The notes under the pieces: generated by a model
The model's input: only the letters and a program-made list of their open reading frames with translations
Databases searched by the model: none
What the model was told of the DNA's origin: nothing
From: Bacillota bacterium
GTDB taxonomy: Bacteria; Bacillota; SHA-98; Ch115; JABLXJ01
Assembly: GCA_013178125.1 (NCBI GenBank)
Contig: JABLXJ010000002.1
Coordinates: 1 to 64,000, forward strand
Direction of reading: 5' to 3'
DNA: 64,000 bases
Shown here: positions 1 through 64,000 of the stretch, one piece after another
Numbering within the stretch: position 1 is the first letter of the stretch
Layout of the letters: each line of letters opens with the position of its first letter
Translations under genes and position numbers: made by a program

Positions 1-145
1 AACAACTAGGGAAGCCAACTCTGAATTGCTCATACACTAATGATACACTATGACGGCGGGAAAAGCCAGATCCAAATTTTGCAGCCAGTTGGAGCCAGAT
101 ATTGGTGGAACTTTGACGGAACCCTGGAGTAGGAGGGAGTTGGCA

Positions 146-174
146 TTGACAAGCAGGTGTCGCTTGTCTAAAAT
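146..174 (+). promoter_or_regulatory. sigma-A type promoter for the wecA gene
   Basis: A -35 box TTGACA (146-151) is followed after 17 bp by TAAAAT (169-174). The predicted start point near 181 leaves a leader of about 90 nt before wecA. The other bases of 1-274 hold no gene that I can support. Confidence 0.6.
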
Positions 175-274
175 GGTTTGTGGTGTCGCCGTGACGTCCC
201 GGGATTAAGCCTTGTCAGTTGTTTGACGCGAGCGATAGTTTGATGCGGATGCGCGGCAAGTGAGGTGCGGCATA

Positions 275-1351
275 GTGGAATGGCATGAACAATACCTGAT
301 TACGTTCATAGAGGCCTTCGCCATGTGTTATATATTGACGCCCATCGTGAGGAGCGTGGCTCTACGTTTGGGTTTTGTGGATAAGCCTGGTGGCAGGCAT
401 ATTCACAAGATACCGATACCGCTTCTCGGGGGCGTCGCCATCTATCTCGCTTTTATCCTGACATCCCTGCACCGGGTGACCATGGATAGCGACCTGCTCG
501 GGCTGCTTGTTGGGTCAACCGTGATCGTGGTGGTCGGCATCATCGATGATATTATGGAGCTCCCGGCGAAGCTCAAATTCCTAGGGCAGATAATCGCCGC
601 GGTCATTGTCGTGCTCTATGGCATCCGGATAGAATTTGTGACGAACCCCTTTGGGGGGATGATTTACCTCGGGGCCTGGAGCATCCCTGTTACTATTCTA
701 TGGATCGTCAGTATCACGAATGTCATAAACTTCGTAGATGGCCTCGATGGGCTCGCCGCGGGGGTATCATCCATTGCCGCCTTTTCCCTTTTTGTGGTGG
801 CGGCCGAGAAGGGGCAGGCGGCGATCGCGCTCCTGACCATCGCCCTGGCCGCGAGCGGCGTGGGGTTTCTCCGCTATAATTTCAACCCGGCGCGCATATT
901 CATGGGCGATACAGGGGCAATGTTCCTGGGGTTCAGCCTCGCCACGATATCCGTGATTGGTGCCCTGAAAGGCGCCACGACTATAGCACTCGCCATCCCG
1001 GTGCTCGCCCTGGGCCTGCCGATACTTGATACCGCCTTCGCCATAGTGCGCAGGGTCGAGAATGGCCAGCCTTTTTATGTCGCGGACAAGGGGCACATCC
1101 ATCACAGGTTGCTGGCGCTCGGGCTGACGCAGAGGCAGGCAGTCCTTTTGATATACTTTATCACATCGCTCCTTGGCGTGAGCGCCGTTATTGTTGCACA
1201 GCTGGGCATCCTTTTTGGGTATACGGCCGTTGTGTTGATAATAGCCCTGCTTGCATTCGGCGTGAAGCGGGCGGGCATCGTGGACACTGGCTCGCACAAG
1301 GGTATGCATAAGATCATGCAAAAGGGGGGGCCTCCTGCGGTGTCGATGTAA
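275..1351 (+). CDS. undecaprenyl-phosphate N-acetylglucosaminyl 1-phosphate transferase (WecA/TagO/MraY family)
   Basis: This polytopic membrane enzyme of the PNPT family moves a sugar 1-phosphate from a UDP-sugar to undecaprenyl phosphate, the first lipid-linked step of teichoic acid or other envelope glycopolymers. Visible family marks are the Asp-Asp loop GIIDDIMELP near residue 85, the NFVDGLDGLA loop near 155, and the HIHHRL signature near 275, set among about ten hydrophobic helices. I chose GTG 275 because GAGGTG at 262-267 is a good ribosome binding site; an in-frame GTG at 260 is the alternative. The next gene makes UDP-ManNAc, which supports a role in wall-linkage-unit synthesis. 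The exact sugar specificity is inferred. Confidence 0.88.
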   Translation: MEWHEQYLITFIEAFAMCYILTPIVRSVALRLGFVDKPGGRHIHKIPIPLLGGVAIYLAFILTSLHRVTMDSDLLGLLVGSTVIVVVGIIDDIMELPAKLKFLGQIIAAVIVVLYGIRIEFVTNPFGGMIYLGAWSIPVTILWIVSITNVINFVDGLDGLAAGVSSIAAFSLFVVAAEKGQAAIALLTIALAASGVGFLRYNFNPARIFMGDTGAMFLGFSLATISVIGALKGATTIALAIPVLALGLPILDTAFAIVRRVENGQPFYVADKGHIHHRLLALGLTQRQAVLLIYFITSLLGVSAVIVAQLGILFGYTAVVLIIALLAFGVKRAGIVDTGSHKGMHKIMQKGGPPAVSM

Positions 1352-1393
1352 ATCCGAGAGATTGCCAAATCAGGCTCTGAGGTCGTTTAAAGC

Positions 1394-1412
1394 TTAGGGT
1401 TTAGGGTTTAAG
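1394..1412 (+). repeat. short 7-bp tandem repeat in the wecA-wecB gap
   Basis: Three successive units of TTAGGGT-like sequence lie in the 115-bp gap between wecA and wecB. No terminator or clear promoter is visible in this gap. Confidence 0.45.
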
Positions 1413-1475
1413 GTCGCTTGCTGAAGGTCTGATGGAAGGGTATTGGGTTATTGAAAGTCATGGTGATTGCGGTTA

Positions 1476-2666
1476 ATGCAGAGAATCAAGATAGTGGCAA
1501 TATTCGGCACAAGGCCCGAGGCCATAAAGATGGCACCGCTGATCAAGGAACTGGAGCGGCACGATGATGTTTTAGAGACGATCGTTGCTGTGACTGCCCA
1601 ACATAGGGCCATGCTTGATCAAGTGCTTAATTTATTTAATATAGTGCCCAAATATGACCTGGGGATCATGCGGGAGGGACAATCCCTATCCGACGTAATA
1701 ACCCGGAGCGTTCTGGGGCTCGAGGGCCCGCTAACTCGCGAAAGGCCGGATATGACCCTCGTTCACGGGGATACGGCAACCACATTCGGCGGCGCCCTCA
1801 TTTCTTTTTATCATAGGATCCCGGTGGGCCATGTGGAGGCAGGCCTCAGGACTCGAGATAAGTATAATCCATTCCCGGAGGAGATGAACCGGCGGCTCAC
1901 GGGCGTCGTCGCCGACCTGCACTTCGCCCCGACCAGAAATCACAAGGCCAACCTCCTCGCAGAGAAGGTCGAGGAGGAACGCATCTTTGTTACGGGCAAC
2001 ACTGTAATTGATGCCCTGCTTGACGTGGCCAAGCGCGATGCGGAGCCGCCAGGCATGGAGCGCTCCATCTCCAGCCTCCTTGCCGCTGTTGGCGCCGGAG
2101 CCAGGCGCATCCTGCTGGTTACCGCCCATCGCCGCGAAAACCTCGGGGGGCCAATGGAGGATATCTGTCTTGCCCTCCGCGATATCCTGAGAAGTCATGG
2201 GGATGTCGAGATAGTGTTCCCCGTCCACAAGAATCCTGCGGTGCGCCGCACGGTGTTCGAGATTCTGGGGGGTGAGGAGCGAGCCAACCTCATCGAGCCG
2301 GTGGATTACTGGACCATGGTTTACTTAATGAAGCATAGCTATTTCATATTGACTGATTCCGGGGGGCTCCAGGAGGAGGCACCATCTCTGGGGAAGCCCG
2401 TGCTCGTGCTGAGGGAGGTTACGGAGCGGCCCGAAGGGGTGGAGGCCGGGACGCTCCGGGTTGTCGGGACCCAGAGGGAGCGTGTGGTTGCCGAGGCAAG
2501 GCGCCTCCTCGATGATCCTGCAAGCTACGCCAGGATGGCTGGTGCTGTAAACCCGTACGGGGATGGGAGGGCGTCCGCCCGGATAGTCCAGGCTATCCTC
2601 TATTATTTTGGTATTTCCAGGACGCGCCCGGAGCCGTGGGAGCCGGAGGCGGTGGTTCAGACTTGA
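1476..2666 (+). CDS. wecB: UDP-N-acetylglucosamine 2-epimerase (non-hydrolysing)
   Basis: The cytoplasmic enzyme interconverts UDP-GlcNAc and UDP-ManNAc. The N-terminus carries the family motif FGTRPEAIKM, and the C-terminal half carries TAHRREN, the LTDSGGLQEEAP nucleotide-binding segment and EVTERPEG, all typical. Length (396 aa) is normal. ATG 1476 is preferred over an in-frame TTG at 1467 because the family motif begins just after it. Together with the upstream transferase it makes activated precursors for envelope polysaccharides. Its 3' end overlaps the start of the following radical SAM gene, so the two are probably translationally coupled. Confidence 0.93.
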   Translation: MQRIKIVAIFGTRPEAIKMAPLIKELERHDDVLETIVAVTAQHRAMLDQVLNLFNIVPKYDLGIMREGQSLSDVITRSVLGLEGPLTRERPDMTLVHGDTATTFGGALISFYHRIPVGHVEAGLRTRDKYNPFPEEMNRRLTGVVADLHFAPTRNHKANLLAEKVEEERIFVTGNTVIDALLDVAKRDAEPPGMERSISSLLAAVGAGARRILLVTAHRRENLGGPMEDICLALRDILRSHGDVEIVFPVHKNPAVRRTVFEILGGEERANLIEPVDYWTMVYLMKHSYFILTDSGGLQEEAPSLGKPVLVLREVTERPEGVEAGTLRVVGTQRERVVAEARRLLDDPASYARMAGAVNPYGDGRASARIVQAILYYFGISRTRPEPWEPEAVVQT

Positions 2667-4027
2667 TAAGGCTTCTGGTCGCTGACGAAGAAGGCCGGAT
2701 TTCCGTGGATGAGGAATTAGCCTGCGCCGGCAGGACGGGGGACATTCTCGTCGAGGTCCAGCCGGCTGATGTAATCCCCATGCCGCCCGGCGCAACCTTG
2801 ATGTTCCTCCCGGGGCGCGAGGCGATCGGCGTCGATGTGCGGTCCGGGGAGTTTACCATGGCCGGGCATGGCCTCAATGCCGTGAGCGCCATACTCCCCC
2901 AGGGGTATACCAGGACCTTGCTCCCGGCCTACACCACCTGTGGGCCCTGGGCCGGGGGAAGGTATGCTAGAGGCAGGTATGCCAGAGGTGGGCGTGTCGC
3001 GCATGCCAGTGGAGGGCATACCGGGGGCGTCCGCCACCAGATCCTCCCGCTTTTCGGCTATACCATGGTGGGGATGGGCGATGACGGCCTTGTTGTTGCA
3101 GCGGTGCAGACGGACGAGGATTTCAAGTGGAGCCCCGATAACTATAATACCGGCGACCTTCCGGACCGGGTGGCCGCTGTACTCGAGGAACTTCCAGGGA
3201 ACAGGATCCTGAGGCAGCTCTCGAAATGCGCGCTCGAGTATGGGTGTTTTACAGCGCAGAATATCTTCTACCGCCGCTGGGAGGGCGGCATTCCCGTGGC
3301 GGAGGCATGCAACGCGCGGTGTCTCGGCTGCATCTCCATCCAACCCTCTGAATGCTGCCCCGCGCCCCAGGAACGTATAAGGTTTACACCATCGGTTGCT
3401 GAGATCGTGGAGGTCGCCCTGCCTCACCTCGAGGAGGCGGAGGATGCCATAATCAGCTTCGGCCAGGGATGCGAGGGCGAGCCGCTGACCAGGAGCGAAC
3501 TCCTGGTTGAGGCCGTTCGATCCCTGCGTCAGGCAACGGGGCGGGGAACGATTAATATAAACACAAACGCCGGCGACACGCGCGGCTTTAAGGCCCTGTG
3601 CGAGGCCGGGCTCGATTCGGCGCGGGTGAGCCTCATCAGCGCCAGGCCGGAGATGTATGATTCTTATCACAGGCCACATGGCTATTCGCTTGAGGATGTG
3701 ATCGCCTCCCTCAAGATCGCGAAGGGTTACGGGGTTTTTACATCGGTGAACCTTCTCGCGTTCCCCGGCGTCACGGACAGGGAGAAGGATATCGAAGCCC
3801 TTGCGGGGCTTATAGGGGCCACCGGCCTTGATATGATCCAGCTCAGGAACCTGAATATAGACCCGGACTTTTTCATTGAGGTCGTGCGCCGGTCTGGCGC
3901 TGGCGCGTCGGGTGAGGGCGAAGTCATTGGGGGCGAAGCCATCGGCATGGTGAATTTCATCGAAGCGCTCAAATCGTCATTTCCTTCGCTCGAGATTGGC
4001 AGCTACTCACGCCCGGTGAGGCCCTAG
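2663..4027 (+). CDS. radical SAM protein of unknown substrate
   Basis: A CxxxCxxC cluster motif (Cys216, Cys220, Cys223 in EACNARCLGC) marks an AdoMet radical enzyme; GQGCEGEP and NINTNAG further on fit the SAM-binding strands. The cluster sits unusually far from the N-terminus, behind about 200 residues without a recognised domain. Residues about 97-122 are a Gly/Arg/Tyr-rich insert encoded by a short internal tandem repeat (2955-2995). The TTG start at 2663 overlaps the wecB stop and has GGAGGCGG 10 bp upstream. No SPASM-type C-terminal cysteines are seen. Substrate unknown; the nearby TldD/TldE pair is compatible with peptide modification but proves nothing. Confidence 0.8.
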   Translation: MIRLLVADEEGRISVDEELACAGRTGDILVEVQPADVIPMPPGATLMFLPGREAIGVDVRSGEFTMAGHGLNAVSAILPQGYTRTLLPAYTTCGPWAGGRYARGRYARGGRVAHASGGHTGGVRHQILPLFGYTMVGMGDDGLVVAAVQTDEDFKWSPDNYNTGDLPDRVAAVLEELPGNRILRQLSKCALEYGCFTAQNIFYRRWEGGIPVAEACNARCLGCISIQPSECCPAPQERIRFTPSVAEIVEVALPHLEEAEDAIISFGQGCEGEPLTRSELLVEAVRSLRQATGRGTININTNAGDTRGFKALCEAGLDSARVSLISARPEMYDSYHRPHGYSLEDVIASLKIAKGYGVFTSVNLLAFPGVTDREKDIEALAGLIGATGLDMIQLRNLNIDPDFFIEVVRRSGAGASGEGEVIGGEAIGMVNFIEALKSSFPSLEIGSYSRPVRP

Positions 4028-4065
4028 TCAGTCAGGCCCAACCGGTCGGGCCTTGAAAAGGAGAG

Positions 4066-4500
4066 AGCCCGTAGTAACCTTTGCTCCGGCTACTGCAGAT
4101 CCCTGCATAGCCCACGGCAACCTTTCGGCTACCATAGACCATTACGGAACCTACAATAACCTTGACTCGACCTATCACGAGTCCCTAAGCAGCCCACGGC
4201 AATCTTTCGACTGCCGTGAACCACTGGGTTTGTCGAAACAAAACCATCATCGGAACCCGTGATGATCTTAGCTCGACCACCATGCATCCCTTTTGAGCCT
4301 GCGACAGTCTCAATTCACTTCAACTGCCGCAGACCCTTACAGGACGCCATGGCGATCTGCGCGCCGGCTGTCACAGACCCCTCGGAGCCTGTGACAACCT
4401 TTGCCCGACCGTTACAGACCCCATCAGGATAGAGCCTGTAACGGTCTTGGCTCAGCTACTACGGACCCTCACGGTCTATAGGATAACCTGCAGACCAGAA
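4066..4500. repeat. degenerate tandem array of about nine hairpin-forming ~42-bp units
   Basis: The 552-bp gap between the radical SAM gene and tldD is filled by about nine units of roughly 42 bp. Each has a core like CAGACCC, then AGCCTG, then CAACCTT and GCTCGACC. The flanking arms differ between units but stay self-complementary: CCGTTACAG with CTGTAACGG (near 4418-4453), TGTCACAG with CTGTGACA (near 4370-4396), and CACGGCA with TGCCGTG (near 4194-4220). One unit carries an extra insert with its own dyad near 4244-4266. The reading frame at 4053-4262 inside the array has no coding character. The array ends about 60 bp before the tldD ribosome binding site. Confidence 0.7.
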
Positions 4501-4579
4501 AATATAACATCGCACGGGAAGAATATTAATGGAAAATCATAGAACAATATTAGCATAATACCTAAGGAGGGCTTGAGCT

Positions 4580-5956
4580 TTGCGCAACCTTGTTGAGGAC
4601 GCCCTCAAGGCGACAGGCGCGGATTATGCAGAGATAAGAATAGAGGAGCGCCAGACTACGCGGATTGCGTTCCGGGGCCGGACGCTCGAGGAGATAGGAA
4701 CGTCCGTAACCCTCGGGGGCAGTGCGCGCGCGCTGGTGCGGGGCGGCTGGGGCTTCGTTTCCTTCGACGGCGTCGATGGGCTGAAAGAGCGGGTGGGGCT
4801 GGCGGTGAGCCAGGCAAGGCTGGCGACGGCCGGAGATGGCCACGTGTCACGGCTTTCGCCGGTCGAACCTGTGATTGATAGCGTAAAGGCGGGGCTTATA
4901 AAGGATCCTCGCTACATCCCGCTATCCGTCAAGAAGCGCCTCCTGGAGGAGTACAACGAGATCATTCTCGGCTCCGGGCCGAGGATCCAGACGTCGAGCA
5001 TTCTTTATGTAGAAACGTTCACGCGGAAGTATTTTGCCAACACCGAGGGGACCTATGTCGACCAGGAATCGAGCGACATAGGCATGAATATAACGGCAAT
5101 CGCCAGGGATGGCGACAACGTGCAGCAGTGTTTCCTACCCGCGGGCGGCACAACGGGGTTCCAGACCGTGGAGGGGCATCATGAAAAGGTTAAGGATATC
5201 GCCTCCAGAGCCGTTGAGATGCTGGATGCAGATCCTGTGAAGGCCGGCGAATACACGGTGGTTATCGACCCCGGTCTCACAGGGGTATTTATTCATGAAG
5301 CCTTTGGTCACCTCAGCGAGTCGGATTTCGTTTACGAAAACGAGAGGCTGCAGGAGATCATGACCATGGGCGCGCGCTTCGGCCCGGATATCCTGAACGT
5401 TGTCGATGGGGCGGCGGTCGAGGGCCATCGCGGGTCATACAGGTATGACGATGAGGGGGTCCCGAGCAGGATGACTCATCTTATACGGAACGGGATCCTC
5501 GTTGGCAGGCTTCACTCTCGCGAGACCGCGGCTAAAATGGGGGAGCTCCCGACCGGCAACGCGCGGGCTATAAACTACCGCCACAGGCCGATAGTGCGAA
5601 TGACGAATACCTTCATAGAGAACGGGACGACGAGCTTTGAGGATATGATCTCGGATATCGAGGAGGGTGTCTATGCCATAGAAGCCTACGGGGGCGAGAC
5701 CGCGATGGAGATGTTCACCTTCTCGGCAGGCGAGGCCTTCATGATAAGGAATGGCAAGATAGCCGAGCGGGTGAGGGATGTGGTCCTGACCGGCAACCTC
5801 TTCGATACGTTGAAGAATATCGAATGCATCGGCAATGACTTCGAATGGCACGACGGAGGCGCCGGCGGGTGCGGCAAGGGTGGGCAGTTCCCGTTGCCTG
5901 TAGGTGATGGCGGACCGCACGTGAGGATACGCAAGGTTGTTATAGGGGGAAGATGA
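4580..5956 (+). CDS. tldD: TldD-like metallopeptidase subunit
   Basis: The catalytic subunit of the TldD/TldE heterodimeric zinc protease. The signature HEAFGH (HExxxH, His239 to His244) is intact and followed by LSESD. Length (458 aa) is normal. TTG 4580 is chosen because AAGGAGGG at 4564-4571 lies at ideal spacing. The gene overlaps tldE by 4 bp (ATGA), the usual arrangement for an obligate pair. In characterised bacteria TldD/TldE cleaves unfolded peptides, including leader peptides of modified peptides (microcin B17) and the CcdA antitoxin. The cytoplasmic location follows from the lack of a signal peptide. Confidence 0.92.
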   Translation: MRNLVEDALKATGADYAEIRIEERQTTRIAFRGRTLEEIGTSVTLGGSARALVRGGWGFVSFDGVDGLKERVGLAVSQARLATAGDGHVSRLSPVEPVIDSVKAGLIKDPRYIPLSVKKRLLEEYNEIILGSGPRIQTSSILYVETFTRKYFANTEGTYVDQESSDIGMNITAIARDGDNVQQCFLPAGGTTGFQTVEGHHEKVKDIASRAVEMLDADPVKAGEYTVVIDPGLTGVFIHEAFGHLSESDFVYENERLQEIMTMGARFGPDILNVVDGAAVEGHRGSYRYDDEGVPSRMTHLIRNGILVGRLHSRETAAKMGELPTGNARAINYRHRPIVRMTNTFIENGTTSFEDMISDIEEGVYAIEAYGGETAMEMFTFSAGEAFMIRNGKIAERVRDVVLTGNLFDTLKNIECIGNDFEWHDGGAGGCGKGGQFPLPVGDGGPHVRIRKVVIGGR

Positions 5957-7290
5957 CTTTGGAGAGGCTATTGAATCTCGCATCGAAAGAGGCCGACGCG
6001 GCTGAGGTATTCTTCATAAAGAGCACGGAGACCCCCGTTTCCTTTGAAGCGAACCGGCTCAAATTCATCGAAACGAGGATGGTCGAGGGGGCAGCGCTCC
6101 GGATCATAAGAAACGGGCGCATTGGCTTCTCGACCTCCAGCAAGCTTGATGAGCCCGATGTCCTGGTCCGGAACGCCGTCGCAGCGAGCGAGTTCGGGGC
6201 CGAGGCGGCCTTCGGATTCCCCGCGACGTCCCATGCGACGCTTCCCACCCCGAGGGTTTATGATGCCGGGATCGTAGACCTCGACCCCGGCTATATGATC
6301 AAACTTGGCTCAGAGATGACCGCCCGGGTGCTGGATGCGGAGCCTCGCGCCAAATGCGATGTCACGTTTACCAGGGACGTAGAGGAGATTTCCGTGGGGC
6401 ACGCGGGAGATGGACCCCTCGTGTCGTACCAGCGGACCTTGTTTGAGGGTGGCATGGAGGTGACCGTGGTTTCTGAGGAGGATATCCTGATGATCTCAGA
6501 TTACAGCGCGTCGAGCGCGATGAATATCGATTTCAGGCAGCTAACCGACGGGATCATCCAGCGGTTAATATGGGCGAGGAGGATAGCCCCCATTGCCACC
6601 GGCCGGTACCCTGTAGTTTTTACTTCGAGGGCCATGGTTGACCTCCTCCTGGCGTTGAAGGTCGCCCTGAATGGCAGGATGGTGTTGCAGGGGGCCTCGC
6701 CCCTTGCCGATAAATTAGGTACCAGGGTGATGGATGAACGTATCTCCCTTTACGACGACGGGACGGTCAACCACGCCCCGAGAAGCGCCCCCTTTGATGA
6801 CGAGGGCGTGCCGTGCCGGCGGACGCCGCTCATAGAGGGCGGCGTGGTCCGCAACTTCTATTATGACCTCCAGACTGCCGGGCGCTCGGGGAGGGAGAGC
6901 ACTGGTAACGGCTGGCGCGTTTTGCGCACGGGGGAGCGGTCCTTTGAGGGCCAGCCCACGACGGTGCAGACTAACATTGTGGTGCCGCCGGGAGATATGA
7001 GCCTCGAGAGGATGATAGAAGGCATGGGTGAAGGCCTTGTTGTTGAACAGCTCATGGGGGCGGGCCAGGGGAATATCTTGAGCGGCGCCTTTTCCATGAA
7101 TGTTCACCTGGGCTACAAGGTGGAGGGCGGCAAGATAGTGGGCCGGGTCAAGAATGCTATGGTGGCAGGGAATGCCTTTGAGGCGTTCAATGATGTGGTG
7201 GGGCTCGGCGATAAGGCTGAGTGGGTTATGGGCCCTTATTCGGTGCCGGCTTTCTTCTTCAGGTCGATGTCGGTATCGACGAAGAGCTAG
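5953..7290 (+). CDS. tldE: TldE/PmbA-like protease subunit
   Basis: The non-catalytic partner of TldD, sharing the PmbA/TldA fold but lacking an HExxxH motif, as expected for the E subunit. Typical segments include the N-terminal half with AAALRII-like strands and a C-terminal GAGQGNILSGAFSMN stretch. It starts at ATG 5953, overlapping the tldD stop. Length (445 aa) is typical. The region to ctsR (7291-7541) contains no further gene, only the regulatory elements listed separately. Confidence 0.9.
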   Translation: MTLERLLNLASKEADAAEVFFIKSTETPVSFEANRLKFIETRMVEGAALRIIRNGRIGFSTSSKLDEPDVLVRNAVAASEFGAEAAFGFPATSHATLPTPRVYDAGIVDLDPGYMIKLGSEMTARVLDAEPRAKCDVTFTRDVEEISVGHAGDGPLVSYQRTLFEGGMEVTVVSEEDILMISDYSASSAMNIDFRQLTDGIIQRLIWARRIAPIATGRYPVVFTSRAMVDLLLALKVALNGRMVLQGASPLADKLGTRVMDERISLYDDGTVNHAPRSAPFDDEGVPCRRTPLIEGGVVRNFYYDLQTAGRSGRESTGNGWRVLRTGERSFEGQPTTVQTNIVVPPGDMSLERMIEGMGEGLVVEQLMGAGQGNILSGAFSMNVHLGYKVEGGKIVGRVKNAMVAGNAFEAFNDVVGLGDKAEWVMGPYSVPAFFFRSMSVSTKS

Positions 7291-7398
7291 CGCGCCTCGC
7301 AGGCCTTAATGCTGACATCAGGCAAGATATGACGCAAAATTCGTAGATTTCCAGAGATAATTTATCATACCTACCCATTCCATCCAGACATTCCATAA

Positions 7399-7433
7399 TG
7401 TGACCAAATATCGCGTGTGCATATTTGGTCACA
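7399..7433. promoter_or_regulatory. perfect 13-bp inverted repeat upstream of ctsR
   Basis: Arms TGTGACCAAATAT (7399-7411) and its exact complement (7421-7433) are separated by 9 bp. Each arm contains GGTCACA, one base off the CtsR heptad GGTCAAA, but in inverted rather than direct orientation. A TATAAT-like -10 (within 7440-7448) begins just downstream. It could be a second regulator's operator or an RNA hairpin. Confidence 0.6.
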
Positions 7434-7456
7434 AAGTATATTATAATAAAGTTGAA

Positions 7457-7473
7457 GGTCAAAGAAGGTCAAA
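7457..7473 (+). promoter_or_regulatory. CtsR operator (tandem heptad)
   Basis: Two GGTCAAA heptads (7457-7463 and 7467-7473) are separated by GAA, an exact match to the known CtsR box. It lies just downstream of the -10-like sequence and about 70 bp before ctsR, so it should make the ctsR-mcsA-mcsB-clpC operon autoregulated and heat inducible. Confidence 0.9.
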
Positions 7474-7541
7474 AATCTAGTAATTAAATCACCGACCTGG
7501 CGAAGGAGCCCAGGAAATACAGAAAACATTAGACTTAGAAA

Positions 7542-8018
7542 ATGGGAAGTGATATGGTGGGCAGCCTTGCCGATTACATCGAACGTTATCTAAAGAGCCT
7601 GGTCGATGAGGCGGCCCAGGGTATTATTGAAATCCAGCGCCGGGAGCTGGCTGAAAAGTTCAATTGCGTCCCTTCGCAGATAAATTATGTTTTGAGTACC
7701 CGTTTCACAGTGGAGCACGGCTATATCGTTGAGACCAGACGGGGAGGCGGTGGGTATATCCGGATCGTCAGGGTCCGAAGGGAGCCCAGGAGCGAGCTCG
7801 CGAAATCACTAGAGGAAGCGATTGGCCGTGCGATAAGCCCGAGGGATGCCGAGAACCTGCTCCAGCGCCTGGAGGATATCGGTGCTATTGATGAGGCGCA
7901 GAGGTTGCTCGTAAAGGCCGTCCTTTACCAGGAAACCTTCGGCGTCGATCCTGTAATCGAGGATGCCCTTAGGGCGCGGATACTCAAGGCCATCCTGGTG
8001 GTTCTCCTGCGTGGTTAA
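7542..8018 (+). CDS. ctsR: transcriptional repressor of class III stress genes CtsR
   Basis: CtsR represses clp genes at normal temperature and is inactivated by heat and by McsB. The N-terminal winged helix-turn-helix (residues about 5-75, ending in the glycine-rich wing ETRRGGGGYIRI) is the thermosensing part; the C-terminal half is the dimerisation/McsB-contact domain. Length (158 aa) is normal. An in-frame ATG at 7554 is an equally possible start. First gene of the mcsA-mcsB-clpC operon, directly behind its own operator. Confidence 0.95.
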   Translation: MGSDMVGSLADYIERYLKSLVDEAAQGIIEIQRRELAEKFNCVPSQINYVLSTRFTVEHGYIVETRRGGGGYIRIVRVRREPRSELAKSLEEAIGRAISPRDAENLLQRLEDIGAIDEAQRLLVKAVLYQETFGVDPVIEDALRARILKAILVVLLRG

Positions 8019-8063
8019 TGAGTTAACAAGACAATTCCCATAATATTTATGGAGGTGGGGCAT

Positions 8064-8594
8064 ATGCTTTGTGACGAGTGCAAAAAGCGCCCGGCCAATG
8101 TTCACCTGACAAAGATCATCAATGGGCACAAGACTGAAATGCACCTCTGTGAGGAGTGTGCCAGGGCAAAGGGAGAGCTTGATTTCTTCAATGCCCCGGA
8201 ATTCTCGTTCCATAACCTTCTCGCAGGGCTTATTCACCCCGAACCGGCGGGCATCGGAATGCCTGTGCCTTCTTCGCCATACAGGGCGCCGCGTAAATGT
8301 GAAACGTGCGGCCTCGATTATACGGATTTTACGCAGTCAGGGTTCCTGGGATGCAGCAACTGTTATGCGGATTTTCGCCAACAGCTCGAGCCCCTGCTTC
8401 GGAGGATCCACGGCAGCACGAGGCATGTTGGAAAGGTGCCCGGCCGGACAGGCGGGGTTCTCAAGATACGGAAGGATATTGAATCGTTGCGGGCCGAGCT
8501 GCAGAAGCACATCGCAAGTGAGGAGTACGAGAAGGCCGCGGAGATAAGAGATAGGATTCGCGCTCTGGAAGGCAAGCTCAATGAGTCGGCATAA
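8064..8594 (+). CDS. mcsA: protein-arginine kinase activator McsA
   Basis: A small zinc-binding protein that activates the arginine kinase McsB. The N-terminus has paired CxxC motifs (CDECKK and CEECAR), a second pair follows (CETC and CSNC), and the C-terminus carries a UVR motif (residues about 135-170) of the type that contacts ClpC. ATG 8064 is chosen over an in-frame ATG 15 bp upstream because GGAGGTG (8051-8057) lies at correct spacing only for 8064. It sits between ctsR and mcsB, with the mcsB reading frame possibly overlapping its 3' end. Confidence 0.94.
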   Translation: MLCDECKKRPANVHLTKIINGHKTEMHLCEECARAKGELDFFNAPEFSFHNLLAGLIHPEPAGIGMPVPSSPYRAPRKCETCGLDYTDFTQSGFLGCSNCYADFRQQLEPLLRRIHGSTRHVGKVPGRTGGVLKIRKDIESLRAELQKHIASEEYEKAAEIRDRIRALEGKLNESA

Positions 8595-8661
8595 GGCGGC
8601 TGGTGACGGTCAGGCAGGGGACCAGCCAATAACGGCCGAGGACAATGGGGTGGTGAAGAGC

Positions 8662-9717
8662 ATGTCGCTTAAGGACATAATAGAAAAAACGTTGAGTTCA
8701 TGGATGAGGGATGGTGGGCCGGAGGCGGATGTGGTCTTGAGCACCCGGACACGGGTGGCGAGGAATCTAAATAACGTTCCTTTCCCGCACGTGGCCTCAG
8801 ATGCTGATCTTAAAGGCGTCGTGGATACTGTCAGGGACGCCCTCAAACGTTCGCCTGCCCTCGCCGGCCTTTATATGCTTGATCTCGCCGAGGTTTCGCT
8901 GCTGGACCGGCAGATCCTTGTCGAGAAGCACCTGGTCAGCCCCCAGCATATAGGCCAGGTGAAGAACAGGGCCGTGGTCCTCCGCAAGGATGAGGTTGTG
9001 AGCATAATGATCAACGAGGAGGATCATATCCGCATCCAGACCATCTTTCCCGGGTTCCAGCTTGAGAGGGCGTGGGAGCTTTGCAGCGAGATTGATGACG
9101 GCCTGGAACGGGGCCTCGATTATGCCTTTGATGAAAAGATAGGCTATCTTACAGCCTGTCCCACCAATGTTGGTACAGGCCTCAGGGCATCCATTATGAT
9201 GCACCTTCCAGCTCTGGCCATGACCAACCAGGTTGGTCGGGTCCTCTCGAGCGTATCGCACCTCGGGATAGCCGTGAGGGGCCTCTACGGGGAGGGTACG
9301 GAGTCTTCAGGGAATATATATCAGCTCTCGAACCAGGTCACCCTCGGGAGAACGGAGCAGGATATCCTTGAGAATATCAAGGGAGTGGCGCGACAGATCA
9401 TCGACCAGGAGCGCGGGGCGCGGGGCTACCTCCTGCGGGAGACAAGGAAGCAACTGGAGGATAGGGTCTACAGGGCTTACGGGATCCTGGCCAACGCGAG
9501 GATGATAACCTCGGAGGAGGCCCTGCGGCTCCTCTCTGATGTTAGGCTCGGGATCGATACGAATCTCATACCAGGTATAGACAGGAAGATATTCAATGAG
9601 CTTATGGTCCTGACGCGCCCTGCCTATCTGCAAAAACTGATGGGGAGGGAGCTCAGCCCTCCTGAACGAGATGTTGAGAGGGCCTCCTTCATAAGAGAGA
9701 GGGTCAAGGAAGGCTAG
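8662..9717 (+). CDS. mcsB: protein arginine kinase McsB
   Basis: An ATP:guanido phosphotransferase-family kinase that phosphorylates arginines, marking proteins for ClpCP and inactivating CtsR. The N-terminal stretch SSWM...VVLSTRTRVARN is highly typical, and phosphagen-kinase catalytic segments follow (ACPTNVGTGLRAS near residue 165). ATG 8662 begins exactly where homologues begin; an upstream in-frame ATG at 8581 has a GGAAGG ribosome binding site and would add 27 residues and overlap mcsA. About 351 aa, normal for the family. Confidence 0.94.
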   Translation: MSLKDIIEKTLSSWMRDGGPEADVVLSTRTRVARNLNNVPFPHVASDADLKGVVDTVRDALKRSPALAGLYMLDLAEVSLLDRQILVEKHLVSPQHIGQVKNRAVVLRKDEVVSIMINEEDHIRIQTIFPGFQLERAWELCSEIDDGLERGLDYAFDEKIGYLTACPTNVGTGLRASIMMHLPALAMTNQVGRVLSSVSHLGIAVRGLYGEGTESSGNIYQLSNQVTLGRTEQDILENIKGVARQIIDQERGARGYLLRETRKQLEDRVYRAYGILANARMITSEEALRLLSDVRLGIDTNLIPGIDRKIFNELMVLTRPAYLQKLMGRELSPPERDVERASFIRERVKEG

Positions 9718-9796
9718 AGTAGAGCTTGTAGCTTGAGGGCGCGGGATGGACGAGGATGCCTTTGCGGCATCTGCCTGCCTACCGTGTCCGTATCAG

Positions 9797-9837
9797 GGAT
9801 AAGAGTTTAAGGATAAGAATCAAGGATTGCGAATCAA
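9797..9837 (+). repeat. degenerate ~13-bp tandem repeat between mcsB and clpC
   Basis: Three imperfect copies of a GGATAAGAATCAA-like unit lie in the 199-bp mcsB-clpC gap. No terminator is visible, so clpC is probably read from the ctsR promoter. Confidence 0.5.
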
Positions 9838-9916
9838 GAGTTGGGAATTTCGGGGTTTACTCCAGGGTTCAAGGATAAGGGATGATAGAGATTACCTTTG
9901 GAAGGAAGTGATACAA

Positions 9917-12364
9917 ATGATGTTTGGTGGGCTTACAGAGAGGGCGCAGAGGGTTTTACAGCTCTCTCAGGAGGAAGCCAGGAGGCTTGGACATGACGTA
10001 GTCGGGACAGAACATATCTTGCTGGGGCTTGTAGCCGAGGGCCAGGGGGTTGCTGCACGGGCCCTCCAGAACCTCGGGATAAGCTTGGAAAACGTTCGCA
10101 GCCAGGTCGAGAAGCTAATCGGAACAAGCGAGCCCACGCGGGCCAATGTCATAGCCCTGACGCCGCGGGCCAAGAGGGTTCTTGAGCTTGCAATGGATGA
10201 GGCGCGAAGGCTCGGCCATGGCTATATTGGGACCGAGCATATCCTTCTCGGCCTCATAAGGGAGGGCGAGGGCGTGGCGGCCCAGGTGCTTTCGAATCTC
10301 GGCGCCGACCTCGACAAGGTGCGCAAGGAGGTTATGTCGCTTCTCGGCGCGGGCGGGGCGGTTGCCCCTGCCGGGAAGGCCGGTTCCACCCGCACGCCGA
10401 CCCTTGACCAGTTTGGCAGGGACCTCACCGAGCTGGCGAGGGAGGGCAAACTCGACCCCGTTATCGGCCGCGGGAAGGAGATAGAGCGGGTCATCCAGGT
10501 TCTGAGCCGGAGGACGAAGAATAACCCCGTGCTCATCGGAGACCCTGGCGTCGGGAAGACCGCGATCGCCGAGGGGCTGGCCCAGAAGATAGTTAAGGGC
10601 GACGTGCCCGAGGTGCTTGCAGATAAGCGCGTTGTCACGCTTGATATGGGCTCAATCGTCGCGGGGACCAAATTCCGCGGGGAATTCGAGGAGCGGCTGA
10701 AGCGAGTCATCGATGAGATCAGGGCGGCCGGGAACATCGTCCTCTTTATCGACGAGCTCCACACGATAGTTGGAGCGGGGGCTGCGGAGGGCGCAATCGA
10801 TGCTGCGAATATCCTGAAGCCCGCTCTTGCCAGGGGCGAGCTCCAGTGCATCGGCGCGACCACCCTCGATGAATACCGCAAGCATGTGGAGAAGGACGCA
10901 GCCCTGGAGCGGAGATTCCAGCCGATCCAGGTCGGCGAGCCTACAGTGGATGAGACGATCGCCATACTTGAAGGCCTGCGTGATCGCTACGAGGCCCATC
11001 ACAGGGTCAAGATCATGGATGAGGCCCTGAAGGCCGCGGCAAGGCTGTCGGACCGCTACATCACCGACAGGTTCCTGCCGGATAAGGCTATCGACCTCAT
11101 AGACGAGGCGTCTTCGAGGGTGCGGCTCCAGACCCAGGTAGCCCCGCCCGATTTGAAGAAGCTCGAGGATGAGATGAACCGGATAAAGGCGGAGAAGGAG
11201 TCGGCCATCCAGAATGAGGAGTTCGAGAAGGCAGCCGATCTGCGGGACAAGGAGCAGAAGCTCCGCGAGGATATCGAAGCCAGGAAGGCGGAGTGGCAGA
11301 GCAAGCGAGGAAGGCTCGACGCGACCGTAACCGAGGAGGATATAGCCTATGTCGTTTCGAGCTGGACTGGAATCCCCGTGAGCAAACTCGCGCAGGAGGA
11401 GACGGAGCGCCTCCTCAAACTGGAGGAGATTCTGCATGAGCGGGTTATAGGCCAGGATGAGGCTGTATCCGTGGTTGCAAAGGCGGTGCGCAGAGCGCGG
11501 GCGGGTCTCAAGGATCCCAAGCGGCCTGTAGGGTCCTTTATATTCCTCGGCCCGACGGGCGTGGGTAAGACTGAGCTGGCGCGTGCCCTCGCCGAGGCGC
11601 TATTTGGCGATGAGGATGCCATGATCGCGCTGGATATGTCCGAATACATGGAGCGCCATACTGTATCGAGGCTAATCGGCGCGCCTCCAGGTTATGTGGG
11701 CTATGAGGAGGCCGGGCAGCTCACCGAGAAGGTCCGGCGCCGGCCATATTCGGTCGTGCTATTTGATGAGATCGAAAAGGCCCATCCCGAGGTATTTAAC
11801 GTGCTGTTGCAGGTGCTCGAGGATGGTCGCCTGACCGACGGCAAGGGTCGGACTGTGGATTTCCGTAACACAGTCATAATCATGACATCCAACGTGGGGG
11901 CTAACCTTATTGAACGCGCGATCACCCTTGGTTTCCGAGCCGAGAAAGACGAAGATATGGCATCATATGAGCAAATGAAGGACAGGGTTTTGAGCGAGCT
12001 CAGGAGGACTTTCAGGCCCGAGTTCCTCAACAGGATCGACGAGGTCATTGTGTTCCACGCGCTCAACGAGGAGCAAATTCGCAGGATACTCGACCTCAGG
12101 CTGAAGGACCTGGAGAAGCAGCTCGCCGACCATGATATCAAGTTGGATGTGACCGACGCGGCGAAGGATCTCCTGGTTAAGGAGGGTTTCAGCAAGGAAT
12201 ACGGCGCCCGGCCCTTGAGAAGGGCGATCCAGAGAATGGTCGAAAACCGTGTCTCTGAGGAGATGCTCGAGGGCAAGATTAAGGACGGGGATACCGTAAG
12301 GGTTGATGTCAGGGATAACACTTTGACATTTGAGGCTGTGAGAGCTACAGCGCCTGTTTCCTAG
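9917..12364 (+). CDS. clpC: ATP-dependent Clp protease ATP-binding subunit ClpC
   Basis: The Hsp100 unfoldase partners with ClpP in regulated proteolysis. Visible order: double Clp-N repeat (residues 1-140, two copies of GTEHILLGL), first AAA+ module with Walker A GDPGVGKT near residue 208, a UVR/M-domain coiled coil (about 410-455), and a second AAA+ module with GPTGVGKT near residue 546. ATG 9917 starts at the conserved MFGGLTERA and is preceded by AAGGAAGTG. Length 815 aa, typical. Last gene of the ctsR operon; McsA and McsB act as adaptors. Confidence 0.96.
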
Positions 12365-12433
12365 GAGCTCCCGGGCACCCGGGCATCCCCCGCAGTTCCC
12401 CGGTTCCCCGGGCATTTACCTGGCAGGTAGTAG

Positions 12434-12463
12434 TTGCTATGCCGGAGGCCGCTATGCTATAAT
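12434..12463 (+). promoter_or_regulatory. possible promoter for hom
   Basis: TTGCTA (12434-12439) and TATAAT (12458-12463) are separated by 18 bp. Upstream, 12365-12415 is a CCCGGGCA-rich degenerate repeat capable of hairpins but lacking a T-run. Confidence 0.5.
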
Positions 12464-12563
12464 GCTGGTAATACTGTATAGACATGCGATATGCGCGCCT
12501 CCGGCTTCGCCTTGCGCGGGCCGCACATGGTGGATGTCGCCGGGTCTGAAGGGATGATCTTAC

Positions 12564-13871
12564 GTGAGCGAGAGCGAGATAGGAATCGGGCTGCTTGGTT
12601 GTGGAACAGTCGGCACGGGTGTGCTTGATATTCTCCAGCGCAACGCTGGGGCGATCACCGGGCATGCGGGCGTGCCCCTCCGCGTCAGGAAGGTCCTCGT
12701 GAGGGATAAGTCCAAACCGCGAAGGGTCGCCTTGAACCAGGATATACTGACCACCAGTTTTCAAGATATCCTCAATGACAATAGCATACAAGTCGTGGTT
12801 GAGGTCATGGGGGGGCTCGAGCCGGCGGGTCCCTATATCCTGGAAGCCTTCCGGCGCGGCAAGCATGTGGTTACGGCCAACAAGGAGCTTCTCGCCAAGC
12901 GTGGCCCGGAAATATTCAAGTCATCCCGGGAGCACGGGGTGATATTGCGTTTTGAGGGGAGCGTCGCGGGCGGGATCCCCATCATAAAGCCGCTCGAGGA
13001 GTGCCTCGCAGCCAACAGGATTCAGGAGATAATGGGGATAATCAATGGGACGACCAACTACATACTAGCGAAGATGACCTCCGAGGGGCGGCAGTTCGGC
13101 GAGGTGCTGCGCGAGGCCCAGGAGAAGGGGTTTGCCGAGGCGGACCCATCCGACGATATCGAGGGAAGGGACGCGGCGTACAAGCTATCAATCCTTGCTT
13201 CGATAGCATTTGGCACGGAAGTAAGCCCTGACAATGTCTACACGGAGGGCATAACGAAAATAACACCACTTGATATTGAATACGCGAGGGAGCTCGGGTT
13301 CGTGATAAAGCTCCTGGCGATCGGCAAGGAGGTTGATGGGGCGATCGAGGCCCGCGTCCACCCGACCTTCGTCCCGTCCCGGCACCCGCTCGCGAGCGTC
13401 GACGATGCCTTCAACGCTATATTTGTAAGGGGCAACGCAGTCGGAGACCTGATGTTTTACGGCCGCGGCGCCGGGGACCTGCCGACGGGAAGCGCCGTGG
13501 TGGCTGACGTCATCGACGTCGCGAGGTCAATATTGTCCGGCGTGCCAGCCGGGGCCACGGGCCCGGGTTTTGTGCCATGGAATGGCGGCCGGAGAATATC
13601 TGATATAGAATCCGTGAGCACGAGGTATTATATTCACCTCAAGGTCATCGACCGTCCCGGTGTGCTTGCCAGCATCGCCAGGGCGTTCGGGGATCATGAT
13701 GTGAGCCTGGAATCGGTAATCCAGAAGGGCAGGGGACAAAACCCCGTTGGGCTTGTCTTCGTGACCCACAAGGTGCTCGAGAGGAATGCCCGCGCCGCGC
13801 TCGAGGTGATCAAGGATTTGCCCGTGGTAATGGACGTCTCCAATGTCATACGCGTGGAGGGCGAGGCGTAG
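12564..13871 (+). CDS. hom: homoserine dehydrogenase
   Basis: Reduces aspartate semialdehyde to homoserine in threonine and methionine synthesis. It has an N-terminal NAD(P)-binding fold (GLLGCGTVGTG), the catalytic EGSVAGGIP segment, the INGTTNYIL motif, and a C-terminal ACT domain (about residues 355-430) that usually mediates feedback inhibition. Length 435 aa is normal. GTG 12564 is the only start fitting the conserved N-terminus. The homoserine kinase fusion gene starts immediately after its stop codon. Confidence 0.95.
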   Translation: MSESEIGIGLLGCGTVGTGVLDILQRNAGAITGHAGVPLRVRKVLVRDKSKPRRVALNQDILTTSFQDILNDNSIQVVVEVMGGLEPAGPYILEAFRRGKHVVTANKELLAKRGPEIFKSSREHGVILRFEGSVAGGIPIIKPLEECLAANRIQEIMGIINGTTNYILAKMTSEGRQFGEVLREAQEKGFAEADPSDDIEGRDAAYKLSILASIAFGTEVSPDNVYTEGITKITPLDIEYARELGFVIKLLAIGKEVDGAIEARVHPTFVPSRHPLASVDDAFNAIFVRGNAVGDLMFYGRGAGDLPTGSAVVADVIDVARSILSGVPAGATGPGFVPWNGGRRISDIESVSTRYYIHLKVIDRPGVLASIARAFGDHDVSLESVIQKGRGQNPVGLVFVTHKVLERNARAALEVIKDLPVVMDVSNVIRVEGEA

Positions 13872-15290
13872 ATGATGGCTGAAGCGGCCAGAAAGGTGGC
13901 CAGGGTTGTGGTCCCGGCGACGTGCGCAAACCTCGGGCCGGGTTTTGACGTCCTTGGGATGGCTATAGGGATTTTTAACGAGGTTGAGATAGAGGAGTTT
14001 GGCGAGGCGGGGGGGACGGAGGGGAGGGTAAGCATCCGGGTAATCGGGGAGGGCGCGGCCTCCCTCCCAGGGGACGAGACCAACCTGGTTTACCGCGCCG
14101 CGGAGGCCGTATACGACGCGACCGGCAGGGAGATGCCCCCCGTGCGATTGACCCTTGTGAACAGGATCCCTCTTTCTCGCGGGCTGGGTAGCAGCTCGGC
14201 GGCCATAGTCGGGGGGGTGCTTGCTGCCAACGCAATCCTCGGCCAGCCACTCGGCGTTGATGACATTTTTGAACTGGCTGTCAGGCTGGAAGGGCACCCG
14301 GACAATGTGGCGCCGGCCCTCTTCGGCGGCGTGGTCGCGAGCCTCATGGGCGATTCCGGGCTGCGGCACATTGAGATCAGCCTTCCGGCTGATTTCGAGG
14401 CTGGTATGAATATCGTGGTCTGCGTTCCCTCGTTTGATGTATCCACGACTCATGCACGCTCTATCCTCCCCAAGACGGTGGGCCTCTCGGACGCGGTTTT
14501 CAACATAGGGAGGGTAGCGCTCCTGGTGGCTTCGCTTTCCCAGGGGCGGTGGGATCTCCTGGGAGAGGCGATGAGCGACCGCCTCCACCAACTCCACCGG
14601 ATAGCGCTCGTGCCCGGCCTGGGTGATGTGATCAGGGATGCCGTGAGCTCGGGGGCGGCGGGCGCGGCCTTAAGCGGGTCTGGGCCTTCGGTGGTGGCAT
14701 TTGTGCGCGGTGATGTAGCTGGTGCATCGATGATCTCCGGAGCCATGAAGCGGGCTTTCGGCCGCCACGACGTGGAGGCTGTGTCATATATTACGAAAAT
14801 CTCGGCGGTCGGGGCGAGGGTAGTCCCGGAAGGCAACCTCCGCGACATGGCAGTTGCCTCCGAGCAGCTTGTGGCCGGGAATCTCGGGCTGGCCGTGGTT
14901 AGGGGCGGGGATGTCATATTCACCTCCCGTGAGAGTGGGATACGCCCGTTGCTCGATGCTGTGCTGCAGTTCGATGGCGAGCTCGAGGGCTCTGTCATAG
15001 CCGACAAGATCGTGGGCAGGGCATCTGCGCTCCTGTGTATAGGGGCCGGAGCTCGCGCGGTTTACGCGCCAGTTATGGCCCATGGGGCTGTAGGAGAATT
15101 AGCCCGGCACGGGATCGACTTTACGGCCGGCCTAGTCGTGCCGCGTATCCTTAATCACGCCGGGGATGATTCGTGCCCGTTCGAGAAGCTTACGGCGGGC
15201 ATCACGGACCCGGGGGAGGCTTTACGCGCAATCCAATCATTTGCGCTTAGTCATTTACAGCGGGAGAAATCTAAAAATGCCAAAGGCTAA
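13872..15290 (+). CDS. thrB: homoserine kinase fused to a C-terminal DUF1893 domain
   Basis: Residues about 8-315 are a GHMP-family homoserine kinase (PATCANLGPGFD at the start, phosphate-binding loop PLSRGLGSSSAA near residue 105, SGSGPSVVAF near 270), making O-phosphohomoserine for threonine synthesis. Homoserine kinases normally end near 300 aa. Here the frame runs on to 472 aa, and residues about 325-455 match my memory of DUF1893 (ADKIVGRASALL, then VYAPV, then a CPFE motif), a family with a deaminase-like fold in the Thermotoga TM1506 structure. No stop or frameshift separates the parts. ATG 13872 directly follows the hom stop; a second ATG follows at 13875. Role of the extra domain unknown. 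Confidence 0.88.
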   Translation: MMAEAARKVARVVVPATCANLGPGFDVLGMAIGIFNEVEIEEFGEAGGTEGRVSIRVIGEGAASLPGDETNLVYRAAEAVYDATGREMPPVRLTLVNRIPLSRGLGSSSAAIVGGVLAANAILGQPLGVDDIFELAVRLEGHPDNVAPALFGGVVASLMGDSGLRHIEISLPADFEAGMNIVVCVPSFDVSTTHARSILPKTVGLSDAVFNIGRVALLVASLSQGRWDLLGEAMSDRLHQLHRIALVPGLGDVIRDAVSSGAAGAALSGSGPSVVAFVRGDVAGASMISGAMKRAFGRHDVEAVSYITKISAVGARVVPEGNLRDMAVASEQLVAGNLGLAVVRGGDVIFTSRESGIRPLLDAVLQFDGELEGSVIADKIVGRASALLCIGAGARAVYAPVMAHGAVGELARHGIDFTAGLVVPRILNHAGDDSCPFEKLTAGITDPGEALRAIQSFALSHLQREKSKNAKG

Positions 15291-16656
15291 AACAAGATAT
15301 ATTTGTCAGGAATGCGGCTACGGCGCCCCTAAGTGGCTCGGGCGGTGCCCCGGTTGCGGGGCATGGAACTCCATGGTGGAGGAGGCCGTTCAGGGGACCG
15401 GGGCAGGAGGTTCCGGCGCATCGCGCCTGGGGTCGCTTGCGATGGGAGACAACCCACGGCCTATAACGGAGGTTGAGGCGCGCGAAGAAGAGAGGCTTTC
15501 TACAGGTATAGGTGAGCTTGATAGAGCCCTTGGTGGGGGGGTTGTCCCGGGCTCTTTTATATTGGTGGCGGGCGACCCGGGGATAGGTAAATCCACCCTC
15601 ATGCTGCAGATGTCAAACAGTATAGGCCTGACAGGGAGGACGGTGCTCTACGTATCCGGGGAGGAGTCTTCAAGGCAGATACGGCTCAGGGCCGACAGAT
15701 TGGGGCCGCTCTCGGGCGCCCTATTTGTCGTCGCCGAGACAAATATCAGGGTCATTGAGGATCATATAGCTTCCGTGGCCCCTTCCCTCGTCATTATTGA
15801 CTCTATTCAGACAGCATATGACCCGGAGCTTGAGTCCGCGCCCGGGAGCGTGGGCCAGGTCCGTGAGGCCGCTGCCCGACTCATGAGGGTTGCCAAGGTA
15901 TCTGGGGTGCCAATATTCATTGTAGGGCATGTTACGAAGACCGGCACTATAGCGGGGCCCCGCGTCCTGGAGCATATGGTTGATACCGTGCTCTACCTCG
16001 AGGGGGAGAGGAATCACGCTTTCAGGATCCTCCGCGCGGTAAAGAACAGATTCGGGTCAACCAACGAGATCGGCGTGTTTGAGATGCAGCAGGGCGGCCT
16101 TATCGACGTCAAAAACCCTTCGCAGATTTTTCTATCCGAGAAGCCCGTGGGCGTCTCCGGGTCCTGCGTCGTCGCCAGCCTCGAGGGAACACGGCCGATC
16201 CTGGTCGAGCTCCAGGCGCTTGTGAGTTCCATGAATTTTGGGGCTCCCCGGCGGACCACAATGGGTGTTGATTACAACCGGGTGGCCATAATCCTCGCTG
16301 TCCTCGAGAAGAGGGTGGGCCTGTCCCTTGCGACGGAGGATGTCTACGTCAACGTTGTGGGCGGCATAAGGCTCGACGATCCCGCCGCCGACCTCGGGAT
16401 CGCAACAGCGATAGCTTCAAGCCATAAAGGCAAGGCCGTGGATGCGGACAGCATAGTGCTTGGCGAGATCGGCCTGTCGGGCGAAGTCAGGTCCGTTAGC
16501 CGCCTCGAGGCCAGGTTATCGGAGGCGGCCAAACTCGGTTTCAAACGGTGCATTATCCCGAGGCGGAATCTACCCCAGGGCGAAGAGATGCGGCTTGGCA
16601 TGGAGATCGAAGGGGTCGCCACGTTGAGGGAGGCGCTTGAGGCGGTCATAGGGTAG
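15277..16656 (+). CDS. radA: DNA repair protein RadA (Sms)
   Basis: A RecA-like branch-migration helicase. It has an N-terminal zinc finger (CQECGYGAPKWLGRCPGC), Walker A GDPGIGKS near residue 100, the RadA-specific KNRFG motif near 257, and a C-terminal Lon-protease-like domain (about 290-455). ATG 15277 matches the conserved MPKAKTRYICQECG start and overlaps the upstream fusion gene by 14 bp. Length 459 aa is normal. Its neighbour disA is the usual partner in Bacillota. Confidence 0.96.
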   Translation: MPKAKTRYICQECGYGAPKWLGRCPGCGAWNSMVEEAVQGTGAGGSGASRLGSLAMGDNPRPITEVEAREEERLSTGIGELDRALGGGVVPGSFILVAGDPGIGKSTLMLQMSNSIGLTGRTVLYVSGEESSRQIRLRADRLGPLSGALFVVAETNIRVIEDHIASVAPSLVIIDSIQTAYDPELESAPGSVGQVREAAARLMRVAKVSGVPIFIVGHVTKTGTIAGPRVLEHMVDTVLYLEGERNHAFRILRAVKNRFGSTNEIGVFEMQQGGLIDVKNPSQIFLSEKPVGVSGSCVVASLEGTRPILVELQALVSSMNFGAPRRTTMGVDYNRVAIILAVLEKRVGLSLATEDVYVNVVGGIRLDDPAADLGIATAIASSHKGKAVDADSIVLGEIGLSGEVRSVSRLEARLSEAAKLGFKRCIIPRRNLPQGEEMRLGMEIEGVATLREALEAVIG

Positions 16657-16807
16657 GATAGGGTAGGGGCTGTAGGGTCATGGGCATAGGGTGCGGTAGT
16701 GTAAGGTAATGTGGTGTGGTGTAGGGTAGGGTAGAACGGGTCAGGGGATGTAACGAGGTAGGATATGGCAGGGGCATGGTGGAGCAGGATGGGGACAGGA
16801 TGGGGAG
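16657..16807 (+). repeat. G-rich low-complexity GGGTAGG-like repeats between radA and disA
   Basis: The whole 151-bp gap is made of GGTAG/GGATA-like short units with many G-runs and very few C on the + strand. It contains no gene. The G-runs could allow G-quadruplex formation in RNA or DNA, which is only an inference. Confidence 0.55.
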
Positions 16808-17902
16808 ATGAAGGAAACGATGCTGGGTGAGCAGAAATCACTGGAGGAACGTTTTCTTAAGACGCTTAGGCTGGTTGCGCCGGGCACGGATTTATATGAA
16901 GGGCTCGAGAGCATAATCAGGGCCAGAACCGGGGCCTTGATCGTCATTGGGGATTCGCCCGAGGTTATGGCCCTCGTCGATGGCGGGTTCCGGTTGAATT
17001 GCGAGTTTACCCCCTCAAGACTATATGAGCTTTCCAAGATGGATGGTGCGGTTGTATTGAACGAGGATGCCGGGCAGATACTCGTCGCCAACGCGCAGCT
17101 GCTCCCGGACCCGCAGGTTGAGTCGAAGGAAACCGGCACGCGACATAGAACCGCCGAACGCGTGGCTAAGCAAACCGGCAAGCTCGTAATAGCCATATCG
17201 CAGCGGCGAAATGTGATTACCCTCTATGAAGGTAATTTCAAATATATAATCCGCGAGATCGGCGTGACCCTCGCCAAGGCGAACCAGGCGCTCCAGACCC
17301 TTGAGAAATATCGCAGCGTCCTAGATCATGCCCTGACGAACCTCAGCGCCTTGGAATTCGAGGGCCTCGCCACCTTATCGGACGTGGCCACAGCGATCCA
17401 GCGAACGGAGATGGTCAGCCGCGTGGCCCGGGAAATCGAGAAATACATCTGTGAGCTCGGGACCGAAGGGCGTCTCATCAGCATGCAGCTGGAGGAGCTG
17501 ATGGTGGACGTCGAAGATGAGGGGCTCATGGTTATAAAGGATTACCTCGTGGTCCAGGAGTCCAAGTCGGCGGAATCTATAAGGAATCAGATAGCGAGCT
17601 GGGATTCCGAGGATTTGCTGGATCTCGGGACGATTTGCCGCGCCCTGGGTTACTCAGGGACGGCGAATATACTTGACCAGGCTGTCTCGCCAAGGGGGTA
17701 TCGCGTCCTCTCCAAGATACCGAGGCTTCCGATGCCTGTTATAACGAACATCGTCGTGACGTTCAAGACTCTCCAGGGGGTGCTCAATGCATCCATAGAT
17801 GAGCTGGACGGGGTCGAAGGCATTGGAGAAGTGAGGGCGCACGCTATCAAGGAGGGTCTGAGGCGCCTCAGGGAGCACGTCTTACTTGAGCGACATATGT
17901 AA
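16808..17902 (+). CDS. disA: DNA integrity scanning diadenylate cyclase DisA
   Basis: Makes cyclic di-AMP from ATP while scanning DNA for branched structures. The DAC domain shows both catalytic motifs, DGA (residues 79-81) and RHRTAE (112-117). A linker helix region and a C-terminal helix-hairpin-helix DNA-binding domain (about 290-355, with VEGIGEVRA) follow. Length 364 aa is typical. An in-frame ATG at 16820 is a possible alternative start. RadA, just upstream, is known to bind and restrain DisA in Bacillus. Confidence 0.96.
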   Translation: MKETMLGEQKSLEERFLKTLRLVAPGTDLYEGLESIIRARTGALIVIGDSPEVMALVDGGFRLNCEFTPSRLYELSKMDGAVVLNEDAGQILVANAQLLPDPQVESKETGTRHRTAERVAKQTGKLVIAISQRRNVITLYEGNFKYIIREIGVTLAKANQALQTLEKYRSVLDHALTNLSALEFEGLATLSDVATAIQRTEMVSRVAREIEKYICELGTEGRLISMQLEELMVDVEDEGLMVIKDYLVVQESKSAESIRNQIASWDSEDLLDLGTICRALGYSGTANILDQAVSPRGYRVLSKIPRLPMPVITNIVVTFKTLQGVLNASIDELDGVEGIGEVRAHAIKEGLRRLREHVLLERHM

Positions 17903-17911
17903 GGGTCTCTG

Positions 17912-17943
17912 TAATGATCGTTACTATTAATGATCGTTACTAT
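17912..17943 (+). repeat. two exact 16-bp direct repeats after disA
   Basis: TAATGATCGTTACTAT occurs twice in tandem, followed by further TAATGATAATGATC sequence. It lies in the convergent gap between disA and the minus-strand gene and might mark a terminator region, although no T-tract hairpin is clear. Confidence 0.7.
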
Positions 17944-18021
17944 TAATTTATTTAATGATAATGATCACTGAGAAATTGCCTGGTAAAATCCGTTGCTGGA
18001 GCCCGTGCGCACGAAGGAGCG

Positions 18022-18417
18022 TCAAGTCAGGCTGAATATCCCCAGCGTCGTGATGGTGCGGTATTCCCTTTCAAGGACTTCGTCTAGGTCCAGGTTGAGG
18101 AGATTACAGAGGGCCGCCAGGTAAAAGAGCACCATGCCGAGCTCGCTCTCGATAGCATCCTTGCATTCGGGACATAAGGAGCCGGCCAGGTGGGTATCCA
18201 CGTAGTTCTTTATCTCCGACAGGCTTATGTCGCAGGGGAGCTGTTGGCGGCTTGCGTTGATCTTGAGGCACCCGCAGTTTGTAACCGCCTTGACTATAGC
18301 ACGGTTTGCGCGCGCATTTGACTCCTGGAATTTCGAGAGACAGTCAAGAACGCTCCGATGCCTGATAAGGTGCTCAGATACAGCTCCCTGAAACCTCTCG
18401 AAATGCTTTCCCTCCAT
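18022..18417 (-). CDS. conserved Bacillota protein (DUF1573-type annotation from memory; MazG-like helical C-terminus)
   Basis: A 131-aa cytoplasmic protein that is mostly helical, with three conserved-looking Cys positions (NCGCL and LCPEC). The segment ESELGMVLFYLAALCNLL resembles the metal-site helix of MazG-like pyrophosphohydrolases, but the usual ExxED pattern is incomplete, so I assign no activity. ATG 18417 is supported by GGGGGG upstream. An upstream in-frame ATG at 18504 falls at the predicted transcription start, so the longer form would be leaderless. It is transcribed divergently from carD. Confidence 0.7.
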   Translation of the reverse strand: MEGKHFERFQGAVSEHLIRHRSVLDCLSKFQESNARANRAIVKAVTNCGCLKINASRQQLPCDISLSEIKNYVDTHLAGSLCPECKDAIESELGMVLFYLAALCNLLNLDLDEVLEREYRTITTLGIFSLT

Positions 18418-18510
18418 CGTCCGTCCCCCCAAACCTCTTATTCTCTTTCTCCCTATGTTTTCTATTGTTACATGTTTCGTCGCCTTGGTGACCCCGGTAA
18501 CCATGATTTT

Positions 18511-18539
18511 ATTATATGTTTACATGCTGACTTTGTCAA
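18511..18539 (-). promoter_or_regulatory. consensus promoter for the minus-strand gene at 18022-18417
   Basis: Reading the minus strand, TTGACA (18539-18534) and TATAAT (18516-18511) are separated by exactly 17 bp. The start point is predicted near 18504, giving an 87-nt leader to ATG 18417. Confidence 0.8.
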
Positions 18540-18588
18540 TGAAGGCCGGGGTGCGAGGAGGCTGGAATGCGCGAAAAACGGGCATTTC

Positions 18589-18617
18589 TTGACATCTCTA
18601 GTTTGACATGTTAGAAT
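18589..18617 (+). promoter_or_regulatory. consensus promoter for carD
   Basis: TTGACA (18589-18594) and TAGAAT (18612-18617) are separated by 17 bp. It is divergent from the promoter at 18511-18539. The predicted start near 18624 is 35 nt before the carD GTG. Confidence 0.8.
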
Positions 18618-18658
18618 CAAAATCAGGGAACTTATGGTATCGCTGGGGGGTATATCAG

Positions 18659-19135
18659 GTGTTTAACGTTGGGGATAAGGTCGTTTACCCAATGCACGGC
18701 GCGGGCGTCATAGAGGCGATCGAGGAGCGCGAGGTGCTTGGGGAGCGACAAAAGTATTATGTTATGCGAATCCCTCTGGGTGAGATGAAAGTCATGGTAC
18801 CCACAAGAAATGTCGAGGAGGTGGGCCTCAGGGGAGTCATAGATCGGGAGGATGTCAAGAAGGTCTTTGAGGTCCTGAGAGGCGCGAAGACTAAGATGTC
18901 CTCCAACTGGAACCGGAGATATAAGGCTAACCTCGAGAAGATCAAGAGTGGCAATGTATTTGAGGTTGCGGAGGTTGTGCGCAACCTCTCGCAGCGCGAT
19001 CGCGAGAAGGGGCTTTCTACAGGGGAGAAGAGGATGCTCGAGAGCGCGCGCCAGATTCTCATAAGCGAGCTCGTGCTCGCCCAGGGGCGCGACAAGGATG
19101 AGGTGGTTGAGGAGCTAGATAGCATCCTGAGCTGA
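18659..19135 (+). CDS. CarD family transcriptional regulator
   Basis: A CarD/CdnL-type protein that binds the RNA polymerase beta subunit and stabilises open promoter complexes. The N-terminal Tudor-like RNA polymerase interaction domain is clear (FNVGDKVVYPMHGAGVIEAI), followed by the helical DNA-contacting C-terminal domain. GTG 18659 is chosen because it begins at the conserved FNVGDKVVYP and has GGGGGG at 18645-18650; an upstream ATG (18608) precedes the predicted transcription start. Length 158 aa is normal. Its place before the PIN/TRAM gene and ispDF is common in Bacillota. Confidence 0.92.
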   Translation: MFNVGDKVVYPMHGAGVIEAIEEREVLGERQKYYVMRIPLGEMKVMVPTRNVEEVGLRGVIDREDVKKVFEVLRGAKTKMSSNWNRRYKANLEKIKSGNVFEVAEVVRNLSQRDREKGLSTGEKRMLESARQILISELVLAQGRDKDEVVEELDSILS

Positions 19136-19211
19136 CATGGTTCGACATGCATATCCTTGAAGACATGGATAGAAGTAGTGTATCATAAGAATACTAAGGT
19201 AAGGATGTCGG

Positions 19212-19228
19212 CCGGCGGTGACCGCCGG
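19212..19228. other. strong GC hairpin between carD and the PIN/TRAM gene
   Basis: Arms CCGGCGG (19212-19218) and CCGCCGG (19222-19228) surround a 3-nt loop. There is no T-run, so it may attenuate or stabilise rather than terminate transcription. Confidence 0.55.
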
Positions 19229-19334
19229 TGCCTGGCCAGGTCCCTAGACCCGTATCATGATAACATGATAATATGTATGTGTTTCGCAAATGAGGATTAA
19301 TGAATGAAGGAGAACGAGGGAGGTGGGATGTTTC

Positions 19335-20477
19335 GTGTTTGATAGGTTGGTTCGGGTTTTTTTTATTGTTGCCGGTGCCGTGGTCGGGATAACCATCAAC
19401 AGGACGATGGGTATAAGACCACCAGGCCCAGGCGGTCTGGGGATCAGCATATCAATCCTCGTGCTGATGGCCCTCGGCGGTGCCATCGCCGGTCTGCTGG
19501 TTGCCCCCGCTTTCATCTGGATTCTTAGGCGTCTGGTCGTATGGGTCGAAAACGGGCTACGCAAAACACCCACGCAGGACATCGTCGCCGGGGCCCTTGG
19601 TGGAATCGTCGGTTTGCTTATAGCCGTTCTTCTTACCCTCCCCTTCGTCCAGCTGCCTCTAATTGGGCGGTATATCCCGCTGCCGGTCACCCTCATGTCC
19701 GGGTACCTTGGCGCGCATATTGCCATAAGGAAGAAAGAAGAACTATTTAGCTTATTCTTATCAGTTCCCCGGTCGGTTGAACGCGTTGTCGGGGGGAGCG
19801 CTGACCGGACCGCAGCCGCCGGAAGGGATAGGCGCAATAGATCCGGCAGTCCGGGAAGCAGGGTCCCCTACAAGATCCTGGATACAAGCGTAATAATTGA
19901 TGGTCGCATAGCCGATATCTGTAAAACCGGATTCATAGAGGGCGTTCTCATAGTGCCCGGCTTCGTTTTAGAGGAGCTTCAACGCATTGCGGACTCATCT
20001 GATGTATTAAAGAGGAATAGGGGCCGGCGAGGCCTGGATATTCTGAATAAGCTCCAGAAGGAACAGAATGTCGTTGTCCAGGTGCATGAGACCAATGTCG
20101 ACGATTCCCTGGAAGTGGATAGCCGGCTTGTCAAGCTTGCCAGGGCGCTGGGCGCCAAGATAGTCACCAATGACTTCAACCTTAATAAGGTGGCGGAGTT
20201 CAGAGGCGTCCAGGTGCTGAACATCAACGAGCTCGCAAATGCTCTGAAGCCTGTAGTCCTGCCGGGGGAAGAAATGATCGTACATGTAATCAAAGATGGG
20301 AAGGAATCTGGCCAGGGAGTAGCGTATTTAGATGATGGGACGATGATCGTCGTCGATGGAGGCAAGAGGTACATAGGGGAGCAGGTTCCGGTGATGGTCA
20401 CCAGTGTTCTCCAGACCGCTGCAGGCCGGATGATATTCGCCAAGCCTAAACCCATGGAGCGTGTATCAAGCGTGTAA
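19335..20477 (+). CDS. membrane-anchored PIN and TRAM domain protein (YacL-like)
   Basis: About four hydrophobic N-terminal segments (residues 1-130) are followed by a PIN nuclease domain starting at [13 protein letters not shown] (acidic residues Asp, then Asp in EVDSRL and in TNDFN) and a C-terminal TRAM domain. This is the conserved YacL architecture of Bacillota; a ribonuclease role is likely but not well defined. GTG 19335 is chosen because GAGGGAGGTGG (19316-19326) is at good spacing. Length about 380 aa. It precedes ispD, as in many related genomes. Confidence 0.9.
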
Positions 20478-20505
20478 TGCCCACATTTGTGCAATGTGTA
20501 GCTTG

Positions 20506-20544
20506 AACCGGCTATATGCCTGAAACCGGCCATATACCTGCCGG
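20506..20544 (+). repeat. two-and-a-half degenerate 18-bp repeats before ispD
   Basis: Units of AACCGGCTATATGCCTGA type occur in tandem in the 97-bp gap before ispD, with a third partial copy (CCGGT). Confidence 0.5.
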
Positions 20545-20574
20545 TCACGGCGGGGGAGGAGTTGAGGAATTGAG

Positions 20575-21285
20575 ATGGTTGTTTCATGCGTTGTTCCTGC
20601 TGCGGGGCAGGGAAGGCGCATGGGTGGTGATACCGGGAAGCTCTTTATGTGCCTGAATGGGAAACCGATACTATCATATGCACTGGATGTCTTTGAAAAA
20701 TGCCCGCTTATCTCCGAAATCATCCTGGTCGTCAGGGAAGATGAGATCCATCATGCATCTCGACTCTTCGCGAAGGAATCGGGGTTCACGAAGGTTAAGC
20801 GGATCGTTCCGGGTGGGGTCGAGCGACAGATGTCCGTCTATCATGGACTTATTGCTACCGATGCCGCGAGTGATATCGTCATGGTTCATGACGGCGCGCG
20901 GCCTTTAATTACTCTTGATGTGGTAGCGTCTGTGGTAAATGAGGCGGTCGCCTGCGGCGCCGCGGTGGTGGCCACTCCAGTTAAGGATACTATAAAGCTG
21001 TCGGACTCGCAGGGCTTTATCAAGTCCACTCTTGATCGTTCAATGCTGTGGGCGGTCCAGACGCCCCAGGCGTTCCGGCGTGAGCTCCTGCTGTGTGCGC
21101 ATGAAAAGGCTTACAGCGATGGTTTTCTTGGCACAGATGATAGTGTGCTGGTGGAGCGATTGGGATGGAAGGTCAGGCTGGTGCCTGGCTCGTATGAGAA
21201 TATAAAGATCACCACCCCTGAAGATGTTTTAATCGCTGAGGCTATACTAAGGAGGAAGACCCTTGAGGGTAGGGATCGGGTATGA
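20575..21285 (+). CDS. ispD: 2-C-methyl-D-erythritol 4-phosphate cytidylyltransferase
   Basis: Third step of the MEP isoprenoid pathway, making CDP-methylerythritol. The nucleotide-binding loop PAAGQGRRMGG at the N-terminus, VHDGARPL near residue 105 and VQTPQAF near 160 are diagnostic. Length 236 aa is normal. It overlaps ispF by 23 bp, so the two consecutive pathway steps are translationally coupled. Confidence 0.95.
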   Translation: MVVSCVVPAAGQGRRMGGDTGKLFMCLNGKPILSYALDVFEKCPLISEIILVVREDEIHHASRLFAKESGFTKVKRIVPGGVERQMSVYHGLIATDAASDIVMVHDGARPLITLDVVASVVNEAVACGAAVVATPVKDTIKLSDSQGFIKSTLDRSMLWAVQTPQAFRRELLLCAHEKAYSDGFLGTDDSVLVERLGWKVRLVPGSYENIKITTPEDVLIAEAILRRKTLEGRDRV

Positions 21286-21748
21286 TGTGCACCGGCTCGT
21301 CGCGGGTTTGCCGCTGTGGCTCGGTGGCGTTGAGGTTCCGTATCACTCCGGGCTCCAGGGGCATTCCGATGGCGATGTGATTCTCCACGCAATAGCCGAT
21401 GCGCTCCTTGGAGCGGCCGGCGAATCGGATATCGGGAGCCATTTCCCCTCTGATGACCCTGCATATAAAGGGGCGGCGAGCGCCTCACTGCTCGCGAGGG
21501 TCCGGGAGATCGTTTCCGAGCGAGGCTTTGCTGTAAACAATGTGGACGCTGTTCTCCTGGCGGAGCGCCCCAGGATTGCGCCCTATGTTGATGCCATGCG
21601 CAGCAGGATAGCCGGGATATTGCACATCGGCCCCGGGGATGTGAGCATCAAGGCCACGACAAACGAGGGCCTGGGCTTCATTGGGAGGGGCGAAGGCATG
21701 GCGGCATACGCGGTCGCGAGCCTGGTGAGCCTGGCCCAGGCCCCATGA
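21263..21748 (+). CDS. ispF: 2-C-methyl-D-erythritol 2,4-cyclodiphosphate synthase
   Basis: Forms the cyclic diphosphate intermediate of the MEP pathway. The metal-binding GYDVHR (Asp8, His10), LQGHSDGDV with its His, and the C-terminal TTNEGLGFIGR are intact. Start is TTG 21263 with AAGGAGGAAG upstream. Length 161 aa is normal. The intermediate step IspE is not encoded in this window. Confidence 0.95.
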   Translation: MRVGIGYDVHRLVAGLPLWLGGVEVPYHSGLQGHSDGDVILHAIADALLGAAGESDIGSHFPSDDPAYKGAASASLLARVREIVSERGFAVNNVDAVLLAERPRIAPYVDAMRSRIAGILHIGPGDVSIKATTNEGLGFIGRGEGMAAYAVASLVSLAQAP

Positions 21749-21840
21749 CCTTTTGCGACCTGTGGTGACGTGTTATAACCTGCTGCGCCCTGCTGCAAGC
21801 TGCTGCGACCCGCTGAGACCTATTATGATCTGCGTGTGAT
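21741..21840 (+). repeat. ten 10-bp degenerate tandem units between ispF and murA
   Basis: From the last bases of ispF onward the sequence keeps a strict 10-bp period with consensus TGCTGCGACC: ten consecutive units with no insertion or deletion, most matching at six or more positions. The rest of the gap to murA (21841-22032) shows no gene with support; an in-frame ATG at 21940 could extend MurA but lacks homology. Confidence 0.75.
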
Positions 21841-22032
21841 CGTGGCCGTGGCCCGGGGCTCAGGCCCCGGAAGAAGCTGGCCAGACTCATTGCTGGCAGT
21901 AGCTGCGTAGAATACAGCGTGGAACACGACTGGGGATAGGTGATGATACAACGGGGCAACTTACTTGGAAGGGTCGCTTGCCTGGAAAGAAGCAAGATAG
22001 ATGGTATGGCGGGCGGGCCGGGGGTGACGGAG

Positions 22033-23289
22033 ATGGGAAAACTTATCATAACCGGGGGTGAAAGGCTTTCCGGCAGGGTCCGGCTCAGCGGGAGCAAGAA
22101 TAGTTCTTTGGCGATACTGGTGGGTGCTGCCATGGGCACCGGCAGGACGAGGCTCGAGAATGTCCCGGATTACCTTGACATCCACGTCCTCTGCGGTATC
22201 CTCCGCGAGCTCGGGGCGCATGTCCAGCCTGCCGGCCCCGGTGTTCTTGAAATAGATGGGTCCGGTTTGAGTTGTCACACACCATCATACGAGGCTGTCC
22301 GCAGACTGAGGGCCTCATTTTATACAGCGGGCGTCCTTCTTGCCCGCCTTGGTAGAGCCGTTGTGCCGTTTCCAGGCGGTGATGTAATAGGCGCACGAGG
22401 GATAGACTTCCACCTCGAGGGATTCAGGGCCCTTGGCGCGGAGGTCGCAATCGAGCACGGCTATGTGAAGCTATCCGCGCCGGATCTGGTCGGCGCCAAT
22501 TTTTATATCGGGCGCGCAAGCCACGGCACGACGGTTAATATGATGTTTGCGGCGTGTCTCGCAAGGGGAATGACCACACTGGAAAACGCGGCCAGGGATC
22601 CCGAGATCGTTGACCTGGCTGTCTTTTTGAATAGCATGGGGGCCAAGATCAGGGGCGCCGGCACGAGCACGATCAAGATAGAAGGCGTAAGGGAGCTTTC
22701 GGCGACGTCCTATGAGATAATGCCCGATCGACTGGAGGCCGGCACATTTGCTATAGCATCGGCCATTACGGGTGGGGCTATATTGATTGAAAATGCGGTG
22801 CCCGAGCACCTGCGGACCGTGATAATCAAACTGCGCGAGGCTGGCGCCGATATAGAGGAGTCGTCCAATATGATGCGCGTGGTGGGGCCCGCCCGCCCGC
22901 GCGCCGTTAATATCGAGACCCTGCCGTACCCGGGCTTCCCGACGGATCTCCAGCCCCAGTTTACAGCGTTGATGACCGTAGCAAGCGGCATCGCGTCCAT
23001 AACAGAGACGAGGTTCGAAAACAGATTCACATATGCCGACGAATTAAGAAGAATGGGCGCGGATCTGCGTGTGGACCGGGATACCATTATAGTCCGGGGG
23101 GTAGACAGGCTCACAGGAGCCCCCGTTGAATCCCCGCGGGATATAAGGGGGGGCGCCGCGCTGGTCATTGCGGCGCTCGCTGCTCTCGGCGAGACGGAGT
23201 TGAACGGTGTTGAGCATATAGACAGGGGCTACGATCATATAGAGAGAAAGCTTGCGCTGCTGGGGGCGAAGGTAATGCGGGTGGATTGA
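22033..23289 (+). CDS. murA: UDP-N-acetylglucosamine 1-carboxyvinyltransferase MurA with Asp at the catalytic Cys position
   Basis: Catalyses the first committed step of peptidoglycan synthesis, adding enolpyruvate from PEP to UDP-GlcNAc. The substrate Lys segment SGSKNSSL near residue 20 is present. The active-site loop reads PGGDVIGARGID, so Asp117 (codon 22381-22383) replaces the Cys found in most bacteria (Cys115 in E. coli). Asp at this site is known in mycobacteria and chlamydiae, stays active and blocks covalent inactivation by fosfomycin. ATG 22033 is chosen for homology and GGGGTGA upstream. Length 418 aa is normal. Confidence 0.94.
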   Translation: MGKLIITGGERLSGRVRLSGSKNSSLAILVGAAMGTGRTRLENVPDYLDIHVLCGILRELGAHVQPAGPGVLEIDGSGLSCHTPSYEAVRRLRASFYTAGVLLARLGRAVVPFPGGDVIGARGIDFHLEGFRALGAEVAIEHGYVKLSAPDLVGANFYIGRASHGTTVNMMFAACLARGMTTLENAARDPEIVDLAVFLNSMGAKIRGAGTSTIKIEGVRELSATSYEIMPDRLEAGTFAIASAITGGAILIENAVPEHLRTVIIKLREAGADIEESSNMMRVVGPARPRAVNIETLPYPGFPTDLQPQFTALMTVASGIASITETRFENRFTYADELRRMGADLRVDRDTIIVRGVDRLTGAPVESPRDIRGGAALVIAALAALGETELNGVEHIDRGYDHIERKLALLGAKVMRVD

Positions 23290-23311
23290 ACCTAGCCTGG
23301 ATCGGTCTAGT

Positions 23312-23372
23312 GGACATACTAATGCAGACATACTAACATAGACATGCATAGACATGTAATAGGCATGTAGGC
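23312..23372 (+). repeat. degenerate GACATA-type repeats before gltX
   Basis: Five imperfect units of 10-14 bp beginning GACAT or GGCAT fill much of the 108-bp gap before gltX. Confidence 0.45.
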
Positions 23373-23397
23373 AAGGTAATGGGGGAAAGGGAAAGAA

Positions 23398-24867
23398 ATG
23401 CCGGAGAATGTGCGCGTTAGATTCGCTCCAAGCCCCACGGGGCACCTGCATATCGGAAACGCTCATACAGGGCTGTTTAACTGGCTTTTTGCCCGTCACA
23501 ACGGGGGGAAGTTCATCCTGAGAATCGAGGACACGGACCTCGAACGTTCATGCGCGGAGTCTGAAAGGCTAATACTCGAGGATCTAAGATGGCTGGGTCT
23601 TGACTGGGATGAGGGCGTGGATGTGGGAGGGCCTTATGGTCCCTATAGGCAGACCGAGCGGCTCGAGCTATACAGGCAGTATGCCCAGAGGCTCCTTGAC
23701 GAAGGCCACGCCTATTACTGTTACTGCACACCTGAAGAGCTCGAGGTGGAACGCAAGGCCGCCCTGAACCGCGGGGAGGCCCCGAGATATGGCGGTAAGT
23801 GTCGTGAATTGACCAGTGACGGGCGGGCAAAGCTGGAGCGCCAGGGGAGGAAACCCGCGGTGCGCTTCCACGTGCCTGATGAGGTCATTGTAGTGAATGA
23901 CCTTATACGGGGCCCCATCGAATTTGATAGCAAGAGCATTGGCGACTTTGTCATAATGAAGTGCGACGGCGTGCCAACCTATAATTTCGCGGTGGTGGTC
24001 GATGATGTACACATGAAGATCACGCACATCATCAGGGCTGACGAGCATGTGGCTAATACGCCTCGCCAGATCTTGCTTTACGAGGCCCTCGGCCTCCCCC
24101 TGCCAAGGTTTGCTCATATTTCCATGATTCTAGGTCCGGACCGCACGAAGCTCAGCAAGCGCCATGGGGCAACATCTGTATTTCACTATAGGCAGGCGGG
24201 GTACATCCCTGATGCGGTCGTAAACTACCTGGCGCTCCTTGGGTGGTCGCCTGAAAGTGGGGAGGAGGTTCTCACCAGGGAGGAGATGGTTCAGCAGTTT
24301 TCCCTGGACCGGGTTGGGAAGAGCCCTGCGGTGTTTGACATCGCGAAACTCAACTGGATGAATGGCCTGTATATACGGCAGGCTGACCTGAGGAGCCTGA
24401 CGGGGATGGCCATACCCTATCTCAAGGACGCCGGGCTGGTAGATGGGCCCCTCACAGGTAGGAGCTTTGACTGGCTGATGGAGGTGGTTGACTCTGTCCG
24501 GGGGTATCTCGATAATCTGTCGCAGCTACCGGAGCATGCGCGCACGTTTTTCGGGGACCGCGTTCAGGCCTATGATGATAAGGCTCGCAAGGTCCTTTCA
24601 GACCCCCAGACTTCGCGCATTCTGGACCTGTTCATCGGCGAGCTGGGGGGCCTTGAGCCTTTCGACCGTGAGGCGATTCACACCATGCTCCTGAAAATGC
24701 CCACGAAGCTCGGACTCAGCGTGCGCAGAACGCTCCTGCCTGTTCGTGCTGCCCTGACCGGCACAACAGCTGGACCCGAGCTTCCAAACGTCATTCTCAT
24801 TTTGGGGAGGGACAGGTCGATCAGCCGGGCGAGGCAGGCTTTCCAGGCCGGGCGCGGCGTTTATTGA
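23398..24867 (+). CDS. gltX: glutamate--tRNA ligase
   Basis: A class I aminoacyl-tRNA synthetase that charges tRNA-Glu, and in many Bacillota also tRNA-Gln. The HIGH motif is PSPTGHLHIGN near residue 10 and the KMSKS motif is KLSKRHG near residue 250; a helical anticodon-binding C-terminus follows. Length 489 aa is normal. It leads the gltX-cysE-cysS order that is conserved across the phylum. Confidence 0.96.
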   Translation: MPENVRVRFAPSPTGHLHIGNAHTGLFNWLFARHNGGKFILRIEDTDLERSCAESERLILEDLRWLGLDWDEGVDVGGPYGPYRQTERLELYRQYAQRLLDEGHAYYCYCTPEELEVERKAALNRGEAPRYGGKCRELTSDGRAKLERQGRKPAVRFHVPDEVIVVNDLIRGPIEFDSKSIGDFVIMKCDGVPTYNFAVVVDDVHMKITHIIRADEHVANTPRQILLYEALGLPLPRFAHISMILGPDRTKLSKRHGATSVFHYRQAGYIPDAVVNYLALLGWSPESGEEVLTREEMVQQFSLDRVGKSPAVFDIAKLNWMNGLYIRQADLRSLTGMAIPYLKDAGLVDGPLTGRSFDWLMEVVDSVRGYLDNLSQLPEHARTFFGDRVQAYDDKARKVLSDPQTSRILDLFIGELGGLEPFDREAIHTMLLKMPTKLGLSVRRTLLPVRAALTGTTAGPELPNVILILGRDRSISRARQAFQAGRGVY

Positions 24868-24892
24868 CAAGAACTACATGATAGTATATAAT
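24864..24892 (+). promoter_or_regulatory. consensus promoter for cysE-cysS
   Basis: TTGACA (24864-24869) and TATAAT (24887-24892) are separated by exactly 17 bp, overlapping the gltX stop. Transcription from about 24899 would give a leader of about 325 nt before cysE. A second, weaker match (TTGACT 25048, TGTAAT 25071) lies inside that leader. Confidence 0.75.
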
Positions 24893-24901
24893 CGTGGCAA
24901 A

Positions 24902-24931
24902 CAATCAGGTAACATCCAATCAGGTAACATC
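24902..24931 (+). repeat. two exact 15-bp direct repeats at the start of the cysE leader
   Basis: CAATCAGGTAACATC occurs twice without a gap, right at the predicted transcription start. It could be an operator read as a direct repeat. Confidence 0.7.
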
Positions 24932-25008
24932 GGACATAGCCCGGATACAGCCGGGATAACAGCGCAGGGCTGGCTGTGACACGAGTAGGACAAGGACAGG
25001 CTGAGCAG

Positions 25009-25047
25009 GACCCCAGTCTCTGGCAGCAACATGCAGAGGCAGGGGTC
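25009..25047 (+). other. leader stem-loop before cysE
   Basis: GACCCC (25009-25014) pairs with GGGGTC (25042-25047), and inside it CTCTG (25018-25022) pairs with CAGAG (25034-25038), with a symmetric 3x3 internal loop and an 11-nt apical loop. No T-box consensus (TGGNACC) is found in this leader, although cysE-cysS leaders often have one. Confidence 0.55.
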
Positions 25048-25135
25048 TTGACTTGAATCGCGAGTTTGCATGTAATCGTGGATTTGTGTAGGCTTTATGT
25101 GGGGCTTGTGCTTGTATAAGAACTGTGCGGGCTGG

Positions 25136-25191
25136 GAAGTTACGAAGTTACGAAGTTACGTGGTTGCGAAGCTGCGGGGTTGCGAGGTTCA
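25136..25191 (+). repeat. seven 8-bp tandem units before cysE
   Basis: Three exact GAAGTTAC units followed by four degenerate ones (such as GTGGTTGC and GAAGCTGC) keep an 8-bp period up to about 35 bp before the cysE ATG. Confidence 0.75.
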
Positions 25192-25225
25192 CACCGAGGT
25201 TTGCACGAGGGGGATGTGATCAACA

Positions 25226-25882
25226 ATGTTCAGGACGATCCGCAGGGACATCCAGGCCGTGTTTGAACGGGATCCTGCCGCAAAGAGTCTTCTTGAGGTC
25301 CTCCTCTGTTACCCCGGCCTTCATGCGATTATATCCCACAGGATCGCCCACTTTTTTTACAGGAAGCGGCTTTTCTTGATTGCCCGCCTCATTTCGCATA
25401 TTAGCCGCTTTTTCACGGGTATAGAGATTCACCCTGGCGCCAAAATAGGTTCAGGGTTTTTTATAGACCACGGTTCAGGGGTTGTAATAGGGGAGACCGC
25501 GGAAGTAGGCGACAACGTGACCCTTTACCAGGGTGTGACCCTGGGCGGGACAGGGAAGGAGAAGGGTAAGAGGCACCCGACGATCGGCAACAACGTAGTC
25601 ATATCAGCGGGTGCCAAGGTGCTGGGCTCGTTCAGGGTCGGCGATGGAGCGAAGATCGGGGCCGGGGCGGTTGTGCTCAAACCGGTCCCTCCTTGCAGCA
25701 CCGTCGTCGGCGTGCCGGGCAGAGTGGTGGTCCAGGATGGCAAGCGCGTCCCGGGCATCGACCTCGAGCACGGGAATCTACCTGACCCGGTGCAGGCGGC
25801 ATTCGAAGCCATGCAGAAGAGGATTGCCATGCTCGAGGACAGGATCAAACATCTTGAGGAGGAGCGCGACCGTGGGAATTAG
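25226..25882 (+). CDS. cysE: serine O-acetyltransferase
   Basis: Acetylates serine to O-acetylserine, the entry step of cysteine synthesis. The left-handed beta-helix hexapeptide repeats (residues about 70-170) include the typical [20 protein letters not shown] and LGGTGK segments. Length 218 aa matches the short Bacillota form. A short predicted coiled coil ends the protein. The stop overlaps the GTG start of cysS, so cysteine supply and Cys-tRNA charging are coupled. Confidence 0.95.
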
Positions 25883-27443
25883 GGTGTTCAACACATTAAC
25901 GCGTAAGAAGGAAGATTTCAGGCCGAGGGACCCTGACAAGGTGTCTATCTACCAGTGCGGCGTTACACCCTATGACTACACGCATATGGGGCACGCGCGG
26001 CAATACGTCCTGTGGGATGTTATCCGTCGCTATTTGAAATACAAGGGCTACAAGGTATTCTGTGTCCAGAATGTCACAGATATTGATGACAAGATAATCG
26101 CAAAGGCCAACAAGGCCGGTAAAACGATCGGCCAGGTAGCAGAGGAATTCAACGAGGAATTCCTAAGTTCGATGGATGCCCTGGGCGTTGTGAGGCCCGA
26201 TGTCTACCCCAGGGTGACGGATCATATCGACGAGATAATAGAGGTGATAAGCGGGCTGGTCGAGAAGGGGCACGCCTACGAGACTGAGGCTGGTGTATAC
26301 TTTGACGTGTCGAGCTTTCCCTCATACGGCAAGCTTTCGAAGCGGAGCCTGGATGAAATGCAGGCGGGCGCCCGCGTCGAGGTGGATGAGCGGAAGGACG
26401 ATCCCATGGATTTTGCGCTGTGGAAGAAGGCCAAGCCCGGGGAGCCTTCCTGGAATAGCCCGTGGGGCCCGGGCCGCCCTGGCTGGCATATTGAGTGCTC
26501 GACCATGGCCCTTAAGTACCTGGGTTTTGGGTTCGATATGCACGGGGGCGGGACCGATTTAATATTCCCACATCATGAAAATGAGATCGCCCAGTCCGAG
26601 GCATATGTAGGCAGGGAGCCATTCGCCAGGTACTGGCTCCACCACGAGATGCTCAATGTGGGCAAGCAGAAGATGTCGAAGTCCCTTGGCAACTTTTTTG
26701 TGGTGAGGGATGTATTAAAGAGGTACCGCCCGGAAGTGGTGCGGTATTTTCTCCTCTCGGTGCACTATAGGAGCCCTGCCAATTTCGGCGAGGCTGAGCT
26801 CGAGGCGGCGAAGAGCGGGTGGGAGCGGCTCCAAAACGTAATTTACGCTGTTGAGCATCTTTTGAAGCGTTTCTCGGAGCGTCTCCCGTGCTCGGCACTG
26901 GATGAGGCACTGGACGAGGGTGCACCCTCGGCAATTGCGCCCGCGGCAGCCGCGGCAGCCGCGAGGCTCGAGAATGCCATCGAGGGTGCGCGGTCCAGGT
27001 TCCTCGAGGGGATGGACGACGATTTCAATACAGCGCTGGCCTTGGCAGCCCTTCACGACCTGGCAACGGAGGCTAATATCTTTATCAACCGGGATGACCT
27101 GGTCCCCACGCCGGCAACGGTTGATCTCCTTCGGAGACTCTTGGGCGCCTTCAGGGAGCTCGGTGGCATACTTGGCCTGGTTCCCGGGGAAGATGCCGGC
27201 TTTGCCTTTTCACCTTCCATGGCGGTTGCGACGCCGGGCATGGCGGCGGGCGGCGGGTGCGCGGACCCTGGCCTGGTTGCGAAGCTTGTTGACCTCTTGA
27301 TCGATATGCGCCAGGCTGCGAGGGAGCGGAAGGACTGGGCGACCGCGGACGAGATAAGGGGTAGGCTCGCGGCCCTGGGGATCGCCCTGGAGGATACCCC
27401 TCAGGGGACGCGATGGAAGATGACTGATGAGGATAACCGATGA
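25872..27443 (+). CDS. cysS: cysteine--tRNA ligase
   Basis: A class I synthetase with the zinc-site Cys in YQCGVTPYD, the HMGHAR version of HIGH near residue 35, the WHIECS zinc segment near residue 205, and an exact KMSKS near residue 265. The GTG at 25872 overlaps the cysE stop and follows GAGGAGG. At 523 aa it is somewhat long: an Ala/Gly-rich insert and linker (residues about 340-465) extend the C-terminal helical domain. The reading frame is open far upstream, but that part is a shadow of cysE. Confidence 0.95.
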
Positions 27444-27474
27444 CTAATGTTTAGAGGGAGGTGTTTGCGGGGAC

Positions 27475-27849
27475 ATGGAGGAAGAGGTGCCGATGCTCGC
27501 GCTAGCGTACATCGGTGATGCAGTCTATGAGCTTTATATCCGGGCAAGCCTCGTCTACAAGGGTTTCACCGATGTGGATCTCCTACATCATAAGGCCGTT
27601 GCGCGCGTCAAGGCTGAAGCCCAGGCGAGAGCCCTGGAGATGCTCGAGCCCTTTTTGACCGATGAGGAGAAGGACATTGTGCGGCGGGGACGAAATGCCA
27701 AGGGAGGTCGCGGGCCCAGGAGGCAGGGGGTTATAGATTATAGGCACAGCACGGGATTTGAAGCCCTGCTGGGCCACCTTTTCCTTGCCGGGAATATAGA
27801 CCGTCTCACTGAACTCCTGCGTAAAGTCGAGCTCCGCGAGGGTTGCTAG
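27475..27849 (+). CDS. mrnC: mini-ribonuclease III
   Basis: A double-strand-specific RNase III-like nuclease without an RNA-binding domain that matures 23S rRNA in Bacillus. The signature YIGDAVYELYIR with the catalytic Asp is at the N-terminus, and GFEALLGHLFL, containing the second acidic site, is near residue 97. Length 124 aa is normal. Position directly after cysS is conserved in Bacillota. Confidence 0.92.
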   Translation: MEEEVPMLALAYIGDAVYELYIRASLVYKGFTDVDLLHHKAVARVKAEAQARALEMLEPFLTDEEKDIVRRGRNAKGGRGPRRQGVIDYRHSTGFEALLGHLFLAGNIDRLTELLRKVELREGC

Positions 27850-27917
27850 AAGTTTCACGGGTTGGAGATTGATAGAGTCAAGGAGATTGGCAGAGCCAAG
27901 ATGAGGGGTGGCCGAGA

Positions 27918-28556
27918 TTGCAGGTAGATATCTTACATATGACCCCAAATCCCCTGAAGGTAATCTGGACGGCTGCGCGCACGTGTTATAGCCATCTTCC
28001 CCCACAGGAATTGTGGGCTTCGGACCCATCAACCGATGATATGCTCAGGATAGCGCGGAGGGTCTTTACCTCCGGGCATCTCAGCGTTGTGGAGCATTGC
28101 TCTATCACCTATGCTGTGAGCGGCGTGTCGAGGACCCTGCTTGCCCAGTACAGCCGCCACCGGATCGGAGTGAGCCTCTCCGTCCAGTCGCAGCGCCATG
28201 TTTCGGAGGCATCGGCCAGGAACGACGGGCAGTTTGAGTATGTCACCCCGCCGGGCGTGCAGGCGCATGCCGGGGCTAGCAGGGTATTTGAGGACGGCAT
28301 GAAGATGCTACAGGACCTCTATGACAGGCTTTGCGCCTTCGGCATCCGCGTTGAGGATGCCAGGTTCGTCCTGCCCGGCGCCGCCATGACTAACTTCGTT
28401 ACTACAGTGAACCTGAGGTCATTGCTGGATTTATATACCAAGCGAGTCGGAGAGCCGGGCGCCCAGTGGGAAATAAAGGAGCTTATCGAGAGAATGGCCA
28501 GGCTCGCCGTTGAGAGAGAGCCATGGCTGGGCGAGTTTATATATAGGAAGGTCTGA
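27918..28556 (+). CDS. thyX: flavin-dependent thymidylate synthase
   Basis: Makes dTMP with FAD and methylene-tetrahydrofolate. The ThyX motif RHRIGVSLSVQSQR (RHR followed by the conserved serine) is clear near residue 75. Start is TTG 27918 after GAGGGGTGG. Length 212 aa is normal. No thyA is seen in the window. It lies between mrnC and rlmB, as in several related genomes. Confidence 0.94.
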   Translation: MQVDILHMTPNPLKVIWTAARTCYSHLPPQELWASDPSTDDMLRIARRVFTSGHLSVVEHCSITYAVSGVSRTLLAQYSRHRIGVSLSVQSQRHVSEASARNDGQFEYVTPPGVQAHAGASRVFEDGMKMLQDLYDRLCAFGIRVEDARFVLPGAAMTNFVTTVNLRSLLDLYTKRVGEPGAQWEIKELIERMARLAVEREPWLGEFIYRKV

Positions 28557-28563
28557 TTGTCCA

Positions 28564-29520
28564 TTGAGTGGCAGGGCGCAGAGGGGCCTCAACGTGAGGC
28601 GCGGGCAGCGCGGGCGGGATGGAGGGCAGGATGCGGGGCAGGGCCGGCGAGGAGACAGTGGGCGGGTGCGAGTGCAGGTGCGGGGACAGGGAAAAGGAAA
28701 GGGTAAGGGCGAGGGGCCGGGACTGCCGGGGCAGCCTGCACAGGGGGGTAGCTGGCTCATAGCGGGCAGGAATCCAGTTATCGAGTCTCTGAGGGCTGGC
28801 AGGCGGATTTCGAGGATATTGATCGCTGAGGGCTCCCGTGGAAAGCCTATAGACCAGATCGCTGAGCTCGCCTCCGCCAGGGGGATGGCGCTGGAATACG
28901 TCTCGCGCGAGACGCTTGACAGGCTTGCGGGTTCTGAGGCGGAATCACACCAGGGCGTTGTGGCCTTCGCCCGGCCGAAGGAGTATGTGACTCTCGATCA
29001 CATCCTGGAAGCGGCGGGGAAGGGTGATGCGCCGCCCCTTATAGTCGCCCTCGATGGGATCGAGGATCCGCGCAATTTCGGCGCCATTCTGAGGACCTGC
29101 GATGCCTGCGGGGTGCATGGCGTCATAATCCGCGAGAGGAGGGCGGTTGGCCTGACTCCTGCGGTGGCGAAGGCATCCGCGGGCGCCATTGAGAGCGTGC
29201 CGGTGGCGCGCGTCACCAATCTTGCGCAGGCTATCGAGAGGTTGAAACAGCATGGCATTTGGATAGCAGGGGCCCACGGCGGCGAGGCCCGCGATGAAGG
29301 CCACTCTCAGACCCTCTCGATCTGGGATGCCGACTTCACCGTGCCGCTCGCGGTTATCGTCGGTGGCGAGGGGCGCGGTGTTGGGCGCCTGCTCCTGGAA
29401 TCTTGCGACTTTGTGGTGAGTATCCCCATGATGGGGCGGGTTAGCTCCCTCAATGCTTCAGTTGCCCTTGCTGTGGTGCTTTACGAGGTGTTAAGGCAGC
29501 GTCAGCGGCAGGGTAGCTAG
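28564..29520 (+). CDS. rlmB: 23S rRNA (guanosine-2'-O-)-methyltransferase RlmB-like (SpoU/TrmH family)
   Basis: A knotted SPOUT methyltransferase. A substrate-binding domain starts at GSWLIAGRNPVIESL, and catalytic motifs DGIEDPRNFGAILRT, VGGEGRGV and SSLNASVALAV follow. About 60 residues in front are Gly/Arg/Lys/Gln-rich and disordered, encoded by GC-rich low-complexity DNA at 28570-28745. The true start is uncertain: TTG 28564 just after the thyX stop is chosen, but a start further in is possible. Usually yacP and sigH follow; here an inserted cassette does. Confidence 0.88.
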   Translation: MSGRAQRGLNVRRGQRGRDGGQDAGQGRRGDSGRVRVQVRGQGKGKGKGEGPGLPGQPAQGGSWLIAGRNPVIESLRAGRRISRILIAEGSRGKPIDQIAELASARGMALEYVSRETLDRLAGSEAESHQGVVAFARPKEYVTLDHILEAAGKGDAPPLIVALDGIEDPRNFGAILRTCDACGVHGVIIRERRAVGLTPAVAKASAGAIESVPVARVTNLAQAIERLKQHGIWIAGAHGGEARDEGHSQTLSIWDADFTVPLAVIVGGEGRGVGRLLLESCDFVVSIPMMGRVSSLNASVALAVVLYEVLRQRQRQGS

Positions 29521-29553
29521 CCCTTGTATATATCATGTGACTGGGATTATAGG

Positions 29554-30990
29554 CTATTGCTCCTCCGTCGATATCCTCGCCAGATTTGCCTTGGCTAACC
29601 TGGCTGTGCGCCTAGCGAGCTCAGAGATCGAAACCTTGTGGTAGCCTGCAACAACGCTTTCAACTGTATCATTTAACGGCTCAGCCCAGGACTTGGGAAG
29701 CCCCCGTGCGCCCAGGATAGCACCCAGGATCGATCCTGTTGTCGCACCGTTACAGTCGGTATCAAGGCCACCCATTACCGCTATCCCGATCGATTTGCCG
29801 AAGTCCCCCTCCCCATGAAGGAGTGCCATGATAACGATAGAGGCATTGTTAATTGTATGAACCCAGTTATAATGCCCATATGCTGCCATGATTTCATTCC
29901 AGGTTCCCTGCCAGGTGGGGAACTGCTGGCTCCACCTGACCACGTTTCTGATAGCCTCCGCCAGCCGTGATTTCTCGGGAATCTCGGACAAGCCGATTTC
30001 AACGACCTCTTTCACGCTGCTCGTCTTGAATGCAGCCGCCAGCATCGCTGAGACGAACATCTCGCCGTAGACCCCGTTTTTGACATGGGATAGCGTTGCG
30101 TCACGGTAGGCAAGCTCTGCAGCACGTTCGGGCTGCCCTGGATTTACATAACCCCATATATCCGCCCTGATTTGGGCGCCTATCCATTCTCTATATGGGT
30201 TCTGATGGGTGGCGGAGCGGGGCGGCGTGATGCGATTAACCAGGTTTTTGTAGGCGACCCGTTCCGCTGTATAAGTTAAGAGGTACGGGAGCCTTGCGAG
30301 CCACTCCTGGGCGATGTGATCCGTAGTGAAATCGAAGCCGTAGGTATCCAGGATATGCAAGCCAAGAATAGTATAGTCTATGTCATCGTCGCGGAGCATA
30401 TGCTCGAAAGAGCCTTTCAGAGCTTTAGGCTCCCGGATGGTGGGCAAGTTATCGCGATTGCACAAGCCCGGGGGCATTGGCGGAAAGAAGTCCTCGAGCG
30501 GATACGCGCCTACAGCCCTGAGGTAAGTCTCGATATCCTTCTTTGTCCACCCCTCTACCGGCTTCCCGAGCAGGCATCCGGCGCAGCGCCCGAGCCAGGC
30601 ACCATATATCTTGTCAAATAAAGCCTCATCTGATAGGGCCTCATCTAACGGTCCAAAATCTAGCGCCTCCCCAGCCTCTCCGGCCACTTTACGACCATTG
30701 AGTTGGCCCTTCTTCTTTGGTCGAGAGGCCTTGATATCACCGAGCGATAATGGCTCGTAATACGGAAAGCGTGGCTTCACCGAGAGGCATTCAGATGTTG
30801 GGGTTGGGTACAGGTCGTCCAGGTTTTTCTCTGGCAGAGCATTTCCTGCTCCTTCCGACAGCTCACTGGCCGGTGGTATACCAGATATATCATTGAATGA
30901 TCTTCGTAAATCCCCGGTTTCATAGCCTTCCTCTTCTAACTGGATGAGTTCATGGTTTAGCAGGATTCTTATATTAGTATAGTCTATCAA
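29554..30990 (-). CDS. ADP-ribosylglycohydrolase family protein with N-terminal accessory domain
   Basis: Residues about 125-470 form an ARH (DraG-like) all-helical fold: KIYGAWLGRCAGCLLGKPVEG at the start, the metal-site segment DDDIDYT (201-207) and GGLDTDCNGAT (407-417). Characterised ARH proteins use two Mg ions to hydrolyse ADP-ribose or related N/O-glycosidic bonds; this DTDC subfamily has no substrate that I know. Residues 1-120 share a pattern with the linker of the XRE-ARH protein at 34407-36053. Start is TTG 30990, with AAGGGAGA 7 nt upstream. It ends the ABC transporter operon and is convergent with rlmB. Confidence 0.85.
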   Translation of the reverse strand: MIDYTNIRILLNHELIQLEEEGYETGDLRRSFNDISGIPPASELSEGAGNALPEKNLDDLYPTPTSECLSVKPRFPYYEPLSLGDIKASRPKKKGQLNGRKVAGEAGEALDFGPLDEALSDEALFDKIYGAWLGRCAGCLLGKPVEGWTKKDIETYLRAVGAYPLEDFFPPMPPGLCNRDNLPTIREPKALKGSFEHMLRDDDIDYTILGLHILDTYGFDFTTDHIAQEWLARLPYLLTYTAERVAYKNLVNRITPPRSATHQNPYREWIGAQIRADIWGYVNPGQPERAAELAYRDATLSHVKNGVYGEMFVSAMLAAAFKTSSVKEVVEIGLSEIPEKSRLAEAIRNVVRWSQQFPTWQGTWNEIMAAYGHYNWVHTINNASIVIMALLHGEGDFGKSIGIAVMGGLDTDCNGATTGSILGAILGARGLPKSWAEPLNDTVESVVAGYHKVSISELARRTARLAKANLARISTEEQ

Positions 30991-31046
30991 ATTCAGTCTC
31001 CCTTTCTGTGTAGTTTTCTACGGAAAATGCTTCCATAGCTTGCAGC

Positions 31047-31889
31047 TTAGATCTTCAGGCCCCCTGCTGTCATGCCTTCGATGAATCGACGTTGAAGCAG
31101 CAGGAATATACTTACAATTGGAGCCGCCAGAATGGTAGCGCCAGCCATCATCAGCCCCCATTCAGCCGTGTATCTCCCGCTGAATGTAAAGAAACGGATA
31201 GTTGCGGTCTGAAGCGCCTCATTATGTAAGAACGTGACCGCCAGTATGAATTCGTTCCAACTCCACATACCCACTACAAGGATAACGGTGAAGAAAGCCG
31301 GCATCGCAAGCGGAGCCATAATGAGCCAGAATATCTGCCAGTCGGATGCTCCATCTACGCGCGCTGCGTCCTCGAAGTCCTGGGGAATCCCCAGGAAATA
31401 GGATCGCAGCAGGAAAATCGAGAATGGTGTATATATGGCCCAGTAAATCACCACGAGTCCAAAAATACTGTTGGTTAAACCTATTCGCTCGAATAGAAAG
31501 AAGAGCGGTATGATGAAAAGCTGGACAGGTATAGTAGTGCATGCCAGGAAATATAAAGTCAAGAGTTCCCATCCGGGCACTTTTACGCGTGCTAGGGCAT
31601 ATGCGGCGAGCCCTGCGATGATACATACGCCGCCGACCGTTAACCCAACTATAATCGAGGTATTCAATAAAGCATGGCCGAGCCCTCCCTGGTTCCAGGC
31701 GTTCAGGTAGTTTTCGAAATGGGGAATTGTAGGGAGGCCTACTGGATTCCTGGCCATCTCGGATCGCGTTTTCAGGGAGTTAAGGAGCATTATTATAAGC
31801 GGCCCGAGGGAAAAGGACGCCAGGACAATCAAGACAAGGTGGCTTAGCACATCATATGTAGCAGGTTTGGGTTCGGAGGGGTATTTCAA
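31047..31889 (-). CDS. carbohydrate ABC transporter permease (MalG/UgpE type)
   Basis: One of two inner-membrane subunits of a sugar-type importer. It has six hydrophobic helices and the EAA-loop region (DAARVDGASDWQIFWLIMAPL near residue 190) that docks an ATPase. TTG 31889 overlaps the stop of the partner permease and has GGGGTG at good spacing; this gives 280 aa, the normal length. The open frame continues upstream, but that part is the partner gene in another frame. No ATPase gene accompanies the pair, so a shared MsiK-like ATPase encoded elsewhere is likely. Confidence 0.88.
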   Translation of the reverse strand: MKYPSEPKPATYDVLSHLVLIVLASFSLGPLIIMLLNSLKTRSEMARNPVGLPTIPHFENYLNAWNQGGLGHALLNTSIIVGLTVGGVCIIAGLAAYALARVKVPGWELLTLYFLACTTIPVQLFIIPLFFLFERIGLTNSIFGLVVIYWAIYTPFSIFLLRSYFLGIPQDFEDAARVDGASDWQIFWLIMAPLAMPAFFTVILVVGMWSWNEFILAVTFLHNEALQTATIRFFTFSGRYTAEWGLMMAGATILAAPIVSIFLLLQRRFIEGMTAGGLKI

Positions 31890-32797
31890 ATTTCCCACCC
31901 CTTTCGCTGCAAGTAAATGTAAAAGGCGATGGCTATTCCCCCGATCAGACTCATTGTAAGCCCAACAGCGGATGCCTGGCCAGCCTGAAACGTATAGAAC
32001 GCACGTTTGTAGGTTAGAGTTGCCAGGACTTCCGTGGAGTAGCCAGGACCACCTCTTGTCAATATGTAAATGAAGTCGAACACCAGGAATGACCAGATGA
32101 TAGTCATTAGGAGCATAAAGACCAGCGTGGGACGTATGAGAGGGAAGCTGATATAGCGAAACTGTTGCCATCGATTAGCCCCCTCGACGCGCGCGGCTTG
32201 ATACAAGATGGGATCGATCTGCTGCATGGCGACGAGGAAGACGACTGCAAGGAAACCCCACCAATGCCAGTTATCAACAAAAGCGATGGAGTAGAGGGCA
32301 ATCTTGGGATTACCGAGGAAGTCAGCCGACATAAATGGCAGGCCATGATTTGCGAGCCATGCCGCAACACCAGCGATGGGGTGAAAAATGCTCTGTTGCC
32401 AGATCCTCGCGCTTACCGCGGTAGCGACGACTACAGGTATAAAGTAGGTGGTCCTGTAGACTGTGGCTCCTCTTTTCACCATGAACATCAGGTTCGCGGC
32501 GATCAGACCCATTATTACTGGAACTGTCAGGAAGATCAACGTCCAACGGGCATTATTGTATATGGCGCTCCAAAATACCTCGTCTTTCAATAACGAAGCG
32601 AAATTAGAAACGCCAATGAATTTGGGAGTCGCGAGGCCGTTCCAATCCATAAAGGCGAGAACCACCGTGGCGATGGAAGGACCGAGGATAACCAATACAT
32701 TCACCGAAAGCGCTGGAAGCAAGAAAAGCCATGCTGTTCTTTTGAGGTGACGCACCCCGTGGTTGCCATGCGATGATTCGATTCCACGTCTTGCCAT
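31886..32797 (-). CDS. sugar ABC transporter permease (MalF/UgpA type)
   Basis: The second permease subunit: an N-terminal helix (TAWLFLLPALSVNVLVIL) plus five more, with the EAA loop YQAARVEGANRWQQFRYISF near residue 205. Length 303 aa is normal. It follows the solute-binding protein gene after a gap with two hairpins and overlaps the next permease by 4 bp. Confidence 0.88.
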   Translation of the reverse strand: MARRGIESSHGNHGVRHLKRTAWLFLLPALSVNVLVILGPSIATVVLAFMDWNGLATPKFIGVSNFASLLKDEVFWSAIYNNARWTLIFLTVPVIMGLIAANLMFMVKRGATVYRTTYFIPVVVATAVSARIWQQSIFHPIAGVAAWLANHGLPFMSADFLGNPKIALYSIAFVDNWHWWGFLAVVFLVAMQQIDPILYQAARVEGANRWQQFRYISFPLIRPTLVFMLLMTIIWSFLVFDFIYILTRGGPGYSTEVLATLTYKRAFYTFQAGQASAVGLTMSLIGGIAIAFYIYLQRKGWEI

Positions 32798-32807
32798 AAT
32801 AATAGAT

Positions 32808-32853
32808 ACCCCCGTAGGCGGGGGTCAAGGGACGCGAGCATACCCCTTGACCC
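32808..32853. other. paired hairpins between binding-protein and permease genes
   Basis: ACCCCCG (32808-32814) pairs with CGGGGGT (32819-32825), and GGGTCAAGGG (32822-32831) pairs exactly with CCCTTGACCC (32844-32853); the two stems share bases and cannot both form. On the minus-strand transcript they lie between the binding-protein stop and the permease start, where such stems often protect or attenuate mRNA so that the binding protein is made in excess. Confidence 0.65.
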
Positions 32854-32914
32854 GCAGTGTCAATCTTGGCGATCTGCTGCTAGGTTAGGTTGGCTATCTA
32901 GATAACTCACATAT

Positions 32915-34240
32915 TTATTTTGCTCGCTTGGGTATGGGAGGGACGCTGCCCGCGGCGCGCTCCTCAGCGAAGAGTGTTTGGACCTTCTGCATATATTGAG
33001 CTGGGGTGATTTTGCCAAGCCAGACTTGCTCAATTCCTTCTATAATCCACTGTTCGGTTTTTACGGGCCAAAACGTCCAGGTCGTGTAACCGTAGTTGCC
33101 ACTAGCTGCGGCCTTTGCGACCGTTTCCACATGTCTTGCGTACCGCGGGTCTGCCTCCTTCGGGAAGTCACTCATTGTCGTTGTGGTAATAGGTTGGTTC
33201 CATTCGCCTTGCCAGGTAACGTTCATACGGGCAGCTCGTTTAGGATCGGCAAAGAGCCAGTTGATTGCCTCGGCGGCCGCGTCGGAGTTTTTGGATGACG
33301 CATTTATTGATAAAGTTGTTCCGATCCCAAGGTCGTAAAACTCCGCAGGGACTCCTGAGCGCAGAGCAGGGAATGGAGCCCAATCCCAATCGTTACCCGT
33401 ACCTTTGAAGTACTCGTTCATCCATTGGAATCCCCAGGTGCCTATCATGCTCATACCAGCCTTGCCGGTGGCAAGCAATGTTACGAAATCTTCATTCGCG
33501 AGCGAGAAATAATTTGAACCGCCGATCCAGCCTTTTTGGTAAAAATCATTTAACATTTTTACGGCGTCAATAAAGATCGGGTCGTCCCACCGCAGCTGAC
33601 CAGTAAGGGCTTTATAGACGTTTTCAGGGCCGGCGTAGTGGTTTAAGAATAGACCTACATAATGCTCGTTGTTGCCGCGCCAGCTTGAATTCCCCTGGGC
33701 GAATGGGATTATGCCCTTCGCTTGCATCTTCTTGCACACGTCGAGGAGTTCGCTGATATTTGTGGGGACCTTCCAGCTGTTTTTCTGGAACAGGGTCTTG
33801 TTATAGAAGAGAACCATCGCCTCATAAGTTTTTGGCACCGAGTAGACCTTGCCTTCCACGGAAGATATATCTAACATCATCGGGATGAACATCTTGTCCC
33901 ACTTATAGAGCTTTATGTATTTGTTGAGTGGTAAGAGGTGCCCTGCCTTAGCATATTCCTGAGCGTAGGTCGGCCCCGGTGTCATGACGATGTCGGGCCC
34001 CGAATTTGCCAGTACCGCCGTGCGTAGAACTCTATCCAGATCCGGCTCGATTGTGAGCTCCAAGCGGATATCAGGGTGGGCCTTGTTAAAGGGGTCGATC
34101 ATAATCTCACGTAGAGCCTTCTCATATTGGGGTTCAGCGTTCTCGTACCACCAGCTTATCTTGGTTTGCGCCTGCGCTACAACGCCAATAGTAAAGAACA
34201 TGCATACAATAAGTGAAATCGTAATAAAGTGCCTTTTCAT
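32915..34240 (-). CDS. extracellular solute-binding protein (family 1, sugar type)
   Basis: The secreted substrate receptor of the importer. A signal peptide (residues 1-25, ending VVAQA) is followed by the type 1 binding-protein fold (ISWWYENAEPQYEKALREIM). There is no lipobox, although a Gram-positive receptor would usually be a lipoprotein; with the secretin further on, this is compatible with a periplasm. ATG 34240 is chosen over an upstream in-frame start because AAGGAGG lies 9 nt before it. Length 441 aa is normal. The ligand is unknown. Confidence 0.9.
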   Translation of the reverse strand: MKRHFITISLIVCMFFTIGVVAQAQTKISWWYENAEPQYEKALREIMIDPFNKAHPDIRLELTIEPDLDRVLRTAVLANSGPDIVMTPGPTYAQEYAKAGHLLPLNKYIKLYKWDKMFIPMMLDISSVEGKVYSVPKTYEAMVLFYNKTLFQKNSWKVPTNISELLDVCKKMQAKGIIPFAQGNSSWRGNNEHYVGLFLNHYAGPENVYKALTGQLRWDDPIFIDAVKMLNDFYQKGWIGGSNYFSLANEDFVTLLATGKAGMSMIGTWGFQWMNEYFKGTGNDWDWAPFPALRSGVPAEFYDLGIGTTLSINASSKNSDAAAEAINWLFADPKRAARMNVTWQGEWNQPITTTTMSDFPKEADPRYARHVETVAKAAASGNYGYTTWTFWPVKTEQWIIEGIEQVWLGKITPAQYMQKVQTLFAEERAAGSVPPIPKRAK

Positions 34241-34406
34241 AACATATAGCCTCCTTATCTTTCTTAGCTTGATCCGCACATGACTTATGCATCTCTCTCG
34301 TTAGTAGACTACAGGTTTCCCGAATTCATCACAGGATTACCGTGAGCAATCAGACACTTAACGACCATTCTAGCCCGCTGGTTCCGTGGCAACTGGCTCC
34401 AAACGG

Positions 34407-36053
34407 TTAAATGGCGGTCACCTCCTCAGCCGGTCCGTGATCGGTCGTTCTCTTGCTTAATACCTCCTTCCCGATTCCGAGCGTCCATTTTGAAATGTCG
34501 GAAATATGAAGATGTTCAAAGCCGATAACCTCACTGTCGAGCCGGTCGCCGATCGGAGCTTTCCATTTGGCGGGGATCTGGCCGGCACCAATGATTGTGC
34601 CCACTATGGCGCCTGCCTGGCCGGCGGTGCAGTCGGTATCTAGGCCGCACATCGTGGTGATACAGATTGTTCTCTCGAAATCCCCTTCACCAAACCACAG
34701 CCCGATAACTACGGCGGCGATATTGGGGAAAGTATGGACCCAATGGTAATCAGCGAGGTAGCTTTGCTCCGCTTTGTTCCACGCCTCGCGCCAATCTTTT
34801 GATGTTCGTGACCATTCGATGGCGTCGCGCACGACCTTGGCAAACCTGCTCCTGGGAGGGACGAACCCCAGCCCTATCTTGAGAACTCGCCTCACGTCTT
34901 TCTCCACGAAGGCGAGGCTTATAAGTGCGGCGTCGTACATTTCGCCATAGACGCCCTCACGCTCGTGGGAAATGATCGCGTCCTTGTATGCATATTCGAT
35001 GGCGATCTCAGGGCGCCCCGGCGCGATAAATCCGCATACCTCGCCGCGCATTTGGGCTCCGATCCACTCACTGTAGGGGTTGTCGGTGGTTGCGGAGAGA
35101 GGGGGCATGAGGCCCTTCCTCAAATTATCCAGGGCAACCTTCTCGGCGGTGTAACCGATAGGGATATGTTCAAGCCATTCCAGGGCTAGGTCCTCGCTGG
35201 TCAAGTCTATCCCGTGTTCTTTCAAAGCATGTATGAAGACTATTTCGTAAGAGGTATCATCGTTGACGGTGCACGGGGTTGAAAGATAATTTGAGATCTC
35301 GCCGTAGGTCCCCGATATCTTTGCTGAAGGCCATCCCTCTACAGGCATCCCGAGGGCCCCGCCGATGCACTTTCCGAGCCACCCGCCGTAGATTTTATCG
35401 TAGTAGATTTGGGCGGCGGGTTCGAAGTCGGAGCGAATCTGATCTGTGCCTGGCGCAACAGTGGAAGGCAGAGAGGCCCTTATCTCCTCAAAGGTGGCTG
35501 GCGAATAGAAATCCGGGTCAGCGACCCTCGGCGCGTCATGCAGGGCTTTCCTGATCACCGCTATGTGCTTCAAGAGTTTCTCTGTTTCACCGGCTGCATA
35601 GAGATCATGACCTTTTGGTATAAGCGCCTCGGCCCTGCTTACATCGTAGCCTTTATGTTTTACTGCCTTGATTTCTTCAATGATGGGAAACTCAACGAGC
35701 CCATTTGAATAGTTGTGCTTCCACATCTGGAGGATATCCTGACGGCGTCTATCCATAAACGTACCCCCCACATGTTCCCTCAGGAGCACCGGCGCCTCGG
35801 CCGGGTTTTCAACTAATATTCTCCTGAGATCCGAAGGTATCTTTTCAGCTGAGAGAAGTAATTCGTCAACATTCTGGAGGTTGAAAACCTCGGCAATCCT
35901 CTTAATGAGGTTTTCAGAGGGTTTTTCGATTCCGCGTTCCAATTGACTTATGTAAACGTAGTGGACATCTAGGGAAGCCGCGAGTTTCCGTAAACTAAGA
36001 TTCCTGGACTTCCTCAGCTCGCGCAATCGTTGTCCAAAGGCATTAGATGACAA
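34407..36053 (-). CDS. XRE helix-turn-helix fused to an ADP-ribosylglycohydrolase domain
   Basis: Residues 5-60 are a Cro/CI-type HTH (FGQRLRELRKSRNLSLRKLA, then YISQLERG). Residues about 110-195 hold a linker (GYDVSRAEALIP, then YSPATFEEIRASLP) similar in pattern to the N-terminus of the ARH protein at 29554-30990. Residues about 215-525 are an ARH fold with NDDTSYE (264-270) and CGLDTDC (469-475). It is probably the cassette's regulator, sensing the compound that the cassette handles; the first metal motif differs from its partner, so it may bind without hydrolysing. Start is TTG 36053, with a G-run upstream at about 11 nt. Function is inferred. Confidence 0.85.
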   Translation of the reverse strand: MSSNAFGQRLRELRKSRNLSLRKLAASLDVHYVYISQLERGIEKPSENLIKRIAEVFNLQNVDELLLSAEKIPSDLRRILVENPAEAPVLLREHVGGTFMDRRRQDILQMWKHNYSNGLVEFPIIEEIKAVKHKGYDVSRAEALIPKGHDLYAAGETEKLLKHIAVIRKALHDAPRVADPDFYSPATFEEIRASLPSTVAPGTDQIRSDFEPAAQIYYDKIYGGWLGKCIGGALGMPVEGWPSAKISGTYGEISNYLSTPCTVNDDTSYEIVFIHALKEHGIDLTSEDLALEWLEHIPIGYTAEKVALDNLRKGLMPPLSATTDNPYSEWIGAQMRGEVCGFIAPGRPEIAIEYAYKDAIISHEREGVYGEMYDAALISLAFVEKDVRRVLKIGLGFVPPRSRFAKVVRDAIEWSRTSKDWREAWNKAEQSYLADYHWVHTFPNIAAVVIGLWFGEGDFERTICITTMCGLDTDCTAGQAGAIVGTIIGAGQIPAKWKAPIGDRLDSEVIGFEHLHISDISKWTLGIGKEVLSKRTTDHGPAEEVTAI

Positions 36054-36082
36054 GAGTCGTTATCCCCCCGGTGGTAATGTAG

Positions 36083-36103
36083 TGTAAGGTTCCTTCCCTT
36101 ACA
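36083..36103. promoter_or_regulatory. 7+7 bp palindrome upstream of the XRE-ARH gene
   Basis: TGTAAGG (36083-36089) and CCTTACA (36097-36103) are exact inverted copies with a 7-bp spacer, 30 bp before the XRE-ARH start. This is a good candidate for its own operator. The rest of 36104-36380 shows no gene, only AT-rich and GGCGAA-repeat sequence. Confidence 0.5.
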
Positions 36104-36388
36104 TAATATATTTCTACATCCTTTGCGAAATTCCTCCTCAAACGTAATAAATTCTTCTAATTCGTTCCCAAAGATAACTACATTGTCGGGATCTGCCGAT
36201 GACGGTTCTGGTGATCCCTCCTGACTCGTGTGATATCGGGGATGTCCTATGACGAGGCCCGGAGTTTATGTGCCGATTTGAGGAGATCTATTGATCATTG
36301 ACATCTTATGACACGCTCGAGGTACGCCCAAGGCGAATAGGCGAAGTGGAACAAGAGGCGGAGGAGGCGAAGGGAGGCGAAGTAGACA

Positions 36389-36418
36389 TTGACTTGTCTG
36401 CTGCGCGTGTTGTATAAT
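36389..36418 (+). promoter_or_regulatory. promoter for sigH
   Basis: TTGACT (36389-36394) and TATAAT (36413-36418) with an 18-bp spacer predict a start near 36425 and a leader of about 220 nt. Early in the leader, GCCTC and GAGGC (near 36438-36452) form a small hairpin followed by T-rich sequence, a possible attenuator. Confidence 0.65.
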
Positions 36419-36644
36419 ACTGTTAAAGTGAGCAGGCCTCCACGAGAGGCTTTGAGAGGCTTTTCGTTTTATCATTCTCTCCCGCGCCAGGAATCGCGGC
36501 GCTGGCCCTCAGCGTGGCATAATGGTTCTATGAGTCAAGCCTTGCAGGTAATGAGATCAAAACGCGATCATGCATGGATCGTCGCGCTATATCGCTAGTA
36601 TATTTGATTAATATTCTTCACTAGTGGGAGTGGAGGCGATACGG

Positions 36645-37295
36645 GTGGGCGCTAACGCTCAAGAAGCGTCCTTTGACGGGTATGACCTGATGCTTGACGA
36701 GCAAGTCGTCGAAAGCGCGCGTAAGGGCGACCGGGCGGCGGAGGAATACCTCATAAACAAGTATAAGAACTTTGTCCGGGCTAAGGCGCGTTCCTATTTT
36801 CTAATAGGAGCGGATCGCGAGGATATAATCCAGGAGGGAATGATCGGGCTATTCAAGGCGATAAGGGATTTTCGCAGCGATAAGCTTGCTTCCTTCAGGG
36901 CCTTTGCGGAACTCTGTATCACCCGGCAGATTATTACGGCGATCAAGACAGCCACAAGGCAGAAACATATCCCTTTAAACTCGTATGTCTCGCTCAACAA
37001 GCCGATTTACGATGAGGAATCAGACAGGACGCTGCTTGACGTGCTATCCGGGACAAAGGTGACGGATCCCGAGGAGCTTGTCATAAGCAGGGAGGAATTC
37101 GTAGACATCGAAGTGAAGATGGGCGAGTTCCTGAGCGACCTTGAATGGAAGGTCCTTATATCCTACCTAGACGGGAAATCCTATCAGGAGATCGCCCTCG
37201 AGCTCCACCGGCACGTTAAATCGATCGATAACGCCCTTCAGCGTGTCAAACGCAAAATCGAGCGGTACATAGAAAAGAGGAACGGATCATCATAG
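36645..37295 (+). CDS. sigH: RNA polymerase sigma-H factor (stationary phase/sporulation)
   Basis: A sigma-70 family factor of the SigH group that drives early sporulation genes. Region 2 (KARSYFLIGADREDIIQEGMIGL, the core-binding and -10 segments) and region 4 (LDGKSYQEIALELHRHVKSI helix-turn-helix) are clear. GTG 36645 is chosen because GGAGGCG (36632-36638) is 6 nt upstream; GTGs at 36624 and 36630 are alternatives. About 216 aa, normal. In most Bacillota it follows rlmB and yacP; here it is cut off from them and yacP is missing from the window. Confidence 0.95.
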   Translation: MGANAQEASFDGYDLMLDEQVVESARKGDRAAEEYLINKYKNFVRAKARSYFLIGADREDIIQEGMIGLFKAIRDFRSDKLASFRAFAELCITRQIITAIKTATRQKHIPLNSYVSLNKPIYDEESDRTLLDVLSGTKVTDPEELVISREEFVDIEVKMGEFLSDLEWKVLISYLDGKSYQEIALELHRHVKSIDNALQRVKRKIERYIEKRNGSS

Positions 37296-37429
37296 CATCA
37301 TAGGTTTATTTTATGGCTGAGATAACCGGTCGTCAGGCCATGGTGGCTATGGGCCAAGCGAGCGGCGGGGCCAGCAGGGCTCCGTTAAAGTTCCCCTCCA
37401 TATCACAGAGCCACAGCGAGGCCCGCCCG

Positions 37430-37458
37430 TTGACGTAAGCCGGCCTCTGGGATATAAT
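37430..37458 (+). promoter_or_regulatory. consensus promoter for tRNA-Thr
   Basis: TTGACG (37430-37435) and TATAAT (37453-37458) are separated by exactly 17 bp and lie about 40 bp before the tRNA. Confidence 0.85.
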
Positions 37459-37499
37459 AAAAGCGTCAAGGTTATACCATAGAATATTATCTTTCTGGT

Positions 37500-37575
37500 G
37501 CCGACGTAGCTCAACTGGCAGAGCGGCTGACTTGTAATCAGCAGGTTGCGGGTTCGAGTCCCATCGTCGGCTCCA
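37500..37575 (+). tRNA. tRNA-Thr (anticodon TGT)
   Basis: A full cloverleaf with encoded CCA. Acceptor stem GCCGACG (37500-37506) pairs with CGTCGGC (37565-37571), the anticodon stem GCTGA/TCAGC encloses loop CTTGTAA with anticodon TGT, and the T-arm GCGGGTTCGAGTCCC-type sequence is intact. Everything to its right in the window is accessory DNA, which fits tRNA genes being common integration sites, but no attachment-site duplicate was found. Confidence 0.97.
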
Positions 37576-37618
37576 TTTTGACATCCTCCGGAAAGAATTC
37601 CGTGGCTTTTGCCCCCAT

Positions 37619-37966
37619 CTAACCACGCGGGTCAGCCAGCCTGCCCATGAACAAGATGCTTCCTGAACGGAGATCGCGAATTAGGAAAACGAACGGTCGG
37701 TCTGCGCGGAAAACAGGCGGTTCATCGAGCATGATTGATTTGCCTTCCATTATAACTGCTGTGGCGGCAGCTGCCTCGGTGCCTTCTTCATTGACTTCGA
37801 CGAATGCCTGATGAATTACCTTGCTTATGTATAAATCTCGACCAGGAGTCATGCCGGAAAAGTCGGCCGCATTTTCGTCGAATGCATCTATCATCCCTAA
37901 GTCCTGCAGTCCCTCGTTTAACAGAAATCTCTTTTCCAGCTTGAACCGCGGCAGGAAAACCTCCAC
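37619..37966 (-). pseudogene. 3' fragment of a serpin protease-inhibitor gene
   Basis: The 115 residues match the last third of a serpin: EVFLPRFKLE, then DAFDENAADFSGM, the hinge region VNEEGTEAAAATAV just before the reactive-centre loop, and PFVFLIRD...GSILFMGRL at the end. An intact serpin needs about 380 residues. Just upstream the same frame continues for a few residues (SSREK) and meets a stop, and no further serpin sequence is recognised, so this is a decayed remnant. Confidence 0.85.
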
Positions 37967-38136
37967 TTTCTCCCTGGAACTTTATGGTTTCGCCATCCCA
38001 TGGTCTATTTCCTTCACTGCTCGGTTGCTATTGGGCAATACTTTATGACGATTTTTCCACAAAATGCCTTAACCTCATATCCATTGACGGGTCTCTAAAG
38101 CATGTGAGAGGTAAACCACTATACTCCCAGTCCAAA

Positions 38137-38166
38137 GAACATGTTATTATTGAACATGTTATTATT
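38137..38166 (+). repeat. two exact 15-bp direct repeats
   Basis: GAACATGTTATTATT occurs twice in tandem in the gene-poor stretch 37967-38470, which otherwise holds only the decayed serpin upstream sequence and no recognisable gene. Confidence 0.7.
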
Positions 38167-38479
38167 GAATCAGAACCCATGTGTGGCCGACCTCGCTATC
38201 GCCCCACCCGAATCGAACACATTCATTTATAGAAGCTCCCATTTAACAGGATGTAGTACCCTCTCATCCTCGTCAATCGACCACAGGTATGATATTGCAT
38301 AATGCATATCTTAAGGGGACCTTTGTATGGCAATGAGGTGTTATCATCCGTAGGGGTGATATTGAGGGTGACGGTAAGTGGGCAGAAGACAGAGCGGATA
38401 GCCTTGGAAGCTTACCCTAGTTATTGTGTTCCGAATCGGTGACAAGAAAATGTGTGAAGCGAAGTAGATCACCTTCAGC

Positions 38480-38585
38480 AGTAACCCAGGTGGTCAGCTG
38501 GCGCGAGCGCAAGACTTATACCTTTACGGATAAGGGCCGGGAGGCCTTTGGAGTGGCAGTGGAGGCCTGGAAGGAAGAAATTTAA
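38480..38585 (+). pseudogene. C-terminal remnant of a PadR-like regulator
   Basis: A short frame ending at TAA 38583-38585 encodes WRERKTYTFTDKGREAFG followed by [10 protein letters not shown], the pattern of the wing and last helix of PadR-type winged-helix regulators (normally TYYxLTxKGxEAF). No start or N-terminal helices can be found upstream. It overlaps the 3' end of the minus-strand DUF134 gene by 4 bp. The assignment rests on pattern memory. Confidence 0.5.
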
Positions 38586-39055
38586 TCCTTCCATCCCCGG
38601 CCGTGGCGACCCCAGGGCATGTTTCCGAAGCCATGCCCACCCTGGTCAATGCGGTGTACCTGGTGGGCGCCACATTGGGGACACATCATTTCAATCCCCC
38701 GCTCCCCGGTGCCAAAGGGCACTTCGAATTCATGGCTACAGGCCCTGCATTGGAATCGTCGTGCAGCCACCCGGTAATTCCCGCCCTCCACCCGGATGGC
38801 CTTGCCTTCAACCAGGGCCCTTGCAACCTTACCCCTTGCTGATACAAGCACCCTCTGAAAAGTGGGCCGGGAGACCTGCATCCTCTCCGCGCAGTCTTCC
38901 TGTTCGAGACCTTCAAGGTCCTTGAGGCGGAGGGCTTCGAGTTCCTCGATAGTCAGCACTTCTTCGTCTAGCTCCCGTAGTGGAACTCCTGCCGGCTTAA
39001 ATACTGTTACTTGTGGCAGAAATTCCACGCGCCTGAATTTAGGCGGCCTTGGCAT
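38582..39055 (-). CDS. DUF134 family predicted DNA-binding protein
   Basis: The N-terminal half (residues 1-100) is a DUF134/UPF0251 domain: [21 protein letters not shown], then a sigma-region-4-like helix-turn-helix ([20 protein letters not shown] and [19 protein letters not shown]). The C-terminus has a zinc-ribbon (CRAC and CPQC). Start is ATG 39055 with GGGAG upstream. Length 157 aa is normal. Such genes often accompany dinitrogenase-cofactor-like small proteins. A frameshifted copy of its last third lies at 62420-62625. Confidence 0.85.
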
Positions 39056-39210
39056 GTTATCAACTCCCGATTATTCTGGCGAGTCTATTCTATTATCTTT
39101 ATTCCCGGCCAGTCTTTCAATTCACGAATTGTACCTTTCATTAACATTAGATAAATATTAATCATATGTTCATAACTATTGTAGCTTTTTTACGACTGGT
39201 CGTCAATATA

Positions 39211-39246
39211 AAAATCAAAGAGTCGACGAAAATCAAAGAGTCGACG
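39211..39246 (+). repeat. two exact 18-bp direct repeats
   Basis: AAAATCAAAGAGTCGACG occurs twice in tandem, and the second copy continues into the palindrome GAGTCGACGACTC. They lie in the 454-bp gap between DUF134 and iclR, which otherwise contains only the iclR promoter and operators. Confidence 0.75.
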
Positions 39247-39349
39247 ACTCGGATTTGCGGGACCGCTATTCCCAGCGATTTTTTCGGGAGACTCCTAGAT
39301 CAGCCATTTATGTCCTCCCACAACAAGTCGGAAATTTTAGGCGAAGCTA

Positions 39350-39378
39350 TTGACATCTTAATAATCCTTTGCTATAAT
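39350..39378 (+). promoter_or_regulatory. consensus promoter for the iclR-sugar operon
   Basis: TTGACA (39350-39355) and TATAAT (39373-39378) are separated by exactly 17 bp, one of the strongest promoters in the window. Transcription should start near 39385, just before the palindrome at 39396. Confidence 0.85.
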
Positions 39379-39395
39379 TCATATAAGAAACAAAA

Positions 39396-39411
39396 ATTTC
39401 ATATATGAAAT
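39396..39411. promoter_or_regulatory. 16-bp perfect palindrome, likely IclR operator 1
   Basis: ATTTCATATATGAAAT is a perfect palindrome just downstream of the predicted transcription start, placed to block RNA polymerase. It shares ATTTCAT half-sites with the element at 39496-39516. Confidence 0.7.
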
Positions 39412-39495
39412 AGATCAAGCGGGCCATCTACCTTATTGGGTTAGGATTATGACCAGGATTATAACAAGGAGCAGGGTTAATAAAGAACAGGATAG

Positions 39496-39516
39496 ATTTC
39501 ATTGGTCAAATGAAAT
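39496..39516. promoter_or_regulatory. related palindrome over the iclR start, likely operator 2
   Basis: ATTTCATT (39496-39503) and AATGAAAT (39509-39516) are exact inverted copies around GGTCA and cover the iclR start codon. The half-sites equal those of the palindrome at 39396-39411, about 102 bp upstream, suggesting autoregulation by two bound dimers or a loop. Confidence 0.65.
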
Positions 39517-40337
39517 CCACGATGATAGAGGATAGTATGAGAACGGCAGATAATGGGAATCAGATAGCAGTGCCAGCTGTAGAGCGGGCTTTGAACATAC
39601 TCGAGTATCTAGGGGAAAAGGGTGCGCCAGCCACCCTTAAAGAGATTTCCTCTACATTGGGAATCCCTGCAGCTTCTACCTTTCGAATCGTTAGATACCT
39701 TTGCAGTCGTGGTTACATCGAGGAGGATGCGAACATACAAGGTCGATATGAGTTGGGATTGCAGTTGCTACGTTTAGCGCACCTCTTGGATAGGCGGCTG
39801 GATCTTAGAACTATAGCAGTATACCCTATGCGGAGGCTGGCCGAGGAGAGCGGCCAGACTGCCCAGTTAGGTATTCTACAAGGGTATGGGGTCATGTATA
39901 TTGATCAAGCCGAGCCACGCGAACCAGTTAGTATTATAGCCGCCCTCAGAACGATACTTCCCGTCAATGTGAGTGCTGCAGGCAAGGTCCTGGTTGCATA
40001 TCTACCGCCCAAGGAACAGGAAGAATTCCTAGAGAGAGCAGAGCTTCGTGCCCAGACCCCGAAGAGCATCACCGATAAGGCCAGCTTCAAAGCGGAGCTG
40101 GAAAGGGTGCGAGAGATGGGATTCGCCATTGATGACGAGGAATATGCCAGAGGGATCGGGTGTCTGGCTGTTCCCATCTTCGATCATACCGGCACGAACG
40201 TAGCGGCGGTGGGGATTACCGGGCATATCATAGATTATCGGGATAAAGATAGGCTGGGTTGTCTGATACAGCTAGTTCAGGAGGCTGCCGGGGAGATATC
40301 TGCTAAGATGGGATATGCCGGCGAGGTCCGGGCCTGA
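39510..40337 (+). CDS. IclR family transcriptional regulator
   Basis: A winged-helix HTH (residues about 18-80, VPAVERALNILEYLGEKG and TLKEISSTLGIPAASTFRI) is followed by an IclR effector-binding domain (about 95-270) with typical AAGKVLVAYLP and DDEEYARGIGCLAVPI segments. It heads the sugar operon and is its probable ligand-responsive regulator. ATG 39510 is used; ATGs at 39522 and 39537 are possible, the last preceded by GAGGAT. Length 275 aa is normal. The gap to the next gene (40338-40519) shows nothing of note. Confidence 0.9.
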   Translation: MKSTMIEDSMRTADNGNQIAVPAVERALNILEYLGEKGAPATLKEISSTLGIPAASTFRIVRYLCSRGYIEEDANIQGRYELGLQLLRLAHLLDRRLDLRTIAVYPMRRLAEESGQTAQLGILQGYGVMYIDQAEPREPVSIIAALRTILPVNVSAAGKVLVAYLPPKEQEEFLERAELRAQTPKSITDKASFKAELERVREMGFAIDDEEYARGIGCLAVPIFDHTGTNVAAVGITGHIIDYRDKDRLGCLIQLVQEAAGEISAKMGYAGEVRA

Positions 40338-40519
40338 TTCGATTACCATTGATTAGTGGTTCCAAGATGGAGGCTCGAGATGGAGGTGATGCTCTGGTCG
40401 GTAAGGGCGAATGGGTGCACTGCGTCTATGTTGGACAGGTCTGCGGGTCTACGGTATGAGCGCTGAGTTTTAGATTAAACACTGAGTCCCAGCTAGATCA
40501 AAAGTAGGGGGGTTATTAC

Positions 40520-41602
40520 ATGTCTAGACTAGCAAGAATATCCAAACTAGTCTTGCTAATATCCTGTTTCGCGTTATTGGTCGTAACGCTGTCATGCTTT
40601 GCAGCCACCAAACCGCGAAAGCTGACGATCGGTGCCATCGTGCCTACATTGAATCATGAATTCTGGAAGCGCTACGTCGAATTCATGAAAAAGGGTGCTC
40701 AAGAGCTGGGGGTTAATCTCATTGTATTAAATGCCGAGGATAGCGGGGATAAGTTGGTACAGTATATTGAGGATCTTGTCTCCCGCGGGGTGGACGGGTT
40801 GATCTATGTCCCATATTTTAATACCGGGCGCAAAGGGATCATGGAAGCAGCGCGTGCTAATATCCCAGTCATATGCACAGATACCTATCCGGAGAATCTG
40901 ACCCCCGGGAAGGAATTCAAGAATTACATATCGTTCATAGGCCCGAGCGACGAGAGCGCAGGCTATCAGATGGCGCTCGCCCTTTTTAAACATACACCCG
41001 CAGCCAAAGATGGCAAGAAATACATAGGCGTGGTCAATGGGACTCCGGGAACGTCGGTTGCGATCAACAGGAGAAAGGGCTTGGAGAAGGCACTTAAGGA
41101 ACACCCGGAAGTTGTTGTCGTCGGGGAGGTAGTAGGTTATTTCGTACGAGATAAGTCGCAGTCAGCGACCGAAGACCTGTATCAGGGCCATCCGGAAATC
41201 AAGGGGATTTGGGCCGCGAATGGCGGGACAGCTACGGGGGTTATAGCTGCACTGAAGAGCTTTGGTAAGAAACCAGGCAAGGATGTAATGGTAGTCGGCA
41301 TGGATTTGAATCCTGAGAATGTAGAGGCCGTAAAGGACGGAGAACTTCTTTTCGATATTGGAGGACACTGGCTGCAAGGGGGATTCGCCCTTGTAATAAT
41401 GTATGACTATCTACACGGCTACAAGGTGCGTCCCGAAGAGACCAGTGTTGAATTGAGTCTGTTGCCGGTTATGAAAGACACATATGACCGGTATATGAAG
41501 GATTATCCCAATGGAATGCTTAAATATGATTTCAAATCACATTCTCGTGTATATAACCCTTCAGCATCTCGCGCCATCGTCGAGTTAAAGTACAGTGAGT
41601 GA
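40520..41602 (+). CDS. sugar ABC transporter substrate-binding protein (RbsB/periplasmic LacI-type fold)
   Basis: Signal sequence (residues 1-28) with a Cys at 26 that is not in a canonical lipobox, then the type I binding fold: KLTIGAIVPTLNHEFWKRYV, DGLIYVPYF, NGGTATGVIAAL and VVGMDLNPENVEAV. It delivers a monosaccharide-like ligand to the permease. ATG 40520 has AGGGGGG at 7 nt. Length 360 aa. First transport gene of the operon and followed by a 12-bp-stem hairpin. Confidence 0.9.
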   Translation: MSRLARISKLVLLISCFALLVVTLSCFAATKPRKLTIGAIVPTLNHEFWKRYVEFMKKGAQELGVNLIVLNAEDSGDKLVQYIEDLVSRGVDGLIYVPYFNTGRKGIMEAARANIPVICTDTYPENLTPGKEFKNYISFIGPSDESAGYQMALALFKHTPAAKDGKKYIGVVNGTPGTSVAINRRKGLEKALKEHPEVVVVGEVVGYFVRDKSQSATEDLYQGHPEIKGIWAANGGTATGVIAALKSFGKKPGKDVMVVGMDLNPENVEAVKDGELLFDIGGHWLQGGFALVIMYDYLHGYKVRPEETSVELSLLPVMKDTYDRYMKDYPNGMLKYDFKSHSRVYNPSASRAIVELKYSE

Positions 41603-41670
41603 CCAACTATTGAGTTGACTATCTGAGGTGATTACTGCGGTAACCTGAGGTAGCGATCTCGTATTGACCG

Positions 41671-41699
41671 GGCAGGGGTACCAGCAAGGTACCCCTGCC
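41671..41699 (+). other. perfect 12-bp stem hairpin between binding-protein and ATPase genes
   Basis: GGCAGGGGTACC (41671-41682) and GGTACCCCTGCC (41688-41699) enclose a 5-nt loop, with no T-run after it. It fits an mRNA-protecting or partially terminating element that raises binding-protein levels over the downstream subunits. Confidence 0.75.
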
Positions 41700-41727
41700 T
41701 GTCGGGGCGGTTTAGGGGGGAGTCCGT

Positions 41728-43209
41728 GTGGAATTGATCGCGCACAATATCTGCAAATCCTTTGGCCCCATCAAGGCCCTCGATAACGTCACGATAGCCT
41801 TCAAAGCAGGAGAGGTAAAGGCCGTAGTTGGTGAGAACGGCGCCGGGAAATCTACTCTGGTAAAGATATTGGCAGGACTATACCGGCCGGACTCGGGTAC
41901 AGTGACCCTGGATGGAAGGTCCTATAACCCAGCCAGCTTAAATGATGCAGTGAAGAGCGGCGTTGCCATAGTCCTTCAGGAGACGACCATAAATCCCTGC
42001 CTTACCATAGCGGAGAATATATTTATAGATCGCCTTCGGGACTTTGTCAAGCCGAGTGGGCTAATTGATTGGGGCAAACTGAAGGCCGAAGCTCAAAACG
42101 TGCTCGATAGCCTTAACGCTGGCATTGATGTGAATTCAAATATCGAGGGTTTGGATCTGGGTCAATGGAAAATCATCGAGTTGGCCAGGGCTATTTCTCA
42201 TAAACCCAAGGTTCTATTTCTAGATGAGGTAACAGCATTCCTGGGAGCTCGTGAGGTGCCCGCTCTTCTAGGCATTGTTGCGGAGCTGAGAAAGCGGGGG
42301 ATAGCCATCGGCTACATATCCCATCATATGGGCGAGGTCTTCAAGATAGCCGATACGATAACCGTAATGAAGGATGGCAAATGGGTTGCAGACCGGAAGG
42401 TGTATGAAGTAACACGCCAGGAAATCGAGGCGATGATGGTCGGCAGGGACATAGGCGAGGAAATGTACCCGAAGCGGGATAACGAGCCTTCCACAGATAT
42501 GGTTTTATCCGTAGATAATCTCAAGGTCCCGGGTTCAGTAAACGGTATAAGCTTCGATTTGCACAGGGGAGAGGTGCTTGGGATCGGTGGATTGAAGGGT
42601 AGCGGCGGCGAGAGCATCCTTCGCGCGATCTATGGTGACATGCCTTTTGGTTCAGGCAAGATGGTCTTGGAGGGGGAACCTTTTTGTCCACGAGGCCCCT
42701 ACGATGCTGTGAAACATGGAATTGCCCTTGTCCCCGGGGAGAGGACCTTAGAGGGCTTGATTACAATCCTTTCAGTCATGTTCAATATGTCCCTCATAGC
42801 CATGCCTAAGAGGGGCCTTTTGCTGGATAGGGCCGCTGAAGCAAGACTTGCTAAAGCATATGTTGCGGAACTAATGATCAAAACGCCCGACGCCATGACT
42901 GCCTGCGCCAATTTGAGCGGTGGCAACGCCCAGAAGGTTGTTCTTGGCAAGTGCCTGGCCAGTAGACCCAGGGTGCTGCTCCTAAACAATCCAACCAGGG
43001 GAATAGACGTAGGCGCCCGGTATGAGATATATCACCTTATCAATAGACTAGCTTCTCAAGGGTTGTCGATTATACTTCTCAGTGAAGACCTCCCTGAACT
43101 CCTGTCAATGAGTGACCGCATCCTGATAATGCGTCAAGGGCATATTAATAGGTCTTTTGGTCGAGAGGATAAGCCCTCTGAAGAGGAAGTCATAAGCTAT
43201 ATGTTATAG
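41728..43209 (+). CDS. sugar ABC transporter ATP-binding protein (RbsA type, two domains)
   Basis: Two ABC modules in one chain. Module 1 has Walker A GENGAGKST near residue 37 and Walker B LFLDEVT; its signature is the variant LDLGQ. Module 2 has a degenerate Walker A (GLKGSGGES) and the signature LSGGNAQK, as is normal for RbsA-like proteins in which only one site is fully active. GTG 41728 has a G-rich ribosome binding site. Length 493 aa is normal. Confidence 0.93.
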   Translation: MELIAHNICKSFGPIKALDNVTIAFKAGEVKAVVGENGAGKSTLVKILAGLYRPDSGTVTLDGRSYNPASLNDAVKSGVAIVLQETTINPCLTIAENIFIDRLRDFVKPSGLIDWGKLKAEAQNVLDSLNAGIDVNSNIEGLDLGQWKIIELARAISHKPKVLFLDEVTAFLGAREVPALLGIVAELRKRGIAIGYISHHMGEVFKIADTITVMKDGKWVADRKVYEVTRQEIEAMMVGRDIGEEMYPKRDNEPSTDMVLSVDNLKVPGSVNGISFDLHRGEVLGIGGLKGSGGESILRAIYGDMPFGSGKMVLEGEPFCPRGPYDAVKHGIALVPGERTLEGLITILSVMFNMSLIAMPKRGLLLDRAAEARLAKAYVAELMIKTPDAMTACANLSGGNAQKVVLGKCLASRPRVLLLNNPTRGIDVGARYEIYHLINRLASQGLSIILLSEDLPELLSMSDRILIMRQGHINRSFGREDKPSEEEVISYML

Positions 43210-43280
43210 CAGGCGCTATCGGAGGGGAAAACACCCCTTATTTATTCCCGTATAGAGGCGAATGACAGAGGTGAGTCTTT

Positions 43281-44282
43281 ATGGAGGACAAGGTGAGCGG
43301 TGTATATGTGACAGCGGGGGAAGCTCCAACAGGAGTAAGGAAGGTGACGAAGATCCGATTCACTGCACGAAACTACTTCCCCCTTCTTGCTCTAGTTGTA
43401 TTATGCATAGTCTTCACCATCATGTCTCCGCGATTCCTGACGTTCAGAAATATGATCATCATCTTACAACAAGCTGTCATATTGCTTGTTGCCGGCCTGG
43501 GGATGACATTTGTCATATTGGGTGGTTCCATTGATTTGTCTGTCGGTTCCATTGTAGGAGTAACCGCTTTGACAGCGGCAATTTTCGCAGACAAGATCGG
43601 TGCGGCCGCCATTATCCCTGCGGGCCTGGTCGGCCTGATTTGCGGGACGATCAACGGCACCATCTTCGCCAAGGGTAAGGTGCCTTCCTTCATAGTCACT
43701 CTGGGGGGACTGGTAGCTTACAGAGGCATTGTATTGGCCATTACCATGGGGACACCGGTTCAAATCCTGAATGATACCTTTTTGACGGTGTTCAGCGGGC
43801 GGATCGCCGGGATTCCGAATTCCGTTATCATCGGGGCTGTTGTCACGGTCCTGGCATATTTTGCACTCAATAACCTTCCGTTTGGAAGAGAGGTCAGGGC
43901 TGTAGGAGGGGGTGAGAGAGTCGCGATCCTTAGCGGTATCAAGGTGGATAGGGTCAAGATATTGATGTTTTCCCTCTGTGGGGTCCTTAGTGGTCTGGCG
44001 GGGGCCTTGCAAGCTGGGAGGACATTAGCTGCGACTGCGACACTTGGCGATGGAATGGAACTGGATGTCATCGCCTCCGTGGTTGTTGGCGGAACCCCGC
44101 TTACCGGAGGAATCGGAAGCATTCAAGGAACGGTCTTGGGCACGCTGATCATCACTGCCTTGAGCAATGGTTTGAACATGGCCGGCGTATCGCCCTATAT
44201 ACAATATATTGTTAAGGGGCTTGTGCTGGTATCGGCGGTCTTTGTAACGATAGATAGATCAAAAATTGGAATCATCAAATGA
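43281..44282 (+). CDS. sugar ABC transporter permease (RbsC type)
   Basis: A polytopic membrane protein with 8-10 helices and the family motif GGSIDLSVGSIVG near residue 78, plus VVGGTPLTGGIGSIQGTVLG near residue 275. It forms the homodimeric channel for the RbsA-like ATPase. Start ATG 43281 follows GAGGTGAG. Length 333 aa is normal. The next gene begins about 30 bp after its stop. Confidence 0.93.
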   Translation: MEDKVSGVYVTAGEAPTGVRKVTKIRFTARNYFPLLALVVLCIVFTIMSPRFLTFRNMIIILQQAVILLVAGLGMTFVILGGSIDLSVGSIVGVTALTAAIFADKIGAAAIIPAGLVGLICGTINGTIFAKGKVPSFIVTLGGLVAYRGIVLAITMGTPVQILNDTFLTVFSGRIAGIPNSVIIGAVVTVLAYFALNNLPFGREVRAVGGGERVAILSGIKVDRVKILMFSLCGVLSGLAGALQAGRTLAATATLGDGMELDVIASVVVGGTPLTGGIGSIQGTVLGTLIITALSNGLNMAGVSPYIQYIVKGLVLVSAVFVTIDRSKIGIIK

Positions 44283-44313
44283 AATGAATATGCTAAGAAA
44301 TGGGGAAAGAAAT

Positions 44314-45747
44314 ATGAACAATACGAGCAATACGAGCGATAAGATGAGAATTGGTATCCTGGGCTTTTCTGATGGGGAGCCTGCAGTGCATGAGCAATTA
44401 AAGGATATTGTACAAAAGCAGATGGATGCAATTGCAGCTGCGCTCGAGAAGACAGGTAAGGTTGAGGTCGTGCGCGGCAGGGGTTTGGTCAATTCGGCCC
44501 GCATGGCCAAGGATGAGGCATTGAGAATGGTGGCGGAGGATGTCGATGGGGTCATCTTCTCCTACGGGGTGTTCAGCTTCCCGAACTTCTCCGCAATCGC
44601 TGCCAGGAATAGCAGGAGCCCCATTCTTCTCGCCGCCAATCTGAACCCCGATTGGCCCGGCATGGTTGCGATGTTGGCTGGCGGTGGGGCTCTAAACCAC
44701 CTCGGCATCAAGCATTTCAGGGTTGCGGGGGATATAGACGACCCGGAGGTGCTGGAAAAGGTGATGGCATTCTGCCGTTGCGCCAGGGTTGTTTCCAGGC
44801 TGAACGGGCAAACCTACGGCCTCATAGGCGGCAGGAGTCTCGGAATGTATAGTGCTACAGTTGATATGCAGACATGGCAGAGGATATTTGGTGTCGATAT
44901 CGAACATATAGATGAATCCGAAATCTTGCGCTTAGCAGATACTATCCCGGCTGAGAAGGTCGAGTCCGCTTTTAGATGGCTTACGGAGAAAGTTGGGGAT
45001 ATAAGATACGACGGGGCGAAATTGACTCCGGAAAAGCTGAAGACACAGATCCGGCATTATGAAGCGACCAAGAGGCTCATCAGGGAGAGGAATCTGGATT
45101 TCGTCGGCGTCAAGTGCCATTATGAAATGAGCCGCAATTATTGCACTCAATGCCTCTCGGCTGCGTTTTGCAATGATCCTTATGACTGGGATGGGCCTAA
45201 GGAACCGGTCGTTTTTGCCTGCGAGGCTGATTCTGATGCTGCGCTGACCATGCAGATATTGAAGGAATTGACCGGTGGCCCGGTTATCTTTATGGATGTC
45301 CGGCATTATGATGCCGACGAGGATGTAATGGTTTTCTGCAATTGCGGCTCCCAGTCCACATACTTTGCCAATAAGTCGATGGATCCTAGAGAGAACCTCA
45401 AATATGTGACCCTTTATCCTGCATTGGATATCTACTCTGGGGGTGGAGCCCATGTAAACCTGATGACCAGGGCTGGCAAGGCCACTATCGCCAGGTTGAA
45501 CAGGACAGAAGGCAAATACAGGATGACGATCACCCCGGCGGAATTCGTGGAGTTGCCTCGGGAGAAGATGAAAGAGACTACAGAGGAATGGCCTCATGTT
45601 TTCGCGAAGCTCCCGTTCGACCATGAGCTTTTCATCCAACAGTTTGATGCCAACCATTGTCATAGCGTATATGGGGACCATGTAGAGGATTTGAAGATGA
45701 TTTGTAGCATGCTGGGTATTGAAGTGGAGATTCTAGGTGAGCGGTAA
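44314..45747 (+). CDS. L-fucose isomerase-like protein (COG2407-type)
   Basis: Related to L-fucose/L-arabinose isomerases, metal-dependent aldose-ketose isomerases. Visible blocks are the N-terminal Rossmann-like part (MRIGILGFSDGEPAVH), GLIGGRSLGMY, the putative metal ligands in ACEAD and MDVRHYD, and the C-terminal GGGAHV. ATG 44314 is used because GGGGAAAG lies just before it; ATG 44345 (MRIGIL) and two ATGs near 44284 are alternatives. Length about 477 aa. It should turn the imported aldose into a ketose; the substrate is not known. Confidence 0.85.
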   Translation: MNNTSNTSDKMRIGILGFSDGEPAVHEQLKDIVQKQMDAIAAALEKTGKVEVVRGRGLVNSARMAKDEALRMVAEDVDGVIFSYGVFSFPNFSAIAARNSRSPILLAANLNPDWPGMVAMLAGGGALNHLGIKHFRVAGDIDDPEVLEKVMAFCRCARVVSRLNGQTYGLIGGRSLGMYSATVDMQTWQRIFGVDIEHIDESEILRLADTIPAEKVESAFRWLTEKVGDIRYDGAKLTPEKLKTQIRHYEATKRLIRERNLDFVGVKCHYEMSRNYCTQCLSAAFCNDPYDWDGPKEPVVFACEADSDAALTMQILKELTGGPVIFMDVRHYDADEDVMVFCNCGSQSTYFANKSMDPRENLKYVTLYPALDIYSGGGAHVNLMTRAGKATIARLNRTEGKYRMTITPAEFVELPREKMKETTEEWPHVFAKLPFDHELFIQQFDANHCHSVYGDHVEDLKMICSMLGIEVEILGER

Positions 45748-45939
45748 GCGGTAGCGGTGGGAACGGTAGGAATTGTACTTAAATTTTAATTGCCGCGTTC
45801 GCTTGCTTTATCGTATTCATCGCTCGTTTGCCTTGCTGCATTCACCTGCAGCGAAGGCTTGTCCAACCAAATACAACCAAATATAAATGTTTATCCAAAT
45901 GCCTGCGTAAAGGCTACCTGTGAGTTGGAGGCGATTCCC

Positions 45940-46401
45940 TTGCTCATAGCTATTGGTTGCGATGATGCGGGGTTTAAACTCAAGGAGATAATAAAGGGTT
46001 ATCTGGTGGAGTCGGGATATGAGGTCGAGGATTATGGCTGCTATACCGAGGATCCCGTCGATTACCCGGATATAGGCTATGCTGTGGCGGAGGGCGTGGC
46101 CTCTGGCAAACATGACCGCGGCATACTGATATGCGGTACCGGGATAGGCATGGCCATCACGGCAAACAAGGTTGCGGGGATCCGGGCGGCGGTCTGTCAT
46201 GACGTTTATTCAGCGGAGCGCGCCAGGAAGAGCAACGACGCCCAGATCATGACCCTTGGAGCGCGAGTTATTGGGCCTGAGCTTGCAAAGAAGCTGGTGT
46301 CCATATGGCTTGAATCCGAGTTTGCCGGGGGCAATTCCAAGAGAAAGGTCGACAAGATAATGCAGGTGGAGGCCAGGTACTTGCGGAGGGATGTGGGCTG
46401 A
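45940..46401 (+). CDS. rpiB: RpiB/LacAB family sugar-phosphate isomerase
   Basis: The fold of ribose-5-phosphate isomerase B: GCDDAGFKLKEIIKGYL at the N-terminus (usually CDHAG; here Asp replaces the His, so CDDAG), the anion hole GTGIGMAI with its preceding Cys (LICGTGIG) and NDAQIMTLGARVIG. TTG 45940 has GGAGG at 8 nt; upstream sequence in the same frame is not conserved. Length 153 aa. Within this operon it probably isomerises the ketose phosphate formed by DhaKL. The gap 45748-45939 shows no other feature. Confidence 0.88.
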   Translation: MLIAIGCDDAGFKLKEIIKGYLVESGYEVEDYGCYTEDPVDYPDIGYAVAEGVASGKHDRGILICGTGIGMAITANKVAGIRAAVCHDVYSAERARKSNDAQIMTLGARVIGPELAKKLVSIWLESEFAGGNSKRKVDKIMQVEARYLRRDVG

Positions 46402-46559
46402 GCATAGCAAATTCCGGCCGTAATATCCCTGCGAGCTTATCTAAGCTCGTTTTAGGCACTTTCAAGGAGAGCGTAGCGCAGGTTAGTGTAGCATAGGTTA
46501 TTTGGAAGACATATCTCCAAGGCCAATTCAGTAGAGATTTAGAACTGGGGTGGTAGATC

Positions 46560-47564
46560 TTGAAGAAGTTCATAAATAACCCTGATGTGGTTGTTGACGA
46601 AATGGTCGAGGGGTTTCTTTATGCGCACGGGGATCGCATAAGGAAGCTTGATGAGGCGAGGACCCTTGTGAGGGCCGATGCGCCGGTCAAGGGGAAGGTT
46701 GGGATAGTCACGGGCGGGGGCTCGGGCCATAAACCCTCGTTTATCGGGTATATAGGCAAGGGCATGCTGGACGCCGTCGCAGTCGGGGAGATATTCACCT
46801 CGCCACCCCCTGGTGCGGTATATGAGGCCATCAAGGCCACCGACGGTGGCAAGGGGGTGCTCCTCCTGCTCGGCAACTACGCAGGGGATGTCATGAATTT
46901 TGACATGGCCGCGGAGCTTGCGAGGGGCGAGGGAATAGAGGTTGAGCAATCCATAGCAACAGACGATGTGGGCTCGGGATTCAAGGATGATAAATCAAAG
47001 AGGAGGGGCGTAGTAGGGGAGTTTCTGATCTGGAAGATGACCGGGGCGATGGCTGAGCGCGGGGAGGGCTTATCTGAGGTTAAGAGGATAGCGGATAAGG
47101 TCAACCAGAACACCCGGACGATGGGGGTTGCGATATCCCCGTGCACTGTGCCCGCCGCAGGGAGGCCAACCTTTACGCTTGCAGATGATGAGATGGAGGT
47201 TGGGGTCGGCCACCACGGGGAGCCGGGGCTTAAGAGGGAGGAGCTAAGACCCGTGGATGAGATAGTGGATATGCTTTGTGCCGAGGTCATTCCCGATCTT
47301 CCATTTGAGGCTGGCGACGAGGTTGTAACGTTGATCAACGGCCTTGGAGCAACGCCCCAGCTCGAGCTCTACATAGCAAATAGGCGGCTCTTCAAGAACG
47401 TAACGGATAAGGGGATAAGGATATACAGGGCGCTTGTAGGGGAGTTTTTCACCGCCCTCGAGATGGCGGGATTCTCCATCACCCTGTGCAGGCTCGATGA
47501 TGAACTGAAGGAGCTGCTTGATGCTGAGGCATATACCCCGTATTTCACTCAGGCCGGGAGATAA
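46560..47564 (+). CDS. dhaK: dihydroxyacetone kinase subunit DhaK-like
   Basis: The substrate-binding kinase subunit, which holds the ketone covalently on a His. GGGSGHKPSFIGYIGKGML near residue 52 and the active-site GHHGEPG near residue 220 (usually GIHGEPG) are present. Start TTG 46560 with GGGGTGG upstream. Length 334 aa is normal. It is followed directly by DhaL. With an isomerase and RpiB beside it, the substrate may be a tetrulose or similar ketose rather than dihydroxyacetone. Confidence 0.92.
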   Translation: MKKFINNPDVVVDEMVEGFLYAHGDRIRKLDEARTLVRADAPVKGKVGIVTGGGSGHKPSFIGYIGKGMLDAVAVGEIFTSPPPGAVYEAIKATDGGKGVLLLLGNYAGDVMNFDMAAELARGEGIEVEQSIATDDVGSGFKDDKSKRRGVVGEFLIWKMTGAMAERGEGLSEVKRIADKVNQNTRTMGVAISPCTVPAAGRPTFTLADDEMEVGVGHHGEPGLKREELRPVDEIVDMLCAEVIPDLPFEAGDEVVTLINGLGATPQLELYIANRRLFKNVTDKGIRIYRALVGEFFTALEMAGFSITLCRLDDELKELLDAEAYTPYFTQAGR

Positions 47565-47586
47565 GGTTCAGGGGATCGGGAGAAAA

Positions 47587-48267
47587 ATGAGCATGGAGGC
47601 GCAAATGGGAGAGATGTGCATGGGCAACACGGGTGAGGTCGCGAAGATTACGAGTAAAGATGTGCTAGCCGCAATTTACAGGATATGCGATGCGGTTGAG
47701 GAGAATAAGGCATATCTCTGTGAGCTCGATGCCGCCCTGGGTGACGGGGATCACGGGGTGAGCATGTCCAAGAGCTTCCGGGCCGTGAGGGATAAGCTCC
47801 CGTCCCTTGAGGGGAAGGATGTGGGGGCCATCCTGAAGGCGGTGGGCATGGCGCTCATCTCTACAGTGGGAGGGGCCATGGGCCCGCTTTTCGGGAGCGC
47901 GTTCTTGAAGGCTGGGGAGAGGGCGGCCGGCAAGCAAGAGATAGGGCTGGATGACATAGTTGATATGTTCATTGCGGGTGAGGAGGCCATAGTAGCGCGG
48001 GGCAAGGCGAAGGTGGGGGATAAGACTCTTCTCGATACGGTGCATCCGGCGGTTGAGGCTATAAAGGAAGCGAGGGCGCGTGGATTATCGCTTGTTGAGG
48101 CCTTGAGAGAGGCTACTAAGGCTGCGGAGCTGGGCATGAAATCAACCGTAGGCATGATAGCCAGGGTGGGGCGGGCGAGCAGGCTGGGGGAGAGGACGAT
48201 AGGCCACCAGGACCCCGGTGCAACGTCCGCGTATATCATCATAAAAGCCGCGATGGAAGGACTTTAA
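47587..48267 (+). CDS. dhaL: dihydroxyacetone kinase subunit DhaL-like
   Basis: The nucleotide-binding helical-barrel subunit. The Mg-binding segment ALGDGDHGVSMSKSF and the later TVGGAMGPLFG loop are intact, and the C-terminus has DPGATS. ATG 47587 is preferred because GGGAG is just upstream. Length 226 aa. No DhaM phosphotransferase subunit is seen, so phosphate presumably comes straight from ATP, as in the known two-component erythrulose kinases. Last gene of the operon. Confidence 0.92.
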   Translation: MSMEAQMGEMCMGNTGEVAKITSKDVLAAIYRICDAVEENKAYLCELDAALGDGDHGVSMSKSFRAVRDKLPSLEGKDVGAILKAVGMALISTVGGAMGPLFGSAFLKAGERAAGKQEIGLDDIVDMFIAGEEAIVARGKAKVGDKTLLDTVHPAVEAIKEARARGLSLVEALREATKAAELGMKSTVGMIARVGRASRLGERTIGHQDPGATSAYIIIKAAMEGL

Positions 48268-48453
48268 GATCATGTGTTAAAACCCTTCAGGGTTGTCGAT
48301 GAACCCGATATCGTTCACGATGACAAGGAGGTCGTCAAGAAGGCCTGCGGAATCAAGAATCAAGAGTGTGGATCGAATCGATCTCCTCCTCTTGGGTTAG
48401 ATCAGCAATTCCTGAGAATATAAAATAAATATAAGTAGGTGCATTCATTGCAC

Positions 48454-48506
48454 CGATATCCTCCTCGGATACCCCTAGTCACAGGCCGTTTTCGAGGAGG
48501 ATATCG
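48454..48506. terminator. 14-bp perfect inverted repeat between the convergent sugar and Tad operons
   Basis: CGATATCCTCCTCG (48454-48467) and its exact complement (48493-48506) are separated by 25 bp and followed by a T-rich stretch. As both operons converge here, a bidirectional terminator is the simplest reading. The arm also contains AGGAGGATAT, a ribosome-binding-like sequence. Otherwise 48268-48615 holds only a short decayed coding-like stretch at about 48285-48350. Confidence 0.55.
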
Positions 48507-48615
48507 CTTTGGTTTTGAATAGTCGGTAGTCACACAAATCGGCTCGATCAAATAAGATTAAGATAATGAAGCCATCTGTGGCACCGAAGTCTAAAACAGG
48601 CGTGTTACTACACCT

Positions 48616-48975
48616 TCAAGTTACATGCACCCTAGCCTCAATGTTCAGACGATCGCCTTTTTCTGTTTTTGTATCCCTTATGGTCCCTGAAGGAAGCTCC
48701 GCGACACAACATGCCTCATGCACCACAGGGGTTATCCTGAAGGGCTTAACTCCTTCCGCAAGCCAAATTACACGAAAACTCCTATCCAAAAAGAGAATAT
48801 CTATGGGGAAGCGCATAAAAAAAGTATGAACGCATCTACACGGAATTAATACTATTCCTTCACCGACGGGAAGGCTCGCCCGCCCGAGAAGCCCCACGAG
48901 CCGTCCCACAAACGTTGAAGATATCAAGGTTTTCTCTACAAGGATAGTTCCTTTTGTTATATTCGTGATCGTCAT
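48616..48975 (-). CDS. DUF192 family protein
   Basis: A small beta-rich protein of the COG1430/DUF192 family: GRLVGLLGRASLPVGEGIVL, then HTFFMRFPIDILFLD and WLAEGVKPF are typical. Members are often secreted, but no clear signal peptide is present here. ATG 48975 is chosen over an in-frame upstream start because GAGG lies at a good distance. Length 119 aa. It is last in the Tad operon; DUF192 genes occur near tad genes elsewhere, but their function is unknown. Confidence 0.82.
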   Translation of the reverse strand: MTITNITKGTILVEKTLISSTFVGRLVGLLGRASLPVGEGIVLIPCRCVHTFFMRFPIDILFLDRSFRVIWLAEGVKPFRITPVVHEACCVAELPSGTIRDTKTEKGDRLNIEARVHVT

Positions 48976-49021
48976 GGCTACCTCGATGCATAGGATACAT
49001 TTAAAAAATCCAAAGTACATC

Positions 49022-49969
49022 TCACTGGGCCCAGTTCCCCATCTTCATGAAGGTCATGACTATCTGGATTGCTGCCGGCCCGAGAAGCACGATAAAGATA
49101 GTCGGGAATATGAAAAATACCAAGGGAATAAGCATTTTAATCGGGGCCTTCATTGCTGCCTCTTCAGCTTGTTGGCGCCTTGACATTCGCAATTGAGCTG
49201 CCTGTATTCTAAGCGTATTCGCGATGCCTACCCCGAGTTGGTCGGCCTGAATAATGGCAGCAATCAACGAAGAAACCTCTTGAATCTTTACACGCTCGGC
49301 AAGGGCTCGTAATGCTTCACGTCTAGATTTGCCCACCCTGATTTCCTGAAGCAGTATACCAAATTCGTCTGAAAGTGGCCCCTTCTTTCTCTCTATTACC
49401 TTTGCAAGTGCACTATCGAAACCCAATCCTGCTTCTACGCTTACAGTAAGAAGGTCAAGCACGTCAGGAAGGGCCTTCCTTATTTCCTTTTCCCGGCCGC
49501 GTTTCTTGCGCTTTATCATTATATCCGGGAGAAGAAGACCTATAACAAACCCAGAGATTCCCAAAATAATTGCCTTTAAAACTTCCACCTCACAAGCCAG
49601 CGAAAGGAGCAAAGTACCCAAAGGCAATGCAAATCCTGTAATCAGTTTTAGAACCAGGTACTCATTAGGGTTCATACTCCCCGTATTCCCTGCGCCCTCA
49701 AGCCTCTTTCGCACTGACTCTTTGACAGTTTTTGGCGCGATACCTGCAATAGCCTTAACAACCCTACGCAAAACCGGAAATACTACCCGTTCATTTATGG
49801 ATTCCGCGAGCTCTTTCTCGCGTTCCGAGGCCACACAAGAAGCTAATATCCTCCCCAATCTCCTTCTAACCCGGTTTTTGTCGGCCTCCAAATGAGACAC
49901 AATCCCTAGCGTGACCAATGTCACACTTGCAAAGACAAAGAAGGATATGACGTAAATGCCGTTTTGCAT
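49022..49969 (-). CDS. tadC: Tad pilus inner-membrane platform protein TadC
   Basis: A type II secretion F-domain protein that works with TadB and the TadA ATPase in Flp pilus assembly. Hydrophobic segments lie at residues 5-25, about 115-155 and 285-310; the cytoplasmic F domain includes LTVSVEAGLGFDSAL and LGVGIANTLRIQAAQLRMSRR. Length 315 aa is normal. The 63-bp gap to tadB contains nothing else. Confidence 0.92.
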   Translation of the reverse strand: MQNGIYVISFFVFASVTLVTLGIVSHLEADKNRVRRRLGRILASCVASEREKELAESINERVVFPVLRRVVKAIAGIAPKTVKESVRKRLEGAGNTGSMNPNEYLVLKLITGFALPLGTLLLSLACEVEVLKAIILGISGFVIGLLLPDIMIKRKKRGREKEIRKALPDVLDLLTVSVEAGLGFDSALAKVIERKKGPLSDEFGILLQEIRVGKSRREALRALAERVKIQEVSSLIAAIIQADQLGVGIANTLRIQAAQLRMSRRQQAEEAAMKAPIKMLIPLVFFIFPTIFIVLLGPAAIQIVMTFMKMGNWAQ

Positions 49970-50032
49970 ACTTCTTCACTTCCGTAAAGACTTATATAAA
50001 GCCGCTTTAGCATACGGCCTTAAACTTCGATC

Positions 50033-50995
50033 TTAAACTTCGATCGCCACAATCCTCCGGATTATGAGAGCACCGAGGATTTCATTTAGCACAGCATATG
50101 CTAACATTAACTTACCAAGAGGATGGGAGAAAAGCACACTCATATATTGCGGATTGACGACAAACACAAAGGCCCCGATCCCTAAAGGTAACATACCAAT
50201 TATCAAGCCTGATAATCGTCCCTGAGCCGTCAGTGTTCTTATTTCCCCTTTGATTCTTACCCTTTCTCGTATAGTGGTAGCGATATTATCAAGTATCTCT
50301 GAGAGATTCCCGCCAACCTGGCGCTGGATCAATATAGCTGTTACTACCAAATCCAGATCATCACTCTTGATCCGCTTTGCGAGACTGGACAGGGAATCTT
50401 CAGTCGTCGCGCCCAGATTCATATCCTTTAAGGTACGAGAGAATTCTTCCGAAATCGGCGGAGGCATCTCTCTTGATACTACATCCATAGCCTGGAGAAA
50501 ACTGTACCCTGCGCGTAAAGAGTTAGACATCGCAGTAAGAGTATCAGCTATCTGTCCGTTAAAGGCTGCGAACCTCTTCACCCGGCGAATATGAACGAAA
50601 ATCCAGGGGCTAAATGCTCCTACTGCCGCCATAAAGAGAGAAAGGAAGAGACTTTCTGTAAAGATAAAGGTCCCACCTGCGAAACTTACTATCATGAAGA
50701 GATTAAGGACTACAAATTCCGAGCCGCGTAATGGCAAATTTGCCTGCTCTAATCCTTCTTCCAGCTTCTGCGCATAACTCTTGGTTTCAAATACCCTTCC
50801 CATCCTGCGAAGAGCCTTCCTGAAGCCTATAAAGGTCTCCGTGTTTCTCCCGGCCGGGCTGGTGGGATTCTTCGTCACATACTTATCCAGCCTGCTCCGC
50901 ATCAAATGGGTGCCGTCACTCGAAGCGCTCATTATTCCTATCACTGCCAGGGCAATCGTCAAAAACGCAAGGATCGTTATAACAATCAGCATCAT
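50033..50995 (-). CDS. tadB: Tad pilus inner-membrane platform protein TadB
   Basis: The second F-domain platform protein, with four hydrophobic segments and a central SLRAGYSFLQAMDVVSREM domain ending in GGNLSEILDNIATTIRER. The start is decided by the ribosome binding site: an in-frame ATG exists at 51010, but the AGGAGGAG after it serves ATG 50995. Length about 320 aa. It follows tadA closely. Confidence 0.92.
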   Translation of the reverse strand: MMLIVITILAFLTIALAVIGIMSASSDGTHLMRSRLDKYVTKNPTSPAGRNTETFIGFRKALRRMGRVFETKSYAQKLEEGLEQANLPLRGSEFVVLNLFMIVSFAGGTFIFTESLFLSLFMAAVGAFSPWIFVHIRRVKRFAAFNGQIADTLTAMSNSLRAGYSFLQAMDVVSREMPPPISEEFSRTLKDMNLGATTEDSLSSLAKRIKSDDLDLVVTAILIQRQVGGNLSEILDNIATTIRERVRIKGEIRTLTAQGRLSGLIIGMLPLGIGAFVFVVNPQYMSVLFSHPLGKLMLAYAVLNEILGALIIRRIVAIEV

Positions 50996-51015
50996 GAAAC
51001 TCCTCCTCATAATCC

Positions 51016-52461
51016 CTACCCGAAAATCCCGGGAGGGAGGTGAATTCCATGAACCTCAAACTTCTCAGCAAACTTGGGTCTTATCCCTGTGCCGCGGAAT
51101 CTCCCCATTACTTTTCCACTTTCATCAAGACCTTGCTGTTCAAAAACAAATATATCCTGGCTGGTGATAATCTCCCCTTCCATTCCTTGGACCTCGGTAA
51201 CCTGCGTAACCTTTCTGGTTCCATCACGCAAACGAGACTGATGGACTACAAGATCGATAGCCGAGGCTATCTGTTCCCTTATGGCTCGCACGGGTAAATC
51301 CATCCCTGCCATCAATACCATTGTCTCCACCCTTGCAAGCAGGTCACGTGGGGAATTAGCATGAGCAGTGGTAAGAGAACCATCATGCCCCGTATTCATG
51401 GCTTGGAGCATGTCGAGAGCTTCACCACCCCTGACTTCTCCCACCACTATCCTGTCCGGTCGCATTCTCAGGGCGTTTCGGACAAGGTCCCTGATCGTTA
51501 TCGCACCCTTTCCTTCTATATTAGGCGGACGAGATTCAAGCGTGACCACATGATCCTGTCTCAGTTGAAGCTCTGCGGCATCTTCTATTGTAACTATCCT
51601 CTCATCCTCAGGTATAAAGGAAGAAAGCACATTCAGAGTTGTAGTCTTACCACTCCCCGTTCCCCCTGAAACAACAATATTCAGGCGGGCTCTGACGCAG
51701 GCTTCCAGGAAATCTGCCATTTCTCGGGTAAGGGTCCCAAAGGAAATCAAGTCCTCCATCGTAAAGGGATCCTTCGAAAACTTCCTAATGGTGATACAGG
51801 GCCCCACAAGGGAGAGCGGGGGAATTATGGCATTTACGCGCGATCCGTCGGGCAGCCTGGCATCTACCATAGGACTTGCCTCATCAATGCGCCTGCCAAG
51901 AGGGGCTACTATCCTTTCAATAACATGCATTACATGGTTAGAATCCCTAAAGCTTACGTCCGCGAGCTCCAATTTGCCGTTACGCTCAACATAAACCTGA
52001 TAAGGTCCGTTAACCATGATTTCGGTAATAGCAGGGTCTTGAAGAAGAGAGTTGATAGGACCGTACCCTATCACGTCGTCGAGGACTTCGAGAATGACTC
52101 TCTGGCGGTCACTGGGAAGAAGGGTAGGCTCCTCCTCGGCGAGGACACCAGTAACAACCGCTTCTACTTTCTCTCTTAGCTTTGCCTGTTCATCAGGACT
52201 ATTGCCTTTTTCCAGTAGTTCTCTGTCTACTTCTTTCACAAGGCGACCGTGGATTTTCTCTTTTACGGCACTCAAGGGATCTTCCTGTCTTGACATTCTG
52301 GATTCCTGTCTTGTCGGCTTGCGATGAAGACGCCTGACGAGTTCATTTTTCTCACTTTTAAGCCTTTGGAGATCCTTTTCTCCTGTCTTGGATTCTCTAT
52401 TACCCTTAGCGTGCACAGGCCTCGTATGCTCAAGCCGCGTAAGTAGTGACACATTTCTCAC
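51016..52461 (-). CDS. tadA: Tad pilus assembly ATPase TadA (CpaF)
   Basis: The secretion-superfamily hexameric ATPase that powers pilus extension. It has a variable basic N-terminus (residues 1-70), then the N-terminal domain, Walker [11 protein letters not shown] near residue 265, the Asp box EDAAELQL, Walker [14 protein letters not shown] and the His box [16 protein letters not shown] 52461 overlaps the cpaE stop; GTG 52452, with GAGAGGTGAG just upstream, may be the real start. Length 478-481 aa is normal. Confidence 0.94.
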
Positions 52462-53651
52462 CTCTCATTCGAATCAACTTGTGTGAAGATCTCTATTAGC
52501 ATTTTTGCAAGGCTCCTCACGCTTTGGGAGATTTTAGATGAAGGATTGCCAGTCACGAATGGTACCCCCCTGTTCACGGAGGGTATCACGATCTTGCCGT
52601 CGCTGGGAATATGGGCATCTACGGAATGTCCGAGCGTTTTTTCCATTTCTTCCGGTTTTATCCCTATCTCCCGCGAAGAGCGATTAAGAATTATCCTTGT
52701 CTTTCTCTCAGGATAATGTAAAGAACTCATTAAATCGAGACATAGCTTCGTATTCTTAATCGCTGGAATTTCCAGGGTGGTTACGAGGAGAATTAAATCA
52801 GCTATATCCAAAGCTGAAAGCACATTTTCCGAAAAGGACTGGGATGTGTCAACCACGATATAGTCGAACATCTTTTTGAGGATGTTGAGGACTTCCCGAA
52901 CGTGTCCGGGTTCAACCAGCTCTGCCTCCTCGGGCCTCATTGGGGCTGCAAGGACTTTGAGCCCAGACCTATGAGTAACCAAACATAATTCCACAAGTTC
53001 TCTATTGATTTCTTCCTTCTTTGCAATATCCGCCATAGTATGTACAGGCACAACATCAAGTAATATCGCCACATCACCAAACTCAAGATCGAGATCCACA
53101 ATAGCAACTCGCCCCTTGGCTTCTTGAGCTAAACTAACAGCAAGATTTACACCAATTGTAGTCTTACCGACCCCACCTTTTGTGCTGAAGACAGTAATGA
53201 CCTTGCCATCCTTCTCATGGGGCTTTCTGGATGAATTTGTTATGCCCAAATCCCCTTGATGTTCTCTTCGCTTCCTGTCGACCTCGTAAGCCCGTCTTAC
53301 CCTATCTAGAAGCTCTTTCGCAGTGAAAGGCTTAATGAGGTACTCCCGCGCGCCAGCTACCATAGCCTCTCGCAAGTACTCCGGCTCACTATGGGCCGAG
53401 ATAGCAATTATAGTGGCCATGGGGACCTCCAAAGCAATGGTCTCAATGGCACTTATCCCGCCCGCAATCGGGATATTCATCTCTATAAGGATCACATCAG
53501 GCCAAAAGCGCTTGGCCAATGAGAGAGCTTCTTCCCCAGTTTTAGCCTCTCCAACAACCTCAAAATCATCTTCCAGACTTAGGAACTTCTTTATATTCTC
53601 CCGTGTTTCAATTGCATCATCGGCTATAAGCACCTTCATTTTCTCTGCCAC
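52458..53651 (-). CDS. cpaE: CpaE/TadZ-like protein: atypical receiver domain plus MinD/ParA-type ATPase
   Basis: Localises Tad machinery at the cell pole in other bacteria. Residues 5-125 are a response-regulator receiver: Asp11-Asp12 and Lys108 are kept, but the phospho-accepting Asp position holds Glu57 (VILIEMN). Residues about 145-390 are a P-loop ATPase with the deviant Walker A FSTKGGVGKTT and IVDLDLEFGDV. GTG 53651 has GAGG 8 nt upstream. Length 397 aa. It lies between the secretin and tadA, the usual order. Confidence 0.9.
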   Translation of the reverse strand: MAEKMKVLIADDAIETRENIKKFLSLEDDFEVVGEAKTGEEALSLAKRFWPDVILIEMNIPIAGGISAIETIALEVPMATIIAISAHSEPEYLREAMVAGAREYLIKPFTAKELLDRVRRAYEVDRKRREHQGDLGITNSSRKPHEKDGKVITVFSTKGGVGKTTIGVNLAVSLAQEAKGRVAIVDLDLEFGDVAILLDVVPVHTMADIAKKEEINRELVELCLVTHRSGLKVLAAPMRPEEAELVEPGHVREVLNILKKMFDYIVVDTSQSFSENVLSALDIADLILLVTTLEIPAIKNTKLCLDLMSSLHYPERKTRIILNRSSREIGIKPEEMEKTLGHSVDAHIPSDGKIVIPSVNRGVPFVTGNPSSKISQSVRSLAKMLIEIFTQVDSNER

Positions 53652-53661
53652 ACTTACCGCC

Positions 53662-56247
53662 TCACTTATTCATAAACTCTCTCGGAAGTCCCTCCGGCTT
53701 GGCAGGACTTGTGATCCTTTCAGGAGGAATGGTTTCCCCGAGTTTCACGATCCGAGGGGTTACGAATATAAGAAGCTCCGTTTCCTGCTTCTGAAACTTC
53801 TCGCTACGGAAAAGTGCCCCTATGATTGGGATATCCCCGAGAATGGGTATTTTGTCCTGAGTCTTTACATCTTCTGATTGAATAAGACCGCCAAGAGCTA
53901 TCGTGCTTCCATCTCTTACTGTCAGATGAGCCTCTGCCCGCCTTGTCTTAAACGCTGGTATCTTCCAGCCGCTTATTAAGAGGGCGTTCTCCCAGTCAAA
54001 GCTGCTTACTTCAGGAGAAACCTTCACGTCTATGTTTCCTAACTGATCAACGGTTGGGGTGATATTGAGTTGGACGCCATAGGGCTTCCATTCGAACCTG
54101 ATGTTCCCATTTTCTTGTCCCAGAAAGATTGGGATTTCACCTCCAACCAGGAACTTTGCTTCATTCCCGCTGAGGGTGAGCATACTTGGAGCCGCCAGAA
54201 GCTTGACCAAACCCTGTTGAGCGGCAGCCTCAAGCTTAGCCCGAAAAAGGCTCAAGCGTTCCAGGGCTGAACCCGCAAAGATTTCCCCTATCAACCCAAT
54301 CTGGGGAGAAAGAAGTTCAGTTTCAGGGGTAAGCGAAGGCACCATTTTTGTGCTCGGTAATTCAATGTCGCCTTGACCTGTAACACCTCCCCACCGGATG
54401 CCCAGATCTCGGCCCACGTTACGCCTTGCCTCGATAACTTGGACCTGAAGTAAAACCTGTATTGGGTTTTTAACCTGCAAAAGATTTACGACCTTCTTAC
54501 CAAATAGATCCGCAATTGTCCGCGCACGCGCTACGTCGTTTTGGGTAGGAACCTCCCCTTCGAGTAGGAGCGCCCCTTCTATGGAGGAAACTTTTACCCC
54601 TTCTATACCTATCAGGTTTTGAACGAGTTCCTCTATGGGGGGAGATTTAGGAGGCAGCTTTTCCTTGGGTTCCGCTGGCTCTTGCGTGGAAGCTGGCGGC
54701 TCGCCACCCGATTTCTGGGCTGGGATCGGAATTTCACTAGCCTTTTTTGCTACCTCGATCAGGTTGGTTACGCGGTCCGAGTAGAGTCTTGCTATGGCTT
54801 CGGCGCGCGTCCTCTCCTTTTCCTCTTCAACGCTCCCCTCGAGAAGAACAGCGCCGTTCACAGCAAGTAGCTTTATCCTCGGATCGTTAATCTCTCTTGA
54901 TATGATTAGAGCAAGAGAAGGAGGCTCGGGCTTAGGCGCTGGCTTGGGCTCTGTCGCCGGCTTAGGCTTTTCCTCAACTTGAATAAAGTTTAAGACTTTA
55001 TCAACATATGCCTTGGCTACTTCTTCGGCCCTTCTAGCTTCATCTTCATTTCTAACGTTACCCTCTAAGATAGCTGTCTTGTTCGCTATCCTCACGTCAA
55101 CCTCAGGAAAACCTATTGTTTCCTTTATCTGGGAAGCAAGCTTAACCCCTTCAGGGAGTTCAGCCTTCGCGGGAGGTTCCTTTACCAATATTAAATTTAC
55201 AACCTTGTCAGAGTATGCCCTTGCAATTTTCTCAGCGCGCTCCAACTCCCTCGGGCTATCCACTACCCCCTCCAGGATGAGCGTCCCTCTCGCAATCTTT
55301 ATCTTTACCTCCGAAAGCCCAATCATCTGCTTTATTTCTGGGATAAGTTGTTCCAGAGTAGGCTGAATCTCTGGAGCCTGGGCTGGGGACTTGGGTTCTA
55401 AGGATTTAGATTGAACTTTTTCTACACTTTCTGTAACCTCAATCAGGTTTGTAACCCTCTCAGAATATAGCCTTGCTATGGCTTCGGCGCGCGTCCTCTC
55501 CTTTTCCCGCTCAACACTGCCCTCGAGAAGAACAGCACCGTTCACAGCGGATACCTTTATCCTAGGATCGTCGATCGCCTTTGATATTATTGGAGCAAGG
55601 GGAGGAGGCTCCTGCTTTGGCTTTAGCTCTGGCTCTGGTTTAGGTTTGGGCTTTTCCTCTACCTGGTGCTCGGTTACTGAGATGAAGTTTAGAACCTTGT
55701 CAGAATAAGCCCTCGCGATCCCCTCAGCTCGTGCCTTATCCTCAGCCTTATCCACCCGGCCCTCAAGTAAAATAGTTTCATTAGCAATCTTGACCGTTAC
55801 CCCGGGAAGGTCAAGAAGCTCGCTCACTTTCCTCGCGAGAGATGTCTTATCGCGGTGCACCTGGACACAATACACCTTCACTCCGTTTTTATCCCAAACG
55901 TGAAGGGTCGTTTGGCCTGGAGACTTCGCATTTACTATAAGCTCTTTCTCAGATACTACAACCACATCAGCAACATTCGGATCTCCCACTGCGGCCCTTG
56001 AGAGCCCATCGAAGTTAAGCAATCTGGACCCTCCCACAAGGATGGGAAGGATTTCTCCGCTATCCTCATTTAACACCCTATTGTTTTGGGAACTTTGAGC
56101 CGAAGCACCAAAGTTCGAAGCCCCCCATACATGCTCGGGGGGAAAGATAACAACGATGATGAGGGTAGACACGACAACGAGTTGTGATACTAGACCCCAT
56201 AAACATAAAACCTTAAGGGAATGCTTGGTGAGCATATGCCTCTTCAT
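53662..56247 (-). CDS. cpaC: Tad secretin (CpaC/RcpA type) with six BON repeats
   Basis: A signal/anchor segment (residues about 10-42), the pilus-assembly N-domain (about 60-130, LVGGSRLLNFDGL), then six BON-like repeats at about 134-193, 217-272, 298-356, 369-425, 446-500 and 538-593 joined by Lys/Pro/Glu-rich linkers, and a secretin domain (about 597-835) with the KLLAAPSMLTLSG and GGEIPI motifs and a final ETELLIFVTPRIV. Family members usually have one or two BON domains and 450-550 aa; this has 861. Repeats 2 and 5 are nearly identical. A secretin implies passage through an outer layer. Its start overlaps the cpaB stop. Confidence 0.88.
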   Translation of the reverse strand: MKRHMLTKHSLKVLCLWGLVSQLVVVSTLIIVVIFPPEHVWGASNFGASAQSSQNNRVLNEDSGEILPILVGGSRLLNFDGLSRAAVGDPNVADVVVVSEKELIVNAKSPGQTTLHVWDKNGVKVYCVQVHRDKTSLARKVSELLDLPGVTVKIANETILLEGRVDKAEDKARAEGIARAYSDKVLNFISVTEHQVEEKPKPKPEPELKPKQEPPPLAPIISKAIDDPRIKVSAVNGAVLLEGSVEREKERTRAEAIARLYSERVTNLIEVTESVEKVQSKSLEPKSPAQAPEIQPTLEQLIPEIKQMIGLSEVKIKIARGTLILEGVVDSPRELERAEKIARAYSDKVVNLILVKEPPAKAELPEGVKLASQIKETIGFPEVDVRIANKTAILEGNVRNEDEARRAEEVAKAYVDKVLNFIQVEEKPKPATEPKPAPKPEPPSLALIISREINDPRIKLLAVNGAVLLEGSVEEEKERTRAEAIARLYSDRVTNLIEVAKKASEIPIPAQKSGGEPPASTQEPAEPKEKLPPKSPPIEELVQNLIGIEGVKVSSIEGALLLEGEVPTQNDVARARTIADLFGKKVVNLLQVKNPIQVLLQVQVIEARRNVGRDLGIRWGGVTGQGDIELPSTKMVPSLTPETELLSPQIGLIGEIFAGSALERLSLFRAKLEAAAQQGLVKLLAAPSMLTLSGNEAKFLVGGEIPIFLGQENGNIRFEWKPYGVQLNITPTVDQLGNIDVKVSPEVSSFDWENALLISGWKIPAFKTRRAEAHLTVRDGSTIALGGLIQSEDVKTQDKIPILGDIPIIGALFRSEKFQKQETELLIFVTPRIVKLGETIPPERITSPAKPEGLPREFMNK

Positions 56248-57194
56248 TCTGTTTCTCTGGCCTCCCGAAGTGTTACATAACTCCTCTCAGTACCTCTTAT
56301 AACTTCCACCACTTTCGGCGCTACAACTATCCTTTTTGAGGCTGTAGCCTTAGGTGGTGTAAGATTAGTCATGGTAATCTTGGCTTTTTCCGGGGTTCGG
56401 ACCTCGATTCGTGGGCTCCCAGGTGGTTTTGGGGCCTCACCCAGGATTTCTTTAGGTGTTATACCTGATATCCTGGTGCCCACATTCATAACTTTTAAGA
56501 CACCCGTGTGAGAGCCTGCTCCCGAAGGATAATTTGTAGGGGAAATAGGGCATAACGCCAACCTAAGGCTACCTATTTCTTCAGCAAGTGTAACCCTTTC
56601 CGCTTCATCTGGAGTAACTGCCAGGGTTATACTTGTAGGAACTTTTGCCTTCCCTTTATCCCGATCCTCCATTTCCTGGGCAACGGCAAGGACCTCAACA
56701 TTTCGAAGAACTGTTACGGTAGTGTCTACTCCCGCCCTGTCTGCACTGAATGTTCCCAGGACATCCACATGGTCTTTGGGTTTAACAAATCCACCGACCC
56801 CTATGACCTCATTTACCTTTACAGTCACGGCACGTTTCCCGGGGGGGATAGAAAGCACGAGCCCAACCGCCTCTCCCTTCTTCAAGAGCCTCGACCGAAG
56901 CACCTGCTCACCGGGGAGTATTTCTGACCTCGTGATGATCCCCAGAGCATCCTCGAGTCTTGTTACGGCATCCGGGTTAATACTCTCCTCGGGCAATTCC
57001 TTGAGATAGATCATTTCAGAAGTTATTAGAGTGCGCGAAGGAATTGCATTTTTTGCGACCACTACCTTTGCCATCTTAGGCATCGGTGTCGCCGGTATAG
57101 ACGTGGTGAGACTTTTAACATAATAGTAGCTTGCGACCGCGGCAAAACCCCCAAGGATAACAGCCATTATAAGAGCTACTTTGCCGCCCCTCAT
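56244..57194 (-). CDS. cpaB: Flp pilus assembly protein CpaB (RcpC)
   Basis: One N-terminal membrane helix (ALIMAVILGGFAAVASYYYV) is followed by a SAF domain (residues about 40-105, AKNAIPSRTLITSEMIYL) and the RcpC/CpaB C-terminal domain (about 115-235, PPGKRAVTVKVNEVIGVGGF), with a longer Pro-rich tail. In other species it associates with the secretin on the periplasmic side. Length 316 aa. It overlaps the secretin gene by 4 bp. Confidence 0.9.
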   Translation of the reverse strand: MRGGKVALIMAVILGGFAAVASYYYVKSLTTSIPATPMPKMAKVVVAKNAIPSRTLITSEMIYLKELPEESINPDAVTRLEDALGIITRSEILPGEQVLRSRLLKKGEAVGLVLSIPPGKRAVTVKVNEVIGVGGFVKPKDHVDVLGTFSADRAGVDTTVTVLRNVEVLAVAQEMEDRDKGKAKVPTSITLAVTPDEAERVTLAEEIGSLRLALCPISPTNYPSGAGSHTGVLKVMNVGTRISGITPKEILGEAPKPPGSPRIEVRTPEKAKITMTNLTPPKATASKRIVVAPKVVEVIRGTERSYVTLREARETE

Positions 57195-57265
57195 ATCCCC
57201 TACACCCCTATTCCTGGTTTTCTTGCATAATTAACTACCTTGGTTAGGTCCATTCGAAAGATGCT

Positions 57266-58228
57266 TTATTCCACAAGCTTGTATGACCGTAGCCCAAAGT
57301 CTTCGCCCTCTCCGATTTCGCCATCAGCAGTCGCCTTTATGAACCGACCGATAACGGAACTATGACCTCCGTGTCCTTCTACACCCTCCAGGAAGAAAGC
57401 GGCGAATCCTACTATGCGCACCTTACTTCTTCCATGAACATCCAAAGAATCAATTATGGGGACATAAACGAGCCGGGGACACCCAAGAACAAAGTTATCA
57501 TATGTGCACTTAGGAGTGTGGTTACACTTGGCTATGCGCTCTTCTATTCCACTTGTGGGGCCTACCATGTTGCCTGGCTCCGTTTCTACCTCGTCACCTA
57601 CATGAAGCATGTCCTGGTAGCCTTCCACTAGATTACGTCGATAATTGGCTGCACCCCTTCCCCCGAGGGCAAGACAGCCAAAGTTCCCGGAATGCGGCCA
57701 CTCCGGTTCACCTGAACCATATTTAAGGATATATCGTTCCCCATACTCAAAAGCTTGTTTCTCAACCCCAAGCGGGACCACCCCTCGTATGCCGGTGACC
57801 ACTCCGACTCGCGCCCGTGACTTCGCCCCCACCTTTGCTTTAGAAAGGCCAAATATCCTGGCGAAATTTAAGTCTACCCCTTGGGAAGCCTCAACCATGA
57901 TCTCTCGTTTGTCTTCTGAAACACTAACCGCCAAGTGAGTGTCAGGTACCCCGTTTCTATGGGCGAACTCCCATGCAAGACTCTCAGCTTTCTGAGGATC
58001 TTCCGGCAAAGCCTGAACACCGGCAAGGGCAGCAGCATCAACACCGTTGACAAGCCGAACGCGTACCAAATAAAGAAGCCCTGCGTCTACCACAAACGCC
58101 ATAAAGGAAAGGAGCACGATCATGGCTAAAGCGATAACCACAATAGCGCTTCCTCTCTCATCTTTGAGCCACTCAATATTTATAAATCTCCAAAACATGC
58201 TAAGCGCCTCTTCGGCGGAAGAGTTCAC
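57266..58228 (-). CDS. tadG: TadG-like pilus-associated protein
   Basis: The N-terminal motif ERGSAIVVIALAMIVLLSFMAFVVDAG (a pseudopilin-like helix with the TadG GS-type junction) begins at about residue 24, followed by an extracytoplasmic domain containing four Cys residues. The helix lacks the Glu5 of true substrates of the prepilin peptidase. Start GTG 58228 overlaps tadE; ATG 58198, behind GAGGCG, is an alternative. About 310-320 aa, shorter than proteobacterial TadG, which carries a von Willebrand factor A domain. Confidence 0.78.
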   Translation of the reverse strand: MNSSAEEALSMFWRFINIEWLKDERGSAIVVIALAMIVLLSFMAFVVDAGLLYLVRVRLVNGVDAAALAGVQALPEDPQKAESLAWEFAHRNGVPDTHLAVSVSEDKREIMVEASQGVDLNFARIFGLSKAKVGAKSRARVGVVTGIRGVVPLGVEKQAFEYGERYILKYGSGEPEWPHSGNFGCLALGGRGAANYRRNLVEGYQDMLHVGDEVETEPGNMVGPTSGIEERIAKCNHTPKCTYDNFVLGCPRLVYVPIIDSLDVHGRSKVRIVGFAAFFLEGVEGHGGHSSVIGRFIKATADGEIGEGEDFGLRSYKLVE

Positions 58229-58698
58229 TCGATCCTCATTGTGGTACGGCCCGACACTAGAAACGGGTTCGGGATAATGTGATTAATAAGCGGAACAATA
58301 ATATGGACGGGATATTGGACCTCTACAGTAAGCTCCTGGCCACTTTTGCGTTCCCCTTCCGATGGAACAATAGATATAGTAAGTTTTGTGGGGTCAAGGA
58401 AGCCAGATGCACTTTTTGCCGCATTTATAATTTCTTCATCAGTCTTTCCAAGAATCCCCACGCGTGCCGCCTCCCGTGAAGCATGCACAACAGTCAGAGA
58501 AGCATTAAAGATGCGTCCAAACTCTACAATCCCGGTAAGCAGAAGGAGGAGGACCGTCATGACAATAGCCATCTCTACAAGAGCCTGGCCCCCTTCATTT
58601 CGGATAAAGAACCGCCAAAACCGCAATCGCGCCTTATTTTCAAAAGGCATAAATCTGCTAATAGATATCAGACCTGGCCTCCTCATCTTCCTCACCAC
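58225..58698 (-). CDS. tadE: TadE-like pseudopilin
   Basis: The processing site GGQALVEMAIV (cleavage before Gln, Glu at +5) and the hydrophobic helix after it match TadE. A long basic leader of about 37 residues precedes it. GTG 58698 is supported by an upstream copy of a duplicated 14-bp segment (GTGGTGAGGAAGAT twice, about 58686-58715), which supplies the ribosome binding site. Length 157 aa is normal. It should be matured by the prepilin peptidase encoded next. Confidence 0.87.
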   Translation of the reverse strand: MVRKMRRPGLISISRFMPFENKARLRFWRFFIRNEGGQALVEMAIVMTVLLLLLTGIVEFGRIFNASLTVVHASREAARVGILGKTDEEIINAAKSASGFLDPTKLTISIVPSEGERKSGQELTVEVQYPVHIIVPLINHIIPNPFLVSGRTTMRIE

Positions 58699-58731
58699 AT
58701 CTTCCTCACCACGTAACCTTTTGAATACGGT

Positions 58732-59274
58732 TTAGGTTCCCAGAAGATTAAGATAGTTCAAAATAATATTTAATGCCACGCCGGAACCGATAGCGAGGGA
58801 GTATGGGAAAACGGCGGGGTTTTTACCTATCTCCTGGAGAAAATCCCTAAAGTAAACTGCGCTCATGCCTGGCAAAAAAAGGCTAATAAAGCCGAAGACG
58901 ATTGCCCTCAAAGTTATCAAAAATCTCCCCTGTATTACAAGAATTACGCTTGCTATAATACCCCCCGCAATGGCCCCACAAAGTGCAGTAGAGAATACCT
59001 CCCTCGGGCCTATCAATGCCCCCAACGCCCCGAGAAGCTTCACATCCCCTGCACCGATCCCTCCTAGGGTAAAAGGGACAAAAAGAAGTACTATCCCGAC
59101 CAGAATCCCCTCGATACTAAAAACAAGACCCGGGAAGCCTTTTCCCCAGAGGTTTATGGAAATGCCTGACACCATGCCGGCGAAGGTTAGCCAATTGGAA
59201 ATCCTTCGGGTTTTTAGATCAGTATAAGCTGCGATACTCGCAACTAGCAAGGCAATAGAATACCGCACCAGCAT
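58732..59274 (-). CDS. cpaA: prepilin peptidase (TadV/CpaA, A24 family)
   Basis: An aspartyl membrane protease that cleaves Flp prepilin and TadE leaders. Both catalytic aspartates are visible, in AAYTDLKTRRISN near residue 19 and GGIGAGDVKLLGA near residue 77. It has six hydrophobic segments and lacks the N-methylating domain, as expected for the Tad form. Length 180 aa. Confidence 0.92.
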   Translation of the reverse strand: MLVRYSIALLVASIAAYTDLKTRRISNWLTFAGMVSGISINLWGKGFPGLVFSIEGILVGIVLLFVPFTLGGIGAGDVKLLGALGALIGPREVFSTALCGAIAGGIIASVILVIQGRFLITLRAIVFGFISLFLPGMSAVYFRDFLQEIGKNPAVFPYSLAIGSGVALNIILNYLNLLGT

Positions 59275-59352
59275 CTCTTTGCTCCTCCATTAGGCCCACA
59301 TCTACCATCTCAACTTAACTTCGCCCCTAGGCTTCCATTAACCAGGGCTGGG

Positions 59353-59462
59353 GCCTGGCCCTCCACCCCGAACATGCACCAAACTATGTAACAAGATCAT
59401 ATATATCTTACTTCCTGGACATTCTCGCAATTCATGCCGGTACTCATAGGGTGAGGCCAGGC
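59353..59462 (-). other. long-range stem-loop between flp and cpaA
   Basis: The 235-bp gap between flp and cpaA has no gene. Its sequence at 59353-59368 (GCCTGGCCCTCCACCC) is an imperfect inverted copy of 59449-59462 (GGGTGAGGCCAGGC), and CCAGG/CCTGG near 59343-59357 offers a competing local hairpin. After a pilin gene this is a likely partial terminator or mRNA stabiliser that keeps pilin expression above the assembly genes. Confidence 0.5.
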
Positions 59463-59509
59463 TCCATACCCCAGACCCCAGAAAACCCTTCTACATCTTC
59501 TATTCGCTA

Positions 59510-59692
59510 CTAACTGGAAGGAACGGTTGTCTCAATCTCGCCTTTCAATTTGTTGAAGAGATCCTTAAGCTTTCCTCCGAGAAGAGTCAATGCAGCAATT
59601 ACCACCACAGCAACAAGCGCCAAAATCAAACCGTACTCGACCATTCCTTGTCCGCTCTCCTCATGAAGGAGCCTCTTCAAGAGCCTTTTCAT
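59510..59692 (-). CDS. flp: Flp/Fap type IVb major pilin
   Basis: A 60-aa prepilin with a basic leader (MKRLLKRLLHEESG), predicted cleavage Gly14/Gln15, Glu19 and Tyr20 at +5 and +6, and a single hydrophobic helix (LILALVAVVVIAALTLLGG), all diagnostic of Flp pilins. ATG 59692 is preceded by GGAGGTG at 8-9 nt. It is first in the Tad operon, immediately behind the c-di-GMP riboswitch. Confidence 0.95.
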   Translation of the reverse strand: MKRLLKRLLHEESGQGMVEYGLILALVAVVVIAALTLLGGKLKDLFNKLKGEIETTVPSS

Positions 59693-59750
59693 TCCTTTTC
59701 ACCTCCAATTCAAAAAATTCGCCCCAAAGGCTTCTTCTAGAACAAAATAA

Positions 59751-59787
59751 ACCTGTTTCCTGCCGCGTTACCACGGAGAAAACAGGT
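59751..59787 (-). terminator. riboswitch expression-platform hairpin upstream of flp
   Basis: On the minus-strand transcript CCTGTTTTC pairs with GGAAACAGG around a 17-nt loop and is followed by TTTATTTTG, a Rho-independent terminator shape just after the c-di-GMP aptamer. Whether the ligand favours or prevents it cannot be told by eye. Confidence 0.75.
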
Positions 59788-59796
59788 CATCATTCG

Positions 59797-59901
59797 TTCT
59801 CTTCGGCAACCCGGCGATCATAACTGAAAACTTCACGTTCCCAGTTTTAGACCCGTAGCTTTGCGTCCTTGCCTTTCGGCAAGTTTGCCTTTATCGGGGA
59901 A
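59797..59901 (-). ncRNA. c-di-GMP-I riboswitch aptamer (GEMM)
   Basis: Read on the minus strand, the conserved blocks appear in order: GGCAAAC, the CCGAAAGG tetraloop hairpin, GGACGCAAAGC, the GGGTCTAA junction, a variable second stem, and GCCGGGTTGCCGA. The base just before CAAAC is G (position 20 of the Vibrio aptamer as I align it), which favours c-di-GMP over 3',3'-cGAMP. It precedes the flp-tad operon, so the second messenger would control the pilus. Confidence 0.92.
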
Positions 59902-59932
59902 TAACCTATTTACAATCCTCGAATTTAAATAT

Positions 59933-59942
59933 ATTATAACAC
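59933..59942 (-). promoter_or_regulatory. extended -10 promoter for the riboswitch-tad operon
   Basis: The minus strand reads TGTTATAAT (TATAAT at 59938-59933 with the TG extension). No good -35 is seen at 17 bp, consistent with an extended -10 promoter. Transcription would start near 59926, about 25 nt before the aptamer. Confidence 0.6.
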
Positions 59943-59977
59943 CAATAGATAGAGAATTATATAGGTCAAAAGTCCTA

Positions 59978-60007
59978 TTTGGCTCGTTTTCGGGAAGACG
60001 AGCCAAA
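59978..60007. other. 10-bp perfect inverted repeat between tad operon and PAP2 gene
   Basis: TTTGGCTCGT (59978-59987) and ACGAGCCAAA (59998-60007) flank a 10-bp loop. It sits upstream of both divergent genes and could be an operator or the 5' hairpin of the PAP2 transcript. Confidence 0.5.
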
Positions 60008-60044
60008 GATCGCAGTCTTCATCAGTTAGTAGAGGGATCGGGGG

Positions 60045-60611
60045 ATGCTTCGCCACTATATTGACCTCGCGCTCGGGATGGATTCCCGACTGCTTATGGC
60101 TCTTCGCTCCTATACCCATTGCAGATTCCTAGACCTGACCATGCCATGGGTCACCTACTTAGGAGATGGCCTTGTGCTGTTTATCCTCTGTTTGGCGACA
60201 TACCTTCTGGGAGATAAGCATGGCAAAAGCGCGGCGGTCAGAGCAATCAAGGCACTGGTCCTTTCTGGTGTGGCTGTTCAAGTTGTTAAGCATATAGTAG
60301 AAAGGCCCCGGCCTTTCGGCGGTTCACTTGACTCATTCCCGTCCGGCCACGCCACCGTAATTTTCGCCCTGGCACAAGTGTACGGACTTGAATATAGAAG
60401 GCTTAGGCTGCTTTTCCTAGCGCTTGCGGCACTCGTAGGGTTTTCTCGTCTCTATGTAGGGATGCATTATCCCATCGATGTCCTGGCGGGCGGGGCCATG
60501 GGACTCATCGTGGCTACAGTTCTACTGAATCACGAGAAAGCCATTAGACAAAGAGAGCAACACCCCCCAAAAGATGGATGTCGATCATGGTTTATGATTT
60601 CCCGATTTTGA
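60045..60611 (+). CDS. PAP2 superfamily phosphatase
   Basis: A membrane phosphatase with the three-part acid phosphatase signature KHIVERPRP, PSGH and SRLYVGMHYPIDV, among about five hydrophobic helices. Members include undecaprenyl pyrophosphatases (BcrC type) and lipid phosphate phosphatases; which applies is unknown. ATG 60045 follows a GAGGGATCGGGG stretch. Length 188 aa. Transcribed divergently from the Tad operon. Confidence 0.88.
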   Translation: MLRHYIDLALGMDSRLLMALRSYTHCRFLDLTMPWVTYLGDGLVLFILCLATYLLGDKHGKSAAVRAIKALVLSGVAVQVVKHIVERPRPFGGSLDSFPSGHATVIFALAQVYGLEYRRLRLLFLALAALVGFSRLYVGMHYPIDVLAGGAMGLIVATVLLNHEKAIRQREQHPPKDGCRSWFMISRF

Positions 60612-60658
60612 CACCCGATTTTGACATAAAAATGAACATGCATAAGTCCGCTACATCA

Positions 60659-60687
60659 TTGACATACAGACGGAAGAGAGCTATGAT
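60659..60687 (+). promoter_or_regulatory. promoter for the zinc-ribbon/oxidoreductase pair
   Basis: TTGACA (60659-60664) and TATGAT (60682-60687) are separated by exactly 17 bp. A tandem duplication of CCCGATTTTGACA lies just upstream (60601-60626). Confidence 0.7.
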
Positions 60688-60741
60688 AGTTATGAGCATA
60701 TGATTAATATTTCCATAAAATGCTTATGGGAGGCGGAAGAA

Positions 60742-60972
60742 ATGCCCAGAGGCGATAGTACAGGTCCTCCAGAACAGGGTCCTGGCACTGGACATGGTCT
60801 TGGGATGGGTATTGGCAAAGGCAGGGGAAGAATGGGCGGCTCCAGGCCTGGAGCGGGACCAGTGGGGGAGTGCATCTGTCCAGTTTGCGGCACAGTTGTA
60901 CCGCACCAGCGGGGGGTTCCTTGTTATCAGATAAGGTGTCCTCAGTGCGGGGCCGAAATGATAAGGAAATAG
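60742..60972 (+). CDS. small Gly-rich zinc-ribbon protein
   Basis: A 76-aa protein with a Gly/Pro/Arg-rich N-terminal half (MPRGDSTGPPEQGPGTGHGL) and a C-terminal zinc ribbon made of CPVCG and CPQCG. The MPRGDxTGP opening recurs in small proteins linked to iron-molybdenum-cofactor-like genes, which I recall but cannot verify. ATG 60742 is chosen for GGGAGGCGG upstream. It is in tandem with the FAD oxidoreductase and may serve it as a metal or electron partner (inference). Confidence 0.7.
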   Translation: MPRGDSTGPPEQGPGTGHGLGMGIGKGRGRMGGSRPGAGPVGECICPVCGTVVPHQRGVPCYQIRCPQCGAEMIRK

Positions 60973-61028
60973 GTACTTGCGAGGTACCCTGAGAGAAACT
61001 TCAAGGGAAGGAGTTCGGGCGCAAGACG

Positions 61029-62375
61029 ATGAGAGGCTTTGATGTAGTGGTTATTGGTGGGAGCGCGGCAGGAGTATCTGCGGCATTGACCTGTCGCAGG
61101 CATTATTCTGAAAAGAGGGTTTTATTGATTAGAAAAGAGAACCATGTGGTGATTCCCTGTGGTATACCTTACATTTTTGGTACTGTAGGAAGCCCCGAGA
61201 AAAACCTGATCCCTGATTCCATGCTCAATAAAAATAATGTTGATCTCATGGTGAATGAGGTTACGGGAATTGACCGCGAGAGCCACACTATCTCTATGTC
61301 TGATGGGGAAAGAGTTGAATACCGGAAACTCATTCTCGCAACCGGATCCTTGCCAGTAGTACCCCCAATCCCCGGCGTAAACAAAAAGAATATCTTTGCA
61401 GTAAAGAAAGAGGTCTCTTATCTTCAGCAGATGCTGGATGCTTTAAAGACCGCTTCCAACCTTGTAATTGTAGGATGCGGTTTCATCGGGGTGGAGTTTG
61501 CTGAGGAATGCAAGAAAAGGCGGCCAGACATCAATATCACGATTGTTGAAATGATGAGGCACTGTCTGATGCTCACTTACGATGAGGAGTTTTGCATAAA
61601 GGCAGAAGAGGTTCTTAAGAATTCGGGTATAGAGATACTTGGGGCGGAGAAGGTGGAAGGATTTCTGGGTGAGGAGAAGGTAGAGAGAGTGAAGCTTTCC
61701 AGCGGAATAGAGCTTGCGGCTGATATGGTTATCCTCGGCATCGGGGCCGCGGCGAATGTGAAACTTGCTCAAGAGGCAGGGCTTGAGTTGGGGCCTACCA
61801 GGGGAATCCAGGTCAACCGATACATGCAAACAAGTGACGAGGATATCTTCGCCTGTGGGGACTGTGCTGAGAAGGTGTCCTTTTTTGATGGGAAGCCATC
61901 CCCCCTGAAGCTTGCGTCGATAGCAACTATGGAGGCGCGGATAGCAGGGGCGAATGTGTTTGGTACACGCCGAATGAATATGGGTGTGATCGGCGTTTTC
62001 TCCACCATACTTGGGGGGACTGCGTTCGCTGCCGCAGGGCTTACTGAAACAACGGCGAAGAATATGGGATATAATGTCGTGGTCGGAGAGGCTGAGTCCG
62101 TCAATCGCCATCCAGGGGGTATGCCGGGAGCTGAAAATCTAAAGGTCAAATTAGTATTCGAGAGAGGGACTGGTGTGCTTCTTGGAGGTCAGGTTTCAGG
62201 TGCCGAAAGTGGCGGGGAGCTTATTAACGCCATCAGTGCCTGCATTCATCAAAAGATGACTGCTGATGATATGGCCACTTTTCAGACGGGGACTCACCCC
62301 GCGCTTACGGCCTCACCGATTGCATATCAATTAGTCAACGCGGCGGAAATGGCTATCATGGCAATAAAATCTTAA
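61029..62375 (+). CDS. FAD-dependent pyridine nucleotide-disulfide oxidoreductase (NADH oxidase/CoA-disulfide reductase type)
   Basis: FAD-binding fold at the N-terminus (DVVVIGGSAAGVSAA), single redox Cys44 in VIPCGIPY, the ATG motif LILATGSLP, a second nucleotide-binding GCGFIGVE near residue 150, the FAD motif DIFACGDCAE near residue 277, and a C-terminal dimerisation domain ending GTHPALTASP. A single Cys in this place is typical of NADH oxidases, peroxidases and CoA-disulfide reductases. Length 448 aa is normal. The oxygen- or thiol-specific role is not determined. Confidence 0.9.
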   Translation: MRGFDVVVIGGSAAGVSAALTCRRHYSEKRVLLIRKENHVVIPCGIPYIFGTVGSPEKNLIPDSMLNKNNVDLMVNEVTGIDRESHTISMSDGERVEYRKLILATGSLPVVPPIPGVNKKNIFAVKKEVSYLQQMLDALKTASNLVIVGCGFIGVEFAEECKKRRPDINITIVEMMRHCLMLTYDEEFCIKAEEVLKNSGIEILGAEKVEGFLGEEKVERVKLSSGIELAADMVILGIGAAANVKLAQEAGLELGPTRGIQVNRYMQTSDEDIFACGDCAEKVSFFDGKPSPLKLASIATMEARIAGANVFGTRRMNMGVIGVFSTILGGTAFAAAGLTETTAKNMGYNVVVGEAESVNRHPGGMPGAENLKVKLVFERGTGVLLGGQVSGAESGGELINAISACIHQKMTADDMATFQTGTHPALTASPIAYQLVNAAEMAIMAIKS

Positions 62376-62419
62376 ATATGGCCTTTTAAATATGGCCTCA
62401 CGAAGGCAGGCAGTAGGAG

Positions 62420-62625
62420 GCAGGCACTACCGGTTAGCTGCACGCCGGTTCCAATGTAGGGCCTGTGGCCATGAATTCGAAGTGCCCTTTGGCACCAGGA
62501 GCGGGGGATTGAAATGAGGTATCCCCAATGTGGCGCCCACCAGGTACACCGCATTGACCAGAGCGGGCAATGGTTTTGGAAATATGCCCTGGGGTCGTCA
62601 TGGCCGGGGATGGAATCGAGGGAGT
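62420..62625 (+). pseudogene. frameshifted copy of the DUF134 C-terminal region
   Basis: DNA closely similar (by eye about 85%) to the last 200 bp of the DUF134 gene at 38582-39055, in opposite orientation in the window. One base is lost at the GGCACCGGGGAGCGG position (here GGCACCAGGAGCGG) and one gained near 62567, so the frame is broken. No N-terminal part is present. It ends right at the start of the radical SAM gene. Confidence 0.85.
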
Positions 62626-62632
62626 GATTCTA

Positions 62633-63580
62633 GTGCGATATATCTTTGGTCCCGTGCCTTCGAGGAGGCTCGGCCTTTCTCTTGGGGTGGATATCGTACC
62701 CTTCAAAACCTGCTCGTTCGACTGTATATATTGCCAACTTGGGAGGACCACCTGCAAGACGATAATACGTGATAGTTTCGTGAGTTTTGAGACAATAGTT
62801 AATGAATTGAAGGGAGTATTGCCGAAAGTAACGGCCAACTACATTACCTTCTCAGGATCAGGTGAGCCTACACTCAACCTTGATCTTGGTAGGCTCATCA
62901 GGGAGGCCAAGGAGCTTACCTCGATTCCGGTCGCAGTTCTAACGAATAGTTCGTTATTTGGCTATCCAGAGGTCAGAAGGGAACTACTGGACGCAGATCT
63001 GGTCGTTCCTTCTCTTGATGCGGCAAGTCAGGAGGTCTTTGGGGGGATCAATCGGCCGTACCCTGGGCTGAAGGTAAATGATATTATTCACGGCATTAAG
63101 GCATTTTCATCGGATTTCGGCGGTAAGCTTTGGATAGAGGTTATGCTGGTTAAGGGTGTAAACGATGATGAAAGAGAACTAGCTAGAATATCCTCCGCTC
63201 TCAAGGGTATAAATGCGGAAAAGATACAGTTGAATACAGTGGAAAGGCCTCCTGCTGAATCCTTTGCCAAGCCGTTGACCGAAGATGAGATGGAGAGGAT
63301 TAAGAGTTACTTCGATGAACGCGTGGAGGTGATTACTGCGCCAAACAACCGGCAAACCTCTATTGGGCAACCCACAGCCGAGGAAGAGGAAAAGGATATG
63401 AAAGCTGAGTATGATCGGATACTTAACCTTCTGAAACGGAGACCTTGCACACTTGCAGATGTGGCAAGCGGTTTGGGACTTAATATGAATGAAGCCTCTA
63501 AGTACCTTGGGATACTTCTAAGGCTCGGCCTTATCAATGTCGATAATTCCGCAAGTGGGAAGACGTATTTCCATGGTTGA
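62633..63580 (+). CDS. radical SAM protein (COG0731-like) with C-terminal winged helix
   Basis: The cluster motif is CSFDCIYC (Cys27, Cys31, Cys34), preceded by FGPVPSRRLGLSLGVDI, the opening of the COG0731 Fe-S oxidoreductase group. FSGSGEPTL near residue 77 is the Gly-rich SAM motif. Residues about 250-315 form a winged helix (LLKRRPCTLADVASGLGLN). GTG 62633 is chosen over an open frame from 62570 that is only DUF134-remnant DNA. Length 315 aa. Substrate unknown. Confidence 0.87.
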   Translation: MRYIFGPVPSRRLGLSLGVDIVPFKTCSFDCIYCQLGRTTCKTIIRDSFVSFETIVNELKGVLPKVTANYITFSGSGEPTLNLDLGRLIREAKELTSIPVAVLTNSSLFGYPEVRRELLDADLVVPSLDAASQEVFGGINRPYPGLKVNDIIHGIKAFSSDFGGKLWIEVMLVKGVNDDERELARISSALKGINAEKIQLNTVERPPAESFAKPLTEDEMERIKSYFDERVEVITAPNNRQTSIGQPTAEEEEKDMKAEYDRILNLLKRRPCTLADVASGLGLNMNEASKYLGILLRLGLINVDNSASGKTYFHG

Positions 63581-63633
63581 CATGGCCGATAGATTCTGGG
63601 TTAGTAGACCTGGAATATATTTTTTTGACATAG

Positions 63634-63900
63634 TTATTGACATATGGAATAGCGGGTATAGTAGGTTACATTGAAGGTCAAGAGTTCATAGCCGTGGAGC
63701 AAGCACGTTGCCGCGATTCCTGCATCTGCAAAATCCACTGTTATCCCTTTCCACCGGTTTTCCCTTATTATCTTTCCAGCTAGATTGGCTTCAGCCTCCC
63801 CAAGGGCAATGACATTCAATGTATCAAGTAGTTGGTTTGTCTTTTCTTCCTCGCCCTTGTGGACCCCCAGCAGTAAACTGAGAATCCCAACCCGCCTTTG
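63634..63900 (-). pseudogene. PIN-domain (VapC-like) C-terminal part
   Basis: The stretch LLLGVHKGEEEKTN then NVIALGEAEANLAG, ITVDFADAGIAATCLLHGYE and LLTFNVTYY fits the second half of a VapC-type PIN nuclease, with the FADAGIAA acidic position and final TFN. The expected N-terminal strand with the first Asp (LIDTSVLI type) is not found upstream, and no paired antitoxin is visible before the window ends. It is probably truncated, but the upstream sequence runs near the window edge. Confidence 0.55.
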
Positions 63901-64000
63901 AGTGGATGACCCCCTTAATCCCGTTTTGGGTGAGCTTGGGAGAGACCATCTTTCTAGCGGAAGGACCGTCTCTGGCTAGTTATTCCCAGATTAGGTTCAT

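Follow-up and report, generated by a model that had tools for sequence, protein, structure and literature searches.

Regulators of the one-component type whose sensor derives from an enzyme are already known, and the established role of ARH proteins is to erase ADP-ribosylation. In the NrtR/AraR family, a hydrolase fold is reused as a sensor, namely a Nudix fold that is joined to a winged HTH. NrtR senses ADP-ribose (PMC9503650), and BtAraR, which controls sugar genes, binds L-arabinose through its Nudix-like domain (PMC4666351). In Escherichia coli, the ARH protein YegU is encoded in the yegTUVW cluster together with a transporter of the nucleoside type, a putative sugar kinase, and a GntR regulator of its own, YegW, which is a repressor that senses ADP-glucose (PMC10819704). 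The XRE-cupin regulators of Pseudomonas also couple an XRE domain to a signal-sensing domain, a cupin instead of the ARH considered here (PMC7901475). The survey closest to this subject covers ARG systems whose regulators are separate proteins of the Nudix- or WYL-HTH type (PMC9503650), and a search of open-access literature found no description of an HTH-ARH or XRE-ARH regulator. The use of the ARH fold as a sensor, which arose twice independently, appears to be new.

The locus described here lies in a 64,000-nucleotide stretch of DNA from a Bacillota bacterium, which is called the window. Its positions 29554 to 36053 hold five open reading frames that, as the original prediction had stated, all run on one strand, the minus strand; each carries a Pfam domain above the curated cut-off. 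The XRE-ARH fusion (34407–36053, 548 amino acids, TTG start) combines an XRE-type HTH (HTH_3, 6.6e-12) with an ADP_ribosyl_GH domain (1.2e-53). It is followed by the solute-binding protein (SBP) of a CUT1-type ABC importer at 32915–34240 (SBP_bac_1, 5.6e-37, scored as 32915–34279; ATG 34240 is a better start than 34279), by permease 1 of the MalF/UgpA type at 31886–32797 (BPD_transp_1, 1.2e-8), and by permease 2 of the MalG/UgpE type at 31047–31898 (BPD_transp_1, 2e-17, scored as 31047–31931), whose start, judged from the start candidates, is probably GTG 31898. The stand-alone ARH protein ARH2 (29554–30990, 478 amino acids, PF03747 at 1.3e-55) completes the cluster and is the probable glycosidase of the pathway. 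An SBP_bac_1 protein and two BPD_transp_1 permeases thus stand within one cluster by Pfam, with the same SBP and F- and G-type permeases as in CUT1 sugar ABC importers; an ATPase gene is absent from the cluster. Compared to other CUT1 importers, the subfamily of the window is rare and occurs only beside ARH genes in the genomes searched. The gap between the XRE-ARH and SBP genes measures 166 nt, so a second promoter is possible. One flank holds, by sequence, cysteinyl-tRNA synthetase, thyX-like, and RNA methyltransferase-like genes and the other a SigH-like sigma factor, which we take to be housekeeping genes of a Bacillota-type chromosome. With such genes on both sides, the cluster looks like a metabolic island set between conserved genes.

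We read the XRE-ARH protein as a one-component regulator with an ARH-fold ligand domain that switches the regulator-importer-ARH cluster, and we give this reading a probability of roughly 0.7. That the protein looks like a regulator had been proposed before and agrees with its HTH_3 domain and with the recurrence of the HTH-ARH/importer pairing.

In the XRE-ARH protein, the HTH (residues 10–59) is followed by an N-terminal extension (about 98–210) and the ARH domain (223–495). The original prediction had noticed a pattern common to the linker of this protein and the N terminus of ARH2. The pattern is real but not specific to the pair, as it constitutes the N-terminal extension of an ARH subfamily and is also found in stand-alone ARHs such as those of G082, G092, and G095. 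The AlphaFold2 model (43 sequences) reaches a mean pLDDT of 89.7; values lie above 95 over most of the ARH part and are low at the joint (about residues 61–100), as expected for a flexible hinge. The predicted structure takes on the all-helical ARH fold, and its top Foldseek matches are MJ1187, DraG, and ARH3 (TM by target length 0.6–0.76), the best PDB match being MJ1187 (1t5j, TM 0.76 by target length). Sequence profiles return the same relatives. Both proteins score as ARH, as had been expected, with 183.1 and 189.6 bits for PF03747 at a curated cut-off of 26.2, and they are 36% identical over 401 amino acids.

The fold and the two-metal site residues are those of the ARH/DraG (ADP-ribosyl)hydrolases (PF03747). 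To compare the metal site, 119 ARH domains (8 HTH-ARHs and 111 other rows) were aligned, and residue roles were assigned from a review (PMC7050489). The flap glutamate E239, D265-D266, H363, and D472-x-D474 are kept in every HTH-ARH, of the XRE as well as the GntR type, and also in ARH2. The motif NDDTSYE in the regulator, compared with DDDIDYT in ARH2, had been taken as the sign of a catalytically altered copy; this idea fails, since the regulator copy retains all metal ligands. NDDT is the typical form of the XRE-ARH clade and DDDI that of the ARH2 clade, and position 264 is N in 73 and D in 34 of the other rows. On this residue comparison, a degraded sensor copy was rejected. The differences compared to ARH/DraG proteins are DTDC in place of DTDT, EWIGAQ-M/I-R in place of GNGAAMR, and the added N-terminal extension, to which the HTH-ARHs add the HTH fusion and the importer context. 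In 104 of the 111 other rows, Cys takes the place of the canonical Thr at the last motif position, so DTDC is a mark of the whole group and not of the regulators. Identity with DraG is not indicated by the NCBIfam equivalog TIGR02662, which gives 24.4 and 21.4 bits at a cut-off of 337. Compared to NrtR/AraR, the HTH-ARHs have an ARH fold, carry the XRE or GntR domain at the N terminus, and keep the catalytic residues; Pfam finds no Nudix domain in XRE-ARH, and the likeness is one of working principle, not of membership.

The search covered 149 relatives, 398 phylum genomes, four other groups, and the contig collection of GTDB, and it found eight HTH-ARH fusions in all. Three are XRE-ARHs, and five are of an unexpected GntR type. 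The XRE-ARH of a sister species (G001, contig DUMQ01000069.1) is an orthologue with 78–79% identity to that of the window, and the third, from G271, is 44% identical with a full HTH, ahead of which ATT is the only in-frame candidate start. GntR-ARHs occur in G399 (locus L109), G414, G418, G200, and G315. Pfam detects their GntR domain at 5.6e-20 in L109, 8e-19 in G418, 1e-16 in G200, and 8.3e-13 in G315, and the G414 protein was assigned through 89% identity to the HTH of L109. None of 400 Chloroflexota genomes, 396 Actinomycetota genomes, and 100 genomes from the group around locus L123 yielded an XRE- or GntR-type HTH-ARH; the long open frames inspected in these groups looked like read-through.

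In an ARH tree calculated with the PMSF mixture model, the XRE-ARHs fall into a clade of 69 rows (support 98/95), and the GntR-ARHs fall together with ARH2 of the window into a clade of 32 rows (support 100/100). The GntR-ARHs group among themselves with a support of 46/79. Because the two fusion types occupy separate, well-supported clades, the HTH was gained at least two times, and a single ancestral HTH-ARH is incompatible with this placement. By the same placement, the two ARHs of the window split long before the locus was assembled. They had been thought to be simple paralogues, one of which gained an HTH; this has to be abandoned with XRE-ARH and ARH2 in two old clades, and the tree likewise rules out a local duplication of one ARH. 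ARH2 is closest, at 55%, to a stand-alone ARH from within its own order.

Gene neighborhoods were scored by phmmer with representatives of Pfam-checked families, in stretches that vary in length from 4 to 64 kb (L190 ends within its SBP gene). HTH-ARH fusions and ABC genes do co-occur in other genomes, a point on which the original prediction had staked itself: all eight HTH-ARHs adjoin an SBP of the window's family, in six cases with both permeases. An SBP of this kind is found at 4 of 85 stand-alone ARH loci, namely 1 of 59 in the XRE-ARH clade and 3 of 26 in the ARH2 clade. The difference is significant by Fisher's test at 5e-9, and at 3e-6 when the eight loci, which are not independent, are collapsed to five lineages. 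A LacI gene is nearby at none of the eight HTH-ARH loci versus all four stand-alone loci with an SBP, and the simplest reading of this distribution is that the HTH-ARH replaces the LacI regulator.

The reverse search from the SBP leads to the same association. Relatives at E ≤ 1e-50 occur in 4 of the 398 phylum genomes (the window's own, G200, G315, and G092), each time beside an ARH, so the expectation that importer and ARH belong together is borne out. In G200 and G315 the partner is a GntR-ARH; in G092 it is a stand-alone ARH, accompanied by LacI and PfkB. The closest relatives of the SBP (44–57% identical) all adjoin a GntR-ARH, those at 43–45% outside the phylum set (L109, G418, and G412) likewise adjoin an ARH, and permease 1 is 44–58% identical to permeases that adjoin other ARHs. 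G315 repeats the window's order of HTH-ARH, SBP, permeases, and ARH, with a GntR-ARH at the head and an ARH of 816 amino acids at the far end. The importer partner varies, however: the one beside the XRE-ARH of G001 is not orthologous, its SBP being only 24% identical, and in G271 no permease is close by, although there are two SBP_bac_1 genes, of which one is divergent from the XRE-ARH gene.

The stand-alone relatives keep other company. Among the 59 nonredundant stand-alone loci of the XRE-ARH clade, 39 have at least one of a Bmp-type SBP, a nucleoside-type permease, a nucleoside hydrolase, and a nucleoside phosphorylase, and 52 have one of these or a PfkB-like kinase. The same phmmer search found PfkB and nucleoside genes at none of the eight HTH-ARH loci. 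A nucleoside importer was therefore rejected for the locus, as the search found neither a Bmp-type SBP nor a nucleoside permease, IUNH, PNP, or PfkB beside any HTH-ARH. Searched with the family representatives, the entire 64-kb window contains neither a PfkB-like kinase nor a nucleoside transporter. The yegTUVW-type cassette, in which a PfkB-like kinase and a nucleoside transporter accompany the ARH, is thus absent from the window and present with many stand-alone relatives; a further difference is that regulator and ARH are separate proteins in yegTUVW.

The predicted operator is the palindrome TGTAAGG-N7-CCTTACA at 36083–36103, 30–50 nt upstream of the XRE-ARH start. It is exact and occurs once in the window. 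A search of the 3.48 Mb genome for the palindrome with its flank, allowing up to three mismatches, returned no second site apart from its own reverse reading, and a regulon beyond the locus was rejected on the grounds of this uniqueness. The right half of the palindrome, TACACTACA, is present upstream of all three XRE-ARH genes; in a control with shuffled trios, even an 8-mer common to all three arose in only 2 of 5000 trials. Because the window and G001 are related, the sharing of TACACTACA is modest evidence for an operator. In G001 only one half is clear, the right one, which reads CCCTACACTACAT and sits where it does in the window, and G271 has TAGTGTAG-N6-CTACACTA between its XRE-ARH gene and the divergent SBP gene. 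The XRE site therefore differs among the three genomes, with varying spacing and no exact repeat. An 18-mer near-palindrome, TGTAAAATTGTATTACAA, lies upstream of three GntR-ARH genes at varying distances to the start and in surrounding DNA that has diverged. The XRE- and GntR-type sites suggest self-regulation close to the start codon, which is typical of repression.

The proposed mechanism builds on what was computed, namely the domains, the intact catalytic residues, the recurrence of HTH-ARH with an importer, the two HTH origins, and the shared operator-like sites. The XRE domain would bind the palindrome immediately upstream of its own gene, and the adjacent ABC importer would bring in a glycoside. 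The ARH-fold domain may then bind the imported ligand, or its product, through the intact two-metal site, which in ARH3 and ARH1 engages the 2″-OH of ribose (PMC7050489). Binding of a ligand of presumably ribosyl or other furanosyl type would alter DNA binding, so that the DNA is released and the cluster expressed, most likely by relief of self-repression. ARH2 would act as the enzyme that cleaves the imported compound, probably by hydrolysis. The ligand is likely a ribosyl, nucleoside-like, or other glycoside. A ribosyl compound is suggested by the nucleoside and PfkB neighbors in the stand-alone loci of the XRE-ARH clade, and other glycosides are conceivable because of the CUT1 importer type and of the downstream genes in L109, which encode an alpha-L-rhamnosidase and a zinc dehydrogenase. 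As a tentative generalization, the HTH-ARHs could be a class of transcription factors that evolved repeatedly and control the import of a ribosyl or other furanoside nutrient through an ARH-fold sensor that is catalytically intact and possibly destroys its own signal.

The XRE-ARH protein could also be a trigger enzyme, that is, a working glycohydrolase and regulator in one, in which catalysis or substrate turnover resets the switch. All catalytic and metal residues checked are kept in all eight fusions, and at several of the eight loci the stretch read contains no ARH gene besides the fusion, which may thus be the sole ARH of the pathway there. However, the window and G315 hold a second ARH in the same cluster, which suggests a division of labor, and the ligand-binding residues are the catalytic residues, so that their conservation cannot separate sensing from catalysis. 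We regard such a dual role as rather unlikely. The canonical metal site of the ARH fold and its nearest solved folds, ARH3, DraG, and MJ1187, would also suit a sensor of NAD/ADP-ribose status that responds to ADP-ribose or an ADP-ribosylated protein and not to an imported compound, and a precedent exists in NrtR, a Nudix regulator that senses ADP-ribose (PMC9503650). This is considerably less probable, as the linkage to a sugar-type importer is consistent, no NAD-linked gene was recognized at the HTH-ARH loci by inspection, the clade has EWIGAQ-M/I-R and DTDC and not the canonical GNGAAMR/DTDT, and the DraG equivalog scores stay at 21–24 bits.

XRE domains can have other functions, and the fusions might be metabolic ARH enzymes that carry an HTH without a regulatory role. 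Two independent HTH gains in the same importer context, conserved operator-like palindromes, and the absence of the usual LacI regulator make an incidental HTH very improbable. For the large bacterial ARH branch beside nucleoside and sugar importers, we found no known substrate, and the HTH fusions give a handle on this branch through a readable operator and a screenable importer binding protein. One identified ligand would point to the substrate class of many uncharacterized ARH enzymes. If the fused ARH domain also cleaves its ligand, the switch would erase its own signal.

Further observations concern ARH loci elsewhere. Stand-alone ARHs of the XRE-ARH clade adjoin a PfkB-like kinase almost without exception at L066, L068, L072, L074–L078, L080, L086, and L203–L215 (several of them Bipolaricaulota), and several of these loci also encode FAD-binding and Fe-S (CCG) proteins. 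At L164 (G282:C9) and L051 (G009:C5), three to four different ARH-like genes are adjacent and accompanied by LacI, a PfkB-like kinase, and CUT1 permeases. In Lachnospiraceae, a protein of 627 amino acids (L099:6773–8656, minus strand) unites a LacI regulator with a full PfkB kinase domain; its gene lies close to a cluster of nucleoside-type ABC and ARH genes, and it is another enzyme-regulator fusion in the same pathway.

Just beyond the end of the window, C2:64045–64506 (L055:10045–10506) encodes only the C-terminal half of an ARH (151 amino acids, PF03747 positions 133–284). No N-terminal ARH half was matched upstream, and the half-gene therefore looks like a remnant. A few kb further, L055:14949–19400 (C2 about 68949–73400) encodes a LacI-like regulator and a further CUT1 importer, whose SBP and permeases are 29% and 30–32% identical to those of the window, respectively. 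Within the window, a second sugar-type cluster at 39510–48267 on the plus strand comprises an IclR regulator, a Peripla_BP_4 binding protein, a sugar ABC ATPase, a BPD_transp_2 permease, an L-fucose-isomerase-family protein, and the dihydroxyacetone-kinase subunits Dak1 and Dak2. As the isomerase adjoins Dak1/Dak2, the cluster suggests a pathway for an unusual sugar. On the minus strand, positions 49022–58228 resemble by sequence a Tad/Flp-pilus cluster with two TadB/C-like membrane proteins, an ATPase, a secretin, and a pilus assembly protein.
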